From a virus, in IMG/VR virus record IMGVR_UViG_3300022911_000006, positions 1-47,085 of that record: DNA of 47,085 nucleotides; one strand, written 5' to 3'. Numbering within the stretch: position 1 is the stretch's first letter; each line of letters starts with the position of its first letter. This document shows, in pieces, positions 1 through 47,085 of the stretch. Made by a program: the position numbers and the translations under genes. Under the pieces are notes generated by a model. That model was not told the origin of the DNA. It did not search any database and was given only the letters and a program-made list of their open reading frames with translations.

Positions 1-2
1 CA

Positions 3-34
3 TTGACGAGATAAACAGATAGACCGTATATTTG
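3..34 (+). promoter_or_regulatory. Bacteroidota-type promoter before the first late gene
   Basis: TTG at 3-5, a 21 bp spacer and TATATTTG at 27-34 match the Bacteroidota sigma-ABfr pattern (-33 TTTG/TTG, -7 TAnnTTTG). The -7 box is followed by ATCACCCATAAAC and then the ATG at 56. The same box-plus-leader arrangement recurs before many genes of the opposite strand. Activity is inferred from the match only. Confidence 0.7.
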
Positions 35-55
35 ATCACCCATAAACGATAACAC

Positions 56-859
56 ATGTTAATTCCAAAGCTCTCCCTACTTGCTCAAGCACCGAAGGAT
101 GTATCTGTAACGCTGAAGGATTCTACAGGTGCATACAATGCAACCACTAACCCTGGTGGCTACGGTGCACCGAATATGATAACACCACCGCCCTACATCG
201 CCATCCGCGCCCGGTACTGGAGTGCAGCAGCTCCTTATGGTCACCTGATAGATGTCGGTGCAATACTCACTGCAATACTGAGTCCCGCGGGAACTGTGCT
301 AACACCTGCTTCATTCGGTCTCACTGCAACTGCATTTTCTCCAGGTGTACATCACTTAACGTACTATCCATGCGAGTTCAAGACTGTGCAGGGAGTACTG
401 ACACAAGGTTCAAAAGTGGTAACTATAGTACCGGGAGGAACACAACTGCCACTCTCATGGGAGAGCAATGTGAAAGGTGTTATATTCCAGGCTCCGGGTA
501 CGAGCAAGAAGATATATCTCATCGATAGAACGCAACCGTTCAATAACTCTGTCTTCTCGCTTACTGAGCCATGGGAAGAAGCTTCCAACCCGACTGCAAA
601 CATCTACGTAGGACCGGAAGCAGATGTCAAAGTACTATTCCAGTATGCCGCTAACCAGTGCGTAGTGGACAGGATCAGTGCACTGTTCGATTCCTGTACC
701 TGCAATGCAGGTGAGGAGTACGAACTCATGCAGGATACCATGCAGCTTCGTGCGGCTGTAGCAGATTTTGCCTGCGCAGATTACAATGGTGCCAACAACA
801 AGACCGCTGCTGTACACAACCAATGCATTGAATGTAAAACCTCCTGCTCATGCTCCTAA
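56..859 (+). CDS. Probable virion structural protein, C-terminal Cys cluster
   Basis: 267-residue protein that I do not recognise as a named family. It has a Gly/Pro/Thr-rich, beta-type N-terminal two thirds with no hydrophobic helix, followed by a more helical part. The C-terminus is dense in cysteine: CTCN near residue 218, and CIEC and CSCS in the last dozen residues. It is read from its own promoter and lies at the end of the plus-strand late block, so a tail or head-tail structural role is plausible, but this rests on position and composition. The Cys-rich tail could bind metal or form disulfides after lysis. The ATG at 56 follows the CACCC-ATAAAC leader at the usual spacing, which supports this start. 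Confidence 0.7.
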   Translation: MLIPKLSLLAQAPKDVSVTLKDSTGAYNATTNPGGYGAPNMITPPPYIAIRARYWSAAAPYGHLIDVGAILTAILSPAGTVLTPASFGLTATAFSPGVHHLTYYPCEFKTVQGVLTQGSKVVTIVPGGTQLPLSWESNVKGVIFQAPGTSKKIYLIDRTQPFNNSVFSLTEPWEEASNPTANIYVGPEADVKVLFQYAANQCVVDRISALFDSCTCNAGEEYELMQDTMQLRAAVADFACADYNGANNKTAAVHNQCIECKTSCSCS

Positions 860-1104
860 CAAACGAAGAATTCACCCGCGCATATACCAAGATCATGAAG
901 CTCTTTCAGGTTACACAGAACAAGGCCTGGGCTGAGAGCACCTACCGGGTACGGGCGGACTACAGCCAGTCCACTGCCATCCGGTTGTATCTTGCTATCT
1001 ATGCACTGGACACATGGACCAATACTGATGGTGCTGATAATCACCTGTCAGAGCAAGGCATGCTCAACATCCTTGACAAGGCCAGCAGTGTTCAAGTGCA
1101 ATAA
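850..1104 (+). CDS. Small helical protein of unknown function
   Basis: 84 residues, no recognisable family. The sequence is helix-forming, with an alternating aromatic/hydrophobic pattern (residues 40-56 contain ADYSQSTAIRLYLAIYALD). There is no signal peptide or Cys motif. The ATG overlaps the end of the upstream gene by 10 nt, so the two are probably translated from one transcript. As the partner of the preceding probable structural gene it may be a chaperone or minor virion component; this is inference from coupling only. Confidence 0.6.
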   Translation: MLLTNEEFTRAYTKIMKLFQVTQNKAWAESTYRVRADYSQSTAIRLYLAIYALDTWTNTDGADNHLSEQGMLNILDKASSVQVQ

Positions 1105-1189
1105 TATCCCCATAAACAGAAAAGACCCCAGCGGGGAGCTGGAGCCTTCTCATTGGTTATTCTGAGCGTATATAGTACAAATATACAGA

Positions 1190-1213
1190 AGCCTCCTGTG
1201 GAAACAAGAGGCT
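1190..1213 (+). terminator. Intergenic hairpin, copy 1
   Basis: AGCCTC pairs with GAGGCT, then a 1x1 mismatch, then TGT pairs with ACA around a GGAA tetraloop. It lies 86 bp after the stop at 1104 and before the next plus gene. No strong U tract follows, so it may be an attenuator or processing site rather than a classical terminator. A related hairpin lies at 1475-1504. Confidence 0.5.
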
Positions 1214-1300
1214 CCTTCACCTATAGTCTTATTTTATGAAGGCACCAAGGTACGAATTCGGCTCACAACTTGCATACCTTACAGTCTAAACTTATAAGTT

Positions 1301-1462
1301 ATGGTAACACTATTCATCGTACTGCTCGTTGTAGCAATCGTTCTGTTGGTACTCATCCTTGTAGCACCAGCACAGCTAACACAACGTGCCATCAACATCA
1401 TCTTCGCTCTGCTGTTCATCCTGATCCTGTTGAATGGCACTGGACTCATTCATCTCAAGTAA
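1301..1462 (+). CDS. Tiny two-helix membrane protein, holin-like
   Basis: 53-residue ORF (starts MVTLFIVLLV, ends GLIHLK, TAA at 1460). Residues 2-22 are an almost unbroken Val/Leu/Ile stretch. A short polar turn with PAQLTQR follows, then a second hydrophobic segment at about 31-45. This topology and size suit a small holin, antiholin or other membrane peptide, and the end of a late block is a common place for lysis genes. CTAAAC lies 13 nt before the ATG, resembling the leader seen before other genes. It is flanked by two related hairpins. No family match is claimed. Confidence 0.6.
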   Translation: MVTLFIVLLVVAIVLLVLILVAPAQLTQRAINIIFALLFILILLNGTGLIHLK

Positions 1463-1474
1463 GGTCTTAAACCC

Positions 1475-1504
1475 ACGAACCCCCTGTAGAAACAGAGGGC
1501 TCGT
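1475..1504 (+). terminator. Intergenic hairpin, copy 2
   Basis: ACGA/TCGT, CCC/GGG and CTGT/ACAG helices separated by single mismatches, with an AGAA tetraloop. It begins 12 nt after the stop of the small membrane protein gene. The core, roughly CCTGT-rGAA-ACA-rGAGG, is shared with the hairpin at 1190-1213, so the two look like duplicates. Confidence 0.5.
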
Positions 1505-1541
1505 AATTGCTTAGATTCTGATTAGAAGCGAGGCAAATATA

Positions 1542-1549
1542 TACATTTG
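1542..1549 (+). promoter_or_regulatory. -7-like box TACATTTG, almost abutting a start codon
   Basis: TACATTTG fits TAnnTTTG. It ends six bases before the ATG at 1556, so a transcript from it would have essentially no leader. No good -33 TTTG is seen at 19-21 bp. It is weaker than the promoters at 3-34 and 45302-45332. Confidence 0.35.
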
Positions 1550-1555
1550 CAGTAC

Positions 1556-1813
1556 ATGGCAAACTTATCTCTCATAGCATCAGGGTGGGCCAGCTACCTT
1601 ATTGGCTCTGCAGATACACGGGAAAGGATGGCTAAACGATTGGCTATCTGCGACCAGTGCCCGAACAAGGAGCAGGTCAGCCCACTCACCGGTCTTGTAC
1701 TGAATTTGATCGGGAACAATGAAAAGAACCTGTTCCGTTGCGGACTTTGCAAGTGTCCACTCTCAGGTCTCACAGCAGCGGCCGATAGCAAGTGCAAGAT
1801 CGGGAACTGGTAA
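1556..1813 (+). CDS. Small four-cysteine protein, probably zinc-binding
   Basis: 85 residues from ATG 1556 (a TTG nine bases upstream is possible but lies inside the -7-like box). The middle holds CDQCPN near residue 33, followed by CGLCKCPL and a final CKIGNW, a set typical of a small zinc ribbon or knuckle. Similar short phage proteins with paired CxxC motifs are common but mostly uncharacterised. It is the last plus-strand gene before the convergent boundary with the early block and ends 30 bp before the shared terminator. A DNA- or protein-binding role is inferred from the Cys pairs. Confidence 0.65.
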   Translation: MANLSLIASGWASYLIGSADTRERMAKRLAICDQCPNKEQVSPLTGLVLNLIGNNEKNLFRCGLCKCPLSGLTAAADSKCKIGNW

Positions 1814-1842
1814 GGTGGTGCAGCGGGGGCAAAAAAAAGAAG

Positions 1843-1868
1843 GACGCAGCCTTCTTCAAAACTGCGTC
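1843..1868 (-). terminator. Terminator at the convergent block boundary
   Basis: GACGCAG pairs with CTGCGTC. On the minus strand the hairpin is followed by CTTCTTTTTTTT, a strong intrinsic terminator. The right arm overlaps the last codons of the minus gene ending at 1856. On the plus strand the tail (TCTCTCTTATT) is weaker but may also stop late transcripts. Confidence 0.75.
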
Positions 1869-2431
1869 TCTCTTATTCTGGTGAGTCCCTCCGGATCGAG
1901 GTAGGATTCTTCTCCGGGAATGCTCAAGTACTCATCAGGCAGATGAATGTCAGGGTCATCCTTCTCTTTACCTGTCTGGGTGAATAGTTCACGTTCCCAC
2001 ATGCCCTTCAGAACTTTGTGTTTCTCCAGTGCCAGTAACCTTCCATCAGTCACTGTACGAGTACCCTCCTTCTTCTGGTACGGTAGTCCACTGTACCGGA
2101 TGATGAATTCCTTGGCGGACTTGGAAAGCTTTGAATACTTCCCATCGCAAAAAAGATCCATGTCATCCTTCCAGCGCTTGCGTATCCTGAAGATGATCAG
2201 GTAGTGGTCTTTGTAACCGTAGATACCAGAGAAGTCCGGGTGTATCGACATCTTTCGTGACAAAAATGTCAAGTCCGCAACTTCGACCAGTACCCGTTGG
2301 CGATCACTGGAAATGTAGGTGTTCAAAAATCCAGGGGCAGCGAAGCTAACCTTATTGAGTTTCAGTAGCGGGAGAACGAAATGGGTGCATAAATTCTCGC
2401 GCTTCAGCTCGTCGAGTAATGCTTGTGACAT
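1856..2431 (-). CDS. Hypothetical protein, last gene of the early block
   Basis: 191 residues from ATG 2431; the upstream TTG at 2437 is part of a TATATTTG box and is less likely. Soluble mixed alpha/beta protein with no motif that I can name. It is rich in basic and aromatic residues between 60 and 120 (IFRIRKRWKDDMDLF) and acidic near the C-terminus. It follows the FEN nuclease after 15 bp. A box resembling a promoter abuts its start, so it may be transcribed separately as a nearly leaderless message. Its 3' end forms half of the block terminator. Confidence 0.65.
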   Translation of the reverse strand: MSQALLDELKRENLCTHFVLPLLKLNKVSFAAPGFLNTYISSDRQRVLVEVADLTFLSRKMSIHPDFSGIYGYKDHYLIIFRIRKRWKDDMDLFCDGKYSKLSKSAKEFIIRYSGLPYQKKEGTRTVTDGRLLALEKHKVLKGMWERELFTQTGKEKDDPDIHLPDEYLSIPGEESYLDPEGLTRIRETQF

Positions 2432-2434
2432 ATA

Positions 2435-2442
2435 CAAATATA
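2435..2442 (-). promoter_or_regulatory. TATATTTG box abutting the start of a minus gene
   Basis: The minus strand reads TATATTTG, then TAT, then ATG. It is a perfect -7 match, but no TTTG is seen 19-21 bp upstream. If used, the transcript would start at or next to the ATG, giving a leaderless mRNA. Confidence 0.4.
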
Positions 2443-2446
2443 AGGA

Positions 2447-3265
2447 TTAGCTGGAGATGTCGAACATCGAGGAACGGGCAACCAGTTCCCGTACCTGTAC
2501 ACTGATCCATTCAATGGCCTTACCGTAGCGTGGCCAGAAGATATGAGTGGGTGACATCAGGCGTAGGGTAGCTTCAGTCTCATTGAATATCACATCCCCG
2601 TAGAAATCTCCGAAGTACTTGCAATATTGAGCCAGTACCGTGGAGCGGGTGGTGATGGTCTCTCCTTGTGCTTTGAGTGCGTCCAGTATCTTGCCGGCTT
2701 TGACCGGTCCCAGTCCTGGTACTCCTGCCACGTTATCGCCACCGTCACCGGTTAGCATTTGCGTCCAGAAGTTCCAGTGTGCTTGTAGAGCATCTACCTG
2801 CACGATTTCCCTGACAGACTGGCCTTCACCCGGTGACCTGTAATCAAAGTGCAGGCCTTCCACCTGGCGCAGATCCTTGTCAGGCGAACATACCACGAAG
2901 GGTGTACCGTCTTTCAAGTACAGGGCGGCTACACCGGAGATGACGTCATCGGCCTCCAGTCCCAGCAGGCTCGTAAAGCCGTACTTGGCAATGAGGTAGT
3001 TCTTGATGACCGGTTCCCACTTCTTGATATAATCCGCTTTCTCAGGACGAGTGCCTTTGTACTTTGCGTACCGGTAGGTAGCTGTACGGAACACCGTTTC
3101 CGATGGTTCCGAGAAGGCACCAATGTACCGGGTAGTGCCAAGTGTGGTCAGCATATCCTTGATGAAGTTATCGCAAGATGCTCTCACCTCGTCCTCTGTA
3201 CCCAGTTCCCGGTAGTTCCAGGCGATGATATAAATGATGCTGTCTGCATCGATGAGTGCTCTCAT
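2447..3265 (-). CDS. 5'-3' exonuclease / flap endonuclease (FEN)
   Basis: 272 residues, full length for phage T5 D15 or T4 RNase H type nucleases. Acidic metal-binding motifs are visible: DADS at 6-9, LEADD at 103-107 and SPDKD at 127-131. KGTRP at 70-74 is the helical-arch basic motif. The helix-3-turn-helix (GDGGDNVAGVPGLGPVKAG, 173-191) grips the duplex. The enzyme removes RNA primers and 5' flaps on the lagging strand, acting with the PolA polymerase and ligase encoded upstream in the block. Its ATG overlaps the TGA of the preceding nuclease gene (ATGA), implying coupled translation. Confidence 0.93.
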   Translation of the reverse strand: MRALIDADSIIYIIAWNYRELGTEDEVRASCDNFIKDMLTTLGTTRYIGAFSEPSETVFRTATYRYAKYKGTRPEKADYIKKWEPVIKNYLIAKYGFTSLLGLEADDVISGVAALYLKDGTPFVVCSPDKDLRQVEGLHFDYRSPGEGQSVREIVQVDALQAHWNFWTQMLTGDGGDNVAGVPGLGPVKAGKILDALKAQGETITTRSTVLAQYCKYFGDFYGDVIFNETEATLRLMSPTHIFWPRYGKAIEWISVQVRELVARSSMFDISS

Positions 3266-3720
3266 AGCGATGCCTCCTTCTGCGCATTATCCCTCTCGAG
3301 TGCCCTGAGCCGTTTCAACTCAGCAGCCATCTTAAGGAAGTCCTGCATTTTAAGGATCGCATAGTATCCTCTCGGACGGAATAGCGATCCCTGTTTGATC
3401 GTATACTTGTGAATGACCACGTTGAGCACATTAGGCTCTTGTGGCATGGTATCAAGAAGCATGTCATATTGCGGGCGGTCTGTGGAGTTCTTGCACTGTA
3501 TGTTGTATGGCAACTGCCCAACGAGGTGCTCATCTGCCAAGACCAGGTCGACACCGAGTGCGTCTCGGGTACGATTGCCTGCACGGGCGGTAATTACGTT
3601 ACCAAATCCCAGATCACGCAGTTCTTTTGCTACGAGCTTTTCCAGGTCGTAGCCAGCCCTGCGATTGCGGTGACTACCGCGCTTCTTTACCGGTACTGTA
3701 GTCTTCTTCTTCTCTGGCAT
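3262..3720 (-). CDS. Resolvase-like PD-(D/E)xK nuclease
   Basis: 152 residues with a Lys/Arg-rich N-terminal tail (residues 1-22). The fold signature E27...D58...QCK (75-77) fits the Holliday-junction-resolvase/VRR-like branch of PD-(D/E)xK nucleases, with a basic AGNRTRD loop at 47-53 before the catalytic Asp. It probably cuts branched DNA to prepare replicated concatemers for packaging. It is translationally coupled to FEN (ATGA overlap). A terminator hairpin separates it from the rIIB gene upstream, so it may have its own promoter, which I could not identify. Confidence 0.75.
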   Translation of the reverse strand: MPEKKKTTVPVKKRGSHRNRRAGYDLEKLVAKELRDLGFGNVITARAGNRTRDALGVDLVLADEHLVGQLPYNIQCKNSTDRPQYDMLLDTMPQEPNVLNVVIHKYTIKQGSLFRPRGYYAILKMQDFLKMAAELKRLRALERDNAQKEASL

Positions 3721-3734
3721 AGTGGAAATTTGAA

Positions 3735-3762
3735 AAATCTCCCTGCTATCACAGGGAGATTT
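3735..3762 (-). terminator. Strong intrinsic terminator after rIIB
   Basis: AAATCTCCCTG pairs perfectly with CAGGGAGATTT (11 bp) around a CTATCA loop. On the minus strand it is followed by TTC and further U-rich sequence. It lies 22 bp after the rIIB stop and 15 bp before the resolvase-like start. Confidence 0.8.
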
Positions 3763-3783
3763 CGTTTATGCAGATAGTATTGG

Positions 3784-4995
3784 TTAGCCGAGAACTTCAT
3801 TCGCTGTAAGCGACTTTTGAGCACCCAGTGACTTAGCCTGCTCAAGCATGTCACCCATCTCTTCCAACTTCATCTGATGAGACTTCACAGCCTCTTCGAC
3901 GATCTTAGCATATTCAGCATCAGTAAGTGCTGCGTATGTGCTGGAGTGATAGATGTTCTTGTTCACGCTGTCAAAGCTGGAGTGTACAAAGTAACGCTTA
4001 ACGGTCATTGCACCATCGTTACCATAGCCTACACCTTGAATGGTATGAATGTCCATTGGATCAACAAGGATGTTATGGGTAACGGTACCCTCACCCTGAT
4101 AACCTGCAATGTAATTCAATCCACCGCAATGCAAACCTGGCCCGCCTGGTGTTCCAACCTGCTTCCATGTCTCGAGGTAATGTGAGCAACCTACTTTGAT
4201 GATGTGACCCAGTACCGGGTTGCCGGAACCGTTATCACAGAAGAACGCGTCTCCGCGCTGTCCCATGATCTTTGGCTCGAACACCCTGTCTTCTGAGTAC
4301 TTCGCCTTCTTGTAAGTTTTTACACCGGTGTTCTCGTCCACCTCTACGCCAAAACGGCTCTGCCTGATAACTTCTTCCTTCTCATCAACTGAGTACTTGT
4401 CGAACAATTCCGTGCTCACCTTGTAGCATACCAGCAAGCCTTCCATCGAGATGGCTACCTGCTTGGTTGTTGCTTTGGCAGTGGCAGTTTCCTTGCTAAA
4501 CCCGTGCTCACTCATGAGCTGGTTCACTTTCTCCGCATTTGTGTAATCCGCATCAATGTAGAGTGCAAACATCTTTGCACGCTCCTGGCTGTAAGCGGGA
4601 CGACCAGGGATGGGACGCATAAAGCGAGCCCAGCATTTGATGAGAGGCGTCACATCGATGCCTTTGTCAACAGACTTCAGGATCTTATCCACGAAGATCT
4701 GCGGCAATGGCTCGCTGCTAACCTTATCTCCATAGCGGAGATAGAATTTGTTGGTGTGCTTGTTACCCACGATGTACGGGGACACGGTCTCAACCCTGTC
4801 CTTGTAGTTTTCCTGGGCAAGCACTTTGAACTCCTCAATGATAGCATGGAGCTGATCCATCGAGGTTGCTGTGTTACTCCTGTTCTGGAGACTCATCATC
4901 GCATTGTACTTCTGTTCGTCATACGTTACGCTGAATTGTTCACCGTTGTAGGAGCCGGAGATCATGTCTCCGTGTCTGTTCACAATGATCATCAT
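3784..4995 (-). CDS. rIIB-like protein
   Basis: 403 residues. Sequence style and position (directly after an rIIA relative, 15 bp apart) match phage rIIB. The central part carries a Gly/Cys/His-rich stretch (VGTPGGPGLHCGGLNYI, about 281-297) and a conserved-looking RFMRPIPGRPAYSQE around 124-138. In T4, rIIA and rIIB act at the inner membrane and counter RexAB exclusion; rIIB homologues occur in many large phages and in crAss-like phages. No membrane segment is evident, as for T4 rIIB. The exact biochemical role is unknown even in T4. The gene is closed by a strong terminator. Confidence 0.8.
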   Translation of the reverse strand: MMIIVNRHGDMISGSYNGEQFSVTYDEQKYNAMMSLQNRSNTATSMDQLHAIIEEFKVLAQENYKDRVETVSPYIVGNKHTNKFYLRYGDKVSSEPLPQIFVDKILKSVDKGIDVTPLIKCWARFMRPIPGRPAYSQERAKMFALYIDADYTNAEKVNQLMSEHGFSKETATAKATTKQVAISMEGLLVCYKVSTELFDKYSVDEKEEVIRQSRFGVEVDENTGVKTYKKAKYSEDRVFEPKIMGQRGDAFFCDNGSGNPVLGHIIKVGCSHYLETWKQVGTPGGPGLHCGGLNYIAGYQGEGTVTHNILVDPMDIHTIQGVGYGNDGAMTVKRYFVHSSFDSVNKNIYHSSTYAALTDAEYAKIVEEAVKSHQMKLEEMGDMLEQAKSLGAQKSLTANEVLG

Positions 4996-5010
4996 TACCT
5001 GTTTTTGTGA

Positions 5011-7908
5011 TTACGAATATAATGCTTCTTTTCCATTAGCCATTTCATCGAGAGCCTGTGCTCTTTCCATTTCATGCTGGTCACCGGCTATCTGTTCAGC
5101 AATTTCCTGGCGACTGGACTTGAAGTCCAGTACCCCACGATTCTGCAAGTACATGCGTATCTCTAACTCGAGATCTTCCGGTACTGTAGCCCCTTTGGTT
5201 GACCTGCTCAAGGTTGGAGAGTAGGTAGCTGGGAGCAGCGTGTAGCCGGTCAGTACCGGTATATGATTGAGCATGATACCACAGGCCTGCGTGAATGCCA
5301 GTACCTCGTCAAGCTGTGCCATCATTTGCGGATCCACAGCCATACCATCTCTGAGGTCTTTGTTACCAAAGAGCTGCCCGGCCATCATACCGATACCTTC
5401 GAAATCGTTAGGAGCCTGCGCTACGTACTGCTGAAACTTGTGCACCTTATCAAGATGCCCAACCATGTCATTATACGTAGCATCGCTCATACCATAGTGC
5501 TTGCCTCCTTCTGTATAGGTCTTCACATCACGGTAGTGCTTGTTCACGTACTGGCACAGCTCTGCATACATCTCGCTATAGTCCTCGTGGAATGGAAAGT
5601 TGTGCAGGAAGGCACACGCACCGAGGCGTTCCATGATCAGTCTTGCTGTGTTCCACTTTATGAGTTGATTGCTCATCGTTATCGTTTTATTCTGTATCTG
5701 AATGAAGAACTCCCGGATATGGCGAAAGTCCCTGAATAGCTTAGCATTGGTCTGTGCTACTTTCACTATCATCACCTGGCAATCGTAGAAGTGCTGCAAG
5801 TGGTACCCGTCCCAAGGCGTCAGATTCACTGCCGCGAGCTTGGCTTTGTTCAATCGGAACCACTTCATCTTCACCCATTTTTCCGGTGTGTTAGCATGAC
5901 GACGAACGGACTTGCCCAGCTTGTTCTCTGGTGCAGGATCTCTTGTGATAGCTGCCACAAAGGTAAGCAGGTCATTGTCCATCTCGTGTCCGTAGAAGAC
6001 CTCTGGCGCATCCCAGTCATTGATGGCTGCTATCGGGAACTCGAACTTACGGTAATCAAATGCCCGGTACTTGGTGACATCCTGCCCTGCAGCATTCTTG
6101 TCCAGTACCGTGCGCGATGTGCAGACCGGTGTGGCGATGAGTGTAAGGCCTTTGGATTTGCGACGCTCAGCAGCGGTGATCTTGGCGACCTTCGCTTGCG
6201 CTACCTCTTCCACGGATTCCTCCGCAGCTTCCACTTCCTCTATCTCATCATCGTTACCAGTGAAATCTTCCGGTACTTCGATGTCTTCGTACCATTGCAC
6301 ACCTGCTGACTTGGTAAGCGCTTCCCAGTATGCCTGCCTATCGGTGGTCTTGCCCTTGTAGAGTTTCTTAAGCTCCTCCTGGGACAAGCCATCTTTCTCA
6401 GCTTGCTCAAGCGTCAGGTAAGGCTCCTGTACCATGAGAAATGGAGTGTTACCATGCTGTTTGAATAGCCATTTGTCACGGCGATTCGATGCACGTTCAC
6501 CCTGTTTCATCAGGTATATCGGCCGCTGTAACCGTGGCCCGAACGAGGCGAAGTCTGGTCTCAGTACCTTCTTCTTCTTCACACCTTTGGCATCTTTCTC
6601 TTCCATCACCGTTACCTCTCTCATAAAGATACCAGGCAGCGGATCTGCAGAATCAAAGATGATGCGCGGGTCAGGGCCGAACTTAAAGCGGGCTTTGTTC
6701 AGGTCTACTATCTTGCTGAGCCGGCCAATGATACCACCCCACTCCGAGTACTTGTTGTAGACCGAGTAACAGGTCTTGAGCCATGCCATGAAATCAGTTG
6801 ACTGCAGCTCTTTCTGTATCATAGATGCTGCGATGTCCACTACTTCATTGAAACGGGCCAGTACCTTGTTCTTGGTCTTCTCTGTCCACAGTACCGATTC
6901 GCGAGACGGATTCACCTCCACATCTTCCGGTGCTACCTTGATACCAATGTTACCGCTTTTCTCTTCCAGCTCCAGCTCCTCCCATGCGATATAGCCATAG
7001 TTCACCTTGTTCAGGAGAAGATGTGGCTTCGAATAGTAGTTGTTGTCGCTAAGAACGATCAGGTCATCCTCGTACAGGATATTGGCCTTGTAGGGCACAT
7101 CCTCGATGACGCCACCGGTATCAACACGTATCTGCATACCACCGAAGTACAGCATCTGGCTTTTGACAGCGTCGATGTACTGCTGCTTGTGGTGTTTCTT
7201 CGCTTCCAGGGTAACGGTCACACTGTTCTTCTCCTCGGTGAGCAGGTAGTTCACCTTGTACTCATCTTCAGTACCGGCATTGAACAGGATGAACGGGTTA
7301 GGTTCACCAGTGATCATGTTCACCTCCGGGATGATACTATCGACCTTGGAAGAATAGATATTGAACCGGAACAATTTGCCGTTGTAACGGCTCTCCATCG
7401 TGTAGAAATCGATGCCCACACTAAGTGGAGATTTTGCACCAAGACCGAACTTACCCAGCGGTAGCTTGCTCAGCCTCTTGGTACTGAAGGCCAGTTTGAA
7501 GTAGCCCTCGAGCCGCTTGCCACCCAGTCCTACGCCATGATCCCTGAATACCACCTTGTCCTTGGCGAACGCTGAACCCACGTAGTAGGTCATCGTCACC
7601 GCGTTGTCCGGGTGTAACCAGTTCAGATCGTAGTAATCGGGCTCGAACTTGGAATCTTTGTACAGATCTCCTTCCAGCTCCACGAAGTAGTCCTCTACTT
7701 TCGCTTTGCCGGTCAGGATATCTATAGCTGCTTTTTTCTCTGAGACACTATCCACTGCATTGCTCAGCAGCTCACGCACAGTGGATTTTATCGGGAACGA
7801 GTACTGATACTTTTGCAGCGTGTCAAATATCATGCGTATCCCCGATTCATCTATCGTCTTCAGGTGTCCCTTCTGAAGGTTACTGCTCTCCTGCAGGTGT
7901 ATTGCCAT
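5011..7908 (-). CDS. rIIA-like GHKL ATPase
   Basis: 965 residues, the longest early gene. The N-terminus is a Bergerat (GHKL) ATPase: RELLSNAVD (45-53, metal-binding Asn), DHGVG (123-127) and GKFGLGAKSPL (152-162). T4 rIIA has the same ATPase head. After a long middle region there is an acidic stretch (EEVEAAEESVEEVAQAKVAK) near residue 560. rIIA and rIIB together alter membrane permeability and block superinfection or exclusion systems in T4; the same role is likely here. It starts inside the end of the 88-residue gene upstream and is followed by rIIB, so three genes form a coupled unit. Confidence 0.85.
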   Translation of the reverse strand: MAIHLQESSNLQKGHLKTIDESGIRMIFDTLQKYQYSFPIKSTVRELLSNAVDSVSEKKAAIDILTGKAKVEDYFVELEGDLYKDSKFEPDYYDLNWLHPDNAVTMTYYVGSAFAKDKVVFRDHGVGLGGKRLEGYFKLAFSTKRLSKLPLGKFGLGAKSPLSVGIDFYTMESRYNGKLFRFNIYSSKVDSIIPEVNMITGEPNPFILFNAGTEDEYKVNYLLTEEKNSVTVTLEAKKHHKQQYIDAVKSQMLYFGGMQIRVDTGGVIEDVPYKANILYEDDLIVLSDNNYYSKPHLLLNKVNYGYIAWEELELEEKSGNIGIKVAPEDVEVNPSRESVLWTEKTKNKVLARFNEVVDIAASMIQKELQSTDFMAWLKTCYSVYNKYSEWGGIIGRLSKIVDLNKARFKFGPDPRIIFDSADPLPGIFMREVTVMEEKDAKGVKKKKVLRPDFASFGPRLQRPIYLMKQGERASNRRDKWLFKQHGNTPFLMVQEPYLTLEQAEKDGLSQEELKKLYKGKTTDRQAYWEALTKSAGVQWYEDIEVPEDFTGNDDEIEEVEAAEESVEEVAQAKVAKITAAERRKSKGLTLIATPVCTSRTVLDKNAAGQDVTKYRAFDYRKFEFPIAAINDWDAPEVFYGHEMDNDLLTFVAAITRDPAPENKLGKSVRRHANTPEKWVKMKWFRLNKAKLAAVNLTPWDGYHLQHFYDCQVMIVKVAQTNAKLFRDFRHIREFFIQIQNKTITMSNQLIKWNTARLIMERLGACAFLHNFPFHEDYSEMYAELCQYVNKHYRDVKTYTEGGKHYGMSDATYNDMVGHLDKVHKFQQYVAQAPNDFEGIGMMAGQLFGNKDLRDGMAVDPQMMAQLDEVLAFTQACGIMLNHIPVLTGYTLLPATYSPTLSRSTKGATVPEDLELEIRMYLQNRGVLDFKSSRQEIAEQIAGDQHEMERAQALDEMANGKEALYS

Positions 7909-8146
7909 TGTCTGGTTTTAAAAGTGTGAGACATTCAATGAGCATCTCTGGGCTGATAGAGTACCGCTTATCGTTGAGGAAGATGAGTATGGTGCCATCA
8001 TCACGAGTACCGGGTTCACCAGTAACTATGCGCTCACAGCGTGCATACACATCCTTGTATCCCGGATAAGAGAACTTCACATACTTGCCCTTGTAGCGTT
8101 TCTCGAGCAGAGCATCGAACTCTTTCTTGGATACTTTACCCATCAT
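7880..8146 (-). CDS. Small protein coupled to primase and rIIA
   Basis: 88 residues, unknown family. A basic N-terminal half (KKEFDALLEKRYKGKYVKF) and beta-type middle suggest a small OB- or SH3-like barrel, though no motif is decisive. Its start overlaps the primase stop (ATGA) and its 3' end overlaps the rIIA start by 29 nt, so it is produced with both. A replication accessory role is inferred from context. Confidence 0.6.
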   Translation of the reverse strand: MMGKVSKKEFDALLEKRYKGKYVKFSYPGYKDVYARCERIVTGEPGTRDDGTILIFLNDKRYSISPEMLIECLTLLKPDNGNTPAGEQ

Positions 8147-9111
8147 TGTGTGATTGAACGGAGCATCTCTGAAGTTTCGTATGCTCCGTGATTATAGCAA
8201 AAGTCGGATACATCCTTGTCATTGGGCCATAGCTTGGGAACAAACACCTTGTCGAATTCATACTCGTCACCCTTGTGCTTGCCATCATTGTCGAACAATA
8301 CCAGTATCTTCTGGTACTTGCGTTTCATGTACTCGATACATTCGGGTGGTAGCATGATGTTCTCTCCCCTCGGAGATATTGCCTCGTACCCGAGTGAGCG
8401 CAGTACCATGACATCTTTCATGCTCTTGGTGATGATCAGCAATGGTGCGTTGTATTGGAGTTGCAAGAAGCCTGGCACGCATACATCCGTCCAGTCGGTA
8501 CGGAATTTCTTGCGCTTCTGTTCCCATGGAAAATAAAGCTGGTACTTGTCCCAGATCTGGTAAGCGAAACCTATCCCCTTGGGGTACCGGGGCCAGGATT
8601 GTTCAGTATATAGCCAGTAGATGGCTACCGCTTTTGTGCAGTACCAATCAAGCAGTGGCCGCTTGATATTTATCCGGTCCCAGAAGTTCAATTCCCTGCT
8701 GTCAAAGGTCTTGGACTTGATCTCGATACTGGCGTACCCGTAGAACTTCTTCTCACGGGTGTCCAGAATTGGTCTGGAAGTTGTACCTTTGGCTATGCCC
8801 ACGTCGATCAAAACCTGGACCATGGCCTCCCGACGGGTACTCAACTTACAGAGGTGACGTACCAGGTCGAAGATGTCACCATGAACACCAAGTCCTTGAT
8901 CTTTCCACATGAATTCGTGGGTTCCTTTACCATATTTCCGCTCATAGATCCCAAAAGATGGGTCAGTATCTTCGGAGCGCCCCATGCTTGATCTCAGTGG
9001 AGATAAATACTTACCGCCGATCAGCGGTTCATAACCCAGGTAGGAACAATAGAGCGTGTATTCATCTACACGCTCTAATATTTCCTCACTGGTAAACAGT
9101 AAGTGTTCCAT
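8143..9111 (-). CDS. TOPRIM primase (DnaG-like)
   Basis: 322 residues. The TOPRIM domain spans about 223-305: LLIITKSMKDVMVLRSLG carries the region of the catalytic acid/lysine, LFDNDGK (272-278) is the DxD metal site, and DKDVSDF (298-304) is the third acidic motif. The N-terminal region (30-110) has the substrate-like DPSFGIY/HGDIFDLV pattern of DnaG-type primases but lacks the CHC2 cysteines, so no classical zinc finger is visible. It makes RNA primers for the PolA replisome together with the DnaB-type helicase encoded at 11545-12822. Confidence 0.85.
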   Translation of the reverse strand: MEHLLFTSEEILERVDEYTLYCSYLGYEPLIGGKYLSPLRSSMGRSEDTDPSFGIYERKYGKGTHEFMWKDQGLGVHGDIFDLVRHLCKLSTRREAMVQVLIDVGIAKGTTSRPILDTREKKFYGYASIEIKSKTFDSRELNFWDRINIKRPLLDWYCTKAVAIYWLYTEQSWPRYPKGIGFAYQIWDKYQLYFPWEQKRKKFRTDWTDVCVPGFLQLQYNAPLLIITKSMKDVMVLRSLGYEAISPRGENIMLPPECIEYMKRKYQKILVLFDNDGKHKGDEYEFDKVFVPKLWPNDKDVSDFCYNHGAYETSEMLRSITQ

Positions 9112-9123
9112 ACTAAAAAGAGC

Positions 9124-9846
9124 TTAGCCGTTACCAAAGACGTTTTGAACAGTCTGCGGTGCAGCACCTCCAGTACCGCCAGCAGCTTTCGCATCGGCAG
9201 CACTCTTCGGTACTGGTATACCATTGTCCAATCCTTCCTGGATCTCGTACGGAGTGAACTTCAACTTGGAAGCTTCTTCCGGTACTTGAGTGGACTCATA
9301 GAATGGATTGTCCTCGATAAACTTACCGCGGAAAGTAGCATAGTGCTTGTCCTTGGACTGGCGAACCAGCAGCAACCGGAATGTGAGTTCCTTATTGCCA
9401 AGGAATGGCGCTATCTTCTGCAGGAAGATACGAGACATGTTCTTGTGAACGCCTTCCAGGATCTCCTTCTGAGTGATCTTGGTCGGGTAACTGTTCTCAT
9501 CGATAGGCAACCCTGCAAACACTTCAGCCCAAAGACCTTTCAGGTCTTCACGGGTGTAATACCCGAGCAAGATGTGCATGAGGATACCCTTGGTCTTAGT
9601 AATGTCGGAGTTGACCAGTTCCACTTTCTTCTGCTGCGTGATGTCCTCTTTCTTCGGAGGCAGCGGCGGAAACAAGCGGATTCCACGGGAAGCATCTTCA
9701 ACTACATCATCACTGGCAATGTTCGCAAACATGTTGCCACTGGATGATGCTTTGTCTGATTCCAGGAATGATAACTCCAGCACATTCTTCTCGTCCACGG
9801 ATGCTTTATCCAGGTAGACGCTTTTGTTGATCCCAATTTGTATCAT
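9124..9846 (-). CDS. Replication-block protein of unknown function
   Basis: 240 residues with no named family. Residues 60-190 look folded (a PPLPPKK linker at about 58-64, then alternating helices and strands). The C-terminus is low-complexity Gly/Ala/Asn (AKAAGGTGGAAPQTVQNVFG), like the flexible tail of an ssDNA-binding or assembly protein. It has the best minus-strand promoter in the block, 35 nt upstream. With the neighbouring 268-residue protein it sits between primase and the Sak4-like ATPase, so an ssDNA-handling role is possible but unproven. Confidence 0.6.
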   Translation of the reverse strand: MIQIGINKSVYLDKASVDEKNVLELSFLESDKASSSGNMFANIASDDVVEDASRGIRLFPPLPPKKEDITQQKKVELVNSDITKTKGILMHILLGYYTREDLKGLWAEVFAGLPIDENSYPTKITQKEILEGVHKNMSRIFLQKIAPFLGNKELTFRLLLVRQSKDKHYATFRGKFIEDNPFYESTQVPEEASKLKFTPYEIQEGLDNGIPVPKSAADAKAAGGTGGAAPQTVQNVFGNG

Positions 9847-9880
9847 GTATATGCTGTTTAGAAATTGTAGAATGGGGTTG

Positions 9881-9911
9881 CGAATATAATGGGTTAGTAA
9901 GAGACCTGCAA
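9881..9911 (-). promoter_or_regulatory. Promoter with variant -7 box TATATTCG
   Basis: Minus strand: TTG (9911-9909), 20 bp, TATATTCG (9888-9881), then 34 nt to the ATG at 9846. The spacing is exactly that of Bacteroidota promoters, but TTTG is replaced by TTCG. The same TTCG variant precedes genes at 30823 (minus) and 39613 (plus). It overlaps the end of the upstream gene. Confidence 0.55.
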
Positions 9912-9917
9912 GTCATT

Positions 9918-10724
9918 TTACGATTCAGTTACAGCTTCACCTGATGGCTTCACGTAACCTTCGATAACAAGCTCAGCAGGAGCAAGACCATATACCTTCA
10001 CATTCTCACGACGAGCATAGTCAGCCTTGCCTTTGTCAGCGCCACGGCTCACCAGTTTCGGTGCGAAAATGATTGGTTTGGAATACTTTGCTGTGATATC
10101 GAAGTCGCCCAGCTTATCAAAGATGGCAAGGTCAACGAAATCCACACCGTCAGTAATGGCTGCTGCCGCTACACGACCTGCTTCATCCTTAACCTCATCA
10201 CGGTTGAATTTCACACCATACACCGCTTCCACTGCAGGCAGCAACACTTGCTGACCGAATGTAAGAGCGCCCTGTTCCATCACGGTGACCTTTGGCACAC
10301 CAGCGTCATCATACGCTACTGTGTTGAACAGGTCAACCTTGCCTTCACTTTTCGGTACTGCAGCTACAAAGAGCATAGCACCTTCGCCAGCCTTCACCTC
10401 GTTCCACGAGCGGCTGTCGAGCAAATCAAATCCAAAGCCACTACCGTCAGGGAACGAGTACGTGTTCTTGAACTTGGGTTTCTCCGGATCAGCGACCTCA
10501 CCCTCTTTCAATTTGATGGGTTCTTTCTTTACGGTCGCATTCTTGTAAGCAAGATCAAATTTGTCCACAGCAGCCTGGGATGGGAAGATACTTCCGTTCT
10601 TCCACAAACGCACAGCTACGATAGAAGGAGCAGGATTCCACTCCTTACGCACACCACCCTTGCGGGCTGGTGCTACAACCTCCTCCACTCTGGAGGAGCT
10701 CAAAAAGCCTAACAAACTGTTCAT
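9918..10724 (-). CDS. Hypothetical replication-block protein
   Basis: 268 residues, unassigned. It starts with a Gly/Arg-rich basic segment (APARKGGVRKEW), has a predicted beta-rich core, and ends acidic. Repeated VxVYGLAP- and FAPKLVSRG-like strands could belong to an OB or jelly-roll domain; I cannot decide. The start is supported by the shared leader TTCATCTTTAAAC 15-27 nt upstream. It is followed by the 240-residue gene and preceded by the Sak4-like ATPase, so it belongs to the recombination/replication set. Confidence 0.6.
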   Translation of the reverse strand: MNSLLGFLSSSRVEEVVAPARKGGVRKEWNPAPSIVAVRLWKNGSIFPSQAAVDKFDLAYKNATVKKEPIKLKEGEVADPEKPKFKNTYSFPDGSGFGFDLLDSRSWNEVKAGEGAMLFVAAVPKSEGKVDLFNTVAYDDAGVPKVTVMEQGALTFGQQVLLPAVEAVYGVKFNRDEVKDEAGRVAAAAITDGVDFVDLAIFDKLGDFDITAKYSKPIIFAPKLVSRGADKGKADYARRENVKVYGLAPAELVIEGYVKPSGEAVTES

Positions 10725-10753
10725 GTCTGTTGTTGTGTTTAAAGATGAATAAT

Positions 10754-11581
10754 CTACGAGCTTGTAACGAGCTTGTCTGCAGGAAGGAACACTTCGTTCC
10801 AGTCCATCGGGAATTTTCTACCGGCCAGCCGTGGTATCCTTGCACCCATTACATTGTTCTCAAAGGTCTCAAAGCTTACCTGTAGGCCCGGTTTACCTGG
10901 TTCACGATACATGTACCCGATGATATCCGCCTTCGCGCATACAATAGCACCGAGTCTTCCTGTGAGGGAGATGTCGTTCACGGAGACATCTATCCCTCCC
11001 TTATTGATAACCTTGTCCTTGATGTGCGAGATCAGTATCAGATGCTCACAGATCGTAGCAAGGCGGTCAATTTGATATACAACTTCCAACCTCATGTGAT
11101 AGTACCCGGCACCTTGCGGAAGCTCCAGTACACTCTTACCCTTAAAGGTCGAACCGATAGTGGTGAGCTTGTACTTTTCCGTAGCTGTCACTTCACAGTA
11201 GTCTTCCAATTTGTCAATGGTGTCCACGATGAGGAACTTGTACGGAGGCCTTGGCTTCTGCCCGGTACGGGTGAATTCTTTCATCCCTATATCAAGGATG
11301 GATTCATAGACAGCATCGATCGAGGTATAATCAATACTGCCATCTGGTTTCAGGCTGGTTTGCCCGTTGATAGAACTGACTGGTATCTTCAGCGAGGTGA
11401 TCAGTTCAGTACCACGTTCGCAGTCGAGGATCATTGCCCGGTGACTCGGGTCATCGGGATGATCAAGCTTAGCAACCTCTGTGGTCTTTCCTATCTTGGG
11501 CGGACCATAGAAGATGCTGATTCTGGGATTGATCCTACTGGGCGCTATTGGCGCTGTTGGGAGGGCGAGAATTCCTGACAT
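10754..11581 (-). CDS. Sak4-like RecA-fold ATPase
   Basis: 275 residues. Walker A is GPPKIGKT (26-33) and Walker B is KFLIVDTID (115-123), followed by a long RecA-type core ending in a LAGRKFPMDW segment. This matches the AAA_24/Sak4 group of phage single-strand-annealing-associated recombinases, which assist strand exchange with an SSB partner. It overlaps the 3' end of the DnaB gene by 37 nt in another frame, so the two are coupled. It likely promotes recombination-dependent replication or repair of phage DNA. Confidence 0.82.
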   Translation of the reverse strand: MSGILALPTAPIAPSRINPRISIFYGPPKIGKTTEVAKLDHPDDPSHRAMILDCERGTELITSLKIPVSSINGQTSLKPDGSIDYTSIDAVYESILDIGMKEFTRTGQKPRPPYKFLIVDTIDKLEDYCEVTATEKYKLTTIGSTFKGKSVLELPQGAGYYHMRLEVVYQIDRLATICEHLILISHIKDKVINKGGIDVSVNDISLTGRLGAIVCAKADIIGYMYREPGKPGLQVSFETFENNVMGARIPRLAGRKFPMDWNEVFLPADKLVTSS

Positions 11582-12822
11582 AGTGCTTCAATTTCTATTG
11601 CTTTGTTATACCATGGTGTCATGGCGATTACATTACTTCCCTCAATGGGCAGATCGTACACAGTACCGGAAAGACCATCGAGGAAGAGTGGTATCAGCCG
11701 GCTCGATATACCGTACCTGTTCTTCATCAGGTACAGGCCTCTGAAACACTCCCCAAGATTCTCCCCATCATCCGACATCAGCGTATAGCCGTGGAACTTG
11801 TCAAAGTCATAGCTGGCAGGATTGACCAGTCCAAAGACCAGGTCTGCATCCCTGAATGTCGCCTTGCTATCACCGAAATCAAGTCGCTGTGGCGCTATGG
11901 ACTGTGGATTCTTCTTGTTGGTACGATGGAAACTCATCAGGTCTGTGGAGAACTGCTGGATAAAGCAGGTCGTGCAATGGAAGATGTTCCTGAGAACAAT
12001 GCCATACTTACTCATCCTGTCCATGATATGCTTGGTGTCCAGCTTCTGTTCAGAACCTGTCAGTGCCAAGTGATCAATAACCAGGAATGTGATAAGATTC
12101 GGATCATTAGGCTGGTAGCCTTTCACATAACCCTTCCTGCCTTTAGCTCTATCTTCTTCACTCACCTCTGCTCTTGTAACGATACCCACTTTCTCGAAGT
12201 GAGCACCGATAAGATCTTCGAATATCTTGGTCGGATGTATCACATCTTCCACGAACACGATGTCTCTCATCATCTCCAGTACCAGTGCATAGGCCTTCAG
12301 GATAAGCGCCTCGTGTGCCTTGGTTACTCTCTTACCTTCAATACGTCCCAGAATGTAATCACTTGGCAACCGGATACCCCACTTCTGGAAGATGATATGT
12401 GACACCCAGCGGGCGGTCTTATCCATCTTGCCCACTTCAAATGAACAGTAGAATATCTTGATCGGTCTGCCAAGTCGCTTAGCATCCTTCCACGCATTGA
12501 ACACGAACATGAAATCGGCGACGGTAGTCTTGCCCACGGAGCTGTCAGCTCCAATGAGATAGTACCTTGCCTGGTGAATACCGTAGGTGTACTTGTCCAG
12601 TCCCGGTATACCACTGCGCAGGCCAGTGTTGAGTCCCTGCATACCACGTTTCACCTGGTACAGGAAGTCATTGGTCGGTAGCATTTCCCATTGCTTCCAC
12701 TGTTCCCACAGAGCTGGGTCGACACCTTCAGGTGCCTCTCCAATCTCGTCGGTACTGGCCGCTTTGTTCATGATCTCGATAGCTTCTGCCTCAGCCGAGT
12801 TTAAAATGAGATTTAGACTCAT
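11545..12822 (-). CDS. DnaB-type replicative helicase
   Basis: 425 residues. Walker A GADSSVGKTT at 91-100, the H1a-like FYCSFEVG at 123-130, and Walker B FLVIDH at 245-250 followed by a C-terminal arginine-rich strand. These are SF4 (DnaB/T7 gp4) features. The N-terminal domain is very short (about 85 residues), so the DnaG-interaction domain of cellular DnaB is reduced. It unwinds DNA ahead of the polymerase and recruits the TOPRIM primase. Its start overlaps the end of the 175-residue gene upstream by 32 nt. Confidence 0.87.
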   Translation of the reverse strand: MSLNLILNSAEAEAIEIMNKAASTDEIGEAPEGVDPALWEQWKQWEMLPTNDFLYQVKRGMQGLNTGLRSGIPGLDKYTYGIHQARYYLIGADSSVGKTTVADFMFVFNAWKDAKRLGRPIKIFYCSFEVGKMDKTARWVSHIIFQKWGIRLPSDYILGRIEGKRVTKAHEALILKAYALVLEMMRDIVFVEDVIHPTKIFEDLIGAHFEKVGIVTRAEVSEEDRAKGRKGYVKGYQPNDPNLITFLVIDHLALTGSEQKLDTKHIMDRMSKYGIVLRNIFHCTTCFIQQFSTDLMSFHRTNKKNPQSIAPQRLDFGDSKATFRDADLVFGLVNPASYDFDKFHGYTLMSDDGENLGECFRGLYLMKNRYGISSRLIPLFLDGLSGTVYDLPIEGSNVIAMTPWYNKAIEIEALCQEFSPSQQRQ

Positions 12823-13318
12823 TGTTGATCTGGGATTTTATGTGTTGATTCAATGCTTCGGGTGAGGTAGTACTGGCTGCAAGTGCTTCGTAATCGGTTC
12901 TCCAATCACCTTGCGCAAAGTAGTTGCCCACCGCTTTCTTATAATTCGTGCTGCTCTTGTAATAGAGCATCACACTCTTCACCAGTAGCTCATAGTTCAC
13001 ACCATTCTTGATAGCTGCCATGAATGCCTTCAGCCCAGTTTCACTGAACTTGTTGGCAGCATATACACCACCCTTGTTATCGGGCAAGTGCTTTGGTACT
13101 TGTGCATCTGCAATGAGCTTGATAAAGAGCATTTCGAACTCGGGCTTGGACGTCGGTACCGGGATAGTGCTGGGCAGCATGTTCGGAACAGTTGCCACAG
13201 CAGTACTCACGATATCGGCATAGAACTTAGGAGTGAATACATACTTACCATTGTCCATGATAACATACCCACCCATAAGCAACTGGTCAAGCAACTGCTT
13301 GAGTGCTAAGTGTGACAT
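12791..13318 (-). CDS. Unknown protein between two helicases
   Basis: 175 residues from ATG 13318; a TTG at 13327 is an alternative. The N-terminal 40 residues (HLALKQLLDQLLMGGYVIMDNGKYVFTPKF) look like a winged-helix end followed by a longer helical domain. Position between the SF2 helicase and DnaB, overlapping both, makes a helicase loader or regulator an attractive guess. No family match is claimed. Confidence 0.6.
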   Translation of the reverse strand: MSHLALKQLLDQLLMGGYVIMDNGKYVFTPKFYADIVSTAVATVPNMLPSTIPVPTSKPEFEMLFIKLIADAQVPKHLPDNKGGVYAANKFSETGLKAFMAAIKNGVNYELLVKSVMLYYKSSTNYKKAVGNYFAQGDWRTDYEALAASTTSPEALNQHIKSQINNESKSHFKLG

Positions 13319-14501
13319 GCTTTTCAATTATACGTGATTTGTCAAAGTTCTCTGTGGCACTCCTGTACCACTTCTCATCTGCCGTGCCTTTAGCAACGAG
13401 GATGATGATGCGGGCGACATGGTTCTCACGCCACCTGATGGTTCGTCCTATCCGTTGTATCAAATTAAGCTCTTTGGAATTTAGCTGAACGATAAGTATC
13501 TGATCCATGTTCGGCAAGTTCTTGCCTTCGTTCAGCGCCTGTACTACTCCAAGATACGATAATTTTCCATCACGAAAAGCATCAAGTTTGTCACTTGTTG
13601 TACTGCTATTATACACCTGGTCTCCACATAGTTGTGCACTTTGTTCGATGCTTCCGCAGAATATTAACGTACGTTCACCCGACTTCGCAATAGTGTCCAA
13701 AACCTCTCTTGCAAGCTTCTGCTTGCTCTTGAGATTTGACAGGAACTGGGTGCGCTTCTGTATCCAGGCAAACTTGAGTCCATCTATCTTCATGTAAGTA
13801 GCACGCTGCAGTTGCTTGGTGAGGTACCGGTAGTGCTTGAACTCAGTGGTAAGGAACGATTTCTTCTTAGTACCGGATGGTACGTCATAGATGGTATCGT
13901 CAAGATCCATCTTCAGCACGTAGATCTGGAAGTCGCTCACTACCTTGAGGTCTACAGCCATCTCCAGCGTTATCTCGAACACAGGTGGACAGATGTACTT
14001 TATCAGGTTCATCTTCTCCTTGTCGTTGTCCCAGTACTCACCCGGGAGCGTTGCTGTGAGACCCAGTACCGAGAAGACCTTGTACTCATCACGGCCGAAG
14101 AAGTTGGCGTTGATAGGTGTGAGATGGTGCACTTCATCAAGTATCACCAGGTCAACATCCCTCTGGGGTTTCTCCTTCTGGAGCGACGCCCAGCAGATCA
14201 ACTTCACTTTCTGCTCAAGACCGGGATAGCCTCTCGCAGCCATCTCGTTTGGCCAGTCCACATCGCGCAGTGTCTCGGTAGGCACTACGATATAGACCAG
14301 CGCATTTGGGTCAGCTTCAAGCGTCTCCGCCGCTGCCCTGACACCGATACCTGTCTTGCCGGTACCGGTAGCCATTTCCATCGTTCCGCGCCTGTTTGCT
14401 TTCAGCCAGGCTCCATAGCCCTGTGCCTGCAACCAGGTTTTGCGTTCTTCTACAGTCATCATGGTAACCATGTGCTGTATCTGTTCTTTCGTTAGATTCA
14501 T
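13287..14501 (-). CDS. SF2 DNA helicase (UvsW-like)
   Basis: 404 residues. Motif I ATGTGKT (44-50), motif II DEVHH (122-126), motif III LTATLP (about 149-154) and motif VI QRIGRTIRW (near 345) define a complete two-lobed SF2 helicase. The compact size resembles phage UvsW or RAD25-type enzymes that remodel recombination intermediates and R-loops. The preceding 82-residue gene overlaps it by 4 nt (ATGA). Confidence 0.88.
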   Translation of the reverse strand: MNLTKEQIQHMVTMMTVEERKTWLQAQGYGAWLKANRRGTMEMATGTGKTGIGVRAAAETLEADPNALVYIVVPTETLRDVDWPNEMAARGYPGLEQKVKLICWASLQKEKPQRDVDLVILDEVHHLTPINANFFGRDEYKVFSVLGLTATLPGEYWDNDKEKMNLIKYICPPVFEITLEMAVDLKVVSDFQIYVLKMDLDDTIYDVPSGTKKKSFLTTEFKHYRYLTKQLQRATYMKIDGLKFAWIQKRTQFLSNLKSKQKLAREVLDTIAKSGERTLIFCGSIEQSAQLCGDQVYNSSTTSDKLDAFRDGKLSYLGVVQALNEGKNLPNMDQILIVQLNSKELNLIQRIGRTIRWRENHVARIIILVAKGTADEKWYRSATENFDKSRIIEKHVTLSTQAVA

Positions 14502-14746
14502 GTGATTACATTGTCTTCGAGGTGATCAATCTCAAACCAGGAAGGCATGCATTCCCCGAAGAAGCTGATTAGCGCTTCCACAGTTCCTGCACGCCTTACT
14601 GCTTGAATTTTCCGGGCCTTGATTGTTCTGCCCTTATACATCTTCTCCAGCCGTTCAACGATCTTCAGCACTGCCTTGGACTCGCTACGGGAGATGGCGC
14701 TCTCAACGAGATCACCATTCAGAGTTAGTATGAGTACATGCATCAT
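14498..14746 (-). CDS. Small basic/hydrophobic protein
   Basis: 82 residues, unknown. It starts MMHVLILTLNGDLVES with a beta strand, then a helical Lys/Arg-rich segment (VERLEKMYKGRTIKARK, residues 31-47). Overlaps of 4 nt on both sides (ATGA) tie it tightly into the 15.2-13.3 kb operon. A nucleic-acid-binding accessory role is possible. Confidence 0.6.
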   Translation of the reverse strand: MMHVLILTLNGDLVESAISRSESKAVLKIVERLEKMYKGRTIKARKIQAVRRAGTVEALISFFGECMPSWFEIDHLEDNVIT

Positions 14747-14988
14747 TTACCGTTTATAGATTGGATAATAGCCTTTACCTGTGCCACGATACCATCAAGT
14801 GTAGGACTGGCTATAAGGTCTTGCCTGCCTTGTGTCTTACCATTCTCGAATTCTATCCAGCCTTTCCACTCGTTGGTACTGGCATACCAGTAGAACCACA
14901 TCTTGGTTACCTTATCGGTACGGAAGGGATCTTTGATGATGGACGGCAAGTTGAATGGCTTACCGTCTCCAAGCATTTTCATGTCCAT
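14743..14988 (-). CDS. Small protein of unknown function
   Basis: 81 residues, aromatic-rich centre (KMWFYWYASTNEWKGWIEF, about 29-47), then a helical C-terminus. No Cys motif or membrane helix. The start abuts the stop of the acidic gene upstream and its stop overlaps the next start by 4 nt. Function unknown. Confidence 0.55.
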   Translation of the reverse strand: MDMKMLGDGKPFNLPSIIKDPFRTDKVTKMWFYWYASTNEWKGWIEFENGKTQGRQDLIASPTLDGIVAQVKAIIQSINGK

Positions 14989-15182
14989 CAGCTATCATCC
15001 TCCGCTGGATTTTCTTCGTCATCATCATCTTCTTCGAATTCCAAGTCAGTGTCGAGCTGTAGCATGTGGTCTTCCACTTCGCTATACAGTATCGCCTTCT
15101 CTTTCTTGGTCATGTGCTCGCTGTTATCCTTGATGCATTTCTTGATAACAACCATTGCTTCATCAACTACTTGCTGATTCAT
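14988..15182 (-). CDS. Small acidic-tailed protein
   Basis: 64 residues. A helical N-terminal half is followed by a strongly acidic tail (residues 45-64, almost all Asp/Glu). Such tails occur in DNA mimics and in SSB-interacting or anti-restriction proteins, but size alone does not decide. The start has the shared leader TTCACCCTCAAAATC about 9 nt upstream. It heads a run of tightly overlapped small genes leading to the SF2 helicase. Confidence 0.6.
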   Translation of the reverse strand: MNQQVVDEAMVVIKKCIKDNSEHMTKKEKAILYSEVEDHMLQLDTDLEFEEDDDDEENPAEDDS

Positions 15183-15432
15183 TGTTTTGATTTTGAGGGT
15201 GAATGTATCGTTTCCTGAAATAGCCCCAGCTCTCCTGCCAGTCGGTTCCTTCAGTCTCCATCACAGCTTTGTAAAGCTCGGTGACAGTAACGGGCTCTGG
15301 ACTGGTGAGGAGGGCATACACGGGACAGCCCGCATGTTGCGAGGTTGTGTCATGTTCTCCATGCCACAGCTTGCACCATGCTATAAAGGCTTGCTCGTTC
15401 TCTTTAACGGTGGATAGTACTGTTCGTATCAT
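15163..15432 (-). CDS. Small hypothetical protein
   Basis: 89 residues from ATG 15432, whose ATGA overlaps the stop of the gene upstream; an in-frame ATG further 5' is less likely. It contains WCKLWHGEHD and CPVYALL segments with two cysteines. Helical, soluble, no named family. Its 3' end overlaps the acidic-protein gene by 20 nt. Confidence 0.55.
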   Translation of the reverse strand: MIRTVLSTVKENEQAFIAWCKLWHGEHDTTSQHAGCPVYALLTSPEPVTVTELYKAVMETEGTDWQESWGYFRKRYIHPQNQNNESASS

Positions 15433-15629
15433 TTTATGAGTCCCTTTTCCCTTAACTTTTCGACGCCACGATCCGTTACCCAATAGACTCCGGTTGCATT
15501 GTCATCAACTATGAGTCCACGGGATAGCAGCGGCTTGGCGTGTGGCAGGTACCATATCATGGAATTTCCCACGTTGTGCTTGTACACTTTCAGCAATCTC
15601 TGCCATCCCTTTTCAGATAATGGTGCCAT
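15429..15629 (-). CDS. Small winged-helix-like protein
   Basis: 66 residues. The pattern (helix, LLSRGLIVDDNATGVYWVTDRGVEKLREKGLI) reads like the recognition helix and wing of a MarR/PadR-type winged helix. It may bind DNA as a small regulator. It lies 4 bp after the Dda-like helicase and overlaps the next gene by 4 nt. Confidence 0.55.
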   Translation of the reverse strand: MAPLSEKGWQRLLKVYKHNVGNSMIWYLPHAKPLLSRGLIVDDNATGVYWVTDRGVEKLREKGLIK

Positions 15630-15633
15630 GGTA

Positions 15634-17175
15634 TCACTTTACGATGAATAATTTGTTCCTTGCCCTTGTAGCTGCTACGTACCGTATCCTGTTGGACTCT
15701 TCGAATCCAACGATCTGGCGTGCTACATCAATGTCCCATTCCATGGAGATGCAATAGTCGTAGGTACTGCCCTGCGATTTGTGACCGGTCAGGCAGTAGT
15801 TGTACTTTGTCCAGGCAAATTTCTTCTGCATGTTATAGAACTGTTTCCACATCTCCAGCCTGTCAAAGTCTGTGCATTTCTTGGCAGCATCAGCGATCCG
15901 CTTCTGGATATCATCGTATGCCTGCTGACTATCCTCGTGCAGTATCCGTACATTGTACGTCTTACCATCCATGGCCTTCACCTCGCAGTGATATATGATG
16001 AACATCTCTTCGAAGCTCTTCTTCTGTGCCTCATCCAGGTCAAAGCCATCGGTTTCCTGCATGGTCTTATCGAATGCAGTACCGCGATCAATGATATGGT
16101 ACTTGTGCGGGTAGCTGGTGACAGCAGCACTGAGCACTTCCAGCTCTTCACTCGTGGCCAGCGTACGCTTACCTATCGTGAATGGCTTGTCCAGTACCAG
16201 CTTGTCGCCTACGATTATCTTGGGCAGTGAGTCCACGCCATTCATCAGTAGCCTGACTTCTTTGTTGAAGTAGTCCACTGTATCATTGCGCCACGCTACT
16301 ATCTTGATGTAATCAGGATCTCTGCGGAAGTTGCGGGTACAGAAGTACTTTCGAATAAGCTCCCGTACCGCTGGCAGCTTGCGCTCTATAACTTCCACGC
16401 CACTGGTCTCATCATAGTCATACGTAGCCACGATGTTCTGTCTTAAGTACTGCTCCCTGATAGCAAGCGAATAAGCAATGATGGGATTGTCCTTGGCCTG
16501 CCTGACTATCTCCACCAGCTTCAATGGGTGGATCTTGCGGCTCTGCTGTTGTGCTGGCACGAATGGTATGGCATCCTTGTTCTTGCTTCTATCCTGGCTA
16601 TTACCCACCGGTGGTATCTGCAGGGGATCTCCCATGAAGATGACCCGTACCCGGGAGCTGCGCACTGCATCATCGATATAGCCATACAGCTCATCAGACA
16701 GCATCGATGCCTCGTCCACGATCAGGATGTTGATATCATTGATGCGTGGTGCAAAGTCACCGCTCTTGTCAGGTTCGAACACCTCTATCATCTTGCGCTT
16801 GTCCTTTGGATCAGGCTTCATCACCTGCTTAAGTCCCAGGAACGCATGGATGGTAGCGAAGTCCAATCCTGTCTTCAGCTCGCTGTGCTTGTACAGTTGC
16901 CTGACCGCCTTGTGCGTGGGTGCTGTCATACCAAACGAGATACCCGGGTTAGATGCCTTGACAGCCTCTACCACCCGGTTAATAGTGAACGTCTTACCAG
17001 TACCGGCAAATCCTTCCAGCAGGGCTTTGGTCGTCGTGCCTTCTCCAAGGCAGAACGGTACCAGGTAATCGAACGCTGCCTGCTGATCAGCGTTCAACTG
17101 GAATGCCTGGCTTGGTGTGAGAGGATACTCGCGTTTATCTTCGAGTTCTTCTGCGTCATCAAAGATGCTGTCCAT
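15634..17175 (-). CDS. Dda/RecD-like SF1 helicase
   Basis: 513 residues from ATG 17175 (MDSIFDD). Motif I is GFAGTGKT, preceded by the LNADQQAAFDYL Q-like motif; motif II is LIVDEASM; motif III is IFMGDPLQIPPVG; the C-terminal motifs are TGHKSQGSTYD and VAATRARNKL. These are diagnostic of SF1B 5'-3' helicases such as T4 Dda. It probably helps initiate replication and clears protein from DNA. The start lies 17 nt inside the ThyX gene end, indicating coupling; an upstream extension to 17301 would overlap ThyX extensively and is rejected. Confidence 0.88.
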   Translation of the reverse strand: MDSIFDDAEELEDKREYPLTPSQAFQLNADQQAAFDYLVPFCLGEGTTTKALLEGFAGTGKTFTINRVVEAVKASNPGISFGMTAPTHKAVRQLYKHSELKTGLDFATIHAFLGLKQVMKPDPKDKRKMIEVFEPDKSGDFAPRINDINILIVDEASMLSDELYGYIDDAVRSSRVRVIFMGDPLQIPPVGNSQDRSKNKDAIPFVPAQQQSRKIHPLKLVEIVRQAKDNPIIAYSLAIREQYLRQNIVATYDYDETSGVEVIERKLPAVRELIRKYFCTRNFRRDPDYIKIVAWRNDTVDYFNKEVRLLMNGVDSLPKIIVGDKLVLDKPFTIGKRTLATSEELEVLSAAVTSYPHKYHIIDRGTAFDKTMQETDGFDLDEAQKKSFEEMFIIYHCEVKAMDGKTYNVRILHEDSQQAYDDIQKRIADAAKKCTDFDRLEMWKQFYNMQKKFAWTKYNYCLTGHKSQGSTYDYCISMEWDIDVARQIVGFEESNRIRYVAATRARNKLFIVK

Positions 17176-18214
17176 TGTATGTCTTTTTTGCGAACCGTGG
17201 ATCTGTCCGGTTCTCGTTAGGAAATGTCTTGCGGTACTGTCTCCAGCCATAGAAGTTACCAGAGTAGCCTTTACCGTGGTTCCAAAGCAGTGAACCTTCA
17301 TTCATTGGATACGCACAGTGCTCAAATGGTGACCAGTGCCCTGACTTAGACAGACGATCATGTAATGCAATGAGCTTCTTGAAGTCCATTGGTTTACCTT
17401 CCTCACCTACCACAGTATAGGATATCTGTGCACAACGAGCAGTTGCTATCTTGATCTTGATCTCATTCAGTACCGGGAAGTCTATTGCTATGGCTCCCGG
17501 GAACAACTCATCCAGCAAGGTGCCAAATTCAGGGCCCTGTATCTGGTCGCCGAATGGGATGTGCCAATCATAACCGTCTACCAGTACCGGTGTACTAGCG
17601 TTGGCTGCATCCAGCATGATATGAGCAATATGCTGCATGTGTATCTCTGCGGCTGGATCATCCCTGAGTGCGAAGAAATTCTCCCAATTAGTAGAGGTGA
17701 CCAATACTTTGTGCCACATGAATGGTTCAAGCAACCTGTTACAGACTTGCTTGCTTACATTCATACAGAACAGTAGCGTAGCACATTCCACTATCCGGTC
17801 GCGGATATAGAGCCACCACTCTGGTAGTGTACGTTTGCCATGGAAGTTCTTAGCAATGTTCTGGAGAATAGCAAGTAATGCCGGATCCAGTTCATCACCA
17901 TCCTTATACTTGAACCTGTTGAAGAACAGGTCATCGCTGATACCAGGGAACTCGAAGTACTCATCATTGGAATAGTACTCTGTACCCTGCATGCCAGCAT
18001 GGTCTTTCATCCACTTGATAGGTGTGAATGGATTCTCTACTACCGACTTCAACATGAGTCTGAAGGGAATTGCTCTGCTTGATGCAGAGTTACGGGAAAA
18101 CATCCTGTGTGTATTGAACTCCGCCAGGATTATACGTGGCATCACTACCTCCATGGTAATGATACGCCTATCAGTCTTGCTAATAGAGTCCGCAATTACT
18201 TTTGCTGCGTACAT
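17159..18214 (-). CDS. thyX: Flavin-dependent thymidylate synthase ThyX
   Basis: 351 residues. THRMFSRNSASSR (35-47) matches the ThyX signature RHRxxSxNxxSxR except for Thr in place of the first Arg. A second conserved region (STNWENFFALRDDPAAEIHMQH) binds FAD/dUMP. It makes dTMP from dUMP using FAD and methylene-THF, feeding dTTP for phage DNA. It is clearly longer than the usual 220-250 residues because of an insert in the middle. Neighbours are dNMP kinase and PolA, a nucleotide-supply unit. Confidence 0.92.
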   Translation of the reverse strand: MYAAKVIADSISKTDRRIITMEVVMPRIILAEFNTHRMFSRNSASSRAIPFRLMLKSVVENPFTPIKWMKDHAGMQGTEYYSNDEYFEFPGISDDLFFNRFKYKDGDELDPALLAILQNIAKNFHGKRTLPEWWLYIRDRIVECATLLFCMNVSKQVCNRLLEPFMWHKVLVTSTNWENFFALRDDPAAEIHMQHIAHIMLDAANASTPVLVDGYDWHIPFGDQIQGPEFGTLLDELFPGAIAIDFPVLNEIKIKIATARCAQISYTVVGEEGKPMDFKKLIALHDRLSKSGHWSPFEHCAYPMNEGSLLWNHGKGYSGNFYGWRQYRKTFPNENRTDPRFAKKTYNGQHL

Positions 18215-18219
18215 GTCTG

Positions 18220-18771
18220 TTACTTGATTTCATGTGAGGGATCGGTAGCACTTGCCTTCAGGTACAGTTCACGCTTGTTGGTGAACAGTACCCTGCCGGG
18301 TGTACCATTTACATCTGCTTTGATCTCGTCAGTGAGAAGCCCGATCAGTGCTTTGTACTTTCCAAAGTGCATGTTGCGCCGGTGTGACTGCGTATAGAAT
18401 ACTTCATCGAGACAGTCAATGACCAGCCCGAGGAATTCTTCATAGCGATCCTTGTTCTCCTCAATGCCTACCCGTGCCATCAGGTCAACGACCGTGGCTA
18501 TATCGAGTAGCTTTTCCTTTTTCACGTTGCGATCAAGGTAGGAAGGGTTATGCGGTACCGCAGTACGCCTTACTTCCCTGACGCATCTTTCGAGTTGATC
18601 AAGGGTCTGCCTGATCACGTTACGGTTCATGCCTTTGGAGAGTTCTCCATTCTCAAGCAGCAGGCGGGCGAAATGGCAAGTTACGGATGCCATGAACGCC
18701 AGCCTGCATTCATCGAGAGCGAGGTGCTTGAGGTCTTCCTCGCTCTGGGTTGCTGCTGTGTTTGGTTTCAT
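18220..18771 (-). CDS. Helical protein between ThyX and dNMP kinase
   Basis: 183 residues, almost entirely helical, rich in Leu/Arg/Glu, with CHFARLLL and HRRNMHFGKYKALIGLL segments. Not recognised. It overlaps the dNMP kinase stop by 4 nt and ends 5 bp before ThyX starts, so co-expression with nucleotide metabolism is clear. No catalytic motif is visible. Confidence 0.6.
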   Translation of the reverse strand: MKPNTAATQSEEDLKHLALDECRLAFMASVTCHFARLLLENGELSKGMNRNVIRQTLDQLERCVREVRRTAVPHNPSYLDRNVKKEKLLDIATVVDLMARVGIEENKDRYEEFLGLVIDCLDEVFYTQSHRRNMHFGKYKALIGLLTDEIKADVNGTPGRVLFTNKRELYLKASATDPSHEIK

Positions 18772-19637
18772 ACTTTCAAGTTGAGTTTATTGACGGTGTC
18801 TATTACGTTAGAGCGCAATTCTTCCAGGGTTCCATTGTTGTCAATGATTGCATCGAACCCATCATACTTGTCCAGTCCATTCTCACTTGGATGCTGCCGT
18901 AGGCAGTCACCTTCCCAGAGATCCCGGTGCTTGGGATTGTTGATATCAAACGGTATTTCATCAGCTACTACCATACCAGCACGATTAACAAGTACTGTAC
19001 TGGGATACCGGTTGATACGGATGACCTGCCCACCGTGTTGCTTAATGCGGGCTACCTCGTTAGGGAAGCGCACATCCGGGATGATCCAGTTGGGAAATCT
19101 TGCAGGCTCGTCTACCATCGATATAGCATGACCCTGCCAGTGCCTGCTTTCTACCGGTACTTGTTTCCAGTCGCTGAACAGGGCATTGACCCATGTATCG
19201 GGATGGAACTTGTCACGGAACAGGTCAGTACCTACTTCCTGCAACATCATCCGGTAAGTGATGGACTCCTTGCATATCATGTACCGGTTGAAGTTATCAC
19301 GATTGTGAGCGTTAGCTTTCATGATGAATGCCTCGCACTCATCCGAGGTAGCCAGCCACTTGGATGCTGCCATACCTTTCAATGGTGCATCGATGTAGCG
19401 CACAATGTACCGGTCCCATTCCGGTGGCATGTTGGAGTTCTTGAAATCAGCGTCTTCCAGGTTAGCTCGGGTACACCCTGTAAGGATACATACCATATCC
19501 TTGAGCTTATCGGCAAAGCGCCTGATCTGCAGTTCCCCGAGTCGCAATCCTTTGTTGCGCACGAGGAGCTCTGCTATCATCAGGCTTGCTGTGAAGTCCT
19601 TGCCGCTCTGTAATTTTCCTGATATTCCTATCAGCAT
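18768..19637 (-). CDS. Deoxynucleoside monophosphate kinase
   Basis: 289 residues. A P-loop GISGKLQSGKD (4-14) opens the protein as in T4 gp1-type dNMP kinases. Further family-like segments are RRFADKLKDM, YRMMLQEVGTDLFRD, and WIIPDVRFPNEVARI (strand plus lid). It phosphorylates dNMPs to dNDPs, using nucleotides from host DNA breakdown and dTMP from ThyX. The start has the shared leader TATCACCTCTAAAAC 11-25 nt upstream. It follows PolA. Confidence 0.85.
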   Translation of the reverse strand: MLIGISGKLQSGKDFTASLMIAELLVRNKGLRLGELQIRRFADKLKDMVCILTGCTRANLEDADFKNSNMPPEWDRYIVRYIDAPLKGMAASKWLATSDECEAFIMKANAHNRDNFNRYMICKESITYRMMLQEVGTDLFRDKFHPDTWVNALFSDWKQVPVESRHWQGHAISMVDEPARFPNWIIPDVRFPNEVARIKQHGGQVIRINRYPSTVLVNRAGMVVADEIPFDINNPKHRDLWEGDCLRQHPSENGLDKYDGFDAIIDNNGTLEELRSNVIDTVNKLNLKV

Positions 19638-19662
19638 AGCATTTGGTTTTAGAGGTGATAAA

Positions 19663-21828
19663 TCATTTTGTCCAGCATGGTGTGATGTTCGTGTCTGCTT
19701 TCAGGATACCTGTTGGTACTACTACCCTGCCAGCCTCACACATAAGACCGTCGAATATTCCCTTCCACTCTTCAGCAAACCATACCTTGGAGATGGTAGT
19801 CACCTGGTCATGTACCTGCGCACATAACCTGACTATATCCCAGAGGTTGTGGTCTCTGATGTACTCCCGTACCAGTACCATGGCACACTTGGTGATATCC
19901 GCTGAAGATCCCTGGATCGGTTGATTCTTGGATGCCCGCTCTATCTCACCCAGTGTAGGTACATACTTGATTCCTCTCAAGTGCATCTCCGAATAGTTGG
20001 CCCACTCCTTCCAGAATGGGAACCAGCGCTTGCGCCAGAACGGAGCCAGCGTCATGATATAGCCATTCTCCACACCGAACCTGCCAAGGAAATCTAATGT
20101 ACGACCAATACCCGGGAACGTCAGGAAGTACTCCTTGATGAGTCCCAATGCCTCCCGTACCGAGATATCCAGCTCACCTGCCAGCTTTATCTCTGACATC
20201 CCATAGGCCAGTCCGAAGTTGATGGTCTTTACATCATAGCGCATCTTCTTGTGCTTCTTACACTCGCACTTCTTCTTGCTCTTGTAATACGCGCAGTCCG
20301 CCTGAGCTGCATCTTTCCACTTGTCCTTGTACACCAGCTCGGCACAGATGGAATGCAAATCCCATCCCTTGTCGATAGCCTCCATCCACACAGGATCCTT
20401 GGAGATGTAAGCGATCACTACCAGCTCCTGGCTCACGTAATCTGAATCCACGAATACCTCTCCTTCCTCGCATACAAACGCATTCCGGTATCTTGTACCA
20501 ACGGCATCATCCACGGTGATGTTCTGCATGTTCGGTCTGGAGCTGGAGCACCTACCGGTACTGACGATCTGGTTGAAATTGGTTCTCACCATTCCATCAG
20601 AGCCAACATACTTGTTGATGTACTCCTCACCCAAGTCAGTCACCAGTTTGAGTGCCTGCTTGTACTTCTCCAGGTCTTTGAGAATGGGATGATGGAACTT
20701 GTTACGTTCATCTTCACCCAACCCTTTAAGCTTTGGTAGTACGAGCTGCATCATCGGTAGCACCTGCAGCGGTGAGTTCCAGTTGATAGTGATCTTGCCG
20801 GCTGGTATCAGGTATTCCTGCTGTACGAGATACTCCCTGTGATTTGCCAGCATGTACTCGCTCAGTGGCTCATAGTCCTTGTTCAGGTAACAGACCAGGA
20901 TATTCATGTGCTCCGGGTCAAGCGTTGGTCCACGGTCTCTGAGGTATCCCTGCACTACACCCTTGCTACCACCGGAGATATCGGGAAATATCTGGCGAAG
21001 GAGCTCTACCTTCTGCTGCACGGAGTTGAAGTTGATAACAGATCTATCCTTGTGAGAGATATACCCATTAGCAAGGCAGAAGTCCAGAAATGGTTGTTTC
21101 TGCAACCATTCCTCAAGCTTTGTCTTTGCAGCATGCACCACAGGCCATGCGAGGCGCTCATTCTCCCTCCATTTCTCCTTGTCCAATCTCATCCCATAAT
21201 ACGTGATGTCGCTAAATGCGAGCACTGCTTCGTTCTCAAGGGCAATTACGTTGATCAGGTTCTTGGTGATGGCTTCCATCAGTTGCGTAGACCGTATCAC
21301 ATCGAGATAAGCGACATCTGTGACAGCATACAGGATCTTGTCATCGGTCATGACATTGTCCCCGAACGACATCTGCAGTGCCTTGCTCATCATGATGCGC
21401 AGGTACTTCCACGAGATATCAGCCAATGCATAGTCCGCATTCTCCAGCCCGCCTTGCAGTACTTTCTCTGCCAGCATGGTATCATACACATTCTCGATGA
21501 TGATGCCATGGAACCGGCACACGATATACTCAAAAGCAGCATTGTGGATAAGCTTGTTGGTCTTTCCATCTTCAAGATGACTCCTGATGATCTTCTTCTG
21601 TATCTCTGAGAGTTCACTCCATTGCAGGAACCACTGCACACGTTCACCGGTACAGGAGCCAAATTGCATGGAGATTATCTTGAACTCGTTCCACCAGTCC
21701 GTTACATTGGTCTCTATATCGAGCTGGTAGCTTTTCTGGCGGGTGAGCCAATGCAGGAAATCGGCAAATGTGCCCCGCTCATAGCGTGCAGATTCGAAGT
21801 CTGCGATGTACTTTATCTTGCCTATCAT
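19663..21828 (-). CDS. DNA polymerase, family A with proofreading exonuclease
   Basis: 721 residues. 3'-5' exonuclease motifs: LDIET (36-40), HNAAFEY with YDTMLAEK, and YAVTDVAYLD. Polymerase motifs: STGRCSSSRPNMQNI, motif A VDSDYVSQEL (about 457-466), the O-helix region TINFGLAYG, QGSSADITK, and motif C VHDQV near 673. There is no 5' nuclease domain; FEN is encoded separately. An unusual Cys/Lys-rich insert (KSKKKCECKKHKKM, about 514-527) lies between motif A and the O-helix. This is the replicative polymerase of PolA-type crAss-like phages. Confidence 0.93.
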   Translation of the reverse strand: MIGKIKYIADFESARYERGTFADFLHWLTRQKSYQLDIETNVTDWWNEFKIISMQFGSCTGERVQWFLQWSELSEIQKKIIRSHLEDGKTNKLIHNAAFEYIVCRFHGIIIENVYDTMLAEKVLQGGLENADYALADISWKYLRIMMSKALQMSFGDNVMTDDKILYAVTDVAYLDVIRSTQLMEAITKNLINVIALENEAVLAFSDITYYGMRLDKEKWRENERLAWPVVHAAKTKLEEWLQKQPFLDFCLANGYISHKDRSVINFNSVQQKVELLRQIFPDISGGSKGVVQGYLRDRGPTLDPEHMNILVCYLNKDYEPLSEYMLANHREYLVQQEYLIPAGKITINWNSPLQVLPMMQLVLPKLKGLGEDERNKFHHPILKDLEKYKQALKLVTDLGEEYINKYVGSDGMVRTNFNQIVSTGRCSSSRPNMQNITVDDAVGTRYRNAFVCEEGEVFVDSDYVSQELVVIAYISKDPVWMEAIDKGWDLHSICAELVYKDKWKDAAQADCAYYKSKKKCECKKHKKMRYDVKTINFGLAYGMSEIKLAGELDISVREALGLIKEYFLTFPGIGRTLDFLGRFGVENGYIMTLAPFWRKRWFPFWKEWANYSEMHLRGIKYVPTLGEIERASKNQPIQGSSADITKCAMVLVREYIRDHNLWDIVRLCAQVHDQVTTISKVWFAEEWKGIFDGLMCEAGRVVVPTGILKADTNITPCWTK

Positions 21829-22061
21829 TAGTCTTGGATTTGCTCGTGAACGATGCCCTTGCGGGTTCTCTCCTTCCGGTACGGATGTCCTTCCGGCAGC
21901 TCCGCATTGATCTTATCCAGTCTCCTGAAAGCATACTGCAGTACCGAGCGCAGCGTGCCTGGTGTCATCGTTTGTACCAACCGGTACATGAGTGTCACCT
22001 TAGCATTGCTGCCCAGTGCCGCGAACTGCTCTACTGTTTTGTCGAAATCTAATCGCTCCAT
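21828..22061 (-). CDS. Small helical protein next to DNA polymerase
   Basis: 77 residues, helical with a basic C-terminus (HPYRKERTRKG). No named family. The stop overlaps the PolA start by one base, so it is translationally coupled and may be a polymerase accessory. It begins with a run of amphipathic helix (VEQFAALGSNAKVTLMYRLVQ). Confidence 0.6.
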   Translation of the reverse strand: MERLDFDKTVEQFAALGSNAKVTLMYRLVQTMTPGTLRSVLQYAFRRLDKINAELPEGHPYRKERTRKGIVHEQIQD

Positions 22062-22130
22062 TGTAATGGGATTTGTGCAAGAAAATCCTACCGGTTACTT
22101 CAGTACCGGGTAAAATGATTGCTTGCGGGT

Positions 22131-22283
22131 TCAGTTCTTGTGTTTAACGTGCTTAAAACTCTTGGTTTTGTACACTGCAAGGATGGGCTCCTTGGTCTTT
22201 GTGTTTTCTCCGACAACCACTTTCACCTGCACAGGTATCGCCTGTACACGGCTCTTGGTCTTTCGTTTTCTTGACTTTGGCAT
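22131..22283 (-). CDS. Very basic 50-residue protein
   Basis: 50 residues from ATG 22283 (MPKSRKRKTKSRVQ), about one third Lys/Arg, with Lys/His at the C-terminus (KSFKHVKHKN). Likely binds nucleic acid or condenses DNA. ATG 22292 three codons upstream is possible. The start is 15 nt after the 3' end of the tRNA-Phe gene, so it may share its transcript; a longer frame running through the tRNA is rejected. Confidence 0.6.
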   Translation of the reverse strand: MPKSRKRKTKSRVQAIPVQVKVVVGENTKTKEPILAVYKTKSFKHVKHKN

Positions 22284-22297
22284 ATCTATCATTTTTG

Positions 22298-22370
22298 TGG
22301 AGATGATCAGGCTCGAACTGACTACCTCTGGCGTTTCACACCAGCGCTCTACCAAATGAGCTACATCTCC
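22298..22370 (-). tRNA. tRNA-Phe (GAA)
   Basis: 73 nt, all arms present. Acceptor GGAGATG/CATCTCC; D stem GCTC/GAGC; anticodon stem CTGGT/GCCAG with anticodon GAA at positions 34-36 (plus-strand 22335-22337); T-arm GTCAG-TTCGAGC-CTGAT; discriminator A. CCA is not encoded. The loop closes as G32/C38, slightly unusual. It supplies Phe UUC/UUU decoding during late synthesis and sits between the dCTP deaminase and a basic-protein gene. Confidence 0.9.
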
Positions 22371-22457
22371 TGTTCCCGCACTTACCTTGATCAGGATTCA
22401 CAGTGCGGTGCTAACAACTTTTGGTCGTTATATTCTTTGACAACGAACATGAGCTTG

Positions 22458-23003
22458 TCACATGACCACTTCGAAATTCTTCCACATGGCCGATGGCATA
22501 GGTACTCCTGCCTGGTTCTGATACTTAGCATCACCCTTGCGGGCATAGCTCTTCTGTGTATCAGTGAGCGGGAGTACGAACATTACCTGGGCTACTGGCA
22601 TGCGTGCATAGATGCGCAGCGGCTTTACCACTGTCATCTCTAATGTCCAGTGCCCACTAAATCCGAGGTCTCCGAAGCCTGCCGTAACGTGTACGGATAG
22701 CCCCAGTCTACCAATAGAACTCTTGCCCTCTATCGAAGGCACATGGTAGCGACTGGTGGTCTTCTCTACGGTACTGCCGAGATATAACTCTCCAGGCTGC
22801 AGTACAAGCCCACCGGGTGGGATGGTGAATCTCCTGATAGCATTCTCTCGTCTGCAATCAAGGGTTTCTTCATCATATACCAGCAGATGCTCACTGAGTG
22901 AGAGATCATAGCTGTTACTTCCGAGACTTTTCTCATTGAATCCGGTGATTTCAATGCGTCCCGCTTTGACTTCCTTACGGATGTCGACATCACTTAAGAT
23001 CAT
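22458..23003 (-). CDS. dcd: dCTP deaminase (Dcd/dUTPase fold)
   Basis: 181 residues. It opens MILSDVDIRKEV and has SYDLSLSEHL, the nucleotide-binding EGKSSIGRLGL (92-102) and HVTAGFGDLGFSGHWTLEM (105-123), the order seen in Dcd. It converts dCTP to dUTP, providing dUMP for ThyX; whether it is bifunctional (dCTP to dUMP) cannot be told. The upstream leader AATCTAAACAAC is consistent with this start. It belongs with ThyX and dNMP kinase in a dTTP supply route. Confidence 0.87.
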   Translation of the reverse strand: MILSDVDIRKEVKAGRIEITGFNEKSLGSNSYDLSLSEHLLVYDEETLDCRRENAIRRFTIPPGGLVLQPGELYLGSTVEKTTSRYHVPSIEGKSSIGRLGLSVHVTAGFGDLGFSGHWTLEMTVVKPLRIYARMPVAQVMFVLPLTDTQKSYARKGDAKYQNQAGVPMPSAMWKNFEVVM

Positions 23004-23022
23004 TGCGTTGTTGTTTAGATTG

Positions 23023-23976
23023 TTATACTTTGATTGCTATTATCCTGTCCCTTGGGAACTGTGCCACGAATGGAAAATCTCCATCAACATCCTTGGTCTT
23101 GTATATCGTAATATACAGGTCATTGCGCTGGGGATGCATGATACGGTACTGGGTACGCAGGTACACGTATGGCAGACCAATGTCAGTGCCTTGCGGGCTC
23201 TTAACCTGGAAGCTGAACATAAGGTCGTTGAAAGTAAGTAGTATGTACATATCACCTACCATGAGCGCTGGTGGTGGTACTACTGGTGGATCTATTTCTC
23301 TCAGGCGTACCATAAAGGCACTGCCTGTATGAGCAGTAGCGAGCAGGGAATCGTACATGGGCTGTGCTACACTTAAGCCTGATACCACGGATGCATATCC
23401 ACCTGACATGGCCATATCAGCACCCAAGTTAGTGGTGAGATCTGCTGCTGGTGATTCAATGAATGGAGAGAACACAAGTCCCGCAGCCGCTAAACTTATC
23501 ACGGATTGAGTACCAGCATCGGAGCGAATGGCTGCATAGGCTGCTATCATATCACCGGCTGTAAGGCCAGGCGCTATTGCTCCAACGACATTGAACCCAG
23601 TACCGGCAATGGCATCACCACCGCCAGTACCTACGGGGACTTCCCAGTTCTTACCGGGCGACTTCTGAAACACGATGATCACAGCGCCAGAGACATTGTT
23701 CGTAGCGGTAATGATGTTCGGGTTGAACTCGGTGCCTGTATGTATCTTGTAGAATGCTCTAACCTGCATGGAACCGGTATTGCTACCCGGTGGTATCACA
23801 CCGTCGGTAGCGAAGCCGAGATCTATCCAGCCATTGTCCATCACGGGCACATCATTGTAGGGCTTAGCACCGTAAAAGCACAGCATCATATCACCCGCCA
23901 CTGCTCCAAGAGGAATGACAGGATTAAGATTTGCTGTGCCTACCACGTAAGCGCCTGTTGCCCGGATGCTGACCAT
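23023..23976 (-). CDS. Repetitive beta-rich protein, possible adhesin or decoration protein
   Basis: 317 residues, Gly/Ala/Val-rich, few charges, no signal peptide. Three related blocks contain a GDM motif followed by a hydrophobic strand: AGDMMLCFYG (28-37), AGDMIAAYAA (140-149) and VGDMYILLTF (near 242). This reads like tandem jelly-roll or Ig-like domains typical of virion-surface proteins rather than of the replication genes around it. It has its own leader element (TTGACACCTAAAC). It could be an early-expressed decoration, a receptor-blocking protein, or a virion protein transcribed out of block. Confidence 0.65.
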   Translation of the reverse strand: MVSIRATGAYVVGTANLNPVIPLGAVAGDMMLCFYGAKPYNDVPVMDNGWIDLGFATDGVIPPGSNTGSMQVRAFYKIHTGTEFNPNIITATNNVSGAVIIVFQKSPGKNWEVPVGTGGGDAIAGTGFNVVGAIAPGLTAGDMIAAYAAIRSDAGTQSVISLAAAGLVFSPFIESPAADLTTNLGADMAMSGGYASVVSGLSVAQPMYDSLLATAHTGSAFMVRLREIDPPVVPPPALMVGDMYILLTFNDLMFSFQVKSPQGTDIGLPYVYLRTQYRIMHPQRNDLYITIYKTKDVDGDFPFVAQFPRDRIIAIKV

Positions 23977-24006
23977 AGCTTGAATGTTTAGGTGTCAAGA
24001 TACGAA

Positions 24007-24297
24007 TTAGTTCAGCATGTTCTTGCCGGTCACTATCTTCTTTTCACGGAAGAAATCAATGGCCTTGATGGCACTGATAGACAGGTAACTTTCCAGAAAG
24101 AATGCTTTCTGCGCATCGGATGGCACTTGCGGATTGGGGTGGCCTGACTCTGTTTGAAGTCGGATAGTGTCCTTATCCTCCATTACTTTGATGTCAGTAT
24201 CTTTCTCCACCAGCATCGGGCTCTTGCCTTCCAGCAGCACGATAGCATAGTCCCAGTCCTTTATACCTTTGGTGAATCGTTCAATAGCTTTTTCCAT
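24007..24297 (-). CDS. Hypothetical protein
   Basis: 96 residues, mixed charge. N-terminal helix, then an acidic strand region (EKDTDIKVMEDKDTIRLQTE), then helices to a basic end. No family recognised. It overlaps the gene upstream by 17 nt in another frame, so the two are coupled. Confidence 0.55.
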   Translation of the reverse strand: MEKAIERFTKGIKDWDYAIVLLEGKSPMLVEKDTDIKVMEDKDTIRLQTESGHPNPQVPSDAQKAFFLESYLSISAIKAIDFFREKKIVTGKNMLN

Positions 24298-24898
24298 GTA
24301 GATATGGTCTTGTAGCGTTGTACTTCATGTTCCAGCGCATGTGTGATATAATATCGATATTCCACCAGTCGCAGAGTGCTATGAACAGTGCTATTACCGA
24401 TGCCCATTCACTCTTGTCTACACTGAGGCCTGTATCATAGTACCGTGCCTTACCAATGCGCCACATCATCCGGTACAGATCCTGCCCGAAATTCTTGGTG
24501 GTCTCCTTGTCATCAGAACGGCTATACAATGGTACTATGGGCAGTTTGAAACCATGAAAGAAGTCCAGTAGTATGATACCCGCATTGGCTATCTCATCTC
24601 CAATGGTACTCTTGCACAGTGCTTCGTACAGAGCCGAGAACTCTTCGCCTTCATAGTCATCAAGGCACTGAGTTGCTTTCTCCTTTGACCATAGTGGTCT
24701 ACCGGCTATTGAGGCAGGAAAGACACGCCGGGTACGGTGTGCTTCGAGTGCATCACCCAGCTTTGCGATGATCAGCATCAACATCTCTTCCTTGTTACGA
24801 TGCTCCTCATCGGCCCAGAATCCTGCTTCCCGGGATATGTGATGTATCTCTGGTGCGGCTGCCTTGAAGACCGCCAGCACCTCTTTACGATCGATCAT
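24281..24898 (-). CDS. Hypothetical 205-residue protein
   Basis: Helical protein with an aromatic/basic centre (FHGFKLPIVPLYSRSDDKETTKNFGQDLYRMMWRIGKARYYD) and a His-rich start (EIHHISREAGFWADEEHRNKEE). The His/Glu clusters could bind metal, but no known motif is complete. Its ATG overlaps the stop of the upstream 95-residue gene (ATGA), and it overlaps the downstream gene, so three genes form one unit. Confidence 0.58.
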   Translation of the reverse strand: MIDRKEVLAVFKAAAPEIHHISREAGFWADEEHRNKEEMLMLIIAKLGDALEAHRTRRVFPASIAGRPLWSKEKATQCLDDYEGEEFSALYEALCKSTIGDEIANAGIILLDFFHGFKLPIVPLYSRSDDKETTKNFGQDLYRMMWRIGKARYYDTGLSVDKSEWASVIALFIALCDWWNIDIISHMRWNMKYNATRPYLHGKSY

Positions 24899-25182
24899 AC
24901 TGGTGCATTTTGATAGTCATATTCACCACGTGCTATTACCGAGTACCGGCGTTTGCGACCTGTGAACTTTAAAAGTTGTTTCCGCTTGTTCTTATAGGCA
25001 TCTTCAAGTATGGCTTTCTCTCTCGGATCCTCTGGATTAGCGCCATTCGGGCCAAGCCAGAGCCAGTCTTTGAGTGTGCCTTCATGCTTAGCTACGTGCA
25101 TAGTGAATACCCGTCCATCGTTGTACAGGTATAACACATCCACGCCTTCAGGCTGGAATACCAGCCATTGCATTTTGTTCAT
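24895..25182 (-). CDS. Hypothetical protein, first gene of a three-gene unit
   Basis: 95 residues, beta-rich N-terminal half (LVFQPEGVDVLYLYNDGRVFTMHV) and basic C-terminal half (YKNKRKQLLKFTGRKRRYSVIARGEYDYQ). Not recognised. The start is supported by the shared leader GTCACTCCTAAAAC 12-25 nt upstream. A long structured non-coding gap lies immediately 5' of it. Confidence 0.6.
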   Translation of the reverse strand: MNKMQWLVFQPEGVDVLYLYNDGRVFTMHVAKHEGTLKDWLWLGPNGANPEDPREKAILEDAYKNKRKQLLKFTGRKRRYSVIARGEYDYQNAPV

Positions 25183-25563
25183 GTGTGATAGTTTTAGGAG
25201 TGACCAGTACCGGTAGCGGGGATTGAATTACGGCTGTCCGAAGAGAGCCGCGTGTGAGAACTGCTTACTGGTGATCCTTTTGAGATCGTGTTCAGCTTGA
25301 AGTGACCTCGCCCTCGCACCGTCTTTAGGACCTATTCCACCTGCCGGTGGGGAGTGAACGTCGCACGTTAAGCACTACTGGCCATTACACCAGCGTATCC
25401 AGTGATGGTGTCAGCTTGGAGCCCCCTTCACTGAGAAGAATTGACTTTGATCCACGCCGTCCTTATCTAAGAGCATGTTCACTCGCGGCTTCCAGGTTTG
25501 TAGAGCAATCACTGCTTACGCACCATTTGCGCGGCTTGCGCTTTACCGGTACTGCTGCACATC
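25183..25563 (-). other. Structured non-coding gap (381 bp)
   Basis: No convincing gene on either strand. Local helices are frequent: CGGCT/AGCCG (near 25232), AACGT-CGC-ACGTT (25358-25370), ACACCA/TGGTGT, CAGTGA/TCACTG and GCGC-GGCTT-GCGC. The ends carry CAGTACCGGTA (25205-25215) and TACCGGTACTG (25544-25554), which can pair over 11 bp; however, each is itself near-palindromic, so that pairing is not strong proof of a closed RNA. Several such gaps occur in the early block. Confidence 0.45.
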
Positions 25564-26022
25564 CTATTTTTTGAGTTTAGCCTTGGGGGCCGGTTTCTTT
25601 GCAACCACAGGCTTCTTCGGCACCAGCTTCACTACGGGAACTGGTTTCTTAGGAGCCTCTACCTGCTTTGTCACTACGGGTTGTTTCACCGGGCGTGACA
25701 CCTGCTGTACCGGTTTAGGCGACTGAGTCGCGGTGGCCGGGGCCGGTGTCACTACCGGGATATCCGTTGCTATGAACGGACGCCCTGGCTTGTTGGTCAA
25801 CTGCAACAGCGAGTCCTGTGTTACCTGCAGCATCACCGGTACTTGACCAGTATTATCCTGCAGCATCAGTATGCTGTTATTGAAGACCTTCATCAACGAG
25901 CGAACATTCTTGATAGCACCCTTGCGAGATTCTATGGGTTTAGAGACAGAGATCGGAATGTGATTAATGGCAATGACTGCTATAAACAGTTTGCCACTGG
26001 GGGATTTGCTTAAATGTACCAT
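25564..26022 (-). CDS. Protein with Lys/Pro/Ala-rich tail, histone-like C-terminus
   Basis: 152 residues. The N-terminal part (residues 7-60: SPSGKLFIAVIAIN...SRKGAIKNVRSLMK) resembles the DUF1508/YegP fold in layout. From about residue 92 to the end it is a low-complexity Pro/Lys/Val/Ala region with repeated KKPV and KKPAPK units, as in histone H1 or AlgP tails. It probably binds DNA and may compact it or cover promoters. The leader GTCTCAAAACAC precedes the ATG. Confidence 0.65.
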   Translation of the reverse strand: MVHLSKSPSGKLFIAVIAINHIPISVSKPIESRKGAIKNVRSLMKVFNNSILMLQDNTGQVPVMLQVTQDSLLQLTNKPGRPFIATDIPVVTPAPATATQSPKPVQQVSRPVKQPVVTKQVEAPKKPVPVVKLVPKKPVVAKKPAPKAKLKK

Positions 26023-26085
26023 ATCTGTTAGTGTTTTGAGACACTAAGGTACGGGTACCGGTACCAGTCCACCAAATTATTCTAG

Positions 26086-26361
26086 TCAGTACCGTCTCCG
26101 TTCCAGTATGCTCTTGTGCTTTTTACCTTCCATCACTTCGATCTTAAGCACGCTATCATGTACCTGTGCACCGATAGTACCCTCGGTAATGAACTTCATG
26201 AACAGCTTACCGGGATCTGATTCATATAGCATGTCCTCGACCTTAGTAGCACCTTCTTTCGGGATACCATACTTGCGTTCAGGTGGTTCATCATCAAACC
26301 GACGTGCCCATTTCTTGAAGTACTTGAACTCCTCTGGATGTGTGATTGCATTAGAACTCAT
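26086..26361 (-). CDS. Hypothetical basic protein
   Basis: 91 residues from ATG 26361 (MSSNAITHPEEF); an upstream in-frame start would run deep into the preceding gene. Lys/Arg/Glu-rich, ending HKSILERRRY. No family recognised. It overlaps the end of the 228-residue gene by 11 nt. Confidence 0.58.
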   Translation of the reverse strand: MSSNAITHPEEFKYFKKWARRFDDEPPERKYGIPKEGATKVEDMLYESDPGKLFMKFITEGTIGAQVHDSVLKIEVMEGKKHKSILERRRY

Positions 26362-27037
26362 TGCGCCTCCTTTTCCGTTTAACAGGATCATCTTTCTCCT
26401 CCCAGGCAAGTTCCATTGGGCTCTTGACACCTGCTTTCTTCATCCGGTCGCGTATCTCACAATAGTGGGCGACCATGGTCAGGTACTTTGCATAAGTCTC
26501 GTCAGTACGATGCCCATCATCCTTCTGGAAACTACCAGACTGTGGGTTCTTATAGAATGGGTTGATGTGGAACTTGATCTCTGGCATCTCTGCTTCTCCC
26601 CACCCGTACATGAATGCGTTCAGCACCATATCACCGTACTTCTCAAAATGATCACCTGCCCATATTTCAAGCAGAGTAACATCACCCCATTCCCGGTGAT
26701 CAATAGTACCTACCTTCTTGCGATACTCCTTCAGATCAAAGTCAGTCCACCCTTCTACACCGTGGGAGTTAGCCTGGAATCCCTGGCCCATGAAGCATTT
26801 CTTGTTGTTGCGTGGATCAAATTCCTTGGGCTTATACTTACCTTCTTTAGGATACTTCCTGTATATCTCCAGTTCTTTCTTCAGAGCCGCTATCAGCGGC
26901 ACCTGCATTGCTTTAAGCAGTTTGGGTTGAATGAATGACGAGATCAGGCCACGTTTAGGAAGTACCTGTGCTATCTTCTCATCACGTGCTGCTTGTTCTT
27001 TTTTGTCACCCTTCGACCATTTCATTATCATACTCAT
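26351..27037 (-). CDS. Hypothetical 228-residue protein
   Basis: Soluble and basic at both ends. The central region (GTIDHREWGDVTLLEIWAGDHFEKYGDMVLNAFMYGWGEAEMPEIKFHINPFY) contains a conserved-looking D-H-R-E-W and several His/Asp residues, suggestive of an enzyme, but I cannot assign a family. It follows the zinc-finger gene by 3 bp and precedes a small basic protein with overlap. Confidence 0.58.
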   Translation of the reverse strand: MSMIMKWSKGDKKEQAARDEKIAQVLPKRGLISSFIQPKLLKAMQVPLIAALKKELEIYRKYPKEGKYKPKEFDPRNNKKCFMGQGFQANSHGVEGWTDFDLKEYRKKVGTIDHREWGDVTLLEIWAGDHFEKYGDMVLNAFMYGWGEAEMPEIKFHINPFYKNPQSGSFQKDDGHRTDETYAKYLTMVAHYCEIRDRMKKAGVKSPMELAWEEKDDPVKRKRRRNEF

Positions 27038-27040
27038 AGA

Positions 27041-27436
27041 TTATGCTTGTGCGTGTGGATAATTTACCTCGAGCCCGAAGTTCTTTGCATCACGGTAATC
27101 AAGAATGCAGAACCGTTTCTCCAGTATCTCTGCTACCTGGTCAGGTGGACTGATCTTGCGAATGAAGTCTTCAGATACACCCAGTATCGTACCGCAGCGG
27201 TATATCTCTCCGAGTGTGGAGCCTGACTTGTCACGGTCTGCGATGATCATTGCTACAGCACCCATATCAAATATCTTCTGGCACTCCTCGCAAGGGTCGC
27301 CGTATCCTGTGCTCTTGCCATGCACCTCACTGAGGTCACCCATACGCTTGTGGATAAGTATCGACTCATTCACATCTTTCCCACATATAGGACAAGATTC
27401 ATGCACCATAGCCACGTATTGTTTCTCCTTACCCAT
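27041..27436 (-). CDS. Zinc-ribbon-like protein
   Basis: 131 residues. CPIC at 15-18 and CEEC at 49-52 form a plausible four-Cys zinc site. The rest is an alpha/beta domain (AVAMIIADRDKSG, EIYRCGTILGVSEDFIRKI). The stretch after the second CxxC resembles phage proteins with an N-terminal treble-clef, but no name is certain. It overlaps the upstream gene by 8 nt. Confidence 0.62.
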   Translation of the reverse strand: MGKEKQYVAMVHESCPICGKDVNESILIHKRMGDLSEVHGKSTGYGDPCEECQKIFDMGAVAMIIADRDKSGSTLGEIYRCGTILGVSEDFIRKISPPDQVAEILEKRFCILDYRDAKNFGLEVNYPHAQA

Positions 27437-27734
27437 TGGTGACCTCCTTCTGTACCGGAAGGTCGATGAGCTTCCAGGATTTAGCGGTATTCTGTGGCAT
27501 TACCCACGTAAGTGTCTCACCATTACGGGCACGCTCAGCATACTCGGATTGTTTCTCCTTGTTCTGTTCCATGAATGTGCACGGACCCAGTTCCATGTCG
27601 CTATACAGGACATATCTCAGGCCCTTGCCTGACTTACCTACTTTTACCGGCTTGTTGTCAATGGTGACGAACATAGAGCCATCGTGGATCGCCTGGTGTA
27701 TTCTTCTCCACGTCTCTTTTACTGGCTTCAACAT
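27429..27734 (-). CDS. Hypothetical protein
   Basis: 101 residues from ATG 27734 (MLKPVKETWRRIHQAI), 16 bp after the preceding stop; in-frame codons further upstream overlap that gene and are rejected. The sequence has a beta hairpin (SMFVTIDNKPVKVGKSGKGLRYVLYSD) and a Cys near the middle. Unknown function; co-transcribed with the zinc-ribbon gene. Confidence 0.58.
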   Translation of the reverse strand: MLKPVKETWRRIHQAIHDGSMFVTIDNKPVKVGKSGKGLRYVLYSDMELGPCTFMEQNKEKQSEYAERARNGETLTWVMPQNTAKSWKLIDLPVQKEVTNG

Positions 27735-27750
27735 TATCTGTCGTTTTGAT

Positions 27751-28053
27751 TTAGCCGAGCTCCTCATCAGGTATGAGAGGCTCGAGTTGTTTTGCATATT
27801 TCGGCAACCTGACTGACAATTCATCTCTATCACGTGGTGTGAGACCATTGCCATGCCGAAGATCTTCAGCTATTACGCTCAATATAGCTGCATCTGCTGA
27901 ATTGAATCCTTGTTCGTTCTGGTAAACACTCGTCTCCATTTGTTGCTCATCCGGGGTCTGCTTCCGGTACAGGAGTTCGAGGCATTTCACCTGGAAGTCC
28001 ATATCATGGGATAGCATGACCTGTAGCAGCAGTATCTTGGTATGTAGTTTCAT
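27751..28053 (-). CDS. Hypothetical protein
   Basis: 100 residues. A helical, Met/Leu-rich N-terminus (MKLHTKILLLQVMLSHDMDFQVKCLELLY) is followed by a Gln/Glu/Asp-rich acidic C-terminus. No membrane helix is certain. It is the first gene of a four-to-five gene run (28053 to 26086) and follows a 734 bp non-coding gap. Confidence 0.57.
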   Translation of the reverse strand: MKLHTKILLLQVMLSHDMDFQVKCLELLYRKQTPDEQQMETSVYQNEQGFNSADAAILSVIAEDLRHGNGLTPRDRDELSVRLPKYAKQLEPLIPDEELG

Positions 28054-28787
28054 ACACTGTTAGTTTGCTCTCGTCACCGGTACCAGCCTTGCTTACTCTT
28101 GCGGGAGTTTCCGCTCAGCATGGTACCGGCATCAGAGAGCCGTTGGGTATCTCACCGGGTCACTGACCACTTTATAGTCGATATGGGTCGCACGCTTACG
28201 CGGTCTATAAGGTATCAGACCTGTCCGGTAGATACTTGCCCCCTCGCACGGAGTTGAACCGCACCAGATCCTAACGATATCCCCTCAAGTCCTGTGTATA
28301 TAACGCTGTGGTAGCTATCTCCACCCCGTTACCATGCCACATTTCCTAAAGGCTCTCATCTCTGCAAAGAGACGCAGCTCCCTGGTTCTTTTAGCTTTTT
28401 GACAGACTCGTCTGAAGCGCCCCGGCCAGGATATACTTTGTCCGGGTCTCTTGCTGCTGTTGGACTGCGAGCAGTTCTTCCAATGGTTAGATGGTATTGC
28501 TACCGGCCCCATTGGTGGGATACCCACAGACAAGCCAACACTCCGTGGTTTCAGGGATACCACGATATCCATACGGTTTCTCCTACCGCAAACTTGATAT
28601 AGGCCCTCACCCGTCTCCCTGGTCTAGTAGGCTTCCCACGACTAATAGCAACCTACGTCAGTGGTATATCAGCACCGTGCACACGCCCAGCGCACTCGGG
28701 AGCCAATGTTTGGTAAAGCCTTTGGCAAGTGCTCTGTCCCGGTCTTCATCCATGGACTCTGGTCGATAAAGCGTTGGCCCCGGAGAG
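28054..28787. other. Large non-coding, helix-rich gap (734 bp)
   Basis: The longest gene-free stretch in the early block, between ligase and a hypothetical gene. Open frames here are short and of odd composition. Helices include ACTTTATAG/CTATAAGGT (28170-28213), CCAATGG/CCATTGG (28479-28515), GTGGG-ATA-CCCAC (28516-28528), CGTGGT/ACCACG (28542-28563) and CTGCT/AGCAG (28452-28472). A T-arm-like segment (GGTTCAACTCC on the minus strand, near 28251) lacks the rest of a tRNA. It may encode one or more RNAs; the strand is undecided. Confidence 0.45.
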
Positions 28788-30074
28788 CTACTTGCTATCA
28801 ACATCTTTAAGCAATTTGAATGCCTTACCTGTTGGCAGGTTCGGTATACCATACTTGCTGTATCCGAAATGTTTCACTGTCAATGAGCGACCTTCAAGAT
28901 CATCACGCTGGTAGAGCTTTTCTTTCATCTCCAGTGTCCCCTGCATCTTGGCACGAAATTCCTCAAGCTGTCCATTCACATCTACCCAGCACACTGCTAC
29001 GAGATCTTCTACACCACGCTGACCGAACTCAAAGTTCTTAAATGCGAATTCCGAGTCATCGAACATCTTCACCTTTGTCCAGTAGCTGCTACGCTGACCA
29101 GGCTGGTAGGTACCGGCAGGATCTTTCAGCATCGCGCCTTCGAAGCCCTTCTCTACCCAGTCATTATGCAGCTTCTCTACATCATCATCATTGTTCACAC
29201 CATACTGCACTGTGAAGCATATCTCTGGCTCATTGATATCAGCTACCAGTGACAGCATCTCATAGCTTCTCTCCTGTTGATTACCATTCTTTGATGGTAC
29301 ATCATAGCACCAGAACTGTAGCTTAGGCGTATTGTCATTGGGCTTTTTCACTGCTTCATTGATCTCTTCAAGAAGTAGACCATGAAGATATATCTCTCCA
29401 TCCAGTATTACCTTGCCGGTCTTGAGGAATGCACCTTTGGCAATGCCACGCTTGAGTGCTGCTACGATATGCTGCAATGTGTCATACGGTTTACCACTGC
29501 GTGACAGGATATTGATATCCAGTCCATCGATGATGATGGTACTACGCACACCATCGAGCTTAGGCTCTGCGAACTTTGGGTACTTGTTCTTCTTATCACC
29601 TTTCTTCCATCCCTTGGTAGGTGCCAGCATTGGCTTGAGATTCAGATTGGCATCGGTGTTGAACTGTGGTAGCTGTACCTGCAGCATTTCAGCCAGTGAC
29701 AGGTCTTGCCCGTCCTTGCTTACATAGTCTGCATATTCCATGATACCCAGGTCAACCAGGCTCTTGTAGCCCTCATCTCTTTTCCTTGCCCAGTCACTGG
29801 CCATCTGCATCAGTGCCTGCATACGTGGCGTAGTCTCATTACTCTTCCCGATATTCTTACCGGTACTGATAACCTCACGGTGTATGATGGGCTTCTTAGT
29901 ACCCAGCTTACCGGACTGCTTGATGATCGTTGTGTCATCTACCTGTATCTGCCAGTACTGGATATCACCAGTCTTAGCTCGTTTGTACAGGCAGGGTTGC
30001 TTTTGAATTTCTGTTTGCACGATTGATACTCCCTTTGCTTTTATAACGTGTATGTCTCTCTGCCTGGAAGACAA
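28788..30074 (-). CDS. ATP-dependent DNA ligase with WGR-like N-terminus
   Basis: 428 residues. Motif I EPKLDGVR with nucleotidyl Lys172, motif Ia/III-like SRSGKPY and LDGEIY (224-229), motif IV EGAMLKDP and motif V WTKVKMF identify an ATP-type ligase; an OB domain follows. Residues about 29-103 (YWQIQVDD...RMQALMQMASDWARKRDEGY) resemble a WGR domain, which binds DNA ends in PARPs. It seals nicks after FEN and PolA. The start is uncertain: an internal GTG (about residue 20) has GGGAG 9 nt upstream and would avoid the 101 nt overlap with the upstream gene. Confidence 0.9.
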   Translation of the reverse strand: MSSRQRDIHVIKAKGVSIVQTEIQKQPCLYKRAKTGDIQYWQIQVDDTTIIKQSGKLGTKKPIIHREVISTGKNIGKSNETTPRMQALMQMASDWARKRDEGYKSLVDLGIMEYADYVSKDGQDLSLAEMLQVQLPQFNTDANLNLKPMLAPTKGWKKGDKKNKYPKFAEPKLDGVRSTIIIDGLDINILSRSGKPYDTLQHIVAALKRGIAKGAFLKTGKVILDGEIYLHGLLLEEINEAVKKPNDNTPKLQFWCYDVPSKNGNQQERSYEMLSLVADINEPEICFTVQYGVNNDDDVEKLHNDWVEKGFEGAMLKDPAGTYQPGQRSSYWTKVKMFDDSEFAFKNFEFGQRGVEDLVAVCWVDVNGQLEEFRAKMQGTLEMKEKLYQRDDLEGRSLTVKHFGYSKYGIPNLPTGKAFKLLKDVDSK

Positions 30075-30237
30075 TTTGAAATGGCAGACTTACCCCTGGG
30101 TGAGTGGAATTCCACTCCCTGTGGAACCGGACAGCCTTAAGCTCATCCATTCCTGTGATGAACACGGTCTTCTGCTTACCACTATAGGTAGCAGTACCAC
30201 CATGTTTCTTTACAAGATCCATTAGCTCTTCTCTCAT
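29974..30237 (-). CDS. Small basic protein upstream of ligase
   Basis: 87 residues from ATG 30237 (MREELMDLVKKHGG). Helical start, central beta region (TYSGKQKTVFITGMDELKAVRFHREW), and a basic Asn/Arg/Lys tail. Unknown; possibly nucleic-acid-binding. Its 3' 101 nt overlap the annotated ligase start in another frame, which is why the ligase may really begin at the internal GTG. Confidence 0.5.
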   Translation of the reverse strand: MREELMDLVKKHGGTATYSGKQKTVFITGMDELKAVRFHREWNSTHPGVSLPFQIVFQAERHTRYKSKGSINRANRNSKATLPVQTS

Positions 30238-30254
30238 ATACTGATTGTTGATTT

Positions 30255-30284
30255 GAAACAAAAGCCCCGCATTGCTGCAGGGCT
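30255..30284 (-). terminator. Intrinsic terminator after the Acb2-like gene
   Basis: AGCCC/GGGCT with an inner GC/GC. On the minus strand the hairpin is followed by TTTTGTTTC. It lies 28 bp after the stop of the gene ending at 30312 and just before the small basic gene. Confidence 0.7.
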
Positions 30285-30311
30285 GGTTCTTAACCGTCCC
30301 ATCGAAATTTC

Positions 30312-30572
30312 TTACTCGTGTGCCCAGGTGATCGCTTTAACAGCATTCATCTGTGCATCCTCGGCATGGCTGATGGCCTTAGCGAAGTATCGCTTGGCAC
30401 CGCCACTCGTGGCAGCATCACGGGCTGCATTCATCTCATCGATGATCACTGCGAACTTACCCTTGATACTGTCTACTACAGGGTCTTTTGACGGGTTGAA
30501 ACTGACGCCTGCTGCCTTCTCACCAAAAGTGAGGGATTTCTGTTCTTGTGTCTGGTTAGTGTTGGGGTCCAT
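30312..30572 (-). CDS. Acb2-like small helical protein, candidate anti-CBASS sponge
   Basis: 86 residues. The layout FGEKAAGVSFNPSKDPVVDSIK (16-37), a helix, then a second helix ending AEDAQMNAVKAITW (70-83) fits a widespread phage family that I associate with the Acb2/Tad1 hairpin group. Acb2 proteins form hexamers of helical hairpins that sequester cyclic di- and trinucleotides made by CBASS and related signalling, protecting the phage. The family call is from memory of the motif pattern and needs a profile search. It lies in the accessory cluster with the UCA tRNA and is followed by a terminator. Confidence 0.6.
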   Translation of the reverse strand: MDPNTNQTQEQKSLTFGEKAAGVSFNPSKDPVVDSIKGKFAVIIDEMNAARDAATSGGAKRYFAKAISHAEDAQMNAVKAITWAHE

Positions 30573-30574
30573 GT

Positions 30575-30823
30575 TTATGTGCGTTTGTTATCGCCTTGAT
30601 TACCGTACCAGTACTGGCGTTCTATTCCAGCCATCCACTTTTGCTGGAACTCGTACTCTTTGGCGCTCATCCACACATGTCCATCACCCACTGGTATATG
30701 CTTGTATGTAGCTACCAGTGTCTCTTTGGGAGCTGGTGCTATGGATATCTTCTCCAGTACCGGCGAGATTGTCACTGCCGCTACTGCGCCAAAGATATTA
30801 CGGAAGAATGCTTTCCTGTCCAT
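30575..30823 (-). CDS. Small protein with Tat-like or membrane N-terminus
   Basis: 82 residues. It begins MDRKAFFRNIFGAVAAVTISP, a basic start followed by a short hydrophobic stretch that could be a signal or membrane anchor (RKAFFRN is reminiscent of a Tat signal but lacks RR). The C-terminal part is aromatic (WMSAKEYEFQQKWMAGIERQYWYGNQG). Unknown function, possibly envelope-associated. A TATATTCG box ends 5 bp before its ATG. Confidence 0.6.
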   Translation of the reverse strand: MDRKAFFRNIFGAVAAVTISPVLEKISIAPAPKETLVATYKHIPVGDGHVWMSAKEYEFQQKWMAGIERQYWYGNQGDNKRT

Positions 30824-30827
30824 ACTG

Positions 30828-30835
30828 CGAATATA
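30828..30835 (-). promoter_or_regulatory. Variant -7 box TATATTCG between tRNA and gene start
   Basis: The minus strand reads TATATTCGCAGT-ATG. It is identical to the box at 9881-9888. No TTG is evident at 19-21 bp, and that position lies inside the tRNA. A transcript from it would be nearly leaderless; alternatively it is simply the tRNA 3' trailer. Confidence 0.35.
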
Positions 30836-30837
30836 AG

Positions 30838-30910
30838 AACGCTGGACGAGAATCGAACTCGCGACCAGTAGATTTGAAGTCTATCGCTCTACCAACTGAG
30901 CTACCAGCGT
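30838..30910 (-). tRNA. Opal suppressor-type tRNA, anticodon UCA
   Basis: 73 nt with all canonical arms. Acceptor ACGCTGG/CCAGCGT; D stem GCTC/GAGC with loop AGTTGGTA; anticodon arm ATAGA-CTTCAAA-TCTAC with TCA at 34-36 (plus-strand 30875-30877), U33, A37, A38; T-arm GCGAG-TTCGATT-CTCGT; discriminator U73; CCA not encoded. The short variable loop (5 nt) excludes tRNA-Sec. It should read UGA and perhaps UGG. The amino acid is not evident: A1-U72 recalls Trp, U73 recalls Gly or Cys. Pair 27-43 is mismatched (A-C). It lies next to a Pth2-like gene. Confidence 0.88.
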
Positions 30911-30916
30911 ATCCTG

Positions 30917-31219
30917 TTATGGATTCCATAACGGTATATCATCAAAAAGATCGCCATCGTGTAACACGGCACCGGCTACTACACGGTTCTTAAGATCCGG
31001 TTCCTTGAATATCTGCCATGAGTCTGTCCTGGATGCGGCCCACCGAATACGTCGAAACAGTTCTGCCTCATCCGGTACTGCAAGACACTTGAATGTTATA
31101 CGTGACCAATCTACCTTGGGCATAGCCATACCCATGACTGCTGCAATGTGAGCCATCTGTACTGCTTGTACAGCTACACTCACATCAGTCCTAACTAAGA
31201 GGTACAGTCTTTGGGCCAT
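30917..31219 (-). CDS. Pth2-like peptidyl-tRNA hydrolase family protein
   Basis: 100 residues. RLYLLVRTDVSVAVQAVQMAHIAAV (4-28) matches the Pth2 start (VxRxDLxMxxGKxAAQxxHA), and the remainder (ITFKCLAVPDEAELFRRI...KNRVVAGAVLHDGDLFDDIP) follows the Pth2 beta-alpha order. The GK of the canonical active-site loop is replaced, so activity is uncertain. Pth2 frees tRNA from stalled peptidyl-tRNA. The stop is 7 bp before the UCA tRNA 5' end, suggesting co-expression. It may recycle tRNAs during UGA readthrough or counter host tRNA-targeting; both are inference. Confidence 0.68.
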   Translation of the reverse strand: MAQRLYLLVRTDVSVAVQAVQMAHIAAVMGMAMPKVDWSRITFKCLAVPDEAELFRRIRWAASRTDSWQIFKEPDLKNRVVAGAVLHDGDLFDDIPLWNP

Positions 31220-31541
31220 ACTGTGCCATTAGTTTATCGATGTACTTCATGCTGATACCTTCCATGCTTACCTTGGGATTCTTCTTATAGCCACCGTACT
31301 GGGTGCGTGTCATTGCATAGGCTAAGTGAAGATGCCTGAGTTCATGACGGTTCAGGCGTTTACTGGTTTGCTTCATACCCACATTAGCTATCGAGCCATG
31401 TGGCCTATGGAGCTGCAGGTTCAGTTCCTTCTGGTCTGCTGCCAGTTTCTTGATCTGATTGCGGAAATTCTCTTTTGAGCTTTTGTATGCTTTCTGTGCT
31501 GCGAGCATCTCTGGCGAGAGCTGCGATGTTTGGTGTTCCAT
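31191..31541 (-). CDS. Basic His-rich hypothetical protein
   Basis: 116 residues from ATG 31541 (MEHQTSQL). It contains a Lys/Gln-rich coiled segment (AQKAYKSSKENFRNQIKKLAADQKELNLQ) and a His/Arg cluster (RLNRHELRHLHLAYAMTRTQYGGYKKNPK) that resembles nucleic-acid-binding phage proteins. It overlaps the Pth2-like start by 29 nt, and a different reading frame (31405-31641) overlaps its first 137 nt. Confidence 0.6.
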   Translation of the reverse strand: MEHQTSQLSPEMLAAQKAYKSSKENFRNQIKKLAADQKELNLQLHRPHGSIANVGMKQTSKRLNRHELRHLHLAYAMTRTQYGGYKKNPKVSMEGISMKYIDKLMAQYGPKTVPLS

Positions 31542-31641
31542 ATTCTGAGGGGAATTTAGGTATGTATAAATGTTGTTGCAAATTGTCCAGTGTATCAACT
31601 AGCTTCATTGCGGAGAACCCCTCGTTCTGTTGTGTACTCAT
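31405..31641 (-). CDS. Overlapping frame, possible short gene or frameshift leader
   Basis: 78 codons. The first 35 residues (MSTQQNEGFSAMKLVDTLDN...) read like a genuine small protein, but the rest overlaps the next gene in a different frame and ends in a low-complexity tail (DQETGSRPEGTEPAAP) typical of off-frame translation. Either the real product is short, or translation shifts by one base near 31541 into the following frame to make a fused protein. No classic slippery heptamer was found. Confidence 0.35.
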   Translation of the reverse strand: MSTQQNEGFSAMKLVDTLDNLQQHLYIPKFPSEYGTPNIAALARDARSTESIQKLKREFPQSDQETGSRPEGTEPAAP

Positions 31642-31655
31642 ATCATACTGCGAAT

Positions 31656-32069
31656 TTAGGGGATTCTATCAATTTGTGGTACTGAATCAGCAATATAATG
31701 TGTCACTTCAGTACCGAAGGCAGTGTGGGCACCCAGTTCCAGTACTACCCACATGCCCCACGTGATGATGTAGCCGGTCTTCTTTGACACTTCGACTGCC
31801 TCATCAATGGAATAGTCCTGTACCGATATGATGCCGTAGGATGGATACCGGTCACGCTGCCACTCGAGCAGGTCACGCTGTATACATCTCTTCACGTACT
31901 CCTTGTCTTCATTCATCTGTGCCATTTCGAAGAAGACCTGGTAGATCTTCTCAGGTAAATGCACCAGCATTCTGAATGGTGAGAAGCTGTAAGCTCCCGG
32001 TACTGAAGATAGTCGTTGCAGTATGATGCGGTCGCAATCGATCTGCATTAGCTCTTGATGTGTACTCAT
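31656..32069 (-). CDS. Hypothetical 137-residue protein
   Basis: Start at ATG 32069 (MSTHQELMQ), overlapping the preceding stop (ATGA). Helical N-terminal half with FRMLVHLPEKIYQVFFEMAQMNEDKEYVKRCIQRDLLEWQRDRYP, then a beta-rich C-terminal half. Not recognised. Coupled to the DUF6011-like gene. Confidence 0.58.
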   Translation of the reverse strand: MSTHQELMQIDCDRIILQRLSSVPGAYSFSPFRMLVHLPEKIYQVFFEMAQMNEDKEYVKRCIQRDLLEWQRDRYPSYGIISVQDYSIDEAVEVSKKTGYIITWGMWVVLELGAHTAFGTEVTHYIADSVPQIDRIP

Positions 32070-32512
32070 AGTAGTCCCAGTTTCTTTCTGCATACAGGGC
32101 CTATGCCACGTATCACGGACTCTGCATCTGTCAGCTCACGCCCGCAATAGCCACACTGCCCCTTGTGCAATATAAGAAGTTCATCCGGTACTGTCTTCTT
32201 GGTGATATGGAACCACCCGTACTCAAATGCTGCTGAGTACTCCTTACGCTTGGGACTCCAGCTATCGGTGTTGTGTGGCCGGTAATAGCGCAGATCACCG
32301 GAGAAATGTGGCTTGATAAAGCCAATGTACTTGTCCTCTTCACGAGTATCGGGCCCCATGTACACATACCAGATACCCTCGTTCTTCTTCTTCACATAGA
32401 ACCAGAACTGGGCTTTGGTCACTGCATTGTAGAAGCCCACTTCGGACTTACCAGCCAGGATATAATCCTTAGCGTGGATAGCCGGGATGACGTTTTCCTG
32501 TACCGGATCCAT
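32066..32512 (-). CDS. Protein with C-terminal DUF6011-like zinc knuckle
   Basis: 148 residues. The C-terminus CGYCGRELTDAESVIRGIGPVCRKK (C120, C123, C141) is the DUF6011-type motif common at the end of phage and mobile-element proteins. The N-terminal 100 residues are aromatic/beta-rich (KAQFWFYVKKKNEGIWYVYMGPD). Likely nucleic-acid or substrate binding; no enzymatic motif is seen. It overlaps genes on both sides. Confidence 0.72.
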   Translation of the reverse strand: MDPVQENVIPAIHAKDYILAGKSEVGFYNAVTKAQFWFYVKKKNEGIWYVYMGPDTREEDKYIGFIKPHFSGDLRYYRPHNTDSWSPKRKEYSAAFEYGWFHITKKTVPDELLILHKGQCGYCGRELTDAESVIRGIGPVCRKKLGLL

Positions 32513-32942
32513 AGTTACCTGGGTTTTTGGTGATAGGGATTGTTTTGCTCTTGCGCAGGATACGCTCTATCTCTGCAATTACCAATGCTCCCGCTTTCTC
32601 AAGCTGTCGTAAGCGACTGGTCTTTGGGTTCCACCCGGTACTGTGTGGCCATTGGTTAGGCACCTTCTCACCTGTACCAATAGCGAATGGATACTTGGGT
32701 GCGTATAGATAGCAGGCTGCCATCATAGCCAGCTCGTCTTTAAGATACTGGTCATCTCTCTTGGTGGAGATACCCAGTTCTTCTACCTGCCTAACCCTCT
32801 CTGCCAGTACCAAGTCTATCGCTTCCAGTGTCTTGTCACTCACTGAGGAGCGGTCTTTACTCGGGCCGAATACAGCCCAGCCAATAGCAAATCCTACAAG
32901 TATGCAGGAGATCGCTATCAGCACGATGTACATTGTTGACAT
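32469..32942 (-). CDS. Membrane-anchored pyrophosphohydrolase-like phage protein
   Basis: 157 residues. Residues 4-26 form a transmembrane anchor (YIVLIAISCILVGFAIGWAVF). The cytoplasmic part has LAERVRQVEELGISTKRDDQYLKDELAMMAACYLYA and later NPKTSRLRQLEKAGALVIAEIERI. This arrangement belongs to a common phage family often found near MazG-like proteins, whose members normally lack a membrane anchor. The enzymatic call is tentative. The 3' 44 nt overlap the next gene. Confidence 0.6.
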   Translation of the reverse strand: MSTMYIVLIAISCILVGFAIGWAVFGPSKDRSSVSDKTLEAIDLVLAERVRQVEELGISTKRDDQYLKDELAMMAACYLYAPKYPFAIGTGEKVPNQWPHSTGWNPKTSRLRQLEKAGALVIAEIERILRKSKTIPITKNPGNYGSGTGKRHPGYPR

Positions 32943-32965
32943 CTTCGTTCGTGTTTTATGGGTTG

Positions 32966-33005
32966 AAAAAAATGACCGGCGCAGCTACTGATAGCCTTAC
33001 CGGTC
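32966..33005 (-). terminator. Intrinsic terminator
   Basis: GACCGG/CCGGTC closes a 32 nt hairpin. On the minus strand it is followed by A and seven Ts. It lies 24 bp after the stop of the 60-residue gene, separating it from the membrane-anchored gene downstream. Confidence 0.75.
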
Positions 33006-33029
33006 GATTGCTCATGTTCCTTCGTCCTA

Positions 33030-33212
33030 TTATTGTTCAGGGACTGTGACGTTGTCTTCTACCCAGTCCTCGCATTGTCTCTTGGTACCGGCTGCCACTT
33101 CAGTGTAATAGCCGGATCGTACGAGGTCAATGTAGGTGGACGATAGTTCTGATACTACAGTATAGGTACTGTACTGGTCATGCTTTAGCACAACATGCTT
33201 GTTACTTGCCAT
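33030..33212 (-). CDS. Small hypothetical protein
   Basis: 60 residues (MASNKHVVLKHDQYSTY), one Cys, Thr/Ser/Tyr-rich, helical end with CEDWVEDN. It resembles small phage proteins of a single beta sheet packed on a helix, but no family is assigned. It lies 2 bp after the preceding gene and is followed by a strong terminator. Confidence 0.6.
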   Translation of the reverse strand: MASNKHVVLKHDQYSTYTVVSELSSTYIDLVRSGYYTEVAAGTKRQCEDWVEDNVTVPEQ

Positions 33213-33214
33213 GG

Positions 33215-33589
33215 TTAATTGTACTTTTCCTGGTGATGAATCTTTTCCAGTTCATCCAGCTCATGGATGCGGCCAATTATCTTCTGTATACAGTACTCTG
33301 CACCCATGCCAAGATCCAGCTTAAGGCGCTTATCAAGTAGCTGCATATAGAATGGGTTACCCATTATCTTGCCCGCCATGAAGTGGACTACCAGCTTTTC
33401 ATTGAGGTCGTTGAATTCTCCGGGCCAGTTGCGCAGGAGATTAGCCAGCTTGGGTTGCTTAATGCACATACACTCGTTACCACACAGGCATCTTTGCCAT
33501 GTGTATACGAGTAGCTCAGCGAAGAGACGCAGGCCACGCTCATAGCCTATGTCATAGCATGTGAAAATGGTGTTCTTACTCGGATCCAT
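33215..33589 (-). CDS. Hypothetical protein with Cys cluster
   Basis: 124 residues from ATG 33589 (MDPSKNTIFTCYD). RCLCGNECMCIKQPK (near 32-46) holds four cysteines in 10 residues, a possible metal site. The C-terminal half is helical with a Lys/His end. The leader TTCACACTCTAAAAC lies just upstream. A longer N-terminal extension would run through a structured RNA region and is rejected. Confidence 0.6.
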   Translation of the reverse strand: MDPSKNTIFTCYDIGYERGLRLFAELLVYTWQRCLCGNECMCIKQPKLANLLRNWPGEFNDLNEKLVVHFMAGKIMGNPFYMQLLDKRLKLDLGMGAEYCIQKIIGRIHELDELEKIHHQEKYN

Positions 33590-33636
33590 TACTGGGTGTT
33601 TTAGAGTGTGAAGATAATAGTTTCCCGGACTTGGAA

Positions 33637-33711
33637 GGAGCCCCGCCTCCACTTCAGAACTTACAGGTAACAAGTACCCTTCTCGCGTGAAGCTTCTTAA
33701 GCTGGGACTCC
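33637..33711 (-). ncRNA. Structured RNA candidate, closed by GGAGTCCC/GGGGCTCC
   Basis: On the minus strand GGAGTCCC pairs with GGGGCTCC over 8 bp with one G-U; on the plus strand that pair would be C-A, so the RNA is probably minus. Inside, GCTTCAC pairs with GTGGAGGC around one bulge, and GGTA/TACC closes a small hairpin, giving a three-stem shape. It lies 48-122 nt upstream of the start at 33589, before its leader element. Confidence 0.5.
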
Positions 33712-33734
33712 GTCTCCGCCTCCAGGACCAGCGT

Positions 33735-34067
33735 TTATAGCCGGACAGTCGTAATCAGGTGGGAAGTACCCCTACTATCGAAGATCACAGTATGCCTGAC
33801 GCTAGAGGGACTTTTGGTACCGGCACTCCGGTAAGTCTCTGCGAACGCCACACGTGGCACTGTAACCTTGTCAACAGGGTTCTTTCCCGACTGATCGCTA
33901 ATCACTTTGCCAAGGTCTTTGTCATAGTACGGTGTACTGTTATAGGGATTGGTCGTCTCCATCTTTTTCAGGATTCCGTCTACCCAGTCCTTCTTCTCTG
34001 CAGGTTTCTGTGCTGCTACACAGGTACTGATTACTGCCAGTACCGACAGGATAAAGAGCTTTCTCAT
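33735..34067 (-). CDS. Exported small protein with signal peptide
   Basis: 110 residues from ATG 34067. MRKLFILSVLAVISTCVAAQ is a textbook signal peptide with cleavage after AAQ or earlier at a Cys; a lipoprotein site is possible (VISTC). The mature part is polar and Lys/Asp/Thr-rich. It probably acts in the periplasm or outer envelope, for example in superinfection exclusion. The leader TTCATCACCCTTTAAAC precedes the start. The frame upstream of the ATG passes through a long-helix RNA region and is not coding. Confidence 0.7.
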   Translation of the reverse strand: MRKLFILSVLAVISTCVAAQKPAEKKDWVDGILKKMETTNPYNSTPYYDKDLGKVISDQSGKNPVDKVTVPRVAFAETYRSAGTKSPSSVRHTVIFDSRGTSHLITTVRL

Positions 34068-34097
34068 GTGTAATGAGTTTAAAGGGTGATGAAATAT

Positions 34098-34223
34098 GAC
34101 CAGTGGTTGGTTATAACTTCCAGACCACTGCGTGACGTATTGTAGACCACGTACCGTCGGGCTTTTAGCACCCAAGGCATCGTAGCAACATGTAGCGTGT
34201 GTATCCTTGGACAACCACTGGTC
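34098..34223 (-). ncRNA. Structured RNA candidate closed by a perfect 12 bp helix
   Basis: GACCAGTGGTTG (34098-34109) pairs perfectly with CAACCACTGGTC (34212-34223), enclosing 102 nt. Inside, CCAAGG/CCTTGG is visible on the plus strand. A 17-nt block (minus: GTGGTCTACAATACGTC) resembles one in the RNA candidate at 35539-35659 (GTGCTACGAAACGTC). It lies 31-156 nt upstream of the exported-protein start, ahead of its leader element. The transcribed strand is inferred from the flanking genes. Confidence 0.6.
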
Positions 34224-34229
34224 TTATGT

Positions 34230-34634
34230 TTAATCGATCGGTTCTACTGGTTTGGGTACGTATTCTTCATCCACGTATTTATCCACATGGATGATAGTAC
34301 CACAGAATGGACAGTGCTTTATCACATTACCACCCAGCACTACTCTCGGTGCGCCGAATGGTTTCTTGTAATCAGCAATGACTGATATCTTGGAAGGATG
34401 GTCATTGTAGTCCATCTCTTCACTGGATTGGTTGATATGCATCTCATCACAACAGATGGATACCTTGCGGTTATTCATCTTGTAGATCTGCAGGTCAAGC
34501 TGTGCTCTCTTCTCAGCAGCCTCTTCCTTGGATATCTTCTTGTTACGGAGCATTACCCAGTTGACGGCTGGGTTACCGTACTCACGCAAGTGCTTATGGT
34601 ACTGGCGTGAATAGAAGTGTTCAGCTTTTGTCAA
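34230..34634 (-). CDS. Zinc-binding hypothetical protein
   Basis: 134 residues. CC at 61-62 and HCPFCGTIIH at 107-116 provide a likely zinc site of the type found in small phage proteins. The N-terminal third is basic and helical (RNKKISKEEAAEKRAQLDLQIYKM). It overlaps the MazG-like gene upstream by 14 nt. Function unknown; nucleic-acid binding is plausible. Confidence 0.6.
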   Translation of the reverse strand: MTKAEHFYSRQYHKHLREYGNPAVNWVMLRNKKISKEEAAEKRAQLDLQIYKMNNRKVSICCDEMHINQSSEEMDYNDHPSKISVIADYKKPFGAPRVVLGGNVIKHCPFCGTIIHVDKYVDEEYVPKPVEPID

Positions 34635-34857
34635 CTGGTACCTCCTGTCTGTTTATCTGTCGTTTAAGACGCTCCCATTGATAGAACAGGTCATCCATCT
34701 CTGATACAAGCTGTTGCCATCTTGTAACATCATGGTCAGGTGCCATAGTATCCCAGTCTTCATTGAAGCGTATCTTCTTAGCGATGACCTTGATCACTTC
34801 GCTACATTCCTCTGCTAATGCGGCAGCAGGGTCACCGATGTTTCTGAATTCTCCCAT
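34621..34857 (-). CDS. MazG-like nucleotide pyrophosphohydrolase
   Basis: 78 residues. E16-E17-x-x-E20 followed by ExxD at 53-56 is the metal-binding signature of MazG-type all-alpha NTP pyrophosphatases. The single helical unit fits the short phage version. It could lower (p)ppGpp or remove non-canonical dNTPs. The leader TTCACCCTTAAAC lies about 12 nt upstream of the ATG. Confidence 0.75.
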   Translation of the reverse strand: MGEFRNIGDPAAALAEECSEVIKVIAKKIRFNEDWDTMAPDHDVTRWQQLVSEMDDLFYQWERLKRQINRQEVPVDKS

Positions 34858-34882
34858 GTTACTGGTTTAAGGGTGAAGAAAT

Positions 34883-35509
34883 CTATTTGAGAAAGCCCAT
34901 CTTACGCTTAAGCGTGTTGAGGAGCATGAGTGCAAAACTAGCAAATGGTGCTTTACCGAGTGCACCATTGTACATGGCTACCGTCTTGTAGTTCAGTACA
35001 CCGAGTGTATCATGCTTGGGATACTGAGTAGTATCACAATGCTCTGGTGGACTCACTACAAAGTAGTTCCTGCATGCAAATGGGCGTACAGGATAGATCT
35101 TGCACAGTCCCTGGTCATCAAGGAATGTGCACTTCCTGTGCGGTGATAGGAAATACTCACCTACATCCAGTACCGACTGGTGCTTGAGGGTATTCTCGCT
35201 CACTTTAATGTGCTTCTCTTTCATGTAGTCCACTACCACATCTACTTCGAGCTGGGTAGCATCTACACGTATTGAGCAGCAGAATGAGCAGCCTTTCTTA
35301 CAGCTAATAGGTGGATCAGTGTACTCTGCTTGCTGCTTGAGATTACTCGCATCTATCTCCCGGTACAGGGCAAGCAGCGCCTGTTTCTTATCGGGTATAC
35401 CAGCGGTTATACGTGCAGACTGATCGGATATGTCCTGTAGCTGCCGTATCTGTTGGGGTGTGAGATCATCGAATGGGTTCACGTAATCATGTGAGGCTAT
35501 ACGTTCCAT
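34883..35509 (-). CDS. YkgJ-family Cys-cluster protein
   Basis: 208 residues from ATG 35509 (MERIASHDYV). CKKGCSFCC (70-78), CTFLDDQGLCKIYPVRPFACRNYF (C127, C136, C146) match the YkgJ/UPF0153 pattern of a zinc or Fe-S binding cluster. Family members are uncharacterised; some occur near DNA or flagellar genes. A leader element (TTCATCACTCTCTTAAATT) lies upstream. The frame further 5' runs through a structured RNA and is not coding. Confidence 0.85.
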   Translation of the reverse strand: MERIASHDYVNPFDDLTPQQIRQLQDISDQSARITAGIPDKKQALLALYREIDASNLKQQAEYTDPPISCKKGCSFCCSIRVDATQLEVDVVVDYMKEKHIKVSENTLKHQSVLDVGEYFLSPHRKCTFLDDQGLCKIYPVRPFACRNYFVVSPPEHCDTTQYPKHDTLGVLNYKTVAMYNGALGKAPFASFALMLLNTLKRKMGFLK

Positions 35510-35538
35510 AGCTACCAATTTAAGAGAGTGATGAATAA

Positions 35539-35659
35539 GCAGTGCCGGGAACCCGGAATGGGTTGAAGACAACAGGTTCAGACGTTTCGTAGCACATCTT
35601 TCCATCTTAGGAGATGAATAGGATTTAGACCATCAAAGCTATCGCAACCCAGGCACTGC
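35539..35659 (-). ncRNA. Structured RNA candidate with two-step closing helix
   Basis: GCAGTGCC (35539-35546) pairs with GGCACTGC (35652-35659), and immediately inside GGGTTG (35560-35565) pairs with CAACCC (35645-35650). The 13 nt left between the two left arms form a CCGG-GAAC-CCGG mini-hairpin. CATCT/AGATG lies inside. Length (121 nt) and placement before a gene leader match the candidate at 34098-34223, with a shared internal block. Confidence 0.6.
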
Positions 35660-35678
35660 TATAAGTCTAAGGTATGGA

Positions 35679-35936
35679 TTATTCATTATCGTGATAGAAT
35701 AGCTTGCCAAGTTCAGTAGTGGTATCTACCCATACCTGCCCAACGAGTGAGCTATCAGGCCTGCGCACCTCTACCCAGAATGAATCCTGTAGTGTGAGGA
35801 TGTAGTGATAGGGCTGAAGCACCATACGGTGCTCCAACCTATCCACACGCTGTTCAACACCACGATTGTTATCCATTACAAAGTATGCTACCATGAATAT
35901 GGCAGCACCCATTAATACGGATAGTACGTTCTTCAT
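35679..35936 (-). CDS. Small membrane-anchored protein with coiled stalk
   Basis: 85 residues. Residues 3-21 are a single hydrophobic helix (NVLSVLMGAAIFMVAYFVM), followed by a short heptad-like segment (GVEQRVDRLEHRMVL) and a beta-rich domain (FWVEVRRPDSSLVGQVWVDT). Probably inner-membrane with the domain outside. It overlaps the two-helix membrane gene upstream by 4 nt, so the two may form a complex. Confidence 0.65.
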   Translation of the reverse strand: MKNVLSVLMGAAIFMVAYFVMDNNRGVEQRVDRLEHRMVLQPYHYILTLQDSFWVEVRRPDSSLVGQVWVDTTTELGKLFYHDNE

Positions 35937-36157
35937 GCTACAACTGGCTGCTCCTTATCAGAGAATAGCGCACAGTTGAGGATGATGCCCAGTACCAGAC
36001 CGAAGATAGCAGAAGCTACTTTGGAGTCAGGACTAAGACCACGGAATGTGCCCCTGTAGAACAGGTGACCACAATGAAATACGAATAACATAACCAGGAT
36101 GCTGGCTATGAGCAGACCGAAGCCTGTAACGACGTTTAACATGAGTTTAGAGTTCAT
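35933..36157 (-). CDS. Two-helix membrane protein
   Basis: 74 residues with hydrophobic segments at about 7-29 (LNVVTGFGLLIASILVMLFVFHC) and 46-65 (KVASAIFGLVLGIILNCALF). A holin-like topology, but its place in the early block suggests an exclusion or membrane-remodelling role instead. Coupled by an ATGA overlap to the next membrane protein. Confidence 0.62.
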   Translation of the reverse strand: MNSKLMLNVVTGFGLLIASILVMLFVFHCGHLFYRGTFRGLSPDSKVASAIFGLVLGIILNCALFSDKEQPVVA

Positions 36158-36220
36158 GATACTAGACCCCGATATACAGCGGGACGACTGTTTTATGTTT
36201 GTATGAGTGTTCTCAAAGAA

Positions 36221-36253
36221 GATAGGAGCTGGCGCAACGCACAGGCTCCTATC
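36221..36253 (-). terminator. 9 bp hairpin, possible terminator
   Basis: GATAGGAGC pairs perfectly with GCTCCTATC around a 15 nt loop that contains a further GCG-type pairing. On the minus strand it is followed by TTCTTTG, a modest U-rich tail. It lies 118 bp downstream of the 76-residue gene and 64 bp before the two-helix membrane gene. Confidence 0.5.
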
Positions 36254-36371
36254 ACCAGACGGCTAAGTGGTCGTTGACTCCGCTGGACATCACTGCTACT
36301 GCCCACTACGACAGTACTGAGTTGATTGATACCCGCTGGTTCTGGTTAGTGTCCATTGCCAGCCGACAAGG

Positions 36372-36602
36372 CTACCATCCGCTGTTACTCACAGTGATAA
36401 TTTCACAGCGGTACTCTGCCTTGAATTGTAAAGAGTTTACGAGAGCAAGGTATATCCGGTTGATTCCGCATTTACCAGCCGTCCAACGTGTGATGGTCGG
36501 GCAGCCTACCTTAAGCTCTCGTGTATCCCCTCTGCACTCAGCCCTGTAACTGTTCTTGCTTTGAACATGAAAACGGATCGGATAGTTCTCCATGCCGTAC
36601 AT
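36372..36602 (-). CDS. Possible small Cys/Arg-rich protein
   Basis: 76 residues (or 73 from ATG 36593). The sequence (IRFHVQSKNSYRAECRGDTRELKV...FKAEYRCEIITVSNSGW) has natural alternation of strands and turns and three cysteines, unlike typical off-frame translations. It sits in an otherwise gene-free 490 bp gap, separated from neighbours by over 45 bp on one side and 210 bp on the other. No family recognised. Confidence 0.45.
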   Translation of the reverse strand: MYGMENYPIRFHVQSKNSYRAECRGDTRELKVGCPTITRWTAGKCGINRIYLALVNSLQFKAEYRCEIITVSNSGW

Positions 36603-36650
36603 ACAGGACTGCTCACCCTTGGGAAGTGAGAATGGTGCATTAAATCATCG

Positions 36651-36890
36651 TCACTTGGACGATGCATGATGAATTATGCGTATACGACCACGTTTGTAAC
36701 CAGACTTATCACTATCTGTATACCATTTCCAGTTGCCATCTATAGTGATTGCAAGCTGACCAATGGAGCGTTGATAGTCTACGCTCTCCTTAGTGGTTAC
36801 TACTGAGTTATCCGTGGTGACACCAGCTATACGTATAGCAATGTCTTTAGCATACTTCTTGGCAAGCGCAATGGCCTCTGTTCTGTTCAT
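36651..36890 (-). CDS. Small hypothetical protein
   Basis: 79 residues: a helical start (MNRTEAIALAKKYAKDIAIRI), then beta-rich with aromatic residues (QLAITIDGNWKWYTDSDKSGYKRGRIRIIHH). Unknown. Its ATG overlaps the TGA of the gene upstream, so the two are co-translated. Confidence 0.58.
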   Translation of the reverse strand: MNRTEAIALAKKYAKDIAIRIAGVTTDNSVVTTKESVDYQRSIGQLAITIDGNWKWYTDSDKSGYKRGRIRIIHHASSK

Positions 36891-37252
36891 GCCTCTTCTG
36901 GTTTCTCACCAGCCTGGTATTGTATGATGACATTCTTCTCAATGCATCTCATGATGTCTGAGAGGCACAGGAAGCCATCAGCCACAGATAGTGTGTCTAT
37001 GATGGTAAGGCGAACAACAGCATGGATGTGTGAGTGGATATGAGGCTTGAGGACATACGGTGTTCCATATTGCAACACCCGTTGCAGATCCCCAGCTTGC
37101 ACACGACTATTGCCTGTGAAGTGGTAGTACGTGGTCTGCACATCATGACCCTCGTCATTCTCTGTGATAGTGATCAGTTGGAACTGCTTATCCATCTCTA
37201 AGATGGTTTGTACCAGCCAGTTCAGCCTTATCGGTACTGTAGTCTTATTCAT
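36887..37252 (-). CDS. Hypothetical protein
   Basis: 121 residues, beta-rich with many His/Thr (KPHIHSHIHAVVRLTIID near 69-86). The HIHSHIH cluster could bind metal. A single Cys pair lies near the C-terminus. The leader TTCACCTTTAAAC precedes the ATG by about 12 nt. The first gene after the RepL-side non-coding gap. Confidence 0.58.
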   Translation of the reverse strand: MNKTTVPIRLNWLVQTILEMDKQFQLITITENDEGHDVQTTYYHFTGNSRVQAGDLQRVLQYGTPYVLKPHIHSHIHAVVRLTIIDTLSVADGFLCLSDIMRCIEKNVIIQYQAGEKPEEA

Positions 37253-37281
37253 GTAGCCATGAGTTTAAAGGTGAATAATGT

Positions 37282-37334
37282 GGTGGACACTGGGAGCCAG
37301 TACTGCCGACTTGGTTCCCAACTCCCGCTCCACC
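37282..37334. ncRNA. Compact hairpin RNA candidate
   Basis: GGTGGA/TCCACC, GGGAG/CTCCC and TTGG/CCAA stack around a TTC (plus) or GAA (minus) triloop with a 14 nt one-sided bulge. The 53 nt element lies 30 nt upstream of the gene starting at 37252, before its leader, like the other RNA candidates. Confidence 0.45.
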
Positions 37335-37619
37335 GTGTTCCTGCTATTGCAACGCACTATGCTTAAACACCTATTTATACTCGCATAGTCGAGTGTGAGA
37401 TTTACCCACGAATGTACCTAATCTGTGAAAATCTATCTGATGCAGCCTATCACGATGTGTGAAGGCGTAGCCCAAAGCCCGTAGTACTGTGGGATGAGTG
37501 CATAGTGAGAGTGAGATGACTAACCTGATATTTCGTACAGCTCAATGAGACAATGAGTTAAGAGCCTATAATGAGCATGTTAGTAGCGAGTGAGGGAACT
37601 GGTGCTCCGTGCATGCGAG
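37335..37619. repeat. Gap with seven RTGAG repeats, possible iterons
   Basis: No gene. Seven ATGAG/GTGAG copies fall in 101 bp: 37494, 37505, 37511, 37545, 37553, 37571 and 37590. Chance would give well under one. Directly adjoining the 3' end of the RepL-like gene, they resemble initiator-binding repeats of plasmid origins. A small ACTCG/CGAGT hairpin lies near 37380-37396. Confidence 0.4.
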
Positions 37620-38075
37620 TCATTCCTGCGGCACAAATGGCTGCAATCTGCCTACCATAAGCACAGTCACGTTGACCCAATAGTGTTTACCCTGTTGCTT
37701 GACCAGTATACGCTGCGATAGCAATTCGAGCATTGCTTTGGAATAGGTGCGTGGGTTGAGACCTACCTTCTTGGCTGACAACTGAATGCTCTCAGCCTCG
37801 TACTCCATGTTGACAGCGATGTGTATCAGTATCTTACATGCGTATGGAGTGAGATCATCGAGTTCAGCATTCTTGTACAGCTTGGTGAAACCCTTGGGAA
37901 GGTATTGTTTCTCGAACACCATCGTTATCTTCTCAGTCATGAGCCGACCTTGCATCTCCTCGGTACGGGTAACGGTCTTAGCCGTAGCCATTAGTCGTTC
38001 CCAATCAGCCTTAAAGGGATTATCTGGGCTCAGGACAAATCCATCCTTGCGTGTGAGTGCTGTTATCTTAGTCAT
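37620..38075 (-). CDS. RepL-like replication initiator
   Basis: 151 residues. YLPKGFTKLYKNAELDDLTPYACKILIHIAVNMEYEAESIQLSAKKVGLNPRTYSKAMLELLSQRILVKQQGKHYWVN (58-135) follows the winged-helix order of RepL/plasmid replication initiation proteins, a hallmark noted in crAss-like phages. It probably melts or marks the origin. An inverted repeat ATGCAAT-GT-ATTGCAT touches its start codon, suggesting autoregulation, and RTGAG repeats lie just beyond its stop. Confidence 0.72.
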   Translation of the reverse strand: MTKITALTRKDGFVLSPDNPFKADWERLMATAKTVTRTEEMQGRLMTEKITMVFEKQYLPKGFTKLYKNAELDDLTPYACKILIHIAVNMEYEAESIQLSAKKVGLNPRTYSKAMLELLSQRILVKQQGKHYWVNVTVLMVGRLQPFVPQE

Positions 38076-38076
38076 G

Positions 38077-38092
38077 ATGCAATGTATTGCAT
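38077..38092. promoter_or_regulatory. Inverted repeat at the RepL start, candidate operator
   Basis: ATGCAAT (38077-38083), GT, ATTGCAT (38086-38092): 7 bp arms, two bases from the ATG (complement of 38073-38075). As DNA it could bind a dimeric repressor; as RNA it would hide the start region. Its position suggests control of initiator synthesis. Confidence 0.5.
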
Positions 38093-38443
38093 ATCTACCA
38101 CATTCCAGTACCGAATGGAGAGAGAATCTTGTACATATACAACGATTTTCGTCTGAAACCCGCTCTGGGCCTCACTCACCTTCTTAAGAAGAAGAGATCA
38201 GCGCTATCTACCCACCATTCTGGGCACTTGGCACGCAAGACTACCACTTAGCTACCCTCGCAGCGGGGCGCACTGGAGAGTGATGCAATCCAGATGAGTG
38301 GTGCCAACCAGAGCAAGGGCATCCGAAGGATGCAATCTATTGGCGAAGCCAATCCAGAAGCGTCAATCTGTGAACAGTGCTGATGAGAGAAGCACGATAT
38401 CCCGAGCGCAGCGAGGACGGCATGGAACATGCCGATGCTCCAA
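38093..38443. other. Non-coding gap with GAA-triloop hairpins
   Basis: No supported gene. Three perfect 6 bp hairpins each close a GAA triloop: GCATCC/GGATGC (38319-38333), ATTGGC/GCCAAT (38339-38353) and GGCATG/CATGCC (38419-38433). CTGG/CCAG and CCTC/GGGG pairings lie nearby. The tandem arrangement suggests a structured RNA or protein-bound DNA between the RepL gene and the terminator of the Ala-tailed protein. Confidence 0.5.
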
Positions 38444-38478
38444 CGAAAAGAAAGAGTGTCCCACAATGTAGGACACTC
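38444..38478 (-). terminator. Intrinsic terminator
   Basis: GAGTGTCC/GGACACTC, 8 bp, 9 nt loop. On the minus strand it is followed by TTTCTTTTCG. It lies 13 bp after the stop of the gene ending at 38491, isolating that gene as a single-gene transcript. Confidence 0.8.
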
Positions 38479-38490
38479 TCATAGCAAGGG

Positions 38491-39141
38491 CTATTTTCCA
38501 GCAGTAGCAGCAGCTTTTGCAGCAGCAGCAGCTTTCTTTTCAGCAGCAGTCAACGGTTTAGTTGATGCAGCAGCAGCAGCCGCTTCTTCTTCAGCGAGTA
38601 TTTCCGCATCAATATCATCCGAATCGAATGATGTTGTTCCGTATACTTTAGGCTCAATGATGGAAATAGTGCTTGCATCGATTGTCAACAGAGAACCATT
38701 CTCTGTAGTGACTTTCTCAACAGTAGCAGAAATTTCAACACCTTTAGCAAGCCTGTCAGCAACAGATGAAGGAAGCAGAATGCCGAAGCTCATTTGAGTA
38801 GCATTCAGGAAAGAACGATACAGTTCGCTGGCTTTCTGCGTATCACCAGCTTTTTCAGCAAGGATAGCATCTTTCAGGAACTGACGATTGCGCTCATTGG
38901 TAAGAGCAGAAGTCCAGTACGCTTTGAGATTGAAAATCTTCTTCTGCAATACTGTGCCTTCGTAACCAGCGATAGTGCTGACAACAAGCTCACCAGCTTT
39001 GTTCTTAACATCTTGCACATTACCATTTCCATCGATGGTGAATTTTACTTTGTGACCAACAGCATCTGTTGGGATGGCAATTCTTTTCTTCATGATGGAA
39101 TTCACAGAACTCCTTGTCATGGGACGTTGTTCGTTGTTCAT
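38491..39141 (-). CDS. Probably abundant Ala-tailed protein, ssDNA-binding candidate
   Basis: 216 residues. The body is mixed beta/alpha, with a strand-rich C-terminal part (VEISATVEKVTTENGSLLTIDAST, about 138-161) that could be an OB fold. An acidic stretch (DSDDIDAEILAEEE) follows, then a low-complexity Ala/Lys tail encoded by GCA-heavy runs. Acidic-then-flexible tails recall phage SSBs, but the body has no decisive match. It is monocistronic with its own terminator and is the first early gene at the divergent region, so strong early expression is likely. Confidence 0.6.
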   Translation of the reverse strand: MNNEQRPMTRSSVNSIMKKRIAIPTDAVGHKVKFTIDGNGNVQDVKNKAGELVVSTIAGYEGTVLQKKIFNLKAYWTSALTNERNRQFLKDAILAEKAGDTQKASELYRSFLNATQMSFGILLPSSVADRLAKGVEISATVEKVTTENGSLLTIDASTISIIEPKVYGTTSFDSDDIDAEILAEEEAAAAAASTKPLTAAEKKAAAAAKAAATAGK

Positions 39142-39612
39142 TTTGAAACGAGTTTGAGTTTTGAGGAAAATTTGTTGAGATTGTTGCAGTCGAAATCCAC
39201 TACGACCAGTCAGGTACGGGGTATTTCGATTGCAAAAGTTAGGGTGGGACTATTTACAGAAGTGGTCACACACACGCGTAATTTCGACGGGTTTCACTAT
39301 AGCCTTCCGTGTGTAAGCCGGAGTACTTCTGTACCGGTAAGAGGGCGGGGCTCTTTGATCAGGTACCTGTCGAACTGGTCGACACGACTCTCGCACCTGT
39401 CGGGAATGTGATTGAAATTCGACATATCTTTGGCACGGGTGAGTAGCCGAGCAGGATACTGCGTATGGGTGGACTGGTGTATTCTCCCTGCTCTCTGCAC
39501 CAGGAGAGATGCCAAGCTCACGGGCACACTCACAATCGCAGCTCACCCATCTTTCTCCTTCCGGTACTGGAGTTATCGTATGAGTTCCCTATCTTCGGAG
39601 AAATTATCAACT
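39142..39612. promoter_or_regulatory. Divergent control region between early and late blocks
   Basis: 471 bp without a supported gene. Contains TATCTTTG (39425-39432, plus), a perfect hairpin TGTCGA-ACTGG-TCGACA (39368-39384), CTCTC/GAGAG near 39487-39506, one CCGGTACTGG (39561-39570), and TATCTTCG at 39590. The left side is AT-rich (39142-39185) and likely holds the early promoter for the Ala-tailed protein. It is the natural place for the early/late switch. Confidence 0.55.
39590..39597 (+). promoter_or_regulatory. Variant -7 box TATCTTCG before the first late gene
   Basis: TATCTTCG lies 16 bp before the ATG at 39613. It fits TAnnTTCG, seen also at 9881-9888 and 30828-30835. No TTTG occurs at the -33 distance; a phage-coded factor could be needed. 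Confidence 0.45.
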
Positions 39613-39828
39613 ATGAGCGACACTACATTCATCGACCGTATCAAGCAGGAGAAAACTGATCTTGATGACAAGCTTACCAAGCTGAATGCCTTCCTGAAAT
39701 CTGACAAGGCTATCCCAGTGGTTGGCAAGGCAAAGTCAATGCTACTGCAGCAAAGGTCTATCATGCAATCCTATAGTGATATCCTGAGAGACCGTCTCGA
39801 GGATCTGGAGAAACACCAACCGGCTTAA
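39613..39828 (+). CDS. crAss001_48-related small helical protein
   Basis: 71 residues, two amphipathic helices. IDRIKQEKTDLDDKLTKLNAFLKSDKAIPVVGKAKSMLLQQRSIMQSYSDILRDRLEDL follows the layout of the crAss001_48-related family (a charged helix, a short turn, and a second helix with the LLxxQxxxMxxYxxILxxR pattern). Function unknown. First gene of the late block, preceded by a TATCTTCG box. Supports the crAss-like assignment. Confidence 0.72.
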   Translation: MSDTTFIDRIKQEKTDLDDKLTKLNAFLKSDKAIPVVGKAKSMLLQQRSIMQSYSDILRDRLEDLEKHQPA

Positions 39829-39838
39829 AACTATTACC

Positions 39839-40096
39839 ATGAGTGACGTAACAGATTTCCTTGCAGCTATCGTAACGCAGAGAGCAGTGCTCAGTAACAG
39901 GATGAGCTTTATCAATGCGCTCATCGTAGGTCCACAGTGGGCAGGTCTTCCTGCTTACCAAAAGAGTATCTACATGCTTGAGCTCAATGATCTGCCTGTG
40001 CGGGATACACTGCTGGATAACCGCAGGGTGGAGATTGAGGGAGCCAACCTCTCTCAGCTCGGCAATCTCGGGCTGCCATCCCCGTGGCCGTTTTGA
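39839..40096 (+). CDS. Small helical protein, possible divergent relative of the preceding gene
   Basis: 85 residues. LPAYQKSIYMLELNDLPVRDTLLDNRRVEI loosely echoes the second helix of the preceding protein (polar helix ending with L-x-x-R), so a duplication is possible but not provable by eye. Proline-rich end. Its TGA stop overlaps the TTG or GTG start region of the spanin-like gene. Confidence 0.55.
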   Translation: MSDVTDFLAAIVTQRAVLSNRMSFINALIVGPQWAGLPAYQKSIYMLELNDLPVRDTLLDNRRVEIEGANLSQLGNLGLPSPWPF

Positions 40097-40470
40097 CCAG
40101 GCAAATCATACTATTCATCTTGCTGCTTCTGGTAGCGTGCCTCGTGCATGGCCAGAAGCAGAATCTCTTTGATTCACTGGTACAAACCAAGATGGAACTG
40201 ATAATGCTCAAGAAGGATACGACCAGTACCGGCAAGGAGATACGGGACTTGAGAAAGATGCTGGCGCTATTCACTACACAAGACTCACTACGTACTGAGA
40301 TGGTTGTGCTCCGTGCACGGCTCGCTATCGAGGAGATCAAGAACATGGATGCTACCACGCGCATCAATGAGCTGCGTACGGAGAACAGGAAGCTCAAGAA
40401 GAAACTCTTCATCGAGGCTGGTGCCACGGTGGTGGTTGCGCTGACCTCTGTATATTTGCTCCTGAAATGA
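40084..40470 (+). CDS. Spanin-like lipoprotein with C-terminal membrane anchor
   Basis: 128 residues from GTG 40084 or 125 from TTG 40093 (which overlaps the preceding TGA). The N-terminus IILFILLLLVAC is a lipoprotein signal with lipobox LVAC. The middle is charged and helical, with coiled-coil segments (TGKEIRDLRKML...TRINELRTENRKLKKK). The C-terminus (AGATVVVALTSVYLLL) is a transmembrane helix. Outer-membrane lipid plus inner-membrane anchor is the architecture of unimolecular spanins (T1 gp11), which fuse the two membranes at lysis. Confidence 0.65.
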   Translation: MAVLTRQIILFILLLLVACLVHGQKQNLFDSLVQTKMELIMLKKDTTSTGKEIRDLRKMLALFTTQDSLRTEMVVLRARLAIEEIKNMDATTRINELRTENRKLKKKLFIEAGATVVVALTSVYLLLK

Positions 40471-40476
40471 TTTCTC

Positions 40477-40674
40477 ATGGTAGTCGTAGTTCCCTTCAAT
40501 CCTCAATGGCTGAATGGGATTCCATTCATCGGGCATGCGGTGTGGTTCAAGCCTACTGATGACCGTCGTGTGGGTGTGCACGAGGATGAGAAGACCGACA
40601 AGTTCCCGTGGCTTGACCAGGTAGGATTCACACCACACTGGGGCTATGCGGTACTGGAGTTCTCAAATTCATAA
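40477..40674 (+). CDS. Small hypothetical protein
   Basis: 65 residues (MVVVVPFNPQWLNGIPF), aromatic and His-rich (HAVWFKPTDDRRVGVHEDEKTDKFPWLDQVGF). Resembles a compact beta-fold; no family known. It begins 6 bp after the spanin-like gene, so it is in the same transcript and may belong to the lysis or host-takeover group. Confidence 0.55.
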   Translation: MVVVVPFNPQWLNGIPFIGHAVWFKPTDDRRVGVHEDEKTDKFPWLDQVGFTPHWGYAVLEFSNS

Positions 40675-40706
40675 GTACTCCCTATATTTACATTCTAAAG
40701 CTGATT

Positions 40707-41498
40707 ATGACAACACCAACAGTCAATCATGACCAGCCGGTACACTTCGATCCCTACAAACATAGTTATACCTCTGGTGGCAAGCGCTACGTATCTGCGA
40801 CTCAGATAGTGGAGCAGTTCACCGAAGAGTTCGATGCTGAGGAGCGATCGGAATACATGGCTTGGCGATACGGGAACACACCAGAGTACTGGATACAGAA
40901 ATGGAAAGACGGCAACCAGGCGTCCCTGGTCCGTGGATCCAGGCTTCACAACGCAAAAGAGCAGGAGATGTACCGCAAGGGATTCATCCAGCTCAACTTC
41001 ACTCCATACCGGCTTCCCTTTCCGGTACTGCACCCCACCACGATATCTTACCACGCTCTCCCAGATGGAATATACCCAGAGATAATGCTATGGCGCCACG
41101 ACTTCAAGATAGCAGGGAAGTCAGACAAGGTGCTGATATACTCGGAGACCTCACCGGTAGCGATGGACTACGGTACCCGCTATGCAGATGTGGAAGACTA
41201 CAAGACCAACAAGGCGATACGGATGCATGGCTGGCAGAACAAGGATGGGTCGTTCCGTAAGATGCTCGCGCCGCTGCAACACCTTGACGACTGTGAGTTC
41301 AATGACTACGCACTGCAGCTAAGCATCTACCAGTTCATGCTAGAGTACTTTGGCTTCAAGCCGGGCAGGCGCAGGATCATACACTTCCCACACAAGATAG
41401 AAGGATTCGATAGAGCACCTAAGCCGGTACCCTACGAACTCCCGTACCTCAGAGATGAGGTGATAGCAATGCTTAACCACTTAAATACTGCAGCATGA
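40707..41498 (+). CDS. RecB/Cas4-type PD-(D/E)xK nuclease
   Basis: 263 residues. GSRLH (77-81, motif with conserved His), GKSD (137-140), EDYKTNK (163-169, D/E-x-K core) and YALQLSIYQF (207-216, QxxxY motif) are the ordered signatures of RecB-family nucleases. It probably processes DNA ends during recombination or packaging, or degrades host DNA. A TATATTTA box lies 17 bp before the ATG, and TTCTAAAG follows it. Its TGA overlaps the ATG of the next gene. Confidence 0.87.
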   Translation: MTTPTVNHDQPVHFDPYKHSYTSGGKRYVSATQIVEQFTEEFDAEERSEYMAWRYGNTPEYWIQKWKDGNQASLVRGSRLHNAKEQEMYRKGFIQLNFTPYRLPFPVLHPTTISYHALPDGIYPEIMLWRHDFKIAGKSDKVLIYSETSPVAMDYGTRYADVEDYKTNKAIRMHGWQNKDGSFRKMLAPLQHLDDCEFNDYALQLSIYQFMLEYFGFKPGRRRIIHFPHKIEGFDRAPKPVPYELPYLRDEVIAMLNHLNTAA

Positions 41499-42073
41499 GT
41501 AAATACTTTCTAGACACAGAATTCATCGAAGGCTTCCACAAGCCATTGTTCGGTAAGAAGAGACACCACATTGACCTGATATCTATCGGCCTGTACTGTG
41601 AGGATGGCAGGACATTCTACAAGCTTAGCTCCGAGTATGACTACAAGGATGCTAATGGTTGGGTGAGAGAGAATGTGATACTGCCGGCCTACAAGCACGC
41701 TGTGCATGGAGATGCGCGGAATCATTACACAGCACAGAACTTTCATAAGCTGCATGGCTTTCCGAATGGATACATCCGCGGACTACTGCTGGACTTCTTT
41801 GCTTTAGACAAAACACCGATAGAGATATACGGGTACTTCTCCGATTACGACTGGGTACTGTTCTGCTCCATCTTCGGTACTATGATAGAGTTGCCCAAGG
41901 GATATCCCATGTACTGCATCGACCTCAAGCAGATGATGATGGAGCGGGGACTTGATAGTACATGGAAGCGTAAAGCATGTCCTGATCCGGAAGACGAGCA
42001 CAATGCATTGGCGGATGCGAAGTGGAACTACAGGCTATACACTAAAATCATAGAGACTGATGCCGCCAAGTAA
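41495..42073 (+). CDS. DEDDh 3'-5' exoribonuclease-like protein
   Basis: 192 residues. FLDTEFIE (D7, E9), SDYDW (D117/D119) and HNALADAKW (H169, D174) form a DEDDh exonuclease site. Overall length and order match the Rv2179c/exoribonuclease family common in phages. It may degrade RNA or single-strand DNA. Its start overlaps the preceding TGA, and its end overlaps the IHF-like start by 14 nt. Confidence 0.85.
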   Translation: MSKYFLDTEFIEGFHKPLFGKKRHHIDLISIGLYCEDGRTFYKLSSEYDYKDANGWVRENVILPAYKHAVHGDARNHYTAQNFHKLHGFPNGYIRGLLLDFFALDKTPIEIYGYFSDYDWVLFCSIFGTMIELPKGYPMYCIDLKQMMMERGLDSTWKRKACPDPEDEHNALADAKWNYRLYTKIIETDAAK

Positions 42074-42416
42074 GAAGCATACCATTCCGGTACTGGAGGA
42101 CAAGCCGAGGAGCATCAAGCAGGTTCCTGTAGCCAATGAACGCCTGTACCAGGAAGTAGCGCTGCTCACCAAGCAGGAGAAGAAAGAGGTGCGTGACATG
42201 ATAGAGTTCGTGGGAAAGTTCGTGGCTAAAACCATCAAGCGAGGAGATATGGAAGGAGTGATGATACCGTACTTCGGCAAGTTCCGTCCCAAGGTCAAGC
42301 AGCTACGGGCTATGAAGATGGCACAGGCGTTACGTGCTAATGGGATGGCAGCAGTCTTCAAGGCTGTACGTGGAAAGATAGTGGTCATTGATTACGATAA
42401 ACTGAAAGAGAAATGA
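42060..42416 (+). CDS. IHF/HU-like DNA-binding protein
   Basis: 118 residues. The segment KTIKRGDMEGVMIPYFGKFRPKVKQLRAMKMA has the HU/IHF-type beta-strand and arm region (I-P-x-F-G-K-F), and residues 30-60 form the helical dimer core. IHF-like subunits next to the terminase are a known crAss-like feature. It probably bends phage DNA at the packaging site or origin. The ATG lies in the exonuclease gene and the TGA overlaps the next ATG. Confidence 0.72.
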   Translation: MPPSKKHTIPVLEDKPRSIKQVPVANERLYQEVALLTKQEKKEVRDMIEFVGKFVAKTIKRGDMEGVMIPYFGKFRPKVKQLRAMKMAQALRANGMAAVFKAVRGKIVVIDYDKLKEK

Positions 42417-43204
42417 GATTCTTTGAAGTTGACGACGAAAAGCAGGTGTCCCTGAACAAGGCCTGGATCCACATGATACCAGAGTTCAAGGCACTGCTCA
42501 CCCGTGACAAAGGCTCCAAAGGAGACTATCGCGGTGACAAGAAGCTGAAGGCGACAGCAGAATTCACCTACATCTACTTCTTCACTGACTTCTCCTCGCC
42601 CATCAGGGACTGGGAGGATGCGGAAAGAAAGAAAGAGGCACTGTACTATGCCGGTCTTACCGAGGATCAGATAGATAACGAGGTACTGGTCGCCAATGAG
42701 AAGTACTTTCAGTTACAACTAGCTGCATCCAGACCCTTGCGCACACTCAAAGCGCTCTACAAGGGTATGGATGCAATGGATACCTACTTTGAAGCGATCG
42801 ATTTCTCCAAAGTGGACAAGCAGGGCAAGATGCTGAACTCACCCACGGACTTTGTGAACAATGCTGCCAAGCTTAACAAGATGTATGACGAGGTAAGGAA
42901 CTTTGAGAAACGTGTTGAGGAGGATATGCGGGAAGCATCTGGCGGAATACGTGGTCCGCACTCGACTCTTGGTGACAATGAGGGTAGTAAGCAGGCATGG
43001 AGCGAGGATGAGATACACAAAGGCTCCCAGCACGTGTCTGAAGGAGTACCGACCAGTAGTACATCGTTCGCATCCCTGATAGATATCACCCGGGAGACCG
43101 CCCGCAAAGAGAAAGCCAGAGAAAAACTGCTCGTGGCGCTCGATAATCCGGATCTTAAGGCCATTTTCAACAAGGAAGAGCAGGATATGGAGGAGGACGA
43201 CTGA
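42413..43204 (+). CDS. Probable small terminase or portal-adjacent protein
   Basis: 263 residues. The N-terminal half is mixed. The C-terminal half is helical with acidic/basic patches (YDEVRNFEKRVEEDMREASGG...ETARKEKAREKLLVALDNPDLKAIFNKEEQ). The position directly before TerL, with a TGATG overlap, fits a small terminase subunit, but no helix-turn-helix is evident and the sequence is not recognised. Alternatively a conserved crAss-like packaging cofactor. Confidence 0.55.
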   Translation: MRFFEVDDEKQVSLNKAWIHMIPEFKALLTRDKGSKGDYRGDKKLKATAEFTYIYFFTDFSSPIRDWEDAERKKEALYYAGLTEDQIDNEVLVANEKYFQLQLAASRPLRTLKALYKGMDAMDTYFEAIDFSKVDKQGKMLNSPTDFVNNAAKLNKMYDEVRNFEKRVEEDMREASGGIRGPHSTLGDNEGSKQAWSEDEIHKGSQHVSEGVPTSSTSFASLIDITRETARKEKAREKLLVALDNPDLKAIFNKEEQDMEEDD

Positions 43205-45300
43205 TGAGTTTCCACCACCTTGTGAACACCGCTCAATTCTCTTACACATCAAGGGATTTCAAGAAGAATGGTGACAAATACACCAAAGCACCGAGAGGTT
43301 CGAGGGACTATGTGCAGTTCTGGGAGGAAGAAGACCGCAGATGCATGTTCGGCTACAAGGTTGGAGACGTGTGGATACCGGGACGGATGTATTTCTGGCT
43401 GAATTTCTTCCCCATCAACAGGGTACCGGAGGCTACTCGTCTCAGGATCCGTGAGCAGTACAAGAGAACTGGCCAACTGATCGATTTCGGCGCTGTAGAG
43501 AAGCAGGATGGGTTCCCCGGGTTCCATGAAGTGCACTACGAGTGGTGGAATTTCAAGCATATCGCATGGTACGGTGGTAATTTCATGGGTATCCAGTCCC
43601 CTGGTAACAGGCACATGTGTTGTCTCAAGACACGTGGTGCCGGCTGGTCATACATCGAAGCCTGTGACGCCGTCTACAACTACACATTCATCAAAGGTTC
43701 CAAGAGCTACTTCTTCGCTGGTACAGAGCCATACTTGCAGGGAGATGCCATCATGGATAAGGTGCAGGCGGGACTGGACTTCATCAATACCAGTTCCCCG
43801 TACTGGAAGCAGAACAGGCAGGTGAAGCGCAACATCATGCACCAGAGAGCTTCATACCTTGATGCTTCTGGTAAAGAGGTTGGTTCATTCTCTGAGATCA
43901 TTGCACAGATTGTGGATAAGCCATCTAAGACCAGAGGTAAGAGAGGTCGCAAGGTGAGCTTCGAAGAAGGTGGTTCCTTCCCGCACATGGAAGCAGCACT
44001 CGAGGTATCATTGGGTTCCCTGAGAGAGGGTACTATCTACGTAGGCCAGGCATCTGTCTTCGGTACTGGTGGTGAGCAGGGCCCGGGCATACAGGGCTTG
44101 GAGAACGTATTCAACTATCCGGAGGCGTGGGACATGCTGCAGTTTCCCAACGTGTGGGAGGACGGTATGCAACACGTACCGGTAGGATACTTTGTTCCTT
44201 GTTGGCGTGCCAACTCCTGGTTCATGGATGAGGATGGTAACGTGGAGATGGATGACGCCATCAAAGCCGATGACATCGAGCGGGAGAAGAAGAAGAAATC
44301 ACCGAAGCCCAAGGATCTGGACAGGAGAAAGGCCGAGTACCCACGCAATCCTGCTGAGGCGCTGCAGCGGATGACAGGTAATGGGTTCAACATTGCCGAG
44401 GTACAGGCGCAGATCAAGCGTTTGCTCCACAACCCAGCCTACTCGGGACTGATTCGCTACGGGACACTGGTCCGTTCCCCGGAAACCGGTGTTGTATTCG
44501 AGCCCAAGCCTAAGCACGTAGCTCGCCCGATAGAGGACTTCCCACACTCACAAGCTGAAGGTAGAGACCTGAAGGGCTGCGTATCGACCATACAGCGACC
44601 TTGGCGTGATCAGAATGGACATGTGCCCCCAGGGATGTACATCATCACCTTTGATGCCTACGCTAAAGAAGATGCAGAAGACCAGACATCACTATGGTCA
44701 TTCAAGGTGTGGAAGCTGGAGAACTTCTCGGACAACTCCTACGTCAATCTCCCGGTACTGTGGTACTCTGGCAGGCCTACACGGTACTATGACAATCACG
44801 ACCTGATGTTCATGGCAGCGGAGCTCTACAATGCGCAGATCCAGGGTGAGGTCGCCGGTGGTGGACAATCAGTGATCACTTACGCAAGAGAGAGACGTTT
44901 GCTCCACAAACTGCGCAACTCACCAGAATCAGCCTCGAGCAAGGAGAACCAGAGCAAGGGACACCAGAACGAGTACCTCATGGACATGCCGGCCGACAGG
45001 AAGAACACAGGTATCATCTATCTCGAGGACTGGCACATTGCACCACGTGCAGCCGATGAGAAGGGTAACCTGATACTGAACCTGCACCACATCTACGACA
45101 TCGCATTCCTGCGGGAGATGGAGAAGTTCGACCCGCTGCGTGGTAACTATGACCGTATCTCTGACGCCATCACATTCATGTACGAGATGAAGGATCATTA
45201 CATCTCCTACACCAAGCTACGCCGGGAGAACAAGGAGTTCTTTGAGCGTACCCTGTTCGCTGAAGCAGTGGTGGAAACTGGCTACGTGCCGCTATACTAA
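43204..45300 (+). CDS. Terminase large subunit (TerL)
   Basis: 698 residues. The ATPase lobe has an atypical Walker A (CLKTRGAGWS, about residues 139-148) and Walker B (VSFEEGG, about 251-257). The nuclease lobe has the RNase H-like Asp in IITFDAYAKED (near 482) and a late DRISDAITFMYE (near 650). It translocates and cuts DNA during packaging. The lysine of a normal P-loop is not in the standard place; crAss-like TerLs share this divergence. Followed by a promoter and the portal gene. Confidence 0.9.
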   Translation: MSFHHLVNTAQFSYTSRDFKKNGDKYTKAPRGSRDYVQFWEEEDRRCMFGYKVGDVWIPGRMYFWLNFFPINRVPEATRLRIREQYKRTGQLIDFGAVEKQDGFPGFHEVHYEWWNFKHIAWYGGNFMGIQSPGNRHMCCLKTRGAGWSYIEACDAVYNYTFIKGSKSYFFAGTEPYLQGDAIMDKVQAGLDFINTSSPYWKQNRQVKRNIMHQRASYLDASGKEVGSFSEIIAQIVDKPSKTRGKRGRKVSFEEGGSFPHMEAALEVSLGSLREGTIYVGQASVFGTGGEQGPGIQGLENVFNYPEAWDMLQFPNVWEDGMQHVPVGYFVPCWRANSWFMDEDGNVEMDDAIKADDIEREKKKKSPKPKDLDRRKAEYPRNPAEALQRMTGNGFNIAEVQAQIKRLLHNPAYSGLIRYGTLVRSPETGVVFEPKPKHVARPIEDFPHSQAEGRDLKGCVSTIQRPWRDQNGHVPPGMYIITFDAYAKEDAEDQTSLWSFKVWKLENFSDNSYVNLPVLWYSGRPTRYYDNHDLMFMAAELYNAQIQGEVAGGGQSVITYARERRLLHKLRNSPESASSKENQSKGHQNEYLMDMPADRKNTGIIYLEDWHIAPRAADEKGNLILNLHHIYDIAFLREMEKFDPLRGNYDRISDAITFMYEMKDHYISYTKLRRENKEFFERTLFAEAVVETGYVPLY

Positions 45301-45301
45301 G

Positions 45302-45332
45302 TTTGTTTATCTCCACAAGGTGGTTATATTTG
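45302..45332 (+). promoter_or_regulatory. Strong Bacteroidota-type promoter before portal
   Basis: TTTG (45302-45305), 19 bp, TATATTTG (45325-45332), then 16 bp to the portal ATG. This is the best consensus match in the window, so portal and downstream structural genes probably have their own late transcript separate from TerL. Confidence 0.8.
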
Positions 45333-45348
45333 TGTACAAACCGGGTAC

Positions 45349-47085
45349 ATGGATTCAATTCAGGTCGACTCACGCAAAACGGTATTCCATCGTCCACTGC
45401 AGGCTATTCCTTATTCCGACAAGACACCGGAATGGTTCCAGCAGAACGTGGAGCACCTCATACAGAAAGCCAATTTCAACTTCGGCTCTGATATGACGAG
45501 TCGAAAGGATCTGAAGATGCTCTACGGAGTATACAACAACCAGTTCCCGACCGAATGGTTCAAGCACGTGACCGACCCGCTGAGCGCCAAGAAGCCACAA
45601 CACAAAGCATTCCCTGCCAAGATAAGACCAGTAACCATGCTCAGGACGAACATCGACCTGTTGCTTGGTGAATATCCCCGCCGTCCTTTCATCTACAACG
45701 TATCCAATCTCGGTGATACTGGCTATAGCCGGTACATGGAGAGTATGCAGAAGACAGCTCGCCAGACACTGGAAGCACATTTCCTGCAAGCAGCTATCGA
45801 GGAGATGCAGGCGCAGGGCCAGGAGATAACTCCCGAGCAGATGCAGCAGATGCAGCAAGAACCGCCAGTACCGGAAATAGTGAAGGCGGAGTTCCAGAGT
45901 TCTTACAAGGATGCCATGGCCATCAAGGGACAGAAGTATCTCAAGCGTGTCATCCGTGAACACGAGGTGAGACGCAAAATGCACAAGATGTTCAAGGACT
46001 GGCTGATCACCGGCGAGACCTACTCGTACAAATCTGTCGAGAACAATTCACTTATCTATAACCGCATCTCTCCACTCTGTTTGGACTACGACAAGTCCCA
46101 CTCTTCTGACTTTATCGAGGATGGTGAATGGGCCGTGTACCAGGACTGGGTAACGCTCTCCGACGTAGTGGACAGGTTCTACCACGTACTGAAAGAAAAG
46201 CACGTGCATGAGCTGGAGAAGCGTGCCATATATTCCACACCGACCGCCTTTTTCAATTACCTGCGTGACCACGTGACCCTGCAAGACAGGTTCACCAAGA
46301 TACCGATCTATCACACAGTATGGAAAGGCCGTAAGAAGATAGGCTTCCTGAGCTATCTTGACATGGAGACATTCCAGTATGTGGAAGACGTAGTGGATGA
46401 GGATTACATTGTTGACCGTGCCAAGGGTGAGCAGATAGAATGGCGCTGGGTGAATGAGGTATACGAGGGCTGGAGACTGCACGATGACATATACTGTAAC
46501 CTGCAGGCTTGCGATATCCAGCGCAACGAGATGAATAACCTCAGTACCTGCAAGCTGCCTTACAACGGGCGCAAGTACTCTGACACGCACTCTACCAACA
46601 TATCAATACTCGAGATAGGAATACCGTTCCAGATCCTGTATATCGTTACGATGTACACCCTGGAGAAGACCATCGCCAAGTCCAAGGGTAAGATAGCGCT
46701 GTTCGACAAGAAGACCATTCCCACCGACGGGGACTGGGATGAGGAGAAGTTCTTCTATTACGGTGAGGCACTGGGCTATGCTCTTATCGACCGGTCTCAA
46801 CCCGGCGTCGACAAGACCATGAACCAGTACCATGTACTGGACTTGTCTCTCTTCGACCAGATCAAGCAGCTAATCGAGCTGATGGAATCTTTCAAGCAAC
46901 AGTGGGACGATATCATTGGTATCACCCGTCAGCGCAAAGGACAGACCTATTCATCCGACGGGCAAGGAGTCAATGAGCGTTCCGTGTTCCAGTCTACTGT
47001 CATCACCGATATGATCTTCCTGGGCTTTGAAGAGTTCACCGAACGGGAACTACAGGGCCTGATGGATCTCTCGCAGTTCACTACC
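45349..47085 (+). CDS. Portal protein (partial, runs off the window)
   Basis: At least 579 residues from ATG 45349, open to the end. The order (HLIQKANFNFGSDMTSRKDLKMLYGVYNN, PRRPFIYNVSN, a Gln/Glu-rich coiled arm EEMQAQGQEITPEQMQQMQQEP at about 162-183, then a long helical/beta core with GIPFQILYIVTMYTLEKT) fits portal proteins of crAss-like phages in position and composition. The portal forms the dodecameric ring through which TerL drives DNA. The C-terminal part lies outside the window. Confidence 0.85.
   Translation, partial: MDSIQVDSRKTVFHRPLQAIPYSDKTPEWFQQNVEHLIQKANFNFGSDMTSRKDLKMLYGVYNNQFPTEWFKHVTDPLSAKKPQHKAFPAKIRPVTMLRTNIDLLLGEYPRRPFIYNVSNLGDTGYSRYMESMQKTARQTLEAHFLQAAIEEMQAQGQEITPEQMQQMQQEPPVPEIVKAEFQSSYKDAMAIKGQKYLKRVIREHEVRRKMHKMFKDWLITGETYSYKSVENNSLIYNRISPLCLDYDKSHSSDFIEDGEWAVYQDWVTLSDVVDRFYHVLKEKHVHELEKRAIYSTPTAFFNYLRDHVTLQDRFTKIPIYHTVWKGRKKIGFLSYLDMETFQYVEDVVDEDYIVDRAKGEQIEWRWVNEVYEGWRLHDDIYCNLQACDIQRNEMNNLSTCKLPYNGRKYSDTHSTNISILEIGIPFQILYIVTMYTLEKTIAKSKGKIALFDKKTIPTDGDWDEEKFFYYGEALGYALIDRSQPGVDKTMNQYHVLDLSLFDQIKQLIELMESFKQQWDDIIGITRQRKGQTYSSDGQGVNERSVFQSTVITDMIFLGFEEFTERELQGLMDLSQFTT

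What the first reader, a model, noticed from the sequence alone, without database searches (positions are those of the whole stretch)
30838..30910. A UGA-reading tRNA in a phage that uses TGA as a normal stop
The anticodon loop reads CTTCAAA, so the anticodon is UCA, with canonical arms and a short variable loop (not tRNA-Sec). Known crAss-like phages that carry suppressor tRNAs usually recode a stop codon in late genes. Here TerL and portal are uninterrupted in the standard code, and neighbouring late genes end in TGA, four of them overlapping the next start. The tRNA may therefore cause partial readthrough late in infection, act on host genes, serve recoded genes outside this window, or be a relic. 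In-frame extensions after these TGAs are short (about 5-14 residues), so readthrough would add small tails.
Basis: partly seen in the sequence, partly recalled or inferred. Interest (0 to 1): 0.88.

Follow-up and report, generated by a model that had tools for sequence, protein, structure and literature searches.

The report
Stop-reading tRNA paired with Pth2-like gene
A crAss-like phage that ends its own genes normally at TGA carries a well-built tRNA that reads TGA, and this tRNA belongs to a widespread phage two-gene cassette in which a stop-reading tRNA sits beside a gene for a peptidyl-tRNA-hydrolase-like protein, a pairing I found described nowhere in the searchable literature.

Summary
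The tRNA is real. It lies on the minus strand at 30838-30910 (RF00005, 68.7 bits), anticodon UCA, A1-U72, U73, short variable loop, not tRNA-Sec. Its body is that of Bacteroidota tRNA-Gly(UCC) with C36 changed to A: the 29 best readable matches in 296 genomes are all Gly(UCC), and five stem pairs changed on both sides while staying paired. The phage is standard-coded: TGA ends 31 of 74 called genes, no homologue continues across a window TGA, a 95%-identical contig carries the next late genes intact, and a 95.6-kb relative has an intact late module yet a UCA tRNA at the same locus.

In both phages the gene beside the tRNA (6 nt away here) encodes a Pth2-fold protein. Of 55 viral loci with relatives of this protein, 46 have a stop-anticodon tRNA nearby (43 CUA, 2 UUA, 1 UCA). 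Conversely, 31 of 71 loci picked only by an amber-tRNA pattern hold the protein gene, always on the same strand; controls are empty. Four of these genes carry one in-frame TAG, none TGA or TAA. Best reading: the opal form of a phage stop-codon-suppression cassette, neither relic nor late-gene recoding. Target and chemistry are inferred.

The parts
30838..30910 (-). tRNA with anticodon UCA (predicted opal suppressor) on a tRNA-Gly(UCC)-type body, U73, no encoded CCA
   Evidence: ARAGORN, RF00005 68.7 bits, body ancestry
30917..31219 (-). Pth2-fold protein, 100 aa, partner of the tRNA; its stop codon is 6 nt from the tRNA 5' end
   Evidence: orthologue hits PF01981, family profile hits Pth2 structures, AlphaFold model pLDDT 96.5 and Foldseek, linkage to stop tRNAs
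31191..31598 (-). Gene of unknown function upstream of the partner, conserved with it at the same locus in relative G004
   Evidence: 40% identity to G004 6002-6388
40084..40674 (+). Weak candidate readthrough site: 128-aa ORF ending in TGA at 40468-40470, then a 65-aa ORF in the same frame 6 nt later; may simply be two genes
   Evidence: arrangement kept in L003

Best explanation
Shown: the window carries the opal (UCA) form of a phage cassette made of a Pth2-fold protein gene and, beside it on the same strand, a tRNA that reads a stop codon. Inferred: the two genes are co-transcribed and the tRNA is cut from the 3' end of the Pth2-like message; the tRNA is charged, most likely with glycine (tRNA-Gly(UCC) body; U73, C2-G71 and G3-C70 kept), and competes with release factor 2 at UGA codons, giving partial readthrough. 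In these standard-coded phages the phage's own late genes are not the target; the likeliest targets are host messages, as part of host takeover. The Pth2-like partner binds the suppressor or its peptidyl-tRNA and limits or cleans up after suppression. Single in-frame amber codons in four partner genes of amber-type loci would make the partner's dose report suppressor activity, a feedback.
For: tRNA score above that of the phage's tRNA-Phe; Gly(UCC) ancestry with five pairs changed on both sides and kept; standard code in window, L003 and G004; UCA tRNA at the same locus in G004 with a different body; Pth2 fold of the partner; 46 of 55 partner loci with a stop tRNA, 38 of 45 after removing near-duplicates, p = 2e-8 for closeness; reverse test 31 of 71, all same strand, controls 0; single in-frame TAG in 4 of 96 partner genes, never TGA or TAA; cassette phages sampled are standard-coded.
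Against: No readthrough or charging shown. A1-U72 and A36 depart from known Gly identity; the 27-43 pair is broken. Many window TGA stops have long unprotected extensions, so strong suppression should be costly. The partner lacks the lysine and threonine that are catalytic in Pth2. Many stop-reading tRNAs have no partner gene in the DNA at hand (40 of 71, several UCA ones), some because loci are short.
Confidence: 0.6

Rival explanations
1. Rescue or repair module: the tRNA and the Pth2-like protein counter host defences that cut tRNAs or stall ribosomes. The stop-reading tRNA lets ribosomes held at stop codons move on and the Pth2-like protein frees peptidyl-tRNA.
For: Iyer et al. propose ribosome rescue for jumbo-phage PTH2 (PMC7824862); an Acb2/Tad1-type counter-defence gene lies two genes away.
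Against: Does not by itself explain why the neighbouring tRNA reads stop codons rather than sense codons, nor the in-frame TAG in partner genes; the catalytic residues of Pth2 are replaced.
Confidence: 0.17
2. Incipient code change: a suppressor acquired recently, before TGA codons accumulate in phage genes.
For: Suggested by Yutin et al. for suppressors without recoding (PMC7886860); the anticodon differs from Gly(UCC) at one position.
Against: A UCA tRNA is also at the same locus in a relative with 61% TerL identity that shows no recoding; many standard-coded phages keep a stop tRNA beside the partner gene.
Confidence: 0.08
3. Recoding of the phage's own late genes outside the window.
For: Usual role in many crAss-like phages (PMC7886860); the window covers only part of the genome.
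Against: L003, 95% identical, has seven further late ORFs open in code 11; G004's late module is fully open in code 11.
Confidence: 0.06
4. Relic or neutral passenger tRNA.
For: 27-43 mismatch; sporadic distribution; no target known.
Against: Stem changes are paired, score is above that of the phage's tRNA-Phe, a UCA tRNA stands at the same locus in G004, and stop tRNAs are linked to the partner gene across diverse phages.
Confidence: 0.07

Closest known systems
Suppressor tRNAs of crAss-like phages (Yutin et al. 2021, PMC7886860; Zeta crAss-like phages 2025, PMC12386605)
   Same: Stop-reading tRNA in a crAss-like phage; some such tRNAs are already reported without recoding.
   Different: Those recoding cases read TGA as tryptophan or TAG as glutamine in late genes; here no recoding, a Gly-type body, and a linked Pth2-like gene that those passages do not mention.
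Stop-reading tRNAs of jumbo phages XacN1 (two CUA, PMC5852040) and Atu_ph07 (UCA, PMC6102473)
   Same: Stop-reading tRNA with no identified target in a phage that also encodes peptidyl-tRNA hydrolase.
   Different: The papers list the two separately and report no linkage. Near XacN1's relative of the partner gene I found no tRNA within 4 kb.
tRNA-Gly(UCA) of code-25 Absconditicoccaceae and their phage RSA-ATP1 (PMC13059738)
   Same: Glycine-type tRNA with a UCA anticodon in a phage.
   Different: There UGA is a sense codon for phage and host; here UGA is the phage's ordinary stop.
Archaeal/eukaryotic-type peptidyl-tRNA hydrolase Pth2 (PF01981) and the jumbo-phage PTH2 of Iyer et al. (PMC7824862)
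   Same: Same fold; detectable sequence similarity for 17 of 22 family members.
   Different: The lysine of GKxxxAQ and threonine of DAGxTQ, catalytic in Pth2 (from memory), are replaced; the family has its own invariants R10, Q21, H24, E73, P74, N78.

Membership tests
tRNA (RF00005) | Cloverleaf at or above the gathering score | tested here: met
   68.7 bits against 29
tRNA-Sec | Long variable arm and extended acceptor branch | tested here: not met
   7-bp acceptor, 5-bp T stem, 5-nt variable region, 73 nt
Bacteroidota tRNA-Gly(UCC) lineage | Nearest relatives by sequence | tested here: met
   29 of 29 best readable hits; 90 of 95 anticodon-free matches are Gly
Functional tRNA-Gly | U73, C2-G71, G3-C70 | tested here: met
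   sequence
Functional tRNA-Gly | G1-C72 and C36 | tested here: not met
   A1-U72 and A36
Functional tRNA-Gly | Charging by the host glycyl-tRNA synthetase | not testable with these tools
   needs biochemistry
TGA-recoded crAss-like phage (code 4) | In-frame TGA in TerL, portal, capsid or other late genes | tested here: not met
   window, L003 and G004 open in code 11; the window's own genome is incomplete
Pth2 (PF01981) for the partner protein | Pth2 fold | tested here: met
   pLDDT 96.5 model; the 14 best PDB matches are Pth2-type
Pth2 (PF01981) for the partner protein | Pfam gathering score | tested here: inconclusive
   window protein no hit, G004 orthologue 20.3 against 23 bits; 17 of 22 relatives match at E <= 0.01, best 1.3e-11
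Pth2 (PF01981) for the partner protein | Catalytic lysine and threonine | tested here: not met
   replaced in the family alignment against 2zv3; which residues are catalytic is from memory
Pth2-like/stop-tRNA cassette (defined here) | Partner gene and stop-anticodon tRNA adjacent and co-directional | tested here: met
   6-nt gap in the window; 46 of 55 loci; reverse test 31 of 71; 0-13 nt gap in eight other cassettes

The most novel reading that the evidence does not exclude
A previously undescribed phage system: a Pth2-fold protein with an altered active site works with its neighbouring stop-reading tRNA as a self-limiting suppressor of translation termination aimed at the host. The anticodon can be set to any of the three stop codons, the phage's own code is unchanged, and in-frame stop codons in some partner genes act as a sensor of suppressor activity.
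Probability: 0.35. Interest if true: 0.93.

Novelty: new variant of a known kind. Interest (0 to 1): 0.83.

Why it matters
Stop-reading tRNAs in phages that do not recode have been left unexplained (XacN1, Atu_ph07, Zeta crAss-like phages), or put down to incipient code change or toxicity to the host. A conserved protein partner makes the question testable: delete or express either gene and measure UGA or UAG readthrough. If confirmed, stop-codon suppression would be a stand-alone infection function carried as a cassette, independent of the phage's own genetic code, and a stop-reading tRNA could no longer be taken as a sign of recoding in annotation.

Tried and rejected
(1) Back-up stops after TGA: G004's TGA-ended genes often have a TAA/TAG within 5 codons, which looked like protection from readthrough, but relatives without a UCA tRNA show the same, so dropped. 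(2) Conserved in-frame TGA between window and G004: a raw six-frame comparison gave many antisense artefacts; restricted to called genes, no alignment crosses a TGA in a meaningful way. (3) In-frame fusion 38794-39828 across a TGA: rejected, because a conserved minus-strand gene (38491-39141) occupies the 5' part. (4) Fusion 40084-40674 across a TGA: kept in L003 but no other homologue; left as a weak candidate. (5) TAA-only stops of the late genes as a sign of protection: highly expressed bacterial genes prefer TAA anyway (PMC8954436), so not used as evidence. (6) Search of IMG/VR for a 36-nt stretch of the tRNA: no other copy. (7) A first genome scan with a miscounted pattern gave nothing and was repeated correctly. 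(8) PADLOC found no known defence match for the neighbouring genes.

Full report
OBSERVATION. ARAGORN finds a tRNA with anticodon UCA at 30837-30910 on the minus strand; Rfam RF00005 matches 30838-30910(-) over the whole model at 68.7 bits, E 5e-13. The sequence is ACGCTGG TA GCTC AGTTGGTA GAGC G ATAGA CTTCAAA TCTAC TGGTC GCGAG TTCGATT CTCGT CCAGCGT T. Acceptor, D and T stems are paired throughout; pair 27-43 is A.C; no CCA is encoded. It is not a tRNA-Sec. The window is a 47-kb fragment of a crAss-like phage: TerL matches 147 phage records, mostly crAss-like, the listed ones at about 26-29% identity, and family A DNA polymerase, thymidylate synthase, ligase and a large terminase subunit are present.

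WHAT THE BODY SAYS. Of 95 matching tRNAs, 90 are tRNA-Gly (GCC 52, UCC 32, CCC 6). In an even sample of 296 genomes from the phylum of Pedobacter (Bacteroidota) the tRNA hits 290, and all 29 of the best hits that I could read are tRNA-Gly(UCC), the top group 88% identical over nt 7-66. Against Pedobacter tRNA-Gly(UCC), 58 of 73 positions agree. The anticodon differs by C36 to A. Pairs 1-72, 4-69, 5-68, 6-67 and 31-39 changed on both sides and stayed paired; only 27-43 is broken. This is what selection on a working tRNA looks like. The change of 31-39 to A-U together with A36-A37-A38 also fits what is known of efficient readers of U-starting codons (extended anticodon, modification of A37; my own knowledge). 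U73, C2-G71 and G3-C70 are retained but G1-C72 is not, so glycine is the likeliest amino acid but is not proven.

THE PHAGE USES THE STANDARD CODE. TGA ends 31 of 74 called genes in the window. Proteins ending at TGA align with relatives up to, or close to, their last residue, and no homologue continues across a window TGA. Contig L003 is 95% identical in DNA over 7 kb and extends 7.5 kb further into the late genes: all are open in code 11, and TerL plus the following seven genes end in TAA. Relative G004 (95,585 bases, TerL 61% identical) has a late module fully open in code 11, with ORFs up to 3899 aa, and uses TGA as a stop there. G004 nevertheless carries a UCA tRNA.

SAME LOCUS, DIFFERENT BODY. 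In both phages the UCA tRNA follows the same two genes: window 31191-31598 and 30917-31219, G004 6002-6388 and 5725-6042. The tRNA bodies differ at most stem positions while the loop CTTCAAA is identical. G004's tRNA has only weak matches (6 of 296 genomes), all tRNA-Lys. Relatives G008 and G031, with 21 and 14 tRNAs by ARAGORN in the regions scanned, have neither a stop-reading tRNA nor this gene in the DNA held.

THE PARTNER GENE. The gene whose stop codon lies 6 nt from the window tRNA encodes a 100-aa protein. Its G004 orthologue hits Pfam PTH2 at E 7e-4, below the gathering score. With 20 relatives the family profile finds Pth2 structures in the PDB (best E 1.5e-6), and 17 of 22 members hit PTH2, best 1.3e-11. 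The predicted structure of the window protein has mean pLDDT 96.5, and its 14 best PDB matches are all Pth2-type structures, followed by a sharp drop. The lysine and threonine that are catalytic in Pth2 (from memory) are replaced, and the family has its own invariants R10, Q21, H24, E73, P74, N78. So it is a Pth2-fold protein; that it hydrolyses peptidyl-tRNA is not shown.

THE CASSETTE. I retrieved relatives of the partner protein from IMG/VR by protein motif only: 55 loci, many from huge phages. In 46 of them ARAGORN finds a tRNA with a stop anticodon within the locus of about 6 kb: CUA 43, UUA 2, UCA 1 (that of G004), 45 of 46 on the same strand. After collapsing loci above 80% identity, 38 of 45 have one; 36 of 40 stop tRNAs, but only 25 of 69 other tRNAs, lie within 1 kb of the partner gene (Fisher p = 2e-8). 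In eight CUA cassettes the tRNA begins 0-13 nt after the partner's stop codon, as in the window. In four huge phages with 165 tRNAs surveyed, 7 have stop anticodons and 5 of these lie beside the partner gene, in several cases far from the tRNA arrays. Reverse test: 80 loci were picked only by an amber-tRNA pattern; 71 hold a stop tRNA by ARAGORN, and 31 of these hold a partner ORF, all 31 on the same strand. Controls: 0 of 50 crAss-like loci and 0 of 18 20-kb regions of the same huge phages have the gene, nor do 153 kb of tRNA arrays with 176 tRNAs, and there is no stop tRNA among 60 tRNAs in 760 kb of relatives without the gene. A second UCA scan gave one more UCA cassette, L515, with the partner ORF 82 nt away, and several UCA tRNAs without it.

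NOT A RECODING TOOL. Eighteen 20-kb samples from six cassette phages look standard-coded: reading TAG as sense hardly lengthens the ORFs, and TAG ends ordinary ORFs in most of them. Within cassette loci TAG is the stop of 23 of 157 other ORFs. Yet the partner gene itself carries a single in-frame TAG in 4 of 96 loci (L305, L336, L341, L348), with homology on both sides, and never an in-frame TGA or TAA. In L305, L341 and L348 the TAG falls in the loop after the first helix. The code of the 735-kb phage behind L348 was not tested. The window and G004 partner genes have no in-frame TGA.

HOW IT PROBABLY WORKS. Shown: structure, ancestry, code, synteny, linkage, fold. Inferred: co-transcription and processing of the tRNA from the partner's message; charging, probably with glycine here; competition with release factor 2; partial readthrough directed mainly at host messages during takeover; and a partner that restrains or cleans up after the suppressor, with in-frame amber codons in some partner genes acting as a readout. 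The neighbourhood also holds an Acb2/Tad1-type gene, a counter-defence family, in keeping with a host-takeover or counter-defence cluster.

WHAT IS KNOWN. Suppressor tRNAs without recoding are on record: Yutin et al. suggest incipient code change, and for recoding in general an impairment of host proteins by readthrough (PMC7886860); the Zeta crAss-like paper suggests toxicity to the host (PMC12386605). XacN1 and Atu_ph07 have stop-reading tRNAs and peptidyl-tRNA hydrolases, listed separately. Iyer et al. interpret jumbo-phage PTH2 as ribosome rescue. A glycine UCA suppressor is known from a code-25 phage of Absconditicoccaceae. Four searches of the open library for peptidyl-tRNA hydrolase or Pth2 together with suppressor tRNAs or huge phages found no paper that links the two genes. 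Subscription papers, including the main paper on phage stop-codon recoding, could not be read, so novelty of the linkage is likely but not certain. I therefore file the window's tRNA as a new variant of a known kind (phage suppressor tRNA) and put the cassette forward as the novel case.

LIMITS. The window's own genome is incomplete; ARAGORN calls were checked with Rfam only for some of the tRNAs; the linkage test is corrected for near-duplicates but not for deep phylogeny; amino acid identity, readthrough and enzymatic activity are untested.

Noticed in passing
37335-37394 (-): Pistol ribozyme above Rfam's gathering score (47.6 against 34.5 bits), in a non-coding gap of the minus-strand cluster.
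   Followed up: no
30312-30572 (-): Protein with an Acb2/Tad1 hairpin domain (PF24729, 27.7 bits against cut-off 27), a counter-defence family (anti-CBASS/anti-Thoeris), two genes downstream of the tRNA.
   Followed up: partly
22297-22370 (-): Second tRNA, anticodon GAA (Phe), near the DNA polymerase gene; G004 has a tRNA at the matching place with a loop that lacks U33 and reads as ACA.
   Followed up: partly
9386-9480 (+): ARAGORN's tRNA-Cys here is probably false: it is antisense inside a coding region and Rfam does not support it.
   Followed up: partly
L305 (TAG at 3109), L336 (3160), L341 (3094), L348 (partner gene near 4001): Pth2-like genes interrupted by one in-frame TAG with homology on both sides, in loci that also carry CUA tRNAs.
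   Followed up: partly
L014, L016, L018, L019, L525, L527: Other phage contigs with short-variable-arm UCA tRNAs and no Pth2-like gene in the DNA held; four of them carry several other tRNAs.
   Followed up: partly
L080 (G012 34000-36642) and L079 (G008 36500-47053): Odd tRNAs with 8-base anticodon loops (ARAGORN reads ggtt and gacg), possible frameshift-type tRNAs.
   Followed up: no
34883-35605 (-): Protein with a CxxCxxCC putative metal-chelating domain (PF03692, 34.1 bits).
   Followed up: no

What the first reader, a model, noticed from the sequence alone, without database searches (positions are those of the whole stretch)
30838..31219. Suppressor tRNA adjacent to a Pth2-like gene
A Pth2-like protein ends 7 bp before the tRNA's 5' end, so both are probably on one transcript. 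Pth2 rescues peptidyl-tRNA. Pairing tRNA delivery with peptidyl-tRNA recycling would make sense if UGA decoding causes drop-off, or if the phage counters host tRNA attack. The canonical GK of the Pth2 loop is altered, so it may have a new role.
Basis: partly seen in the sequence, partly recalled or inferred. Interest (0 to 1): 0.7.

Follow-up and report, generated by a model that had tools for sequence, protein, structure and literature searches.

The report
Stop-reading tRNA paired with Pth2-like gene
Large phages very often carry a tRNA that reads a stop codon right beside a gene for a relative of peptidyl-tRNA hydrolase, and in many of them that gene carries the matching stop codon near its start, so the two look like one self-gated unit that could explain why phages with an ordinary genetic code keep such tRNAs.

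Summary
Window 30838-30910(-) is a good tRNA with anticodon UCA, and the 100-residue ORF just upstream (30917-31219, -) has the Pth2 fold (pLDDT 96.6; the top eight structures are all Pth2-type, Z 8.2-15.2, next 4.0). A relative at 61% terminase identity keeps the same three-gene block.

The finding is much larger than the window. Of 59 distinct phage regions found by the protein alone, the nearest tRNA is stop-reading in 46 of the 54 that have any tRNA, always on the same strand and within 1 kb. Starting from tRNAs, 22 of 88 CUA and 2 of 14 UCA tRNAs have the gene within 1 kb; 0 of 73 CAU control tRNAs do.

In 45 distinct relatives (phages ME3, GAP32 and Arash among them) the gene reads ATG-(0-7 codons)-TAG-domain with no other start. 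The stop is always UAG, the next base always a purine. One UCA-linked gene has an early UGA instead. These phages mostly use the standard code.

Best reading: a suppressor tRNA and a divergent Pth2 protein form one functional unit, in many phages gated by the tRNA's own codon. The window copy is ungated and has lost catalytic residues, so hydrolase activity is unproven.

The parts
30838..30910 (-). tRNA gene with anticodon UCA (stop-reading; anticodon at 30875-30877; anticodon loop CUUCAAA; no encoded CCA)
   Evidence: ARAGORN; Rfam RF00005 68.7 bits; sequence
30917..31219 (-). Pth2-fold protein P0001, 100 aa, stop TAA; ATG start, no early in-frame UGA
   Evidence: codons before the start
31191..31598 (-). 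conserved gene of unknown function upstream of the Pth2-like gene and overlapping its start (135 codons from TTG; homology to the G004 counterpart begins at internal Met20)
   Evidence: 37% identity over 126 aligned positions to L019:6005-6388(-), E 4e-24; no convincing family match

Best explanation
The tRNA and the Pth2-like gene are one functional unit. SHOWN (by computation): the protein has the Pth2 fold; its phage subfamily is coded next to, and on the same strand as, a stop-reading tRNA in most cases; in many phages its reading frame carries the tRNA's cognate stop codon at codon 2 to 9 with no other start. INFERRED: the host charges the tRNA; it competes with the release factor; where the gene is gated, the Pth2-like protein is made only when suppression works; the protein then acts on the suppressor tRNA in its peptidyl (or aminoacyl) form, either freeing tRNA that drops off at stop codons or capping suppression by negative feedback, in logic like RF2 control of prfB turned round. 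In the window the same unit is present in an ungated form: Pth2-like gene first, UCA tRNA six bases behind it, probably one transcript.
For: Fold; family profile against PDB (2zv3 E 9.3e-8, seven Pth2 structures at the top); Pfam PTH2 in 36 of 51 members. Linkage: 53 of 65 loci have a stop-reading tRNA in the fetched DNA; nearest tRNA is stop-reading in 46 of 54 regions that have one (59 regions; 52 of 451 tRNAs are stop-reading), 46 of 46 same strand and within 1 kb. Reciprocal: 22 of 88 CUA and 2 of 14 UCA tRNAs against 0 of 73 CAU tRNAs have the gene within 1 kb. Both gene orders occur and the tRNA bodies are very unlike each other. Gate: strict ATG-n-TAG in 21 of 59, 14 of 33 and 13 of 20 genes (sets overlap), 45 distinct, +4 base A 37, G 8, UAG at codon 3 or 4 in 40; strict cases are all TAG. 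Of 214 homologous ORF pairs of two whole jumbo genomes only the Pth2-like pair has a TAG gate in both with homology from the first codon after the stop. UCA-linked L349 has ATG GAA TCG TGA. Klebsiella phage RaK2 lacks both gate and CUA tRNA.
Against: The window, G004 and L441 (all UCA) have no gate. L349's TGA is followed at once by GTG TTG, possible starts. No stop-reading tRNA was found for five gated genes: G078 and the fragments G070 and G076, and W05 and W06 (narrow pattern). In G071 and G061 the CUA tRNA-like stretch has a poor D arm and is missed by ARAGORN's default and by Rfam. Active site: the GK loop is deleted family-wide and the Asp of Pth2 aligns with Glu; P0001 also has Val81 where the family has a near-invariant Thr. 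Only about a quarter of CUA tRNAs have the gene within 1 kb. 23 of 49 window ORFs end in UGA, only 3 with a backup stop within 10 codons, so strong suppression would be costly. No expression or activity data.
Confidence: 0.55

Rival explanations
1. Recoding support: the phage reads UGA as an amino acid (code 4) in late genes and the Pth2-like protein recycles tRNA lost at those codons.
For: UCA tRNAs and UGA recoding occur in some crAss-like phages (Lera phage, passages of PMC12386605).
Against: No internal TGA in the long ORFs of the whole relative G004, including ORFs of 3899, 1661 and 1573 aa, nor in the terminase and portal of L001; UGA ends 23 of 49 window ORFs; homology-supported internal TGA codons do not exceed TAA controls, 9 against 18.
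Confidence: 0.08
2. In gated relatives the gene starts after the stop at a non-standard codon (mostly AUU, as in infC, recalled); the ATG-n-TAG is a leader or minigene that controls initiation, and no readthrough occurs.
For: ATT follows the TAG in 23 of 45 distinct cases; in mycobacteriophages Alice and Myrna a GTG follows the TAG.
Against: The other 22 of 45 have AAT, GTA, GTT, AAC, AGC, ATC, ATA, ACG or AAA; conserved residues begin directly after the stop; the stop is always TAG in strict cases although any stop would do for a leader.
Confidence: 0.12
3. The suppressor tRNA is a weapon or anti-defence agent that alters host proteins by readthrough, and the Pth2-like protein protects the phage's own translation from the side effects.
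For: Proposed for suppressor tRNAs without recoding in PMC12386605 (passages read); fits phages that use few UAG stops (22 of 213 and 19 of 214 in G055 and G083).
Against: Does not explain the cognate stop inside the Pth2-like gene; the window phage itself ends many genes in UGA.
Confidence: 0.17
4. Mere clustering: both genes sit in tRNA-rich regions and are neighbours by chance or shared descent.
For: Many of the phages carry tRNA arrays.
Against: 46 of 54 nearest tRNAs are stop-reading although only 52 of 451 tRNAs there are; 0 of 73 CAU tRNA loci have the gene; regions with a single tRNA show it too.
Confidence: 0.02

Closest known systems
Archaeal/eukaryotic Pth2 peptidyl-tRNA hydrolase (Pfam PF01981; 3erj, 1q7s, 1xty, 2zv3)
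   Same: Fold over the whole length (Z 14-15), the A-x-Q-x-x-H segment, profile similarity.
   Different: About 100 aa; GK loop shortened; Asp of the RDAG segment aligned with Glu of F-x-E-P-D; almost only viral in our scans (1 locus among 84,980 species genomes, by a pattern-based search); linked to stop-reading tRNAs.
RF2 (prfB) autoregulation by an in-frame UGA (recalled, no call)
   Same: An early in-frame stop codon makes synthesis depend on the balance between termination and bypass.
   Different: prfB uses +1 frameshifting and senses the release factor; here a plain UAG is read by a tRNA gene next door and the product has a peptidyl-tRNA hydrolase fold.
Code-15 and code-4 recoded phages (Lak, crAss-like, Lera; PMC7162821 and PMC12386605, passages read)
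   Same: Phage-encoded suppressor tRNA.
   Different: There many genes carry the recoded stop; here the Pth2-like gene is the one supported target in the pair of whole genomes compared.
Jumbo phages XacN1 and Atu_ph07 with 'orphan' suppressor tRNAs (PMC5852040, PMC6102473; passages read)
   Same: Report suppressor tRNAs and a peptidyl-tRNA hydrolase in one phage.
   Different: No linkage or target noted in the passages read; the XacN1 authors state they could not identify target genes. ORF364 of XacN1 (HD-like plus Pth2-like) has ATG AAG TAG directly upstream of its annotated start.

Membership tests
Pth2 superfamily (PF01981) | Pth2 fold over the whole domain | tested here: met
Pth2 superfamily (PF01981) | Sequence profile match | tested here: met
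   36 of 51 family members match PTH2 at E <= 0.01, best 1.2e-12; P0001 alone does not
Pth2 peptidyl-tRNA hydrolase, active enzyme | GK loop with the conserved lysine (role recalled) | tested here: not met
   Profile alignment to 2zv3 leaves a gap at the GKGK loop
Pth2 peptidyl-tRNA hydrolase, active enzyme | Asp of the RDAG segment and following Thr residues (roles recalled) | tested here: not met
   Asp aligns with Glu of F-x-E-P-D; the family keeps a Thr at the column of residue 81, P0001 has Val
Pth2 peptidyl-tRNA hydrolase, active enzyme | Hydrolysis of peptidyl-tRNA | not testable with these tools
   Needs an assay
Nonsense suppressor tRNA | Cloverleaf tRNA with stop anticodon | tested here: met
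Nonsense suppressor tRNA | Charged and decodes UGA in the cell | not testable with these tools
   Needs an assay; amino acid not determined
UGA-recoded (code 4) phage | In-frame UGA within conserved genes | tested here: not met
Self-gated suppressor/Pth2 unit (described here) | Stop-reading tRNA next to the Pth2-like gene, same strand | tested here: met
   Window; family
Self-gated suppressor/Pth2 unit (described here) | Cognate stop at codons 2-9 of the Pth2-like gene | tested here: not met
   Not in the window or G004; met in 45 distinct relatives

The most novel reading that the evidence does not exclude
A phage-specific two-gene control unit: a nonsense suppressor tRNA whose main target is the early stop codon of its own partner gene, a remodelled Pth2 protein that in turn removes or disarms the charged suppressor. 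The loop holds suppression at a useful, non-toxic level. It arose or was kept across crAss-like, enterobacterial, Xanthomonas, mycobacterial and huge phages, uses UAG in most and UGA in a few, and explains the orphan suppressor tRNAs of standard-code phages.
Probability: 0.4. Interest if true: 0.95.

Novelty: categorically new. Interest (0 to 1): 0.88.

Why it matters
Why lytic phages with an ordinary genetic code carry suppressor tRNAs is an open question in print: PMC12386605 asks what 'non-functioning' suppressor tRNAs are for, and the XacN1 authors could not find target genes (passages). A conserved partner gene that carries the matching stop codon turns this into a direct test. It would be a new way of gating a gene by stop-codon suppression and a new role for a Pth2-type fold. 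It also offers a reason why the gene is truncated or missing in annotations (GAP32_397, Serratia phage BF, Salmonella phage Arash).

Tried and rejected
UGA recoding in late genes: rejected. A first scan for homology-supported internal stops was swamped by antisense frames and was replaced with real-gene sets. Backup stops behind UGA as a sign of leaky termination: mixed, 11 of 16 UGA genes in G004 but only 3 of 23 in the window have a TAA/TAG within 10 codons. A TCTAAA pattern gave false CUA calls that ARAGORN read as tRNA-Arg(UCU) in G071 and G078; a stricter pattern replaced it and its hit in G078 is not a tRNA. P0001 alone found no relatives in IMG/VR and only marginal jumbo-phage hits; the alignment was needed. 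Of 29 terminase-related records other than the window's own (30 searched), only G004 has the Pth2-like gene; most are fragments or distant, and G008 with over 20 tRNAs has neither the gene nor a UCA or CUA tRNA in the part that I fetched. Charging identity of the UCA tRNA was not resolved: the loop CUUCAAA equals a bacterial tRNA-Trp loop with C34 to U (recalled), but the acceptor end is unusual. Paper searches that could have shown the linkage; none of the passages read reports it. Subscription papers and bioRxiv preprints are mostly not held, and Borges et al. 2022 (recalled) was not seen. Lak phages: UUA tRNA and an upstream ATG-n-TAA, but start codons follow, so not counted as strict.

Full report
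What is in the window. The record is a 47,085-bp virus contig with crAss-like terminase and portal genes (phrog_6681, phrog_6547), a family A DNA polymerase and a DNA ligase. On the minus strand lie a 135-codon gene (31191-31598), a 100-codon gene (30917-31219) that overlaps its end, and six bases further a tRNA with anticodon UCA (30838-30910). The tRNA scores 68.7 bits against Rfam, more than the window's tRNA-Phe.

Is the protein Pth2-like? One sequence alone gives nothing: no Pfam match, PHROG 1866 at E 0.086, no Pth2 structure. tblastn found 21 phage records at 28-35% identity, E 1e-3 to 0.2. An alignment of ten matches PTH2 with 7 of 10 members and Pth2 structures first. With 51 members, PTH2 matches 36 of 51 and PHROG 1866, of unknown function, 48 of 51; the best PDB match is 2zv3 at 9.3e-8. 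The model of P0001 has mean pLDDT 96.6 and pTM 0.88. Foldseek's first 15 rows are Pth2-type structures and VIA-align gives Z 15.2, 14.7, 14.1 and 14.0 for 3erj, 1q7s, 1wn2 and 1xty, and 4.0 for the first unrelated entry. The subfamily lacks the GK loop and has Glu where Pth2 has the Asp of RDAG; P0001 has Val81 where the family has a near-invariant Thr. So the fold is certain and the activity is not.

Conservation of the block. A search with the terminase found a 95,585-bp relative, G004, at 61% identity. It carries a homologue of the 135-codon gene (37%, E 4e-24), of P0001 (29%, E 6e-09 in a single comparison; 9.9e-5 in the genome search) and a tRNA-UCA about 160 bases downstream, in the same order and on the same strand. 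The other 28 related records searched lack the gene, many being fragments.

UGA is not recoded. Reading G004 and L001 with UGA as sense raises coding density only from 0.859 to 0.865 and from 0.962 to 0.966, and the long ORFs hold no internal UGA. UGA ends 23 of 49 window ORFs of at least 100 aa in a greedy set.

Linkage across phages. The ten-member alignment found 65 loci in IMG/VR. In 53 of 65 a stop-reading tRNA lies in the fetched flanks. For 59 distinct records I took regions of up to 20 kb: 54 have any tRNA, the nearest is stop-reading in 46, and all 46 are within 1 kb on the same strand; 52 of 451 tRNAs in these regions are stop-reading. The count includes two four-base anticodon readings by ARAGORN (ttca, ctaa). 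The tRNA may be downstream by a few bases, as in the window, or by about 300, or upstream by 38-190, and the tRNA sequences have little in common outside the anticodon loop. Most regions read well in the standard code; the Lak-like L201 is the clear exception.

The reverse direction. Of ARAGORN-confirmed loci, 29 of 88 CUA loci hold the gene, 22 within 1 kb, all 22 on the same strand; 2 of 14 UCA loci hold it (197 and 122 bases away); 0 of 73 CAU loci. The UCA pattern was poor: 14 confirmed of 119 loci. In bacterial and archaeal species genomes a pattern-based scan found one relative, on a 4.9-kb contig of a Phycisphaerales MAG, with a CUA tRNA beside it. The family is thus almost only viral.

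The gate. Many relatives have no start codon at the domain. Instead the frame reads ATG, 0 to 7 codons, TAG, domain: ATG AAA TAG ATT AAC in L105, ATG ACA CAT TAG GTA in L114, ATG ACT TAG ATT in Acinetobacter phage ME3, ATG GCA CAA TAG AAT in Cronobacter phage GAP32 and Pectobacterium phage CBB, ATG ACG CAC TAG in Serratia phage BF, ATG CTG TAG AAC in Salmonella phage Arash. Strict cases, without any ATG, GTG or TTG between stop and domain, are 21 of 59, 14 of 33 and 13 of 20 in three overlapping sets; 45 are distinct, UAG is codon 3 or 4 in 40, and the base after it is A in 37 and G in 8, never U or C. In a general scan for such leaders with no start in the next 12 codons the Pth2-like genes gave 18 TAG and no TAA or TGA; all other frames together gave 14 TAG, 16 TAA and 11 TGA. 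HD-Pth2 fusions of XacN1, Stenotrophomonas phage CM1 and G048 also have ATG-n-TAG, with conserved residues right behind it but later start codons too, so they are not in the strict count. Four genes carry a TAG inside the domain as well or instead (L104, L106, L128, W07). Between two whole jumbo genomes, G055 and G083, 214 ORF pairs are homologous and only the Pth2-like pair has a TAG leader in both with homology from the first codon after it. On a tree of 102 representatives at 90% identity, 46 have an early UAG (a set that includes the HD fusions and a few looser cases), with 9 changes by parsimony against a mean of 34 in shuffles: kept within clades, gained or lost several times.

Does the stop match the tRNA? 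Nearly all gated genes have UAG and CUA tRNAs. One of the two UCA-linked genes found independently, L349, has ATG GAA TCG TGA, although GTG and TTG follow; the other, L441, has no gate. GAP32, BF, CBB, Erwinia phage Kaldavass and XbC2 have a CUA tRNA about 3 kb away. RaK2 has neither gate nor CUA tRNA by pattern, in its ARAGORN-read locus or in the annotation seen. Misses: G070, G076, G078, W05 and W06 are gated without a stop-reading tRNA found; G061 and G071 have only tRNA-like stretches with a poor D arm.

How it most likely works. A stop-reading tRNA is made; it competes with the release factor; in gated phages only this lets the Pth2-like protein be made; the protein acts back on the suppressor tRNA. 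The first and last steps are inferred. Whether it hydrolyses peptidyl-tRNA that falls off at stop codons, or only binds, needs an assay. For the window the argument is by family: same gene pair, same order and spacing as the ungated group with the tRNA 1-50 bases downstream, but with UCA. The many unprotected UGA stops of the window phage make some control of the tRNA likely.

Known or new. XacN1 and Atu_ph07 papers list suppressor tRNAs and peptidyl-tRNA hydrolases apart, and the XacN1 authors could not identify targets (passages). A 2025 crAss-like paper asks what such tRNAs are for (passages). Annotated records show the pair without comment, for example Alice gp150 and its suppressor tRNA. 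Eight searches of the held library listed no paper that, from titles, abstracts or the passages read, reports the linkage or the gate; subscription papers and bioRxiv preprints are mostly not held.

Noticed in passing
window 37335-37394 (-): Pistol ribozyme, 47.6 bits over a gathering score of 34.5.
   Followed up: no
window 9386-9480 (+): ARAGORN tRNA-Cys antisense to a 240-aa ORF, not supported by Rfam; probably false.
   Followed up: no
G054:C1:36340-36642, G083:C1:190929-191231, G038, G055, G059, G069, G073, W03, W05: A second, weaker Pth2-like match within longer open frames (about 190-330 aa) in several jumbo phages that also have the tRNA-linked copy.
   Followed up: no
L006 (XacN1), L011 (CM1), L101 (G048): The Pth2-like domain is fused behind a domain of about 180 residues with an HD motif (recalled label), again with ATG-n-TAG in front.
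   Followed up: partly
L615 1963-2034 (phage Myrna) and L612 2810-2884 (phage Arash): tRNAs annotated as Ser and Phe are read by ARAGORN as CUA suppressor tRNAs.
   Followed up: no
L130, L131, L135, L147-L150: A group of Pth2-like genes has a conserved N-terminal extension of about 90-150 codons of unknown function.
   Followed up: no
L201, L009, L013 (Lak-type phages): UUA (UAA-reading) tRNA within about 750 bases upstream of the Pth2-like gene; L201 also looks TAG-recoded by coding density.
   Followed up: partly
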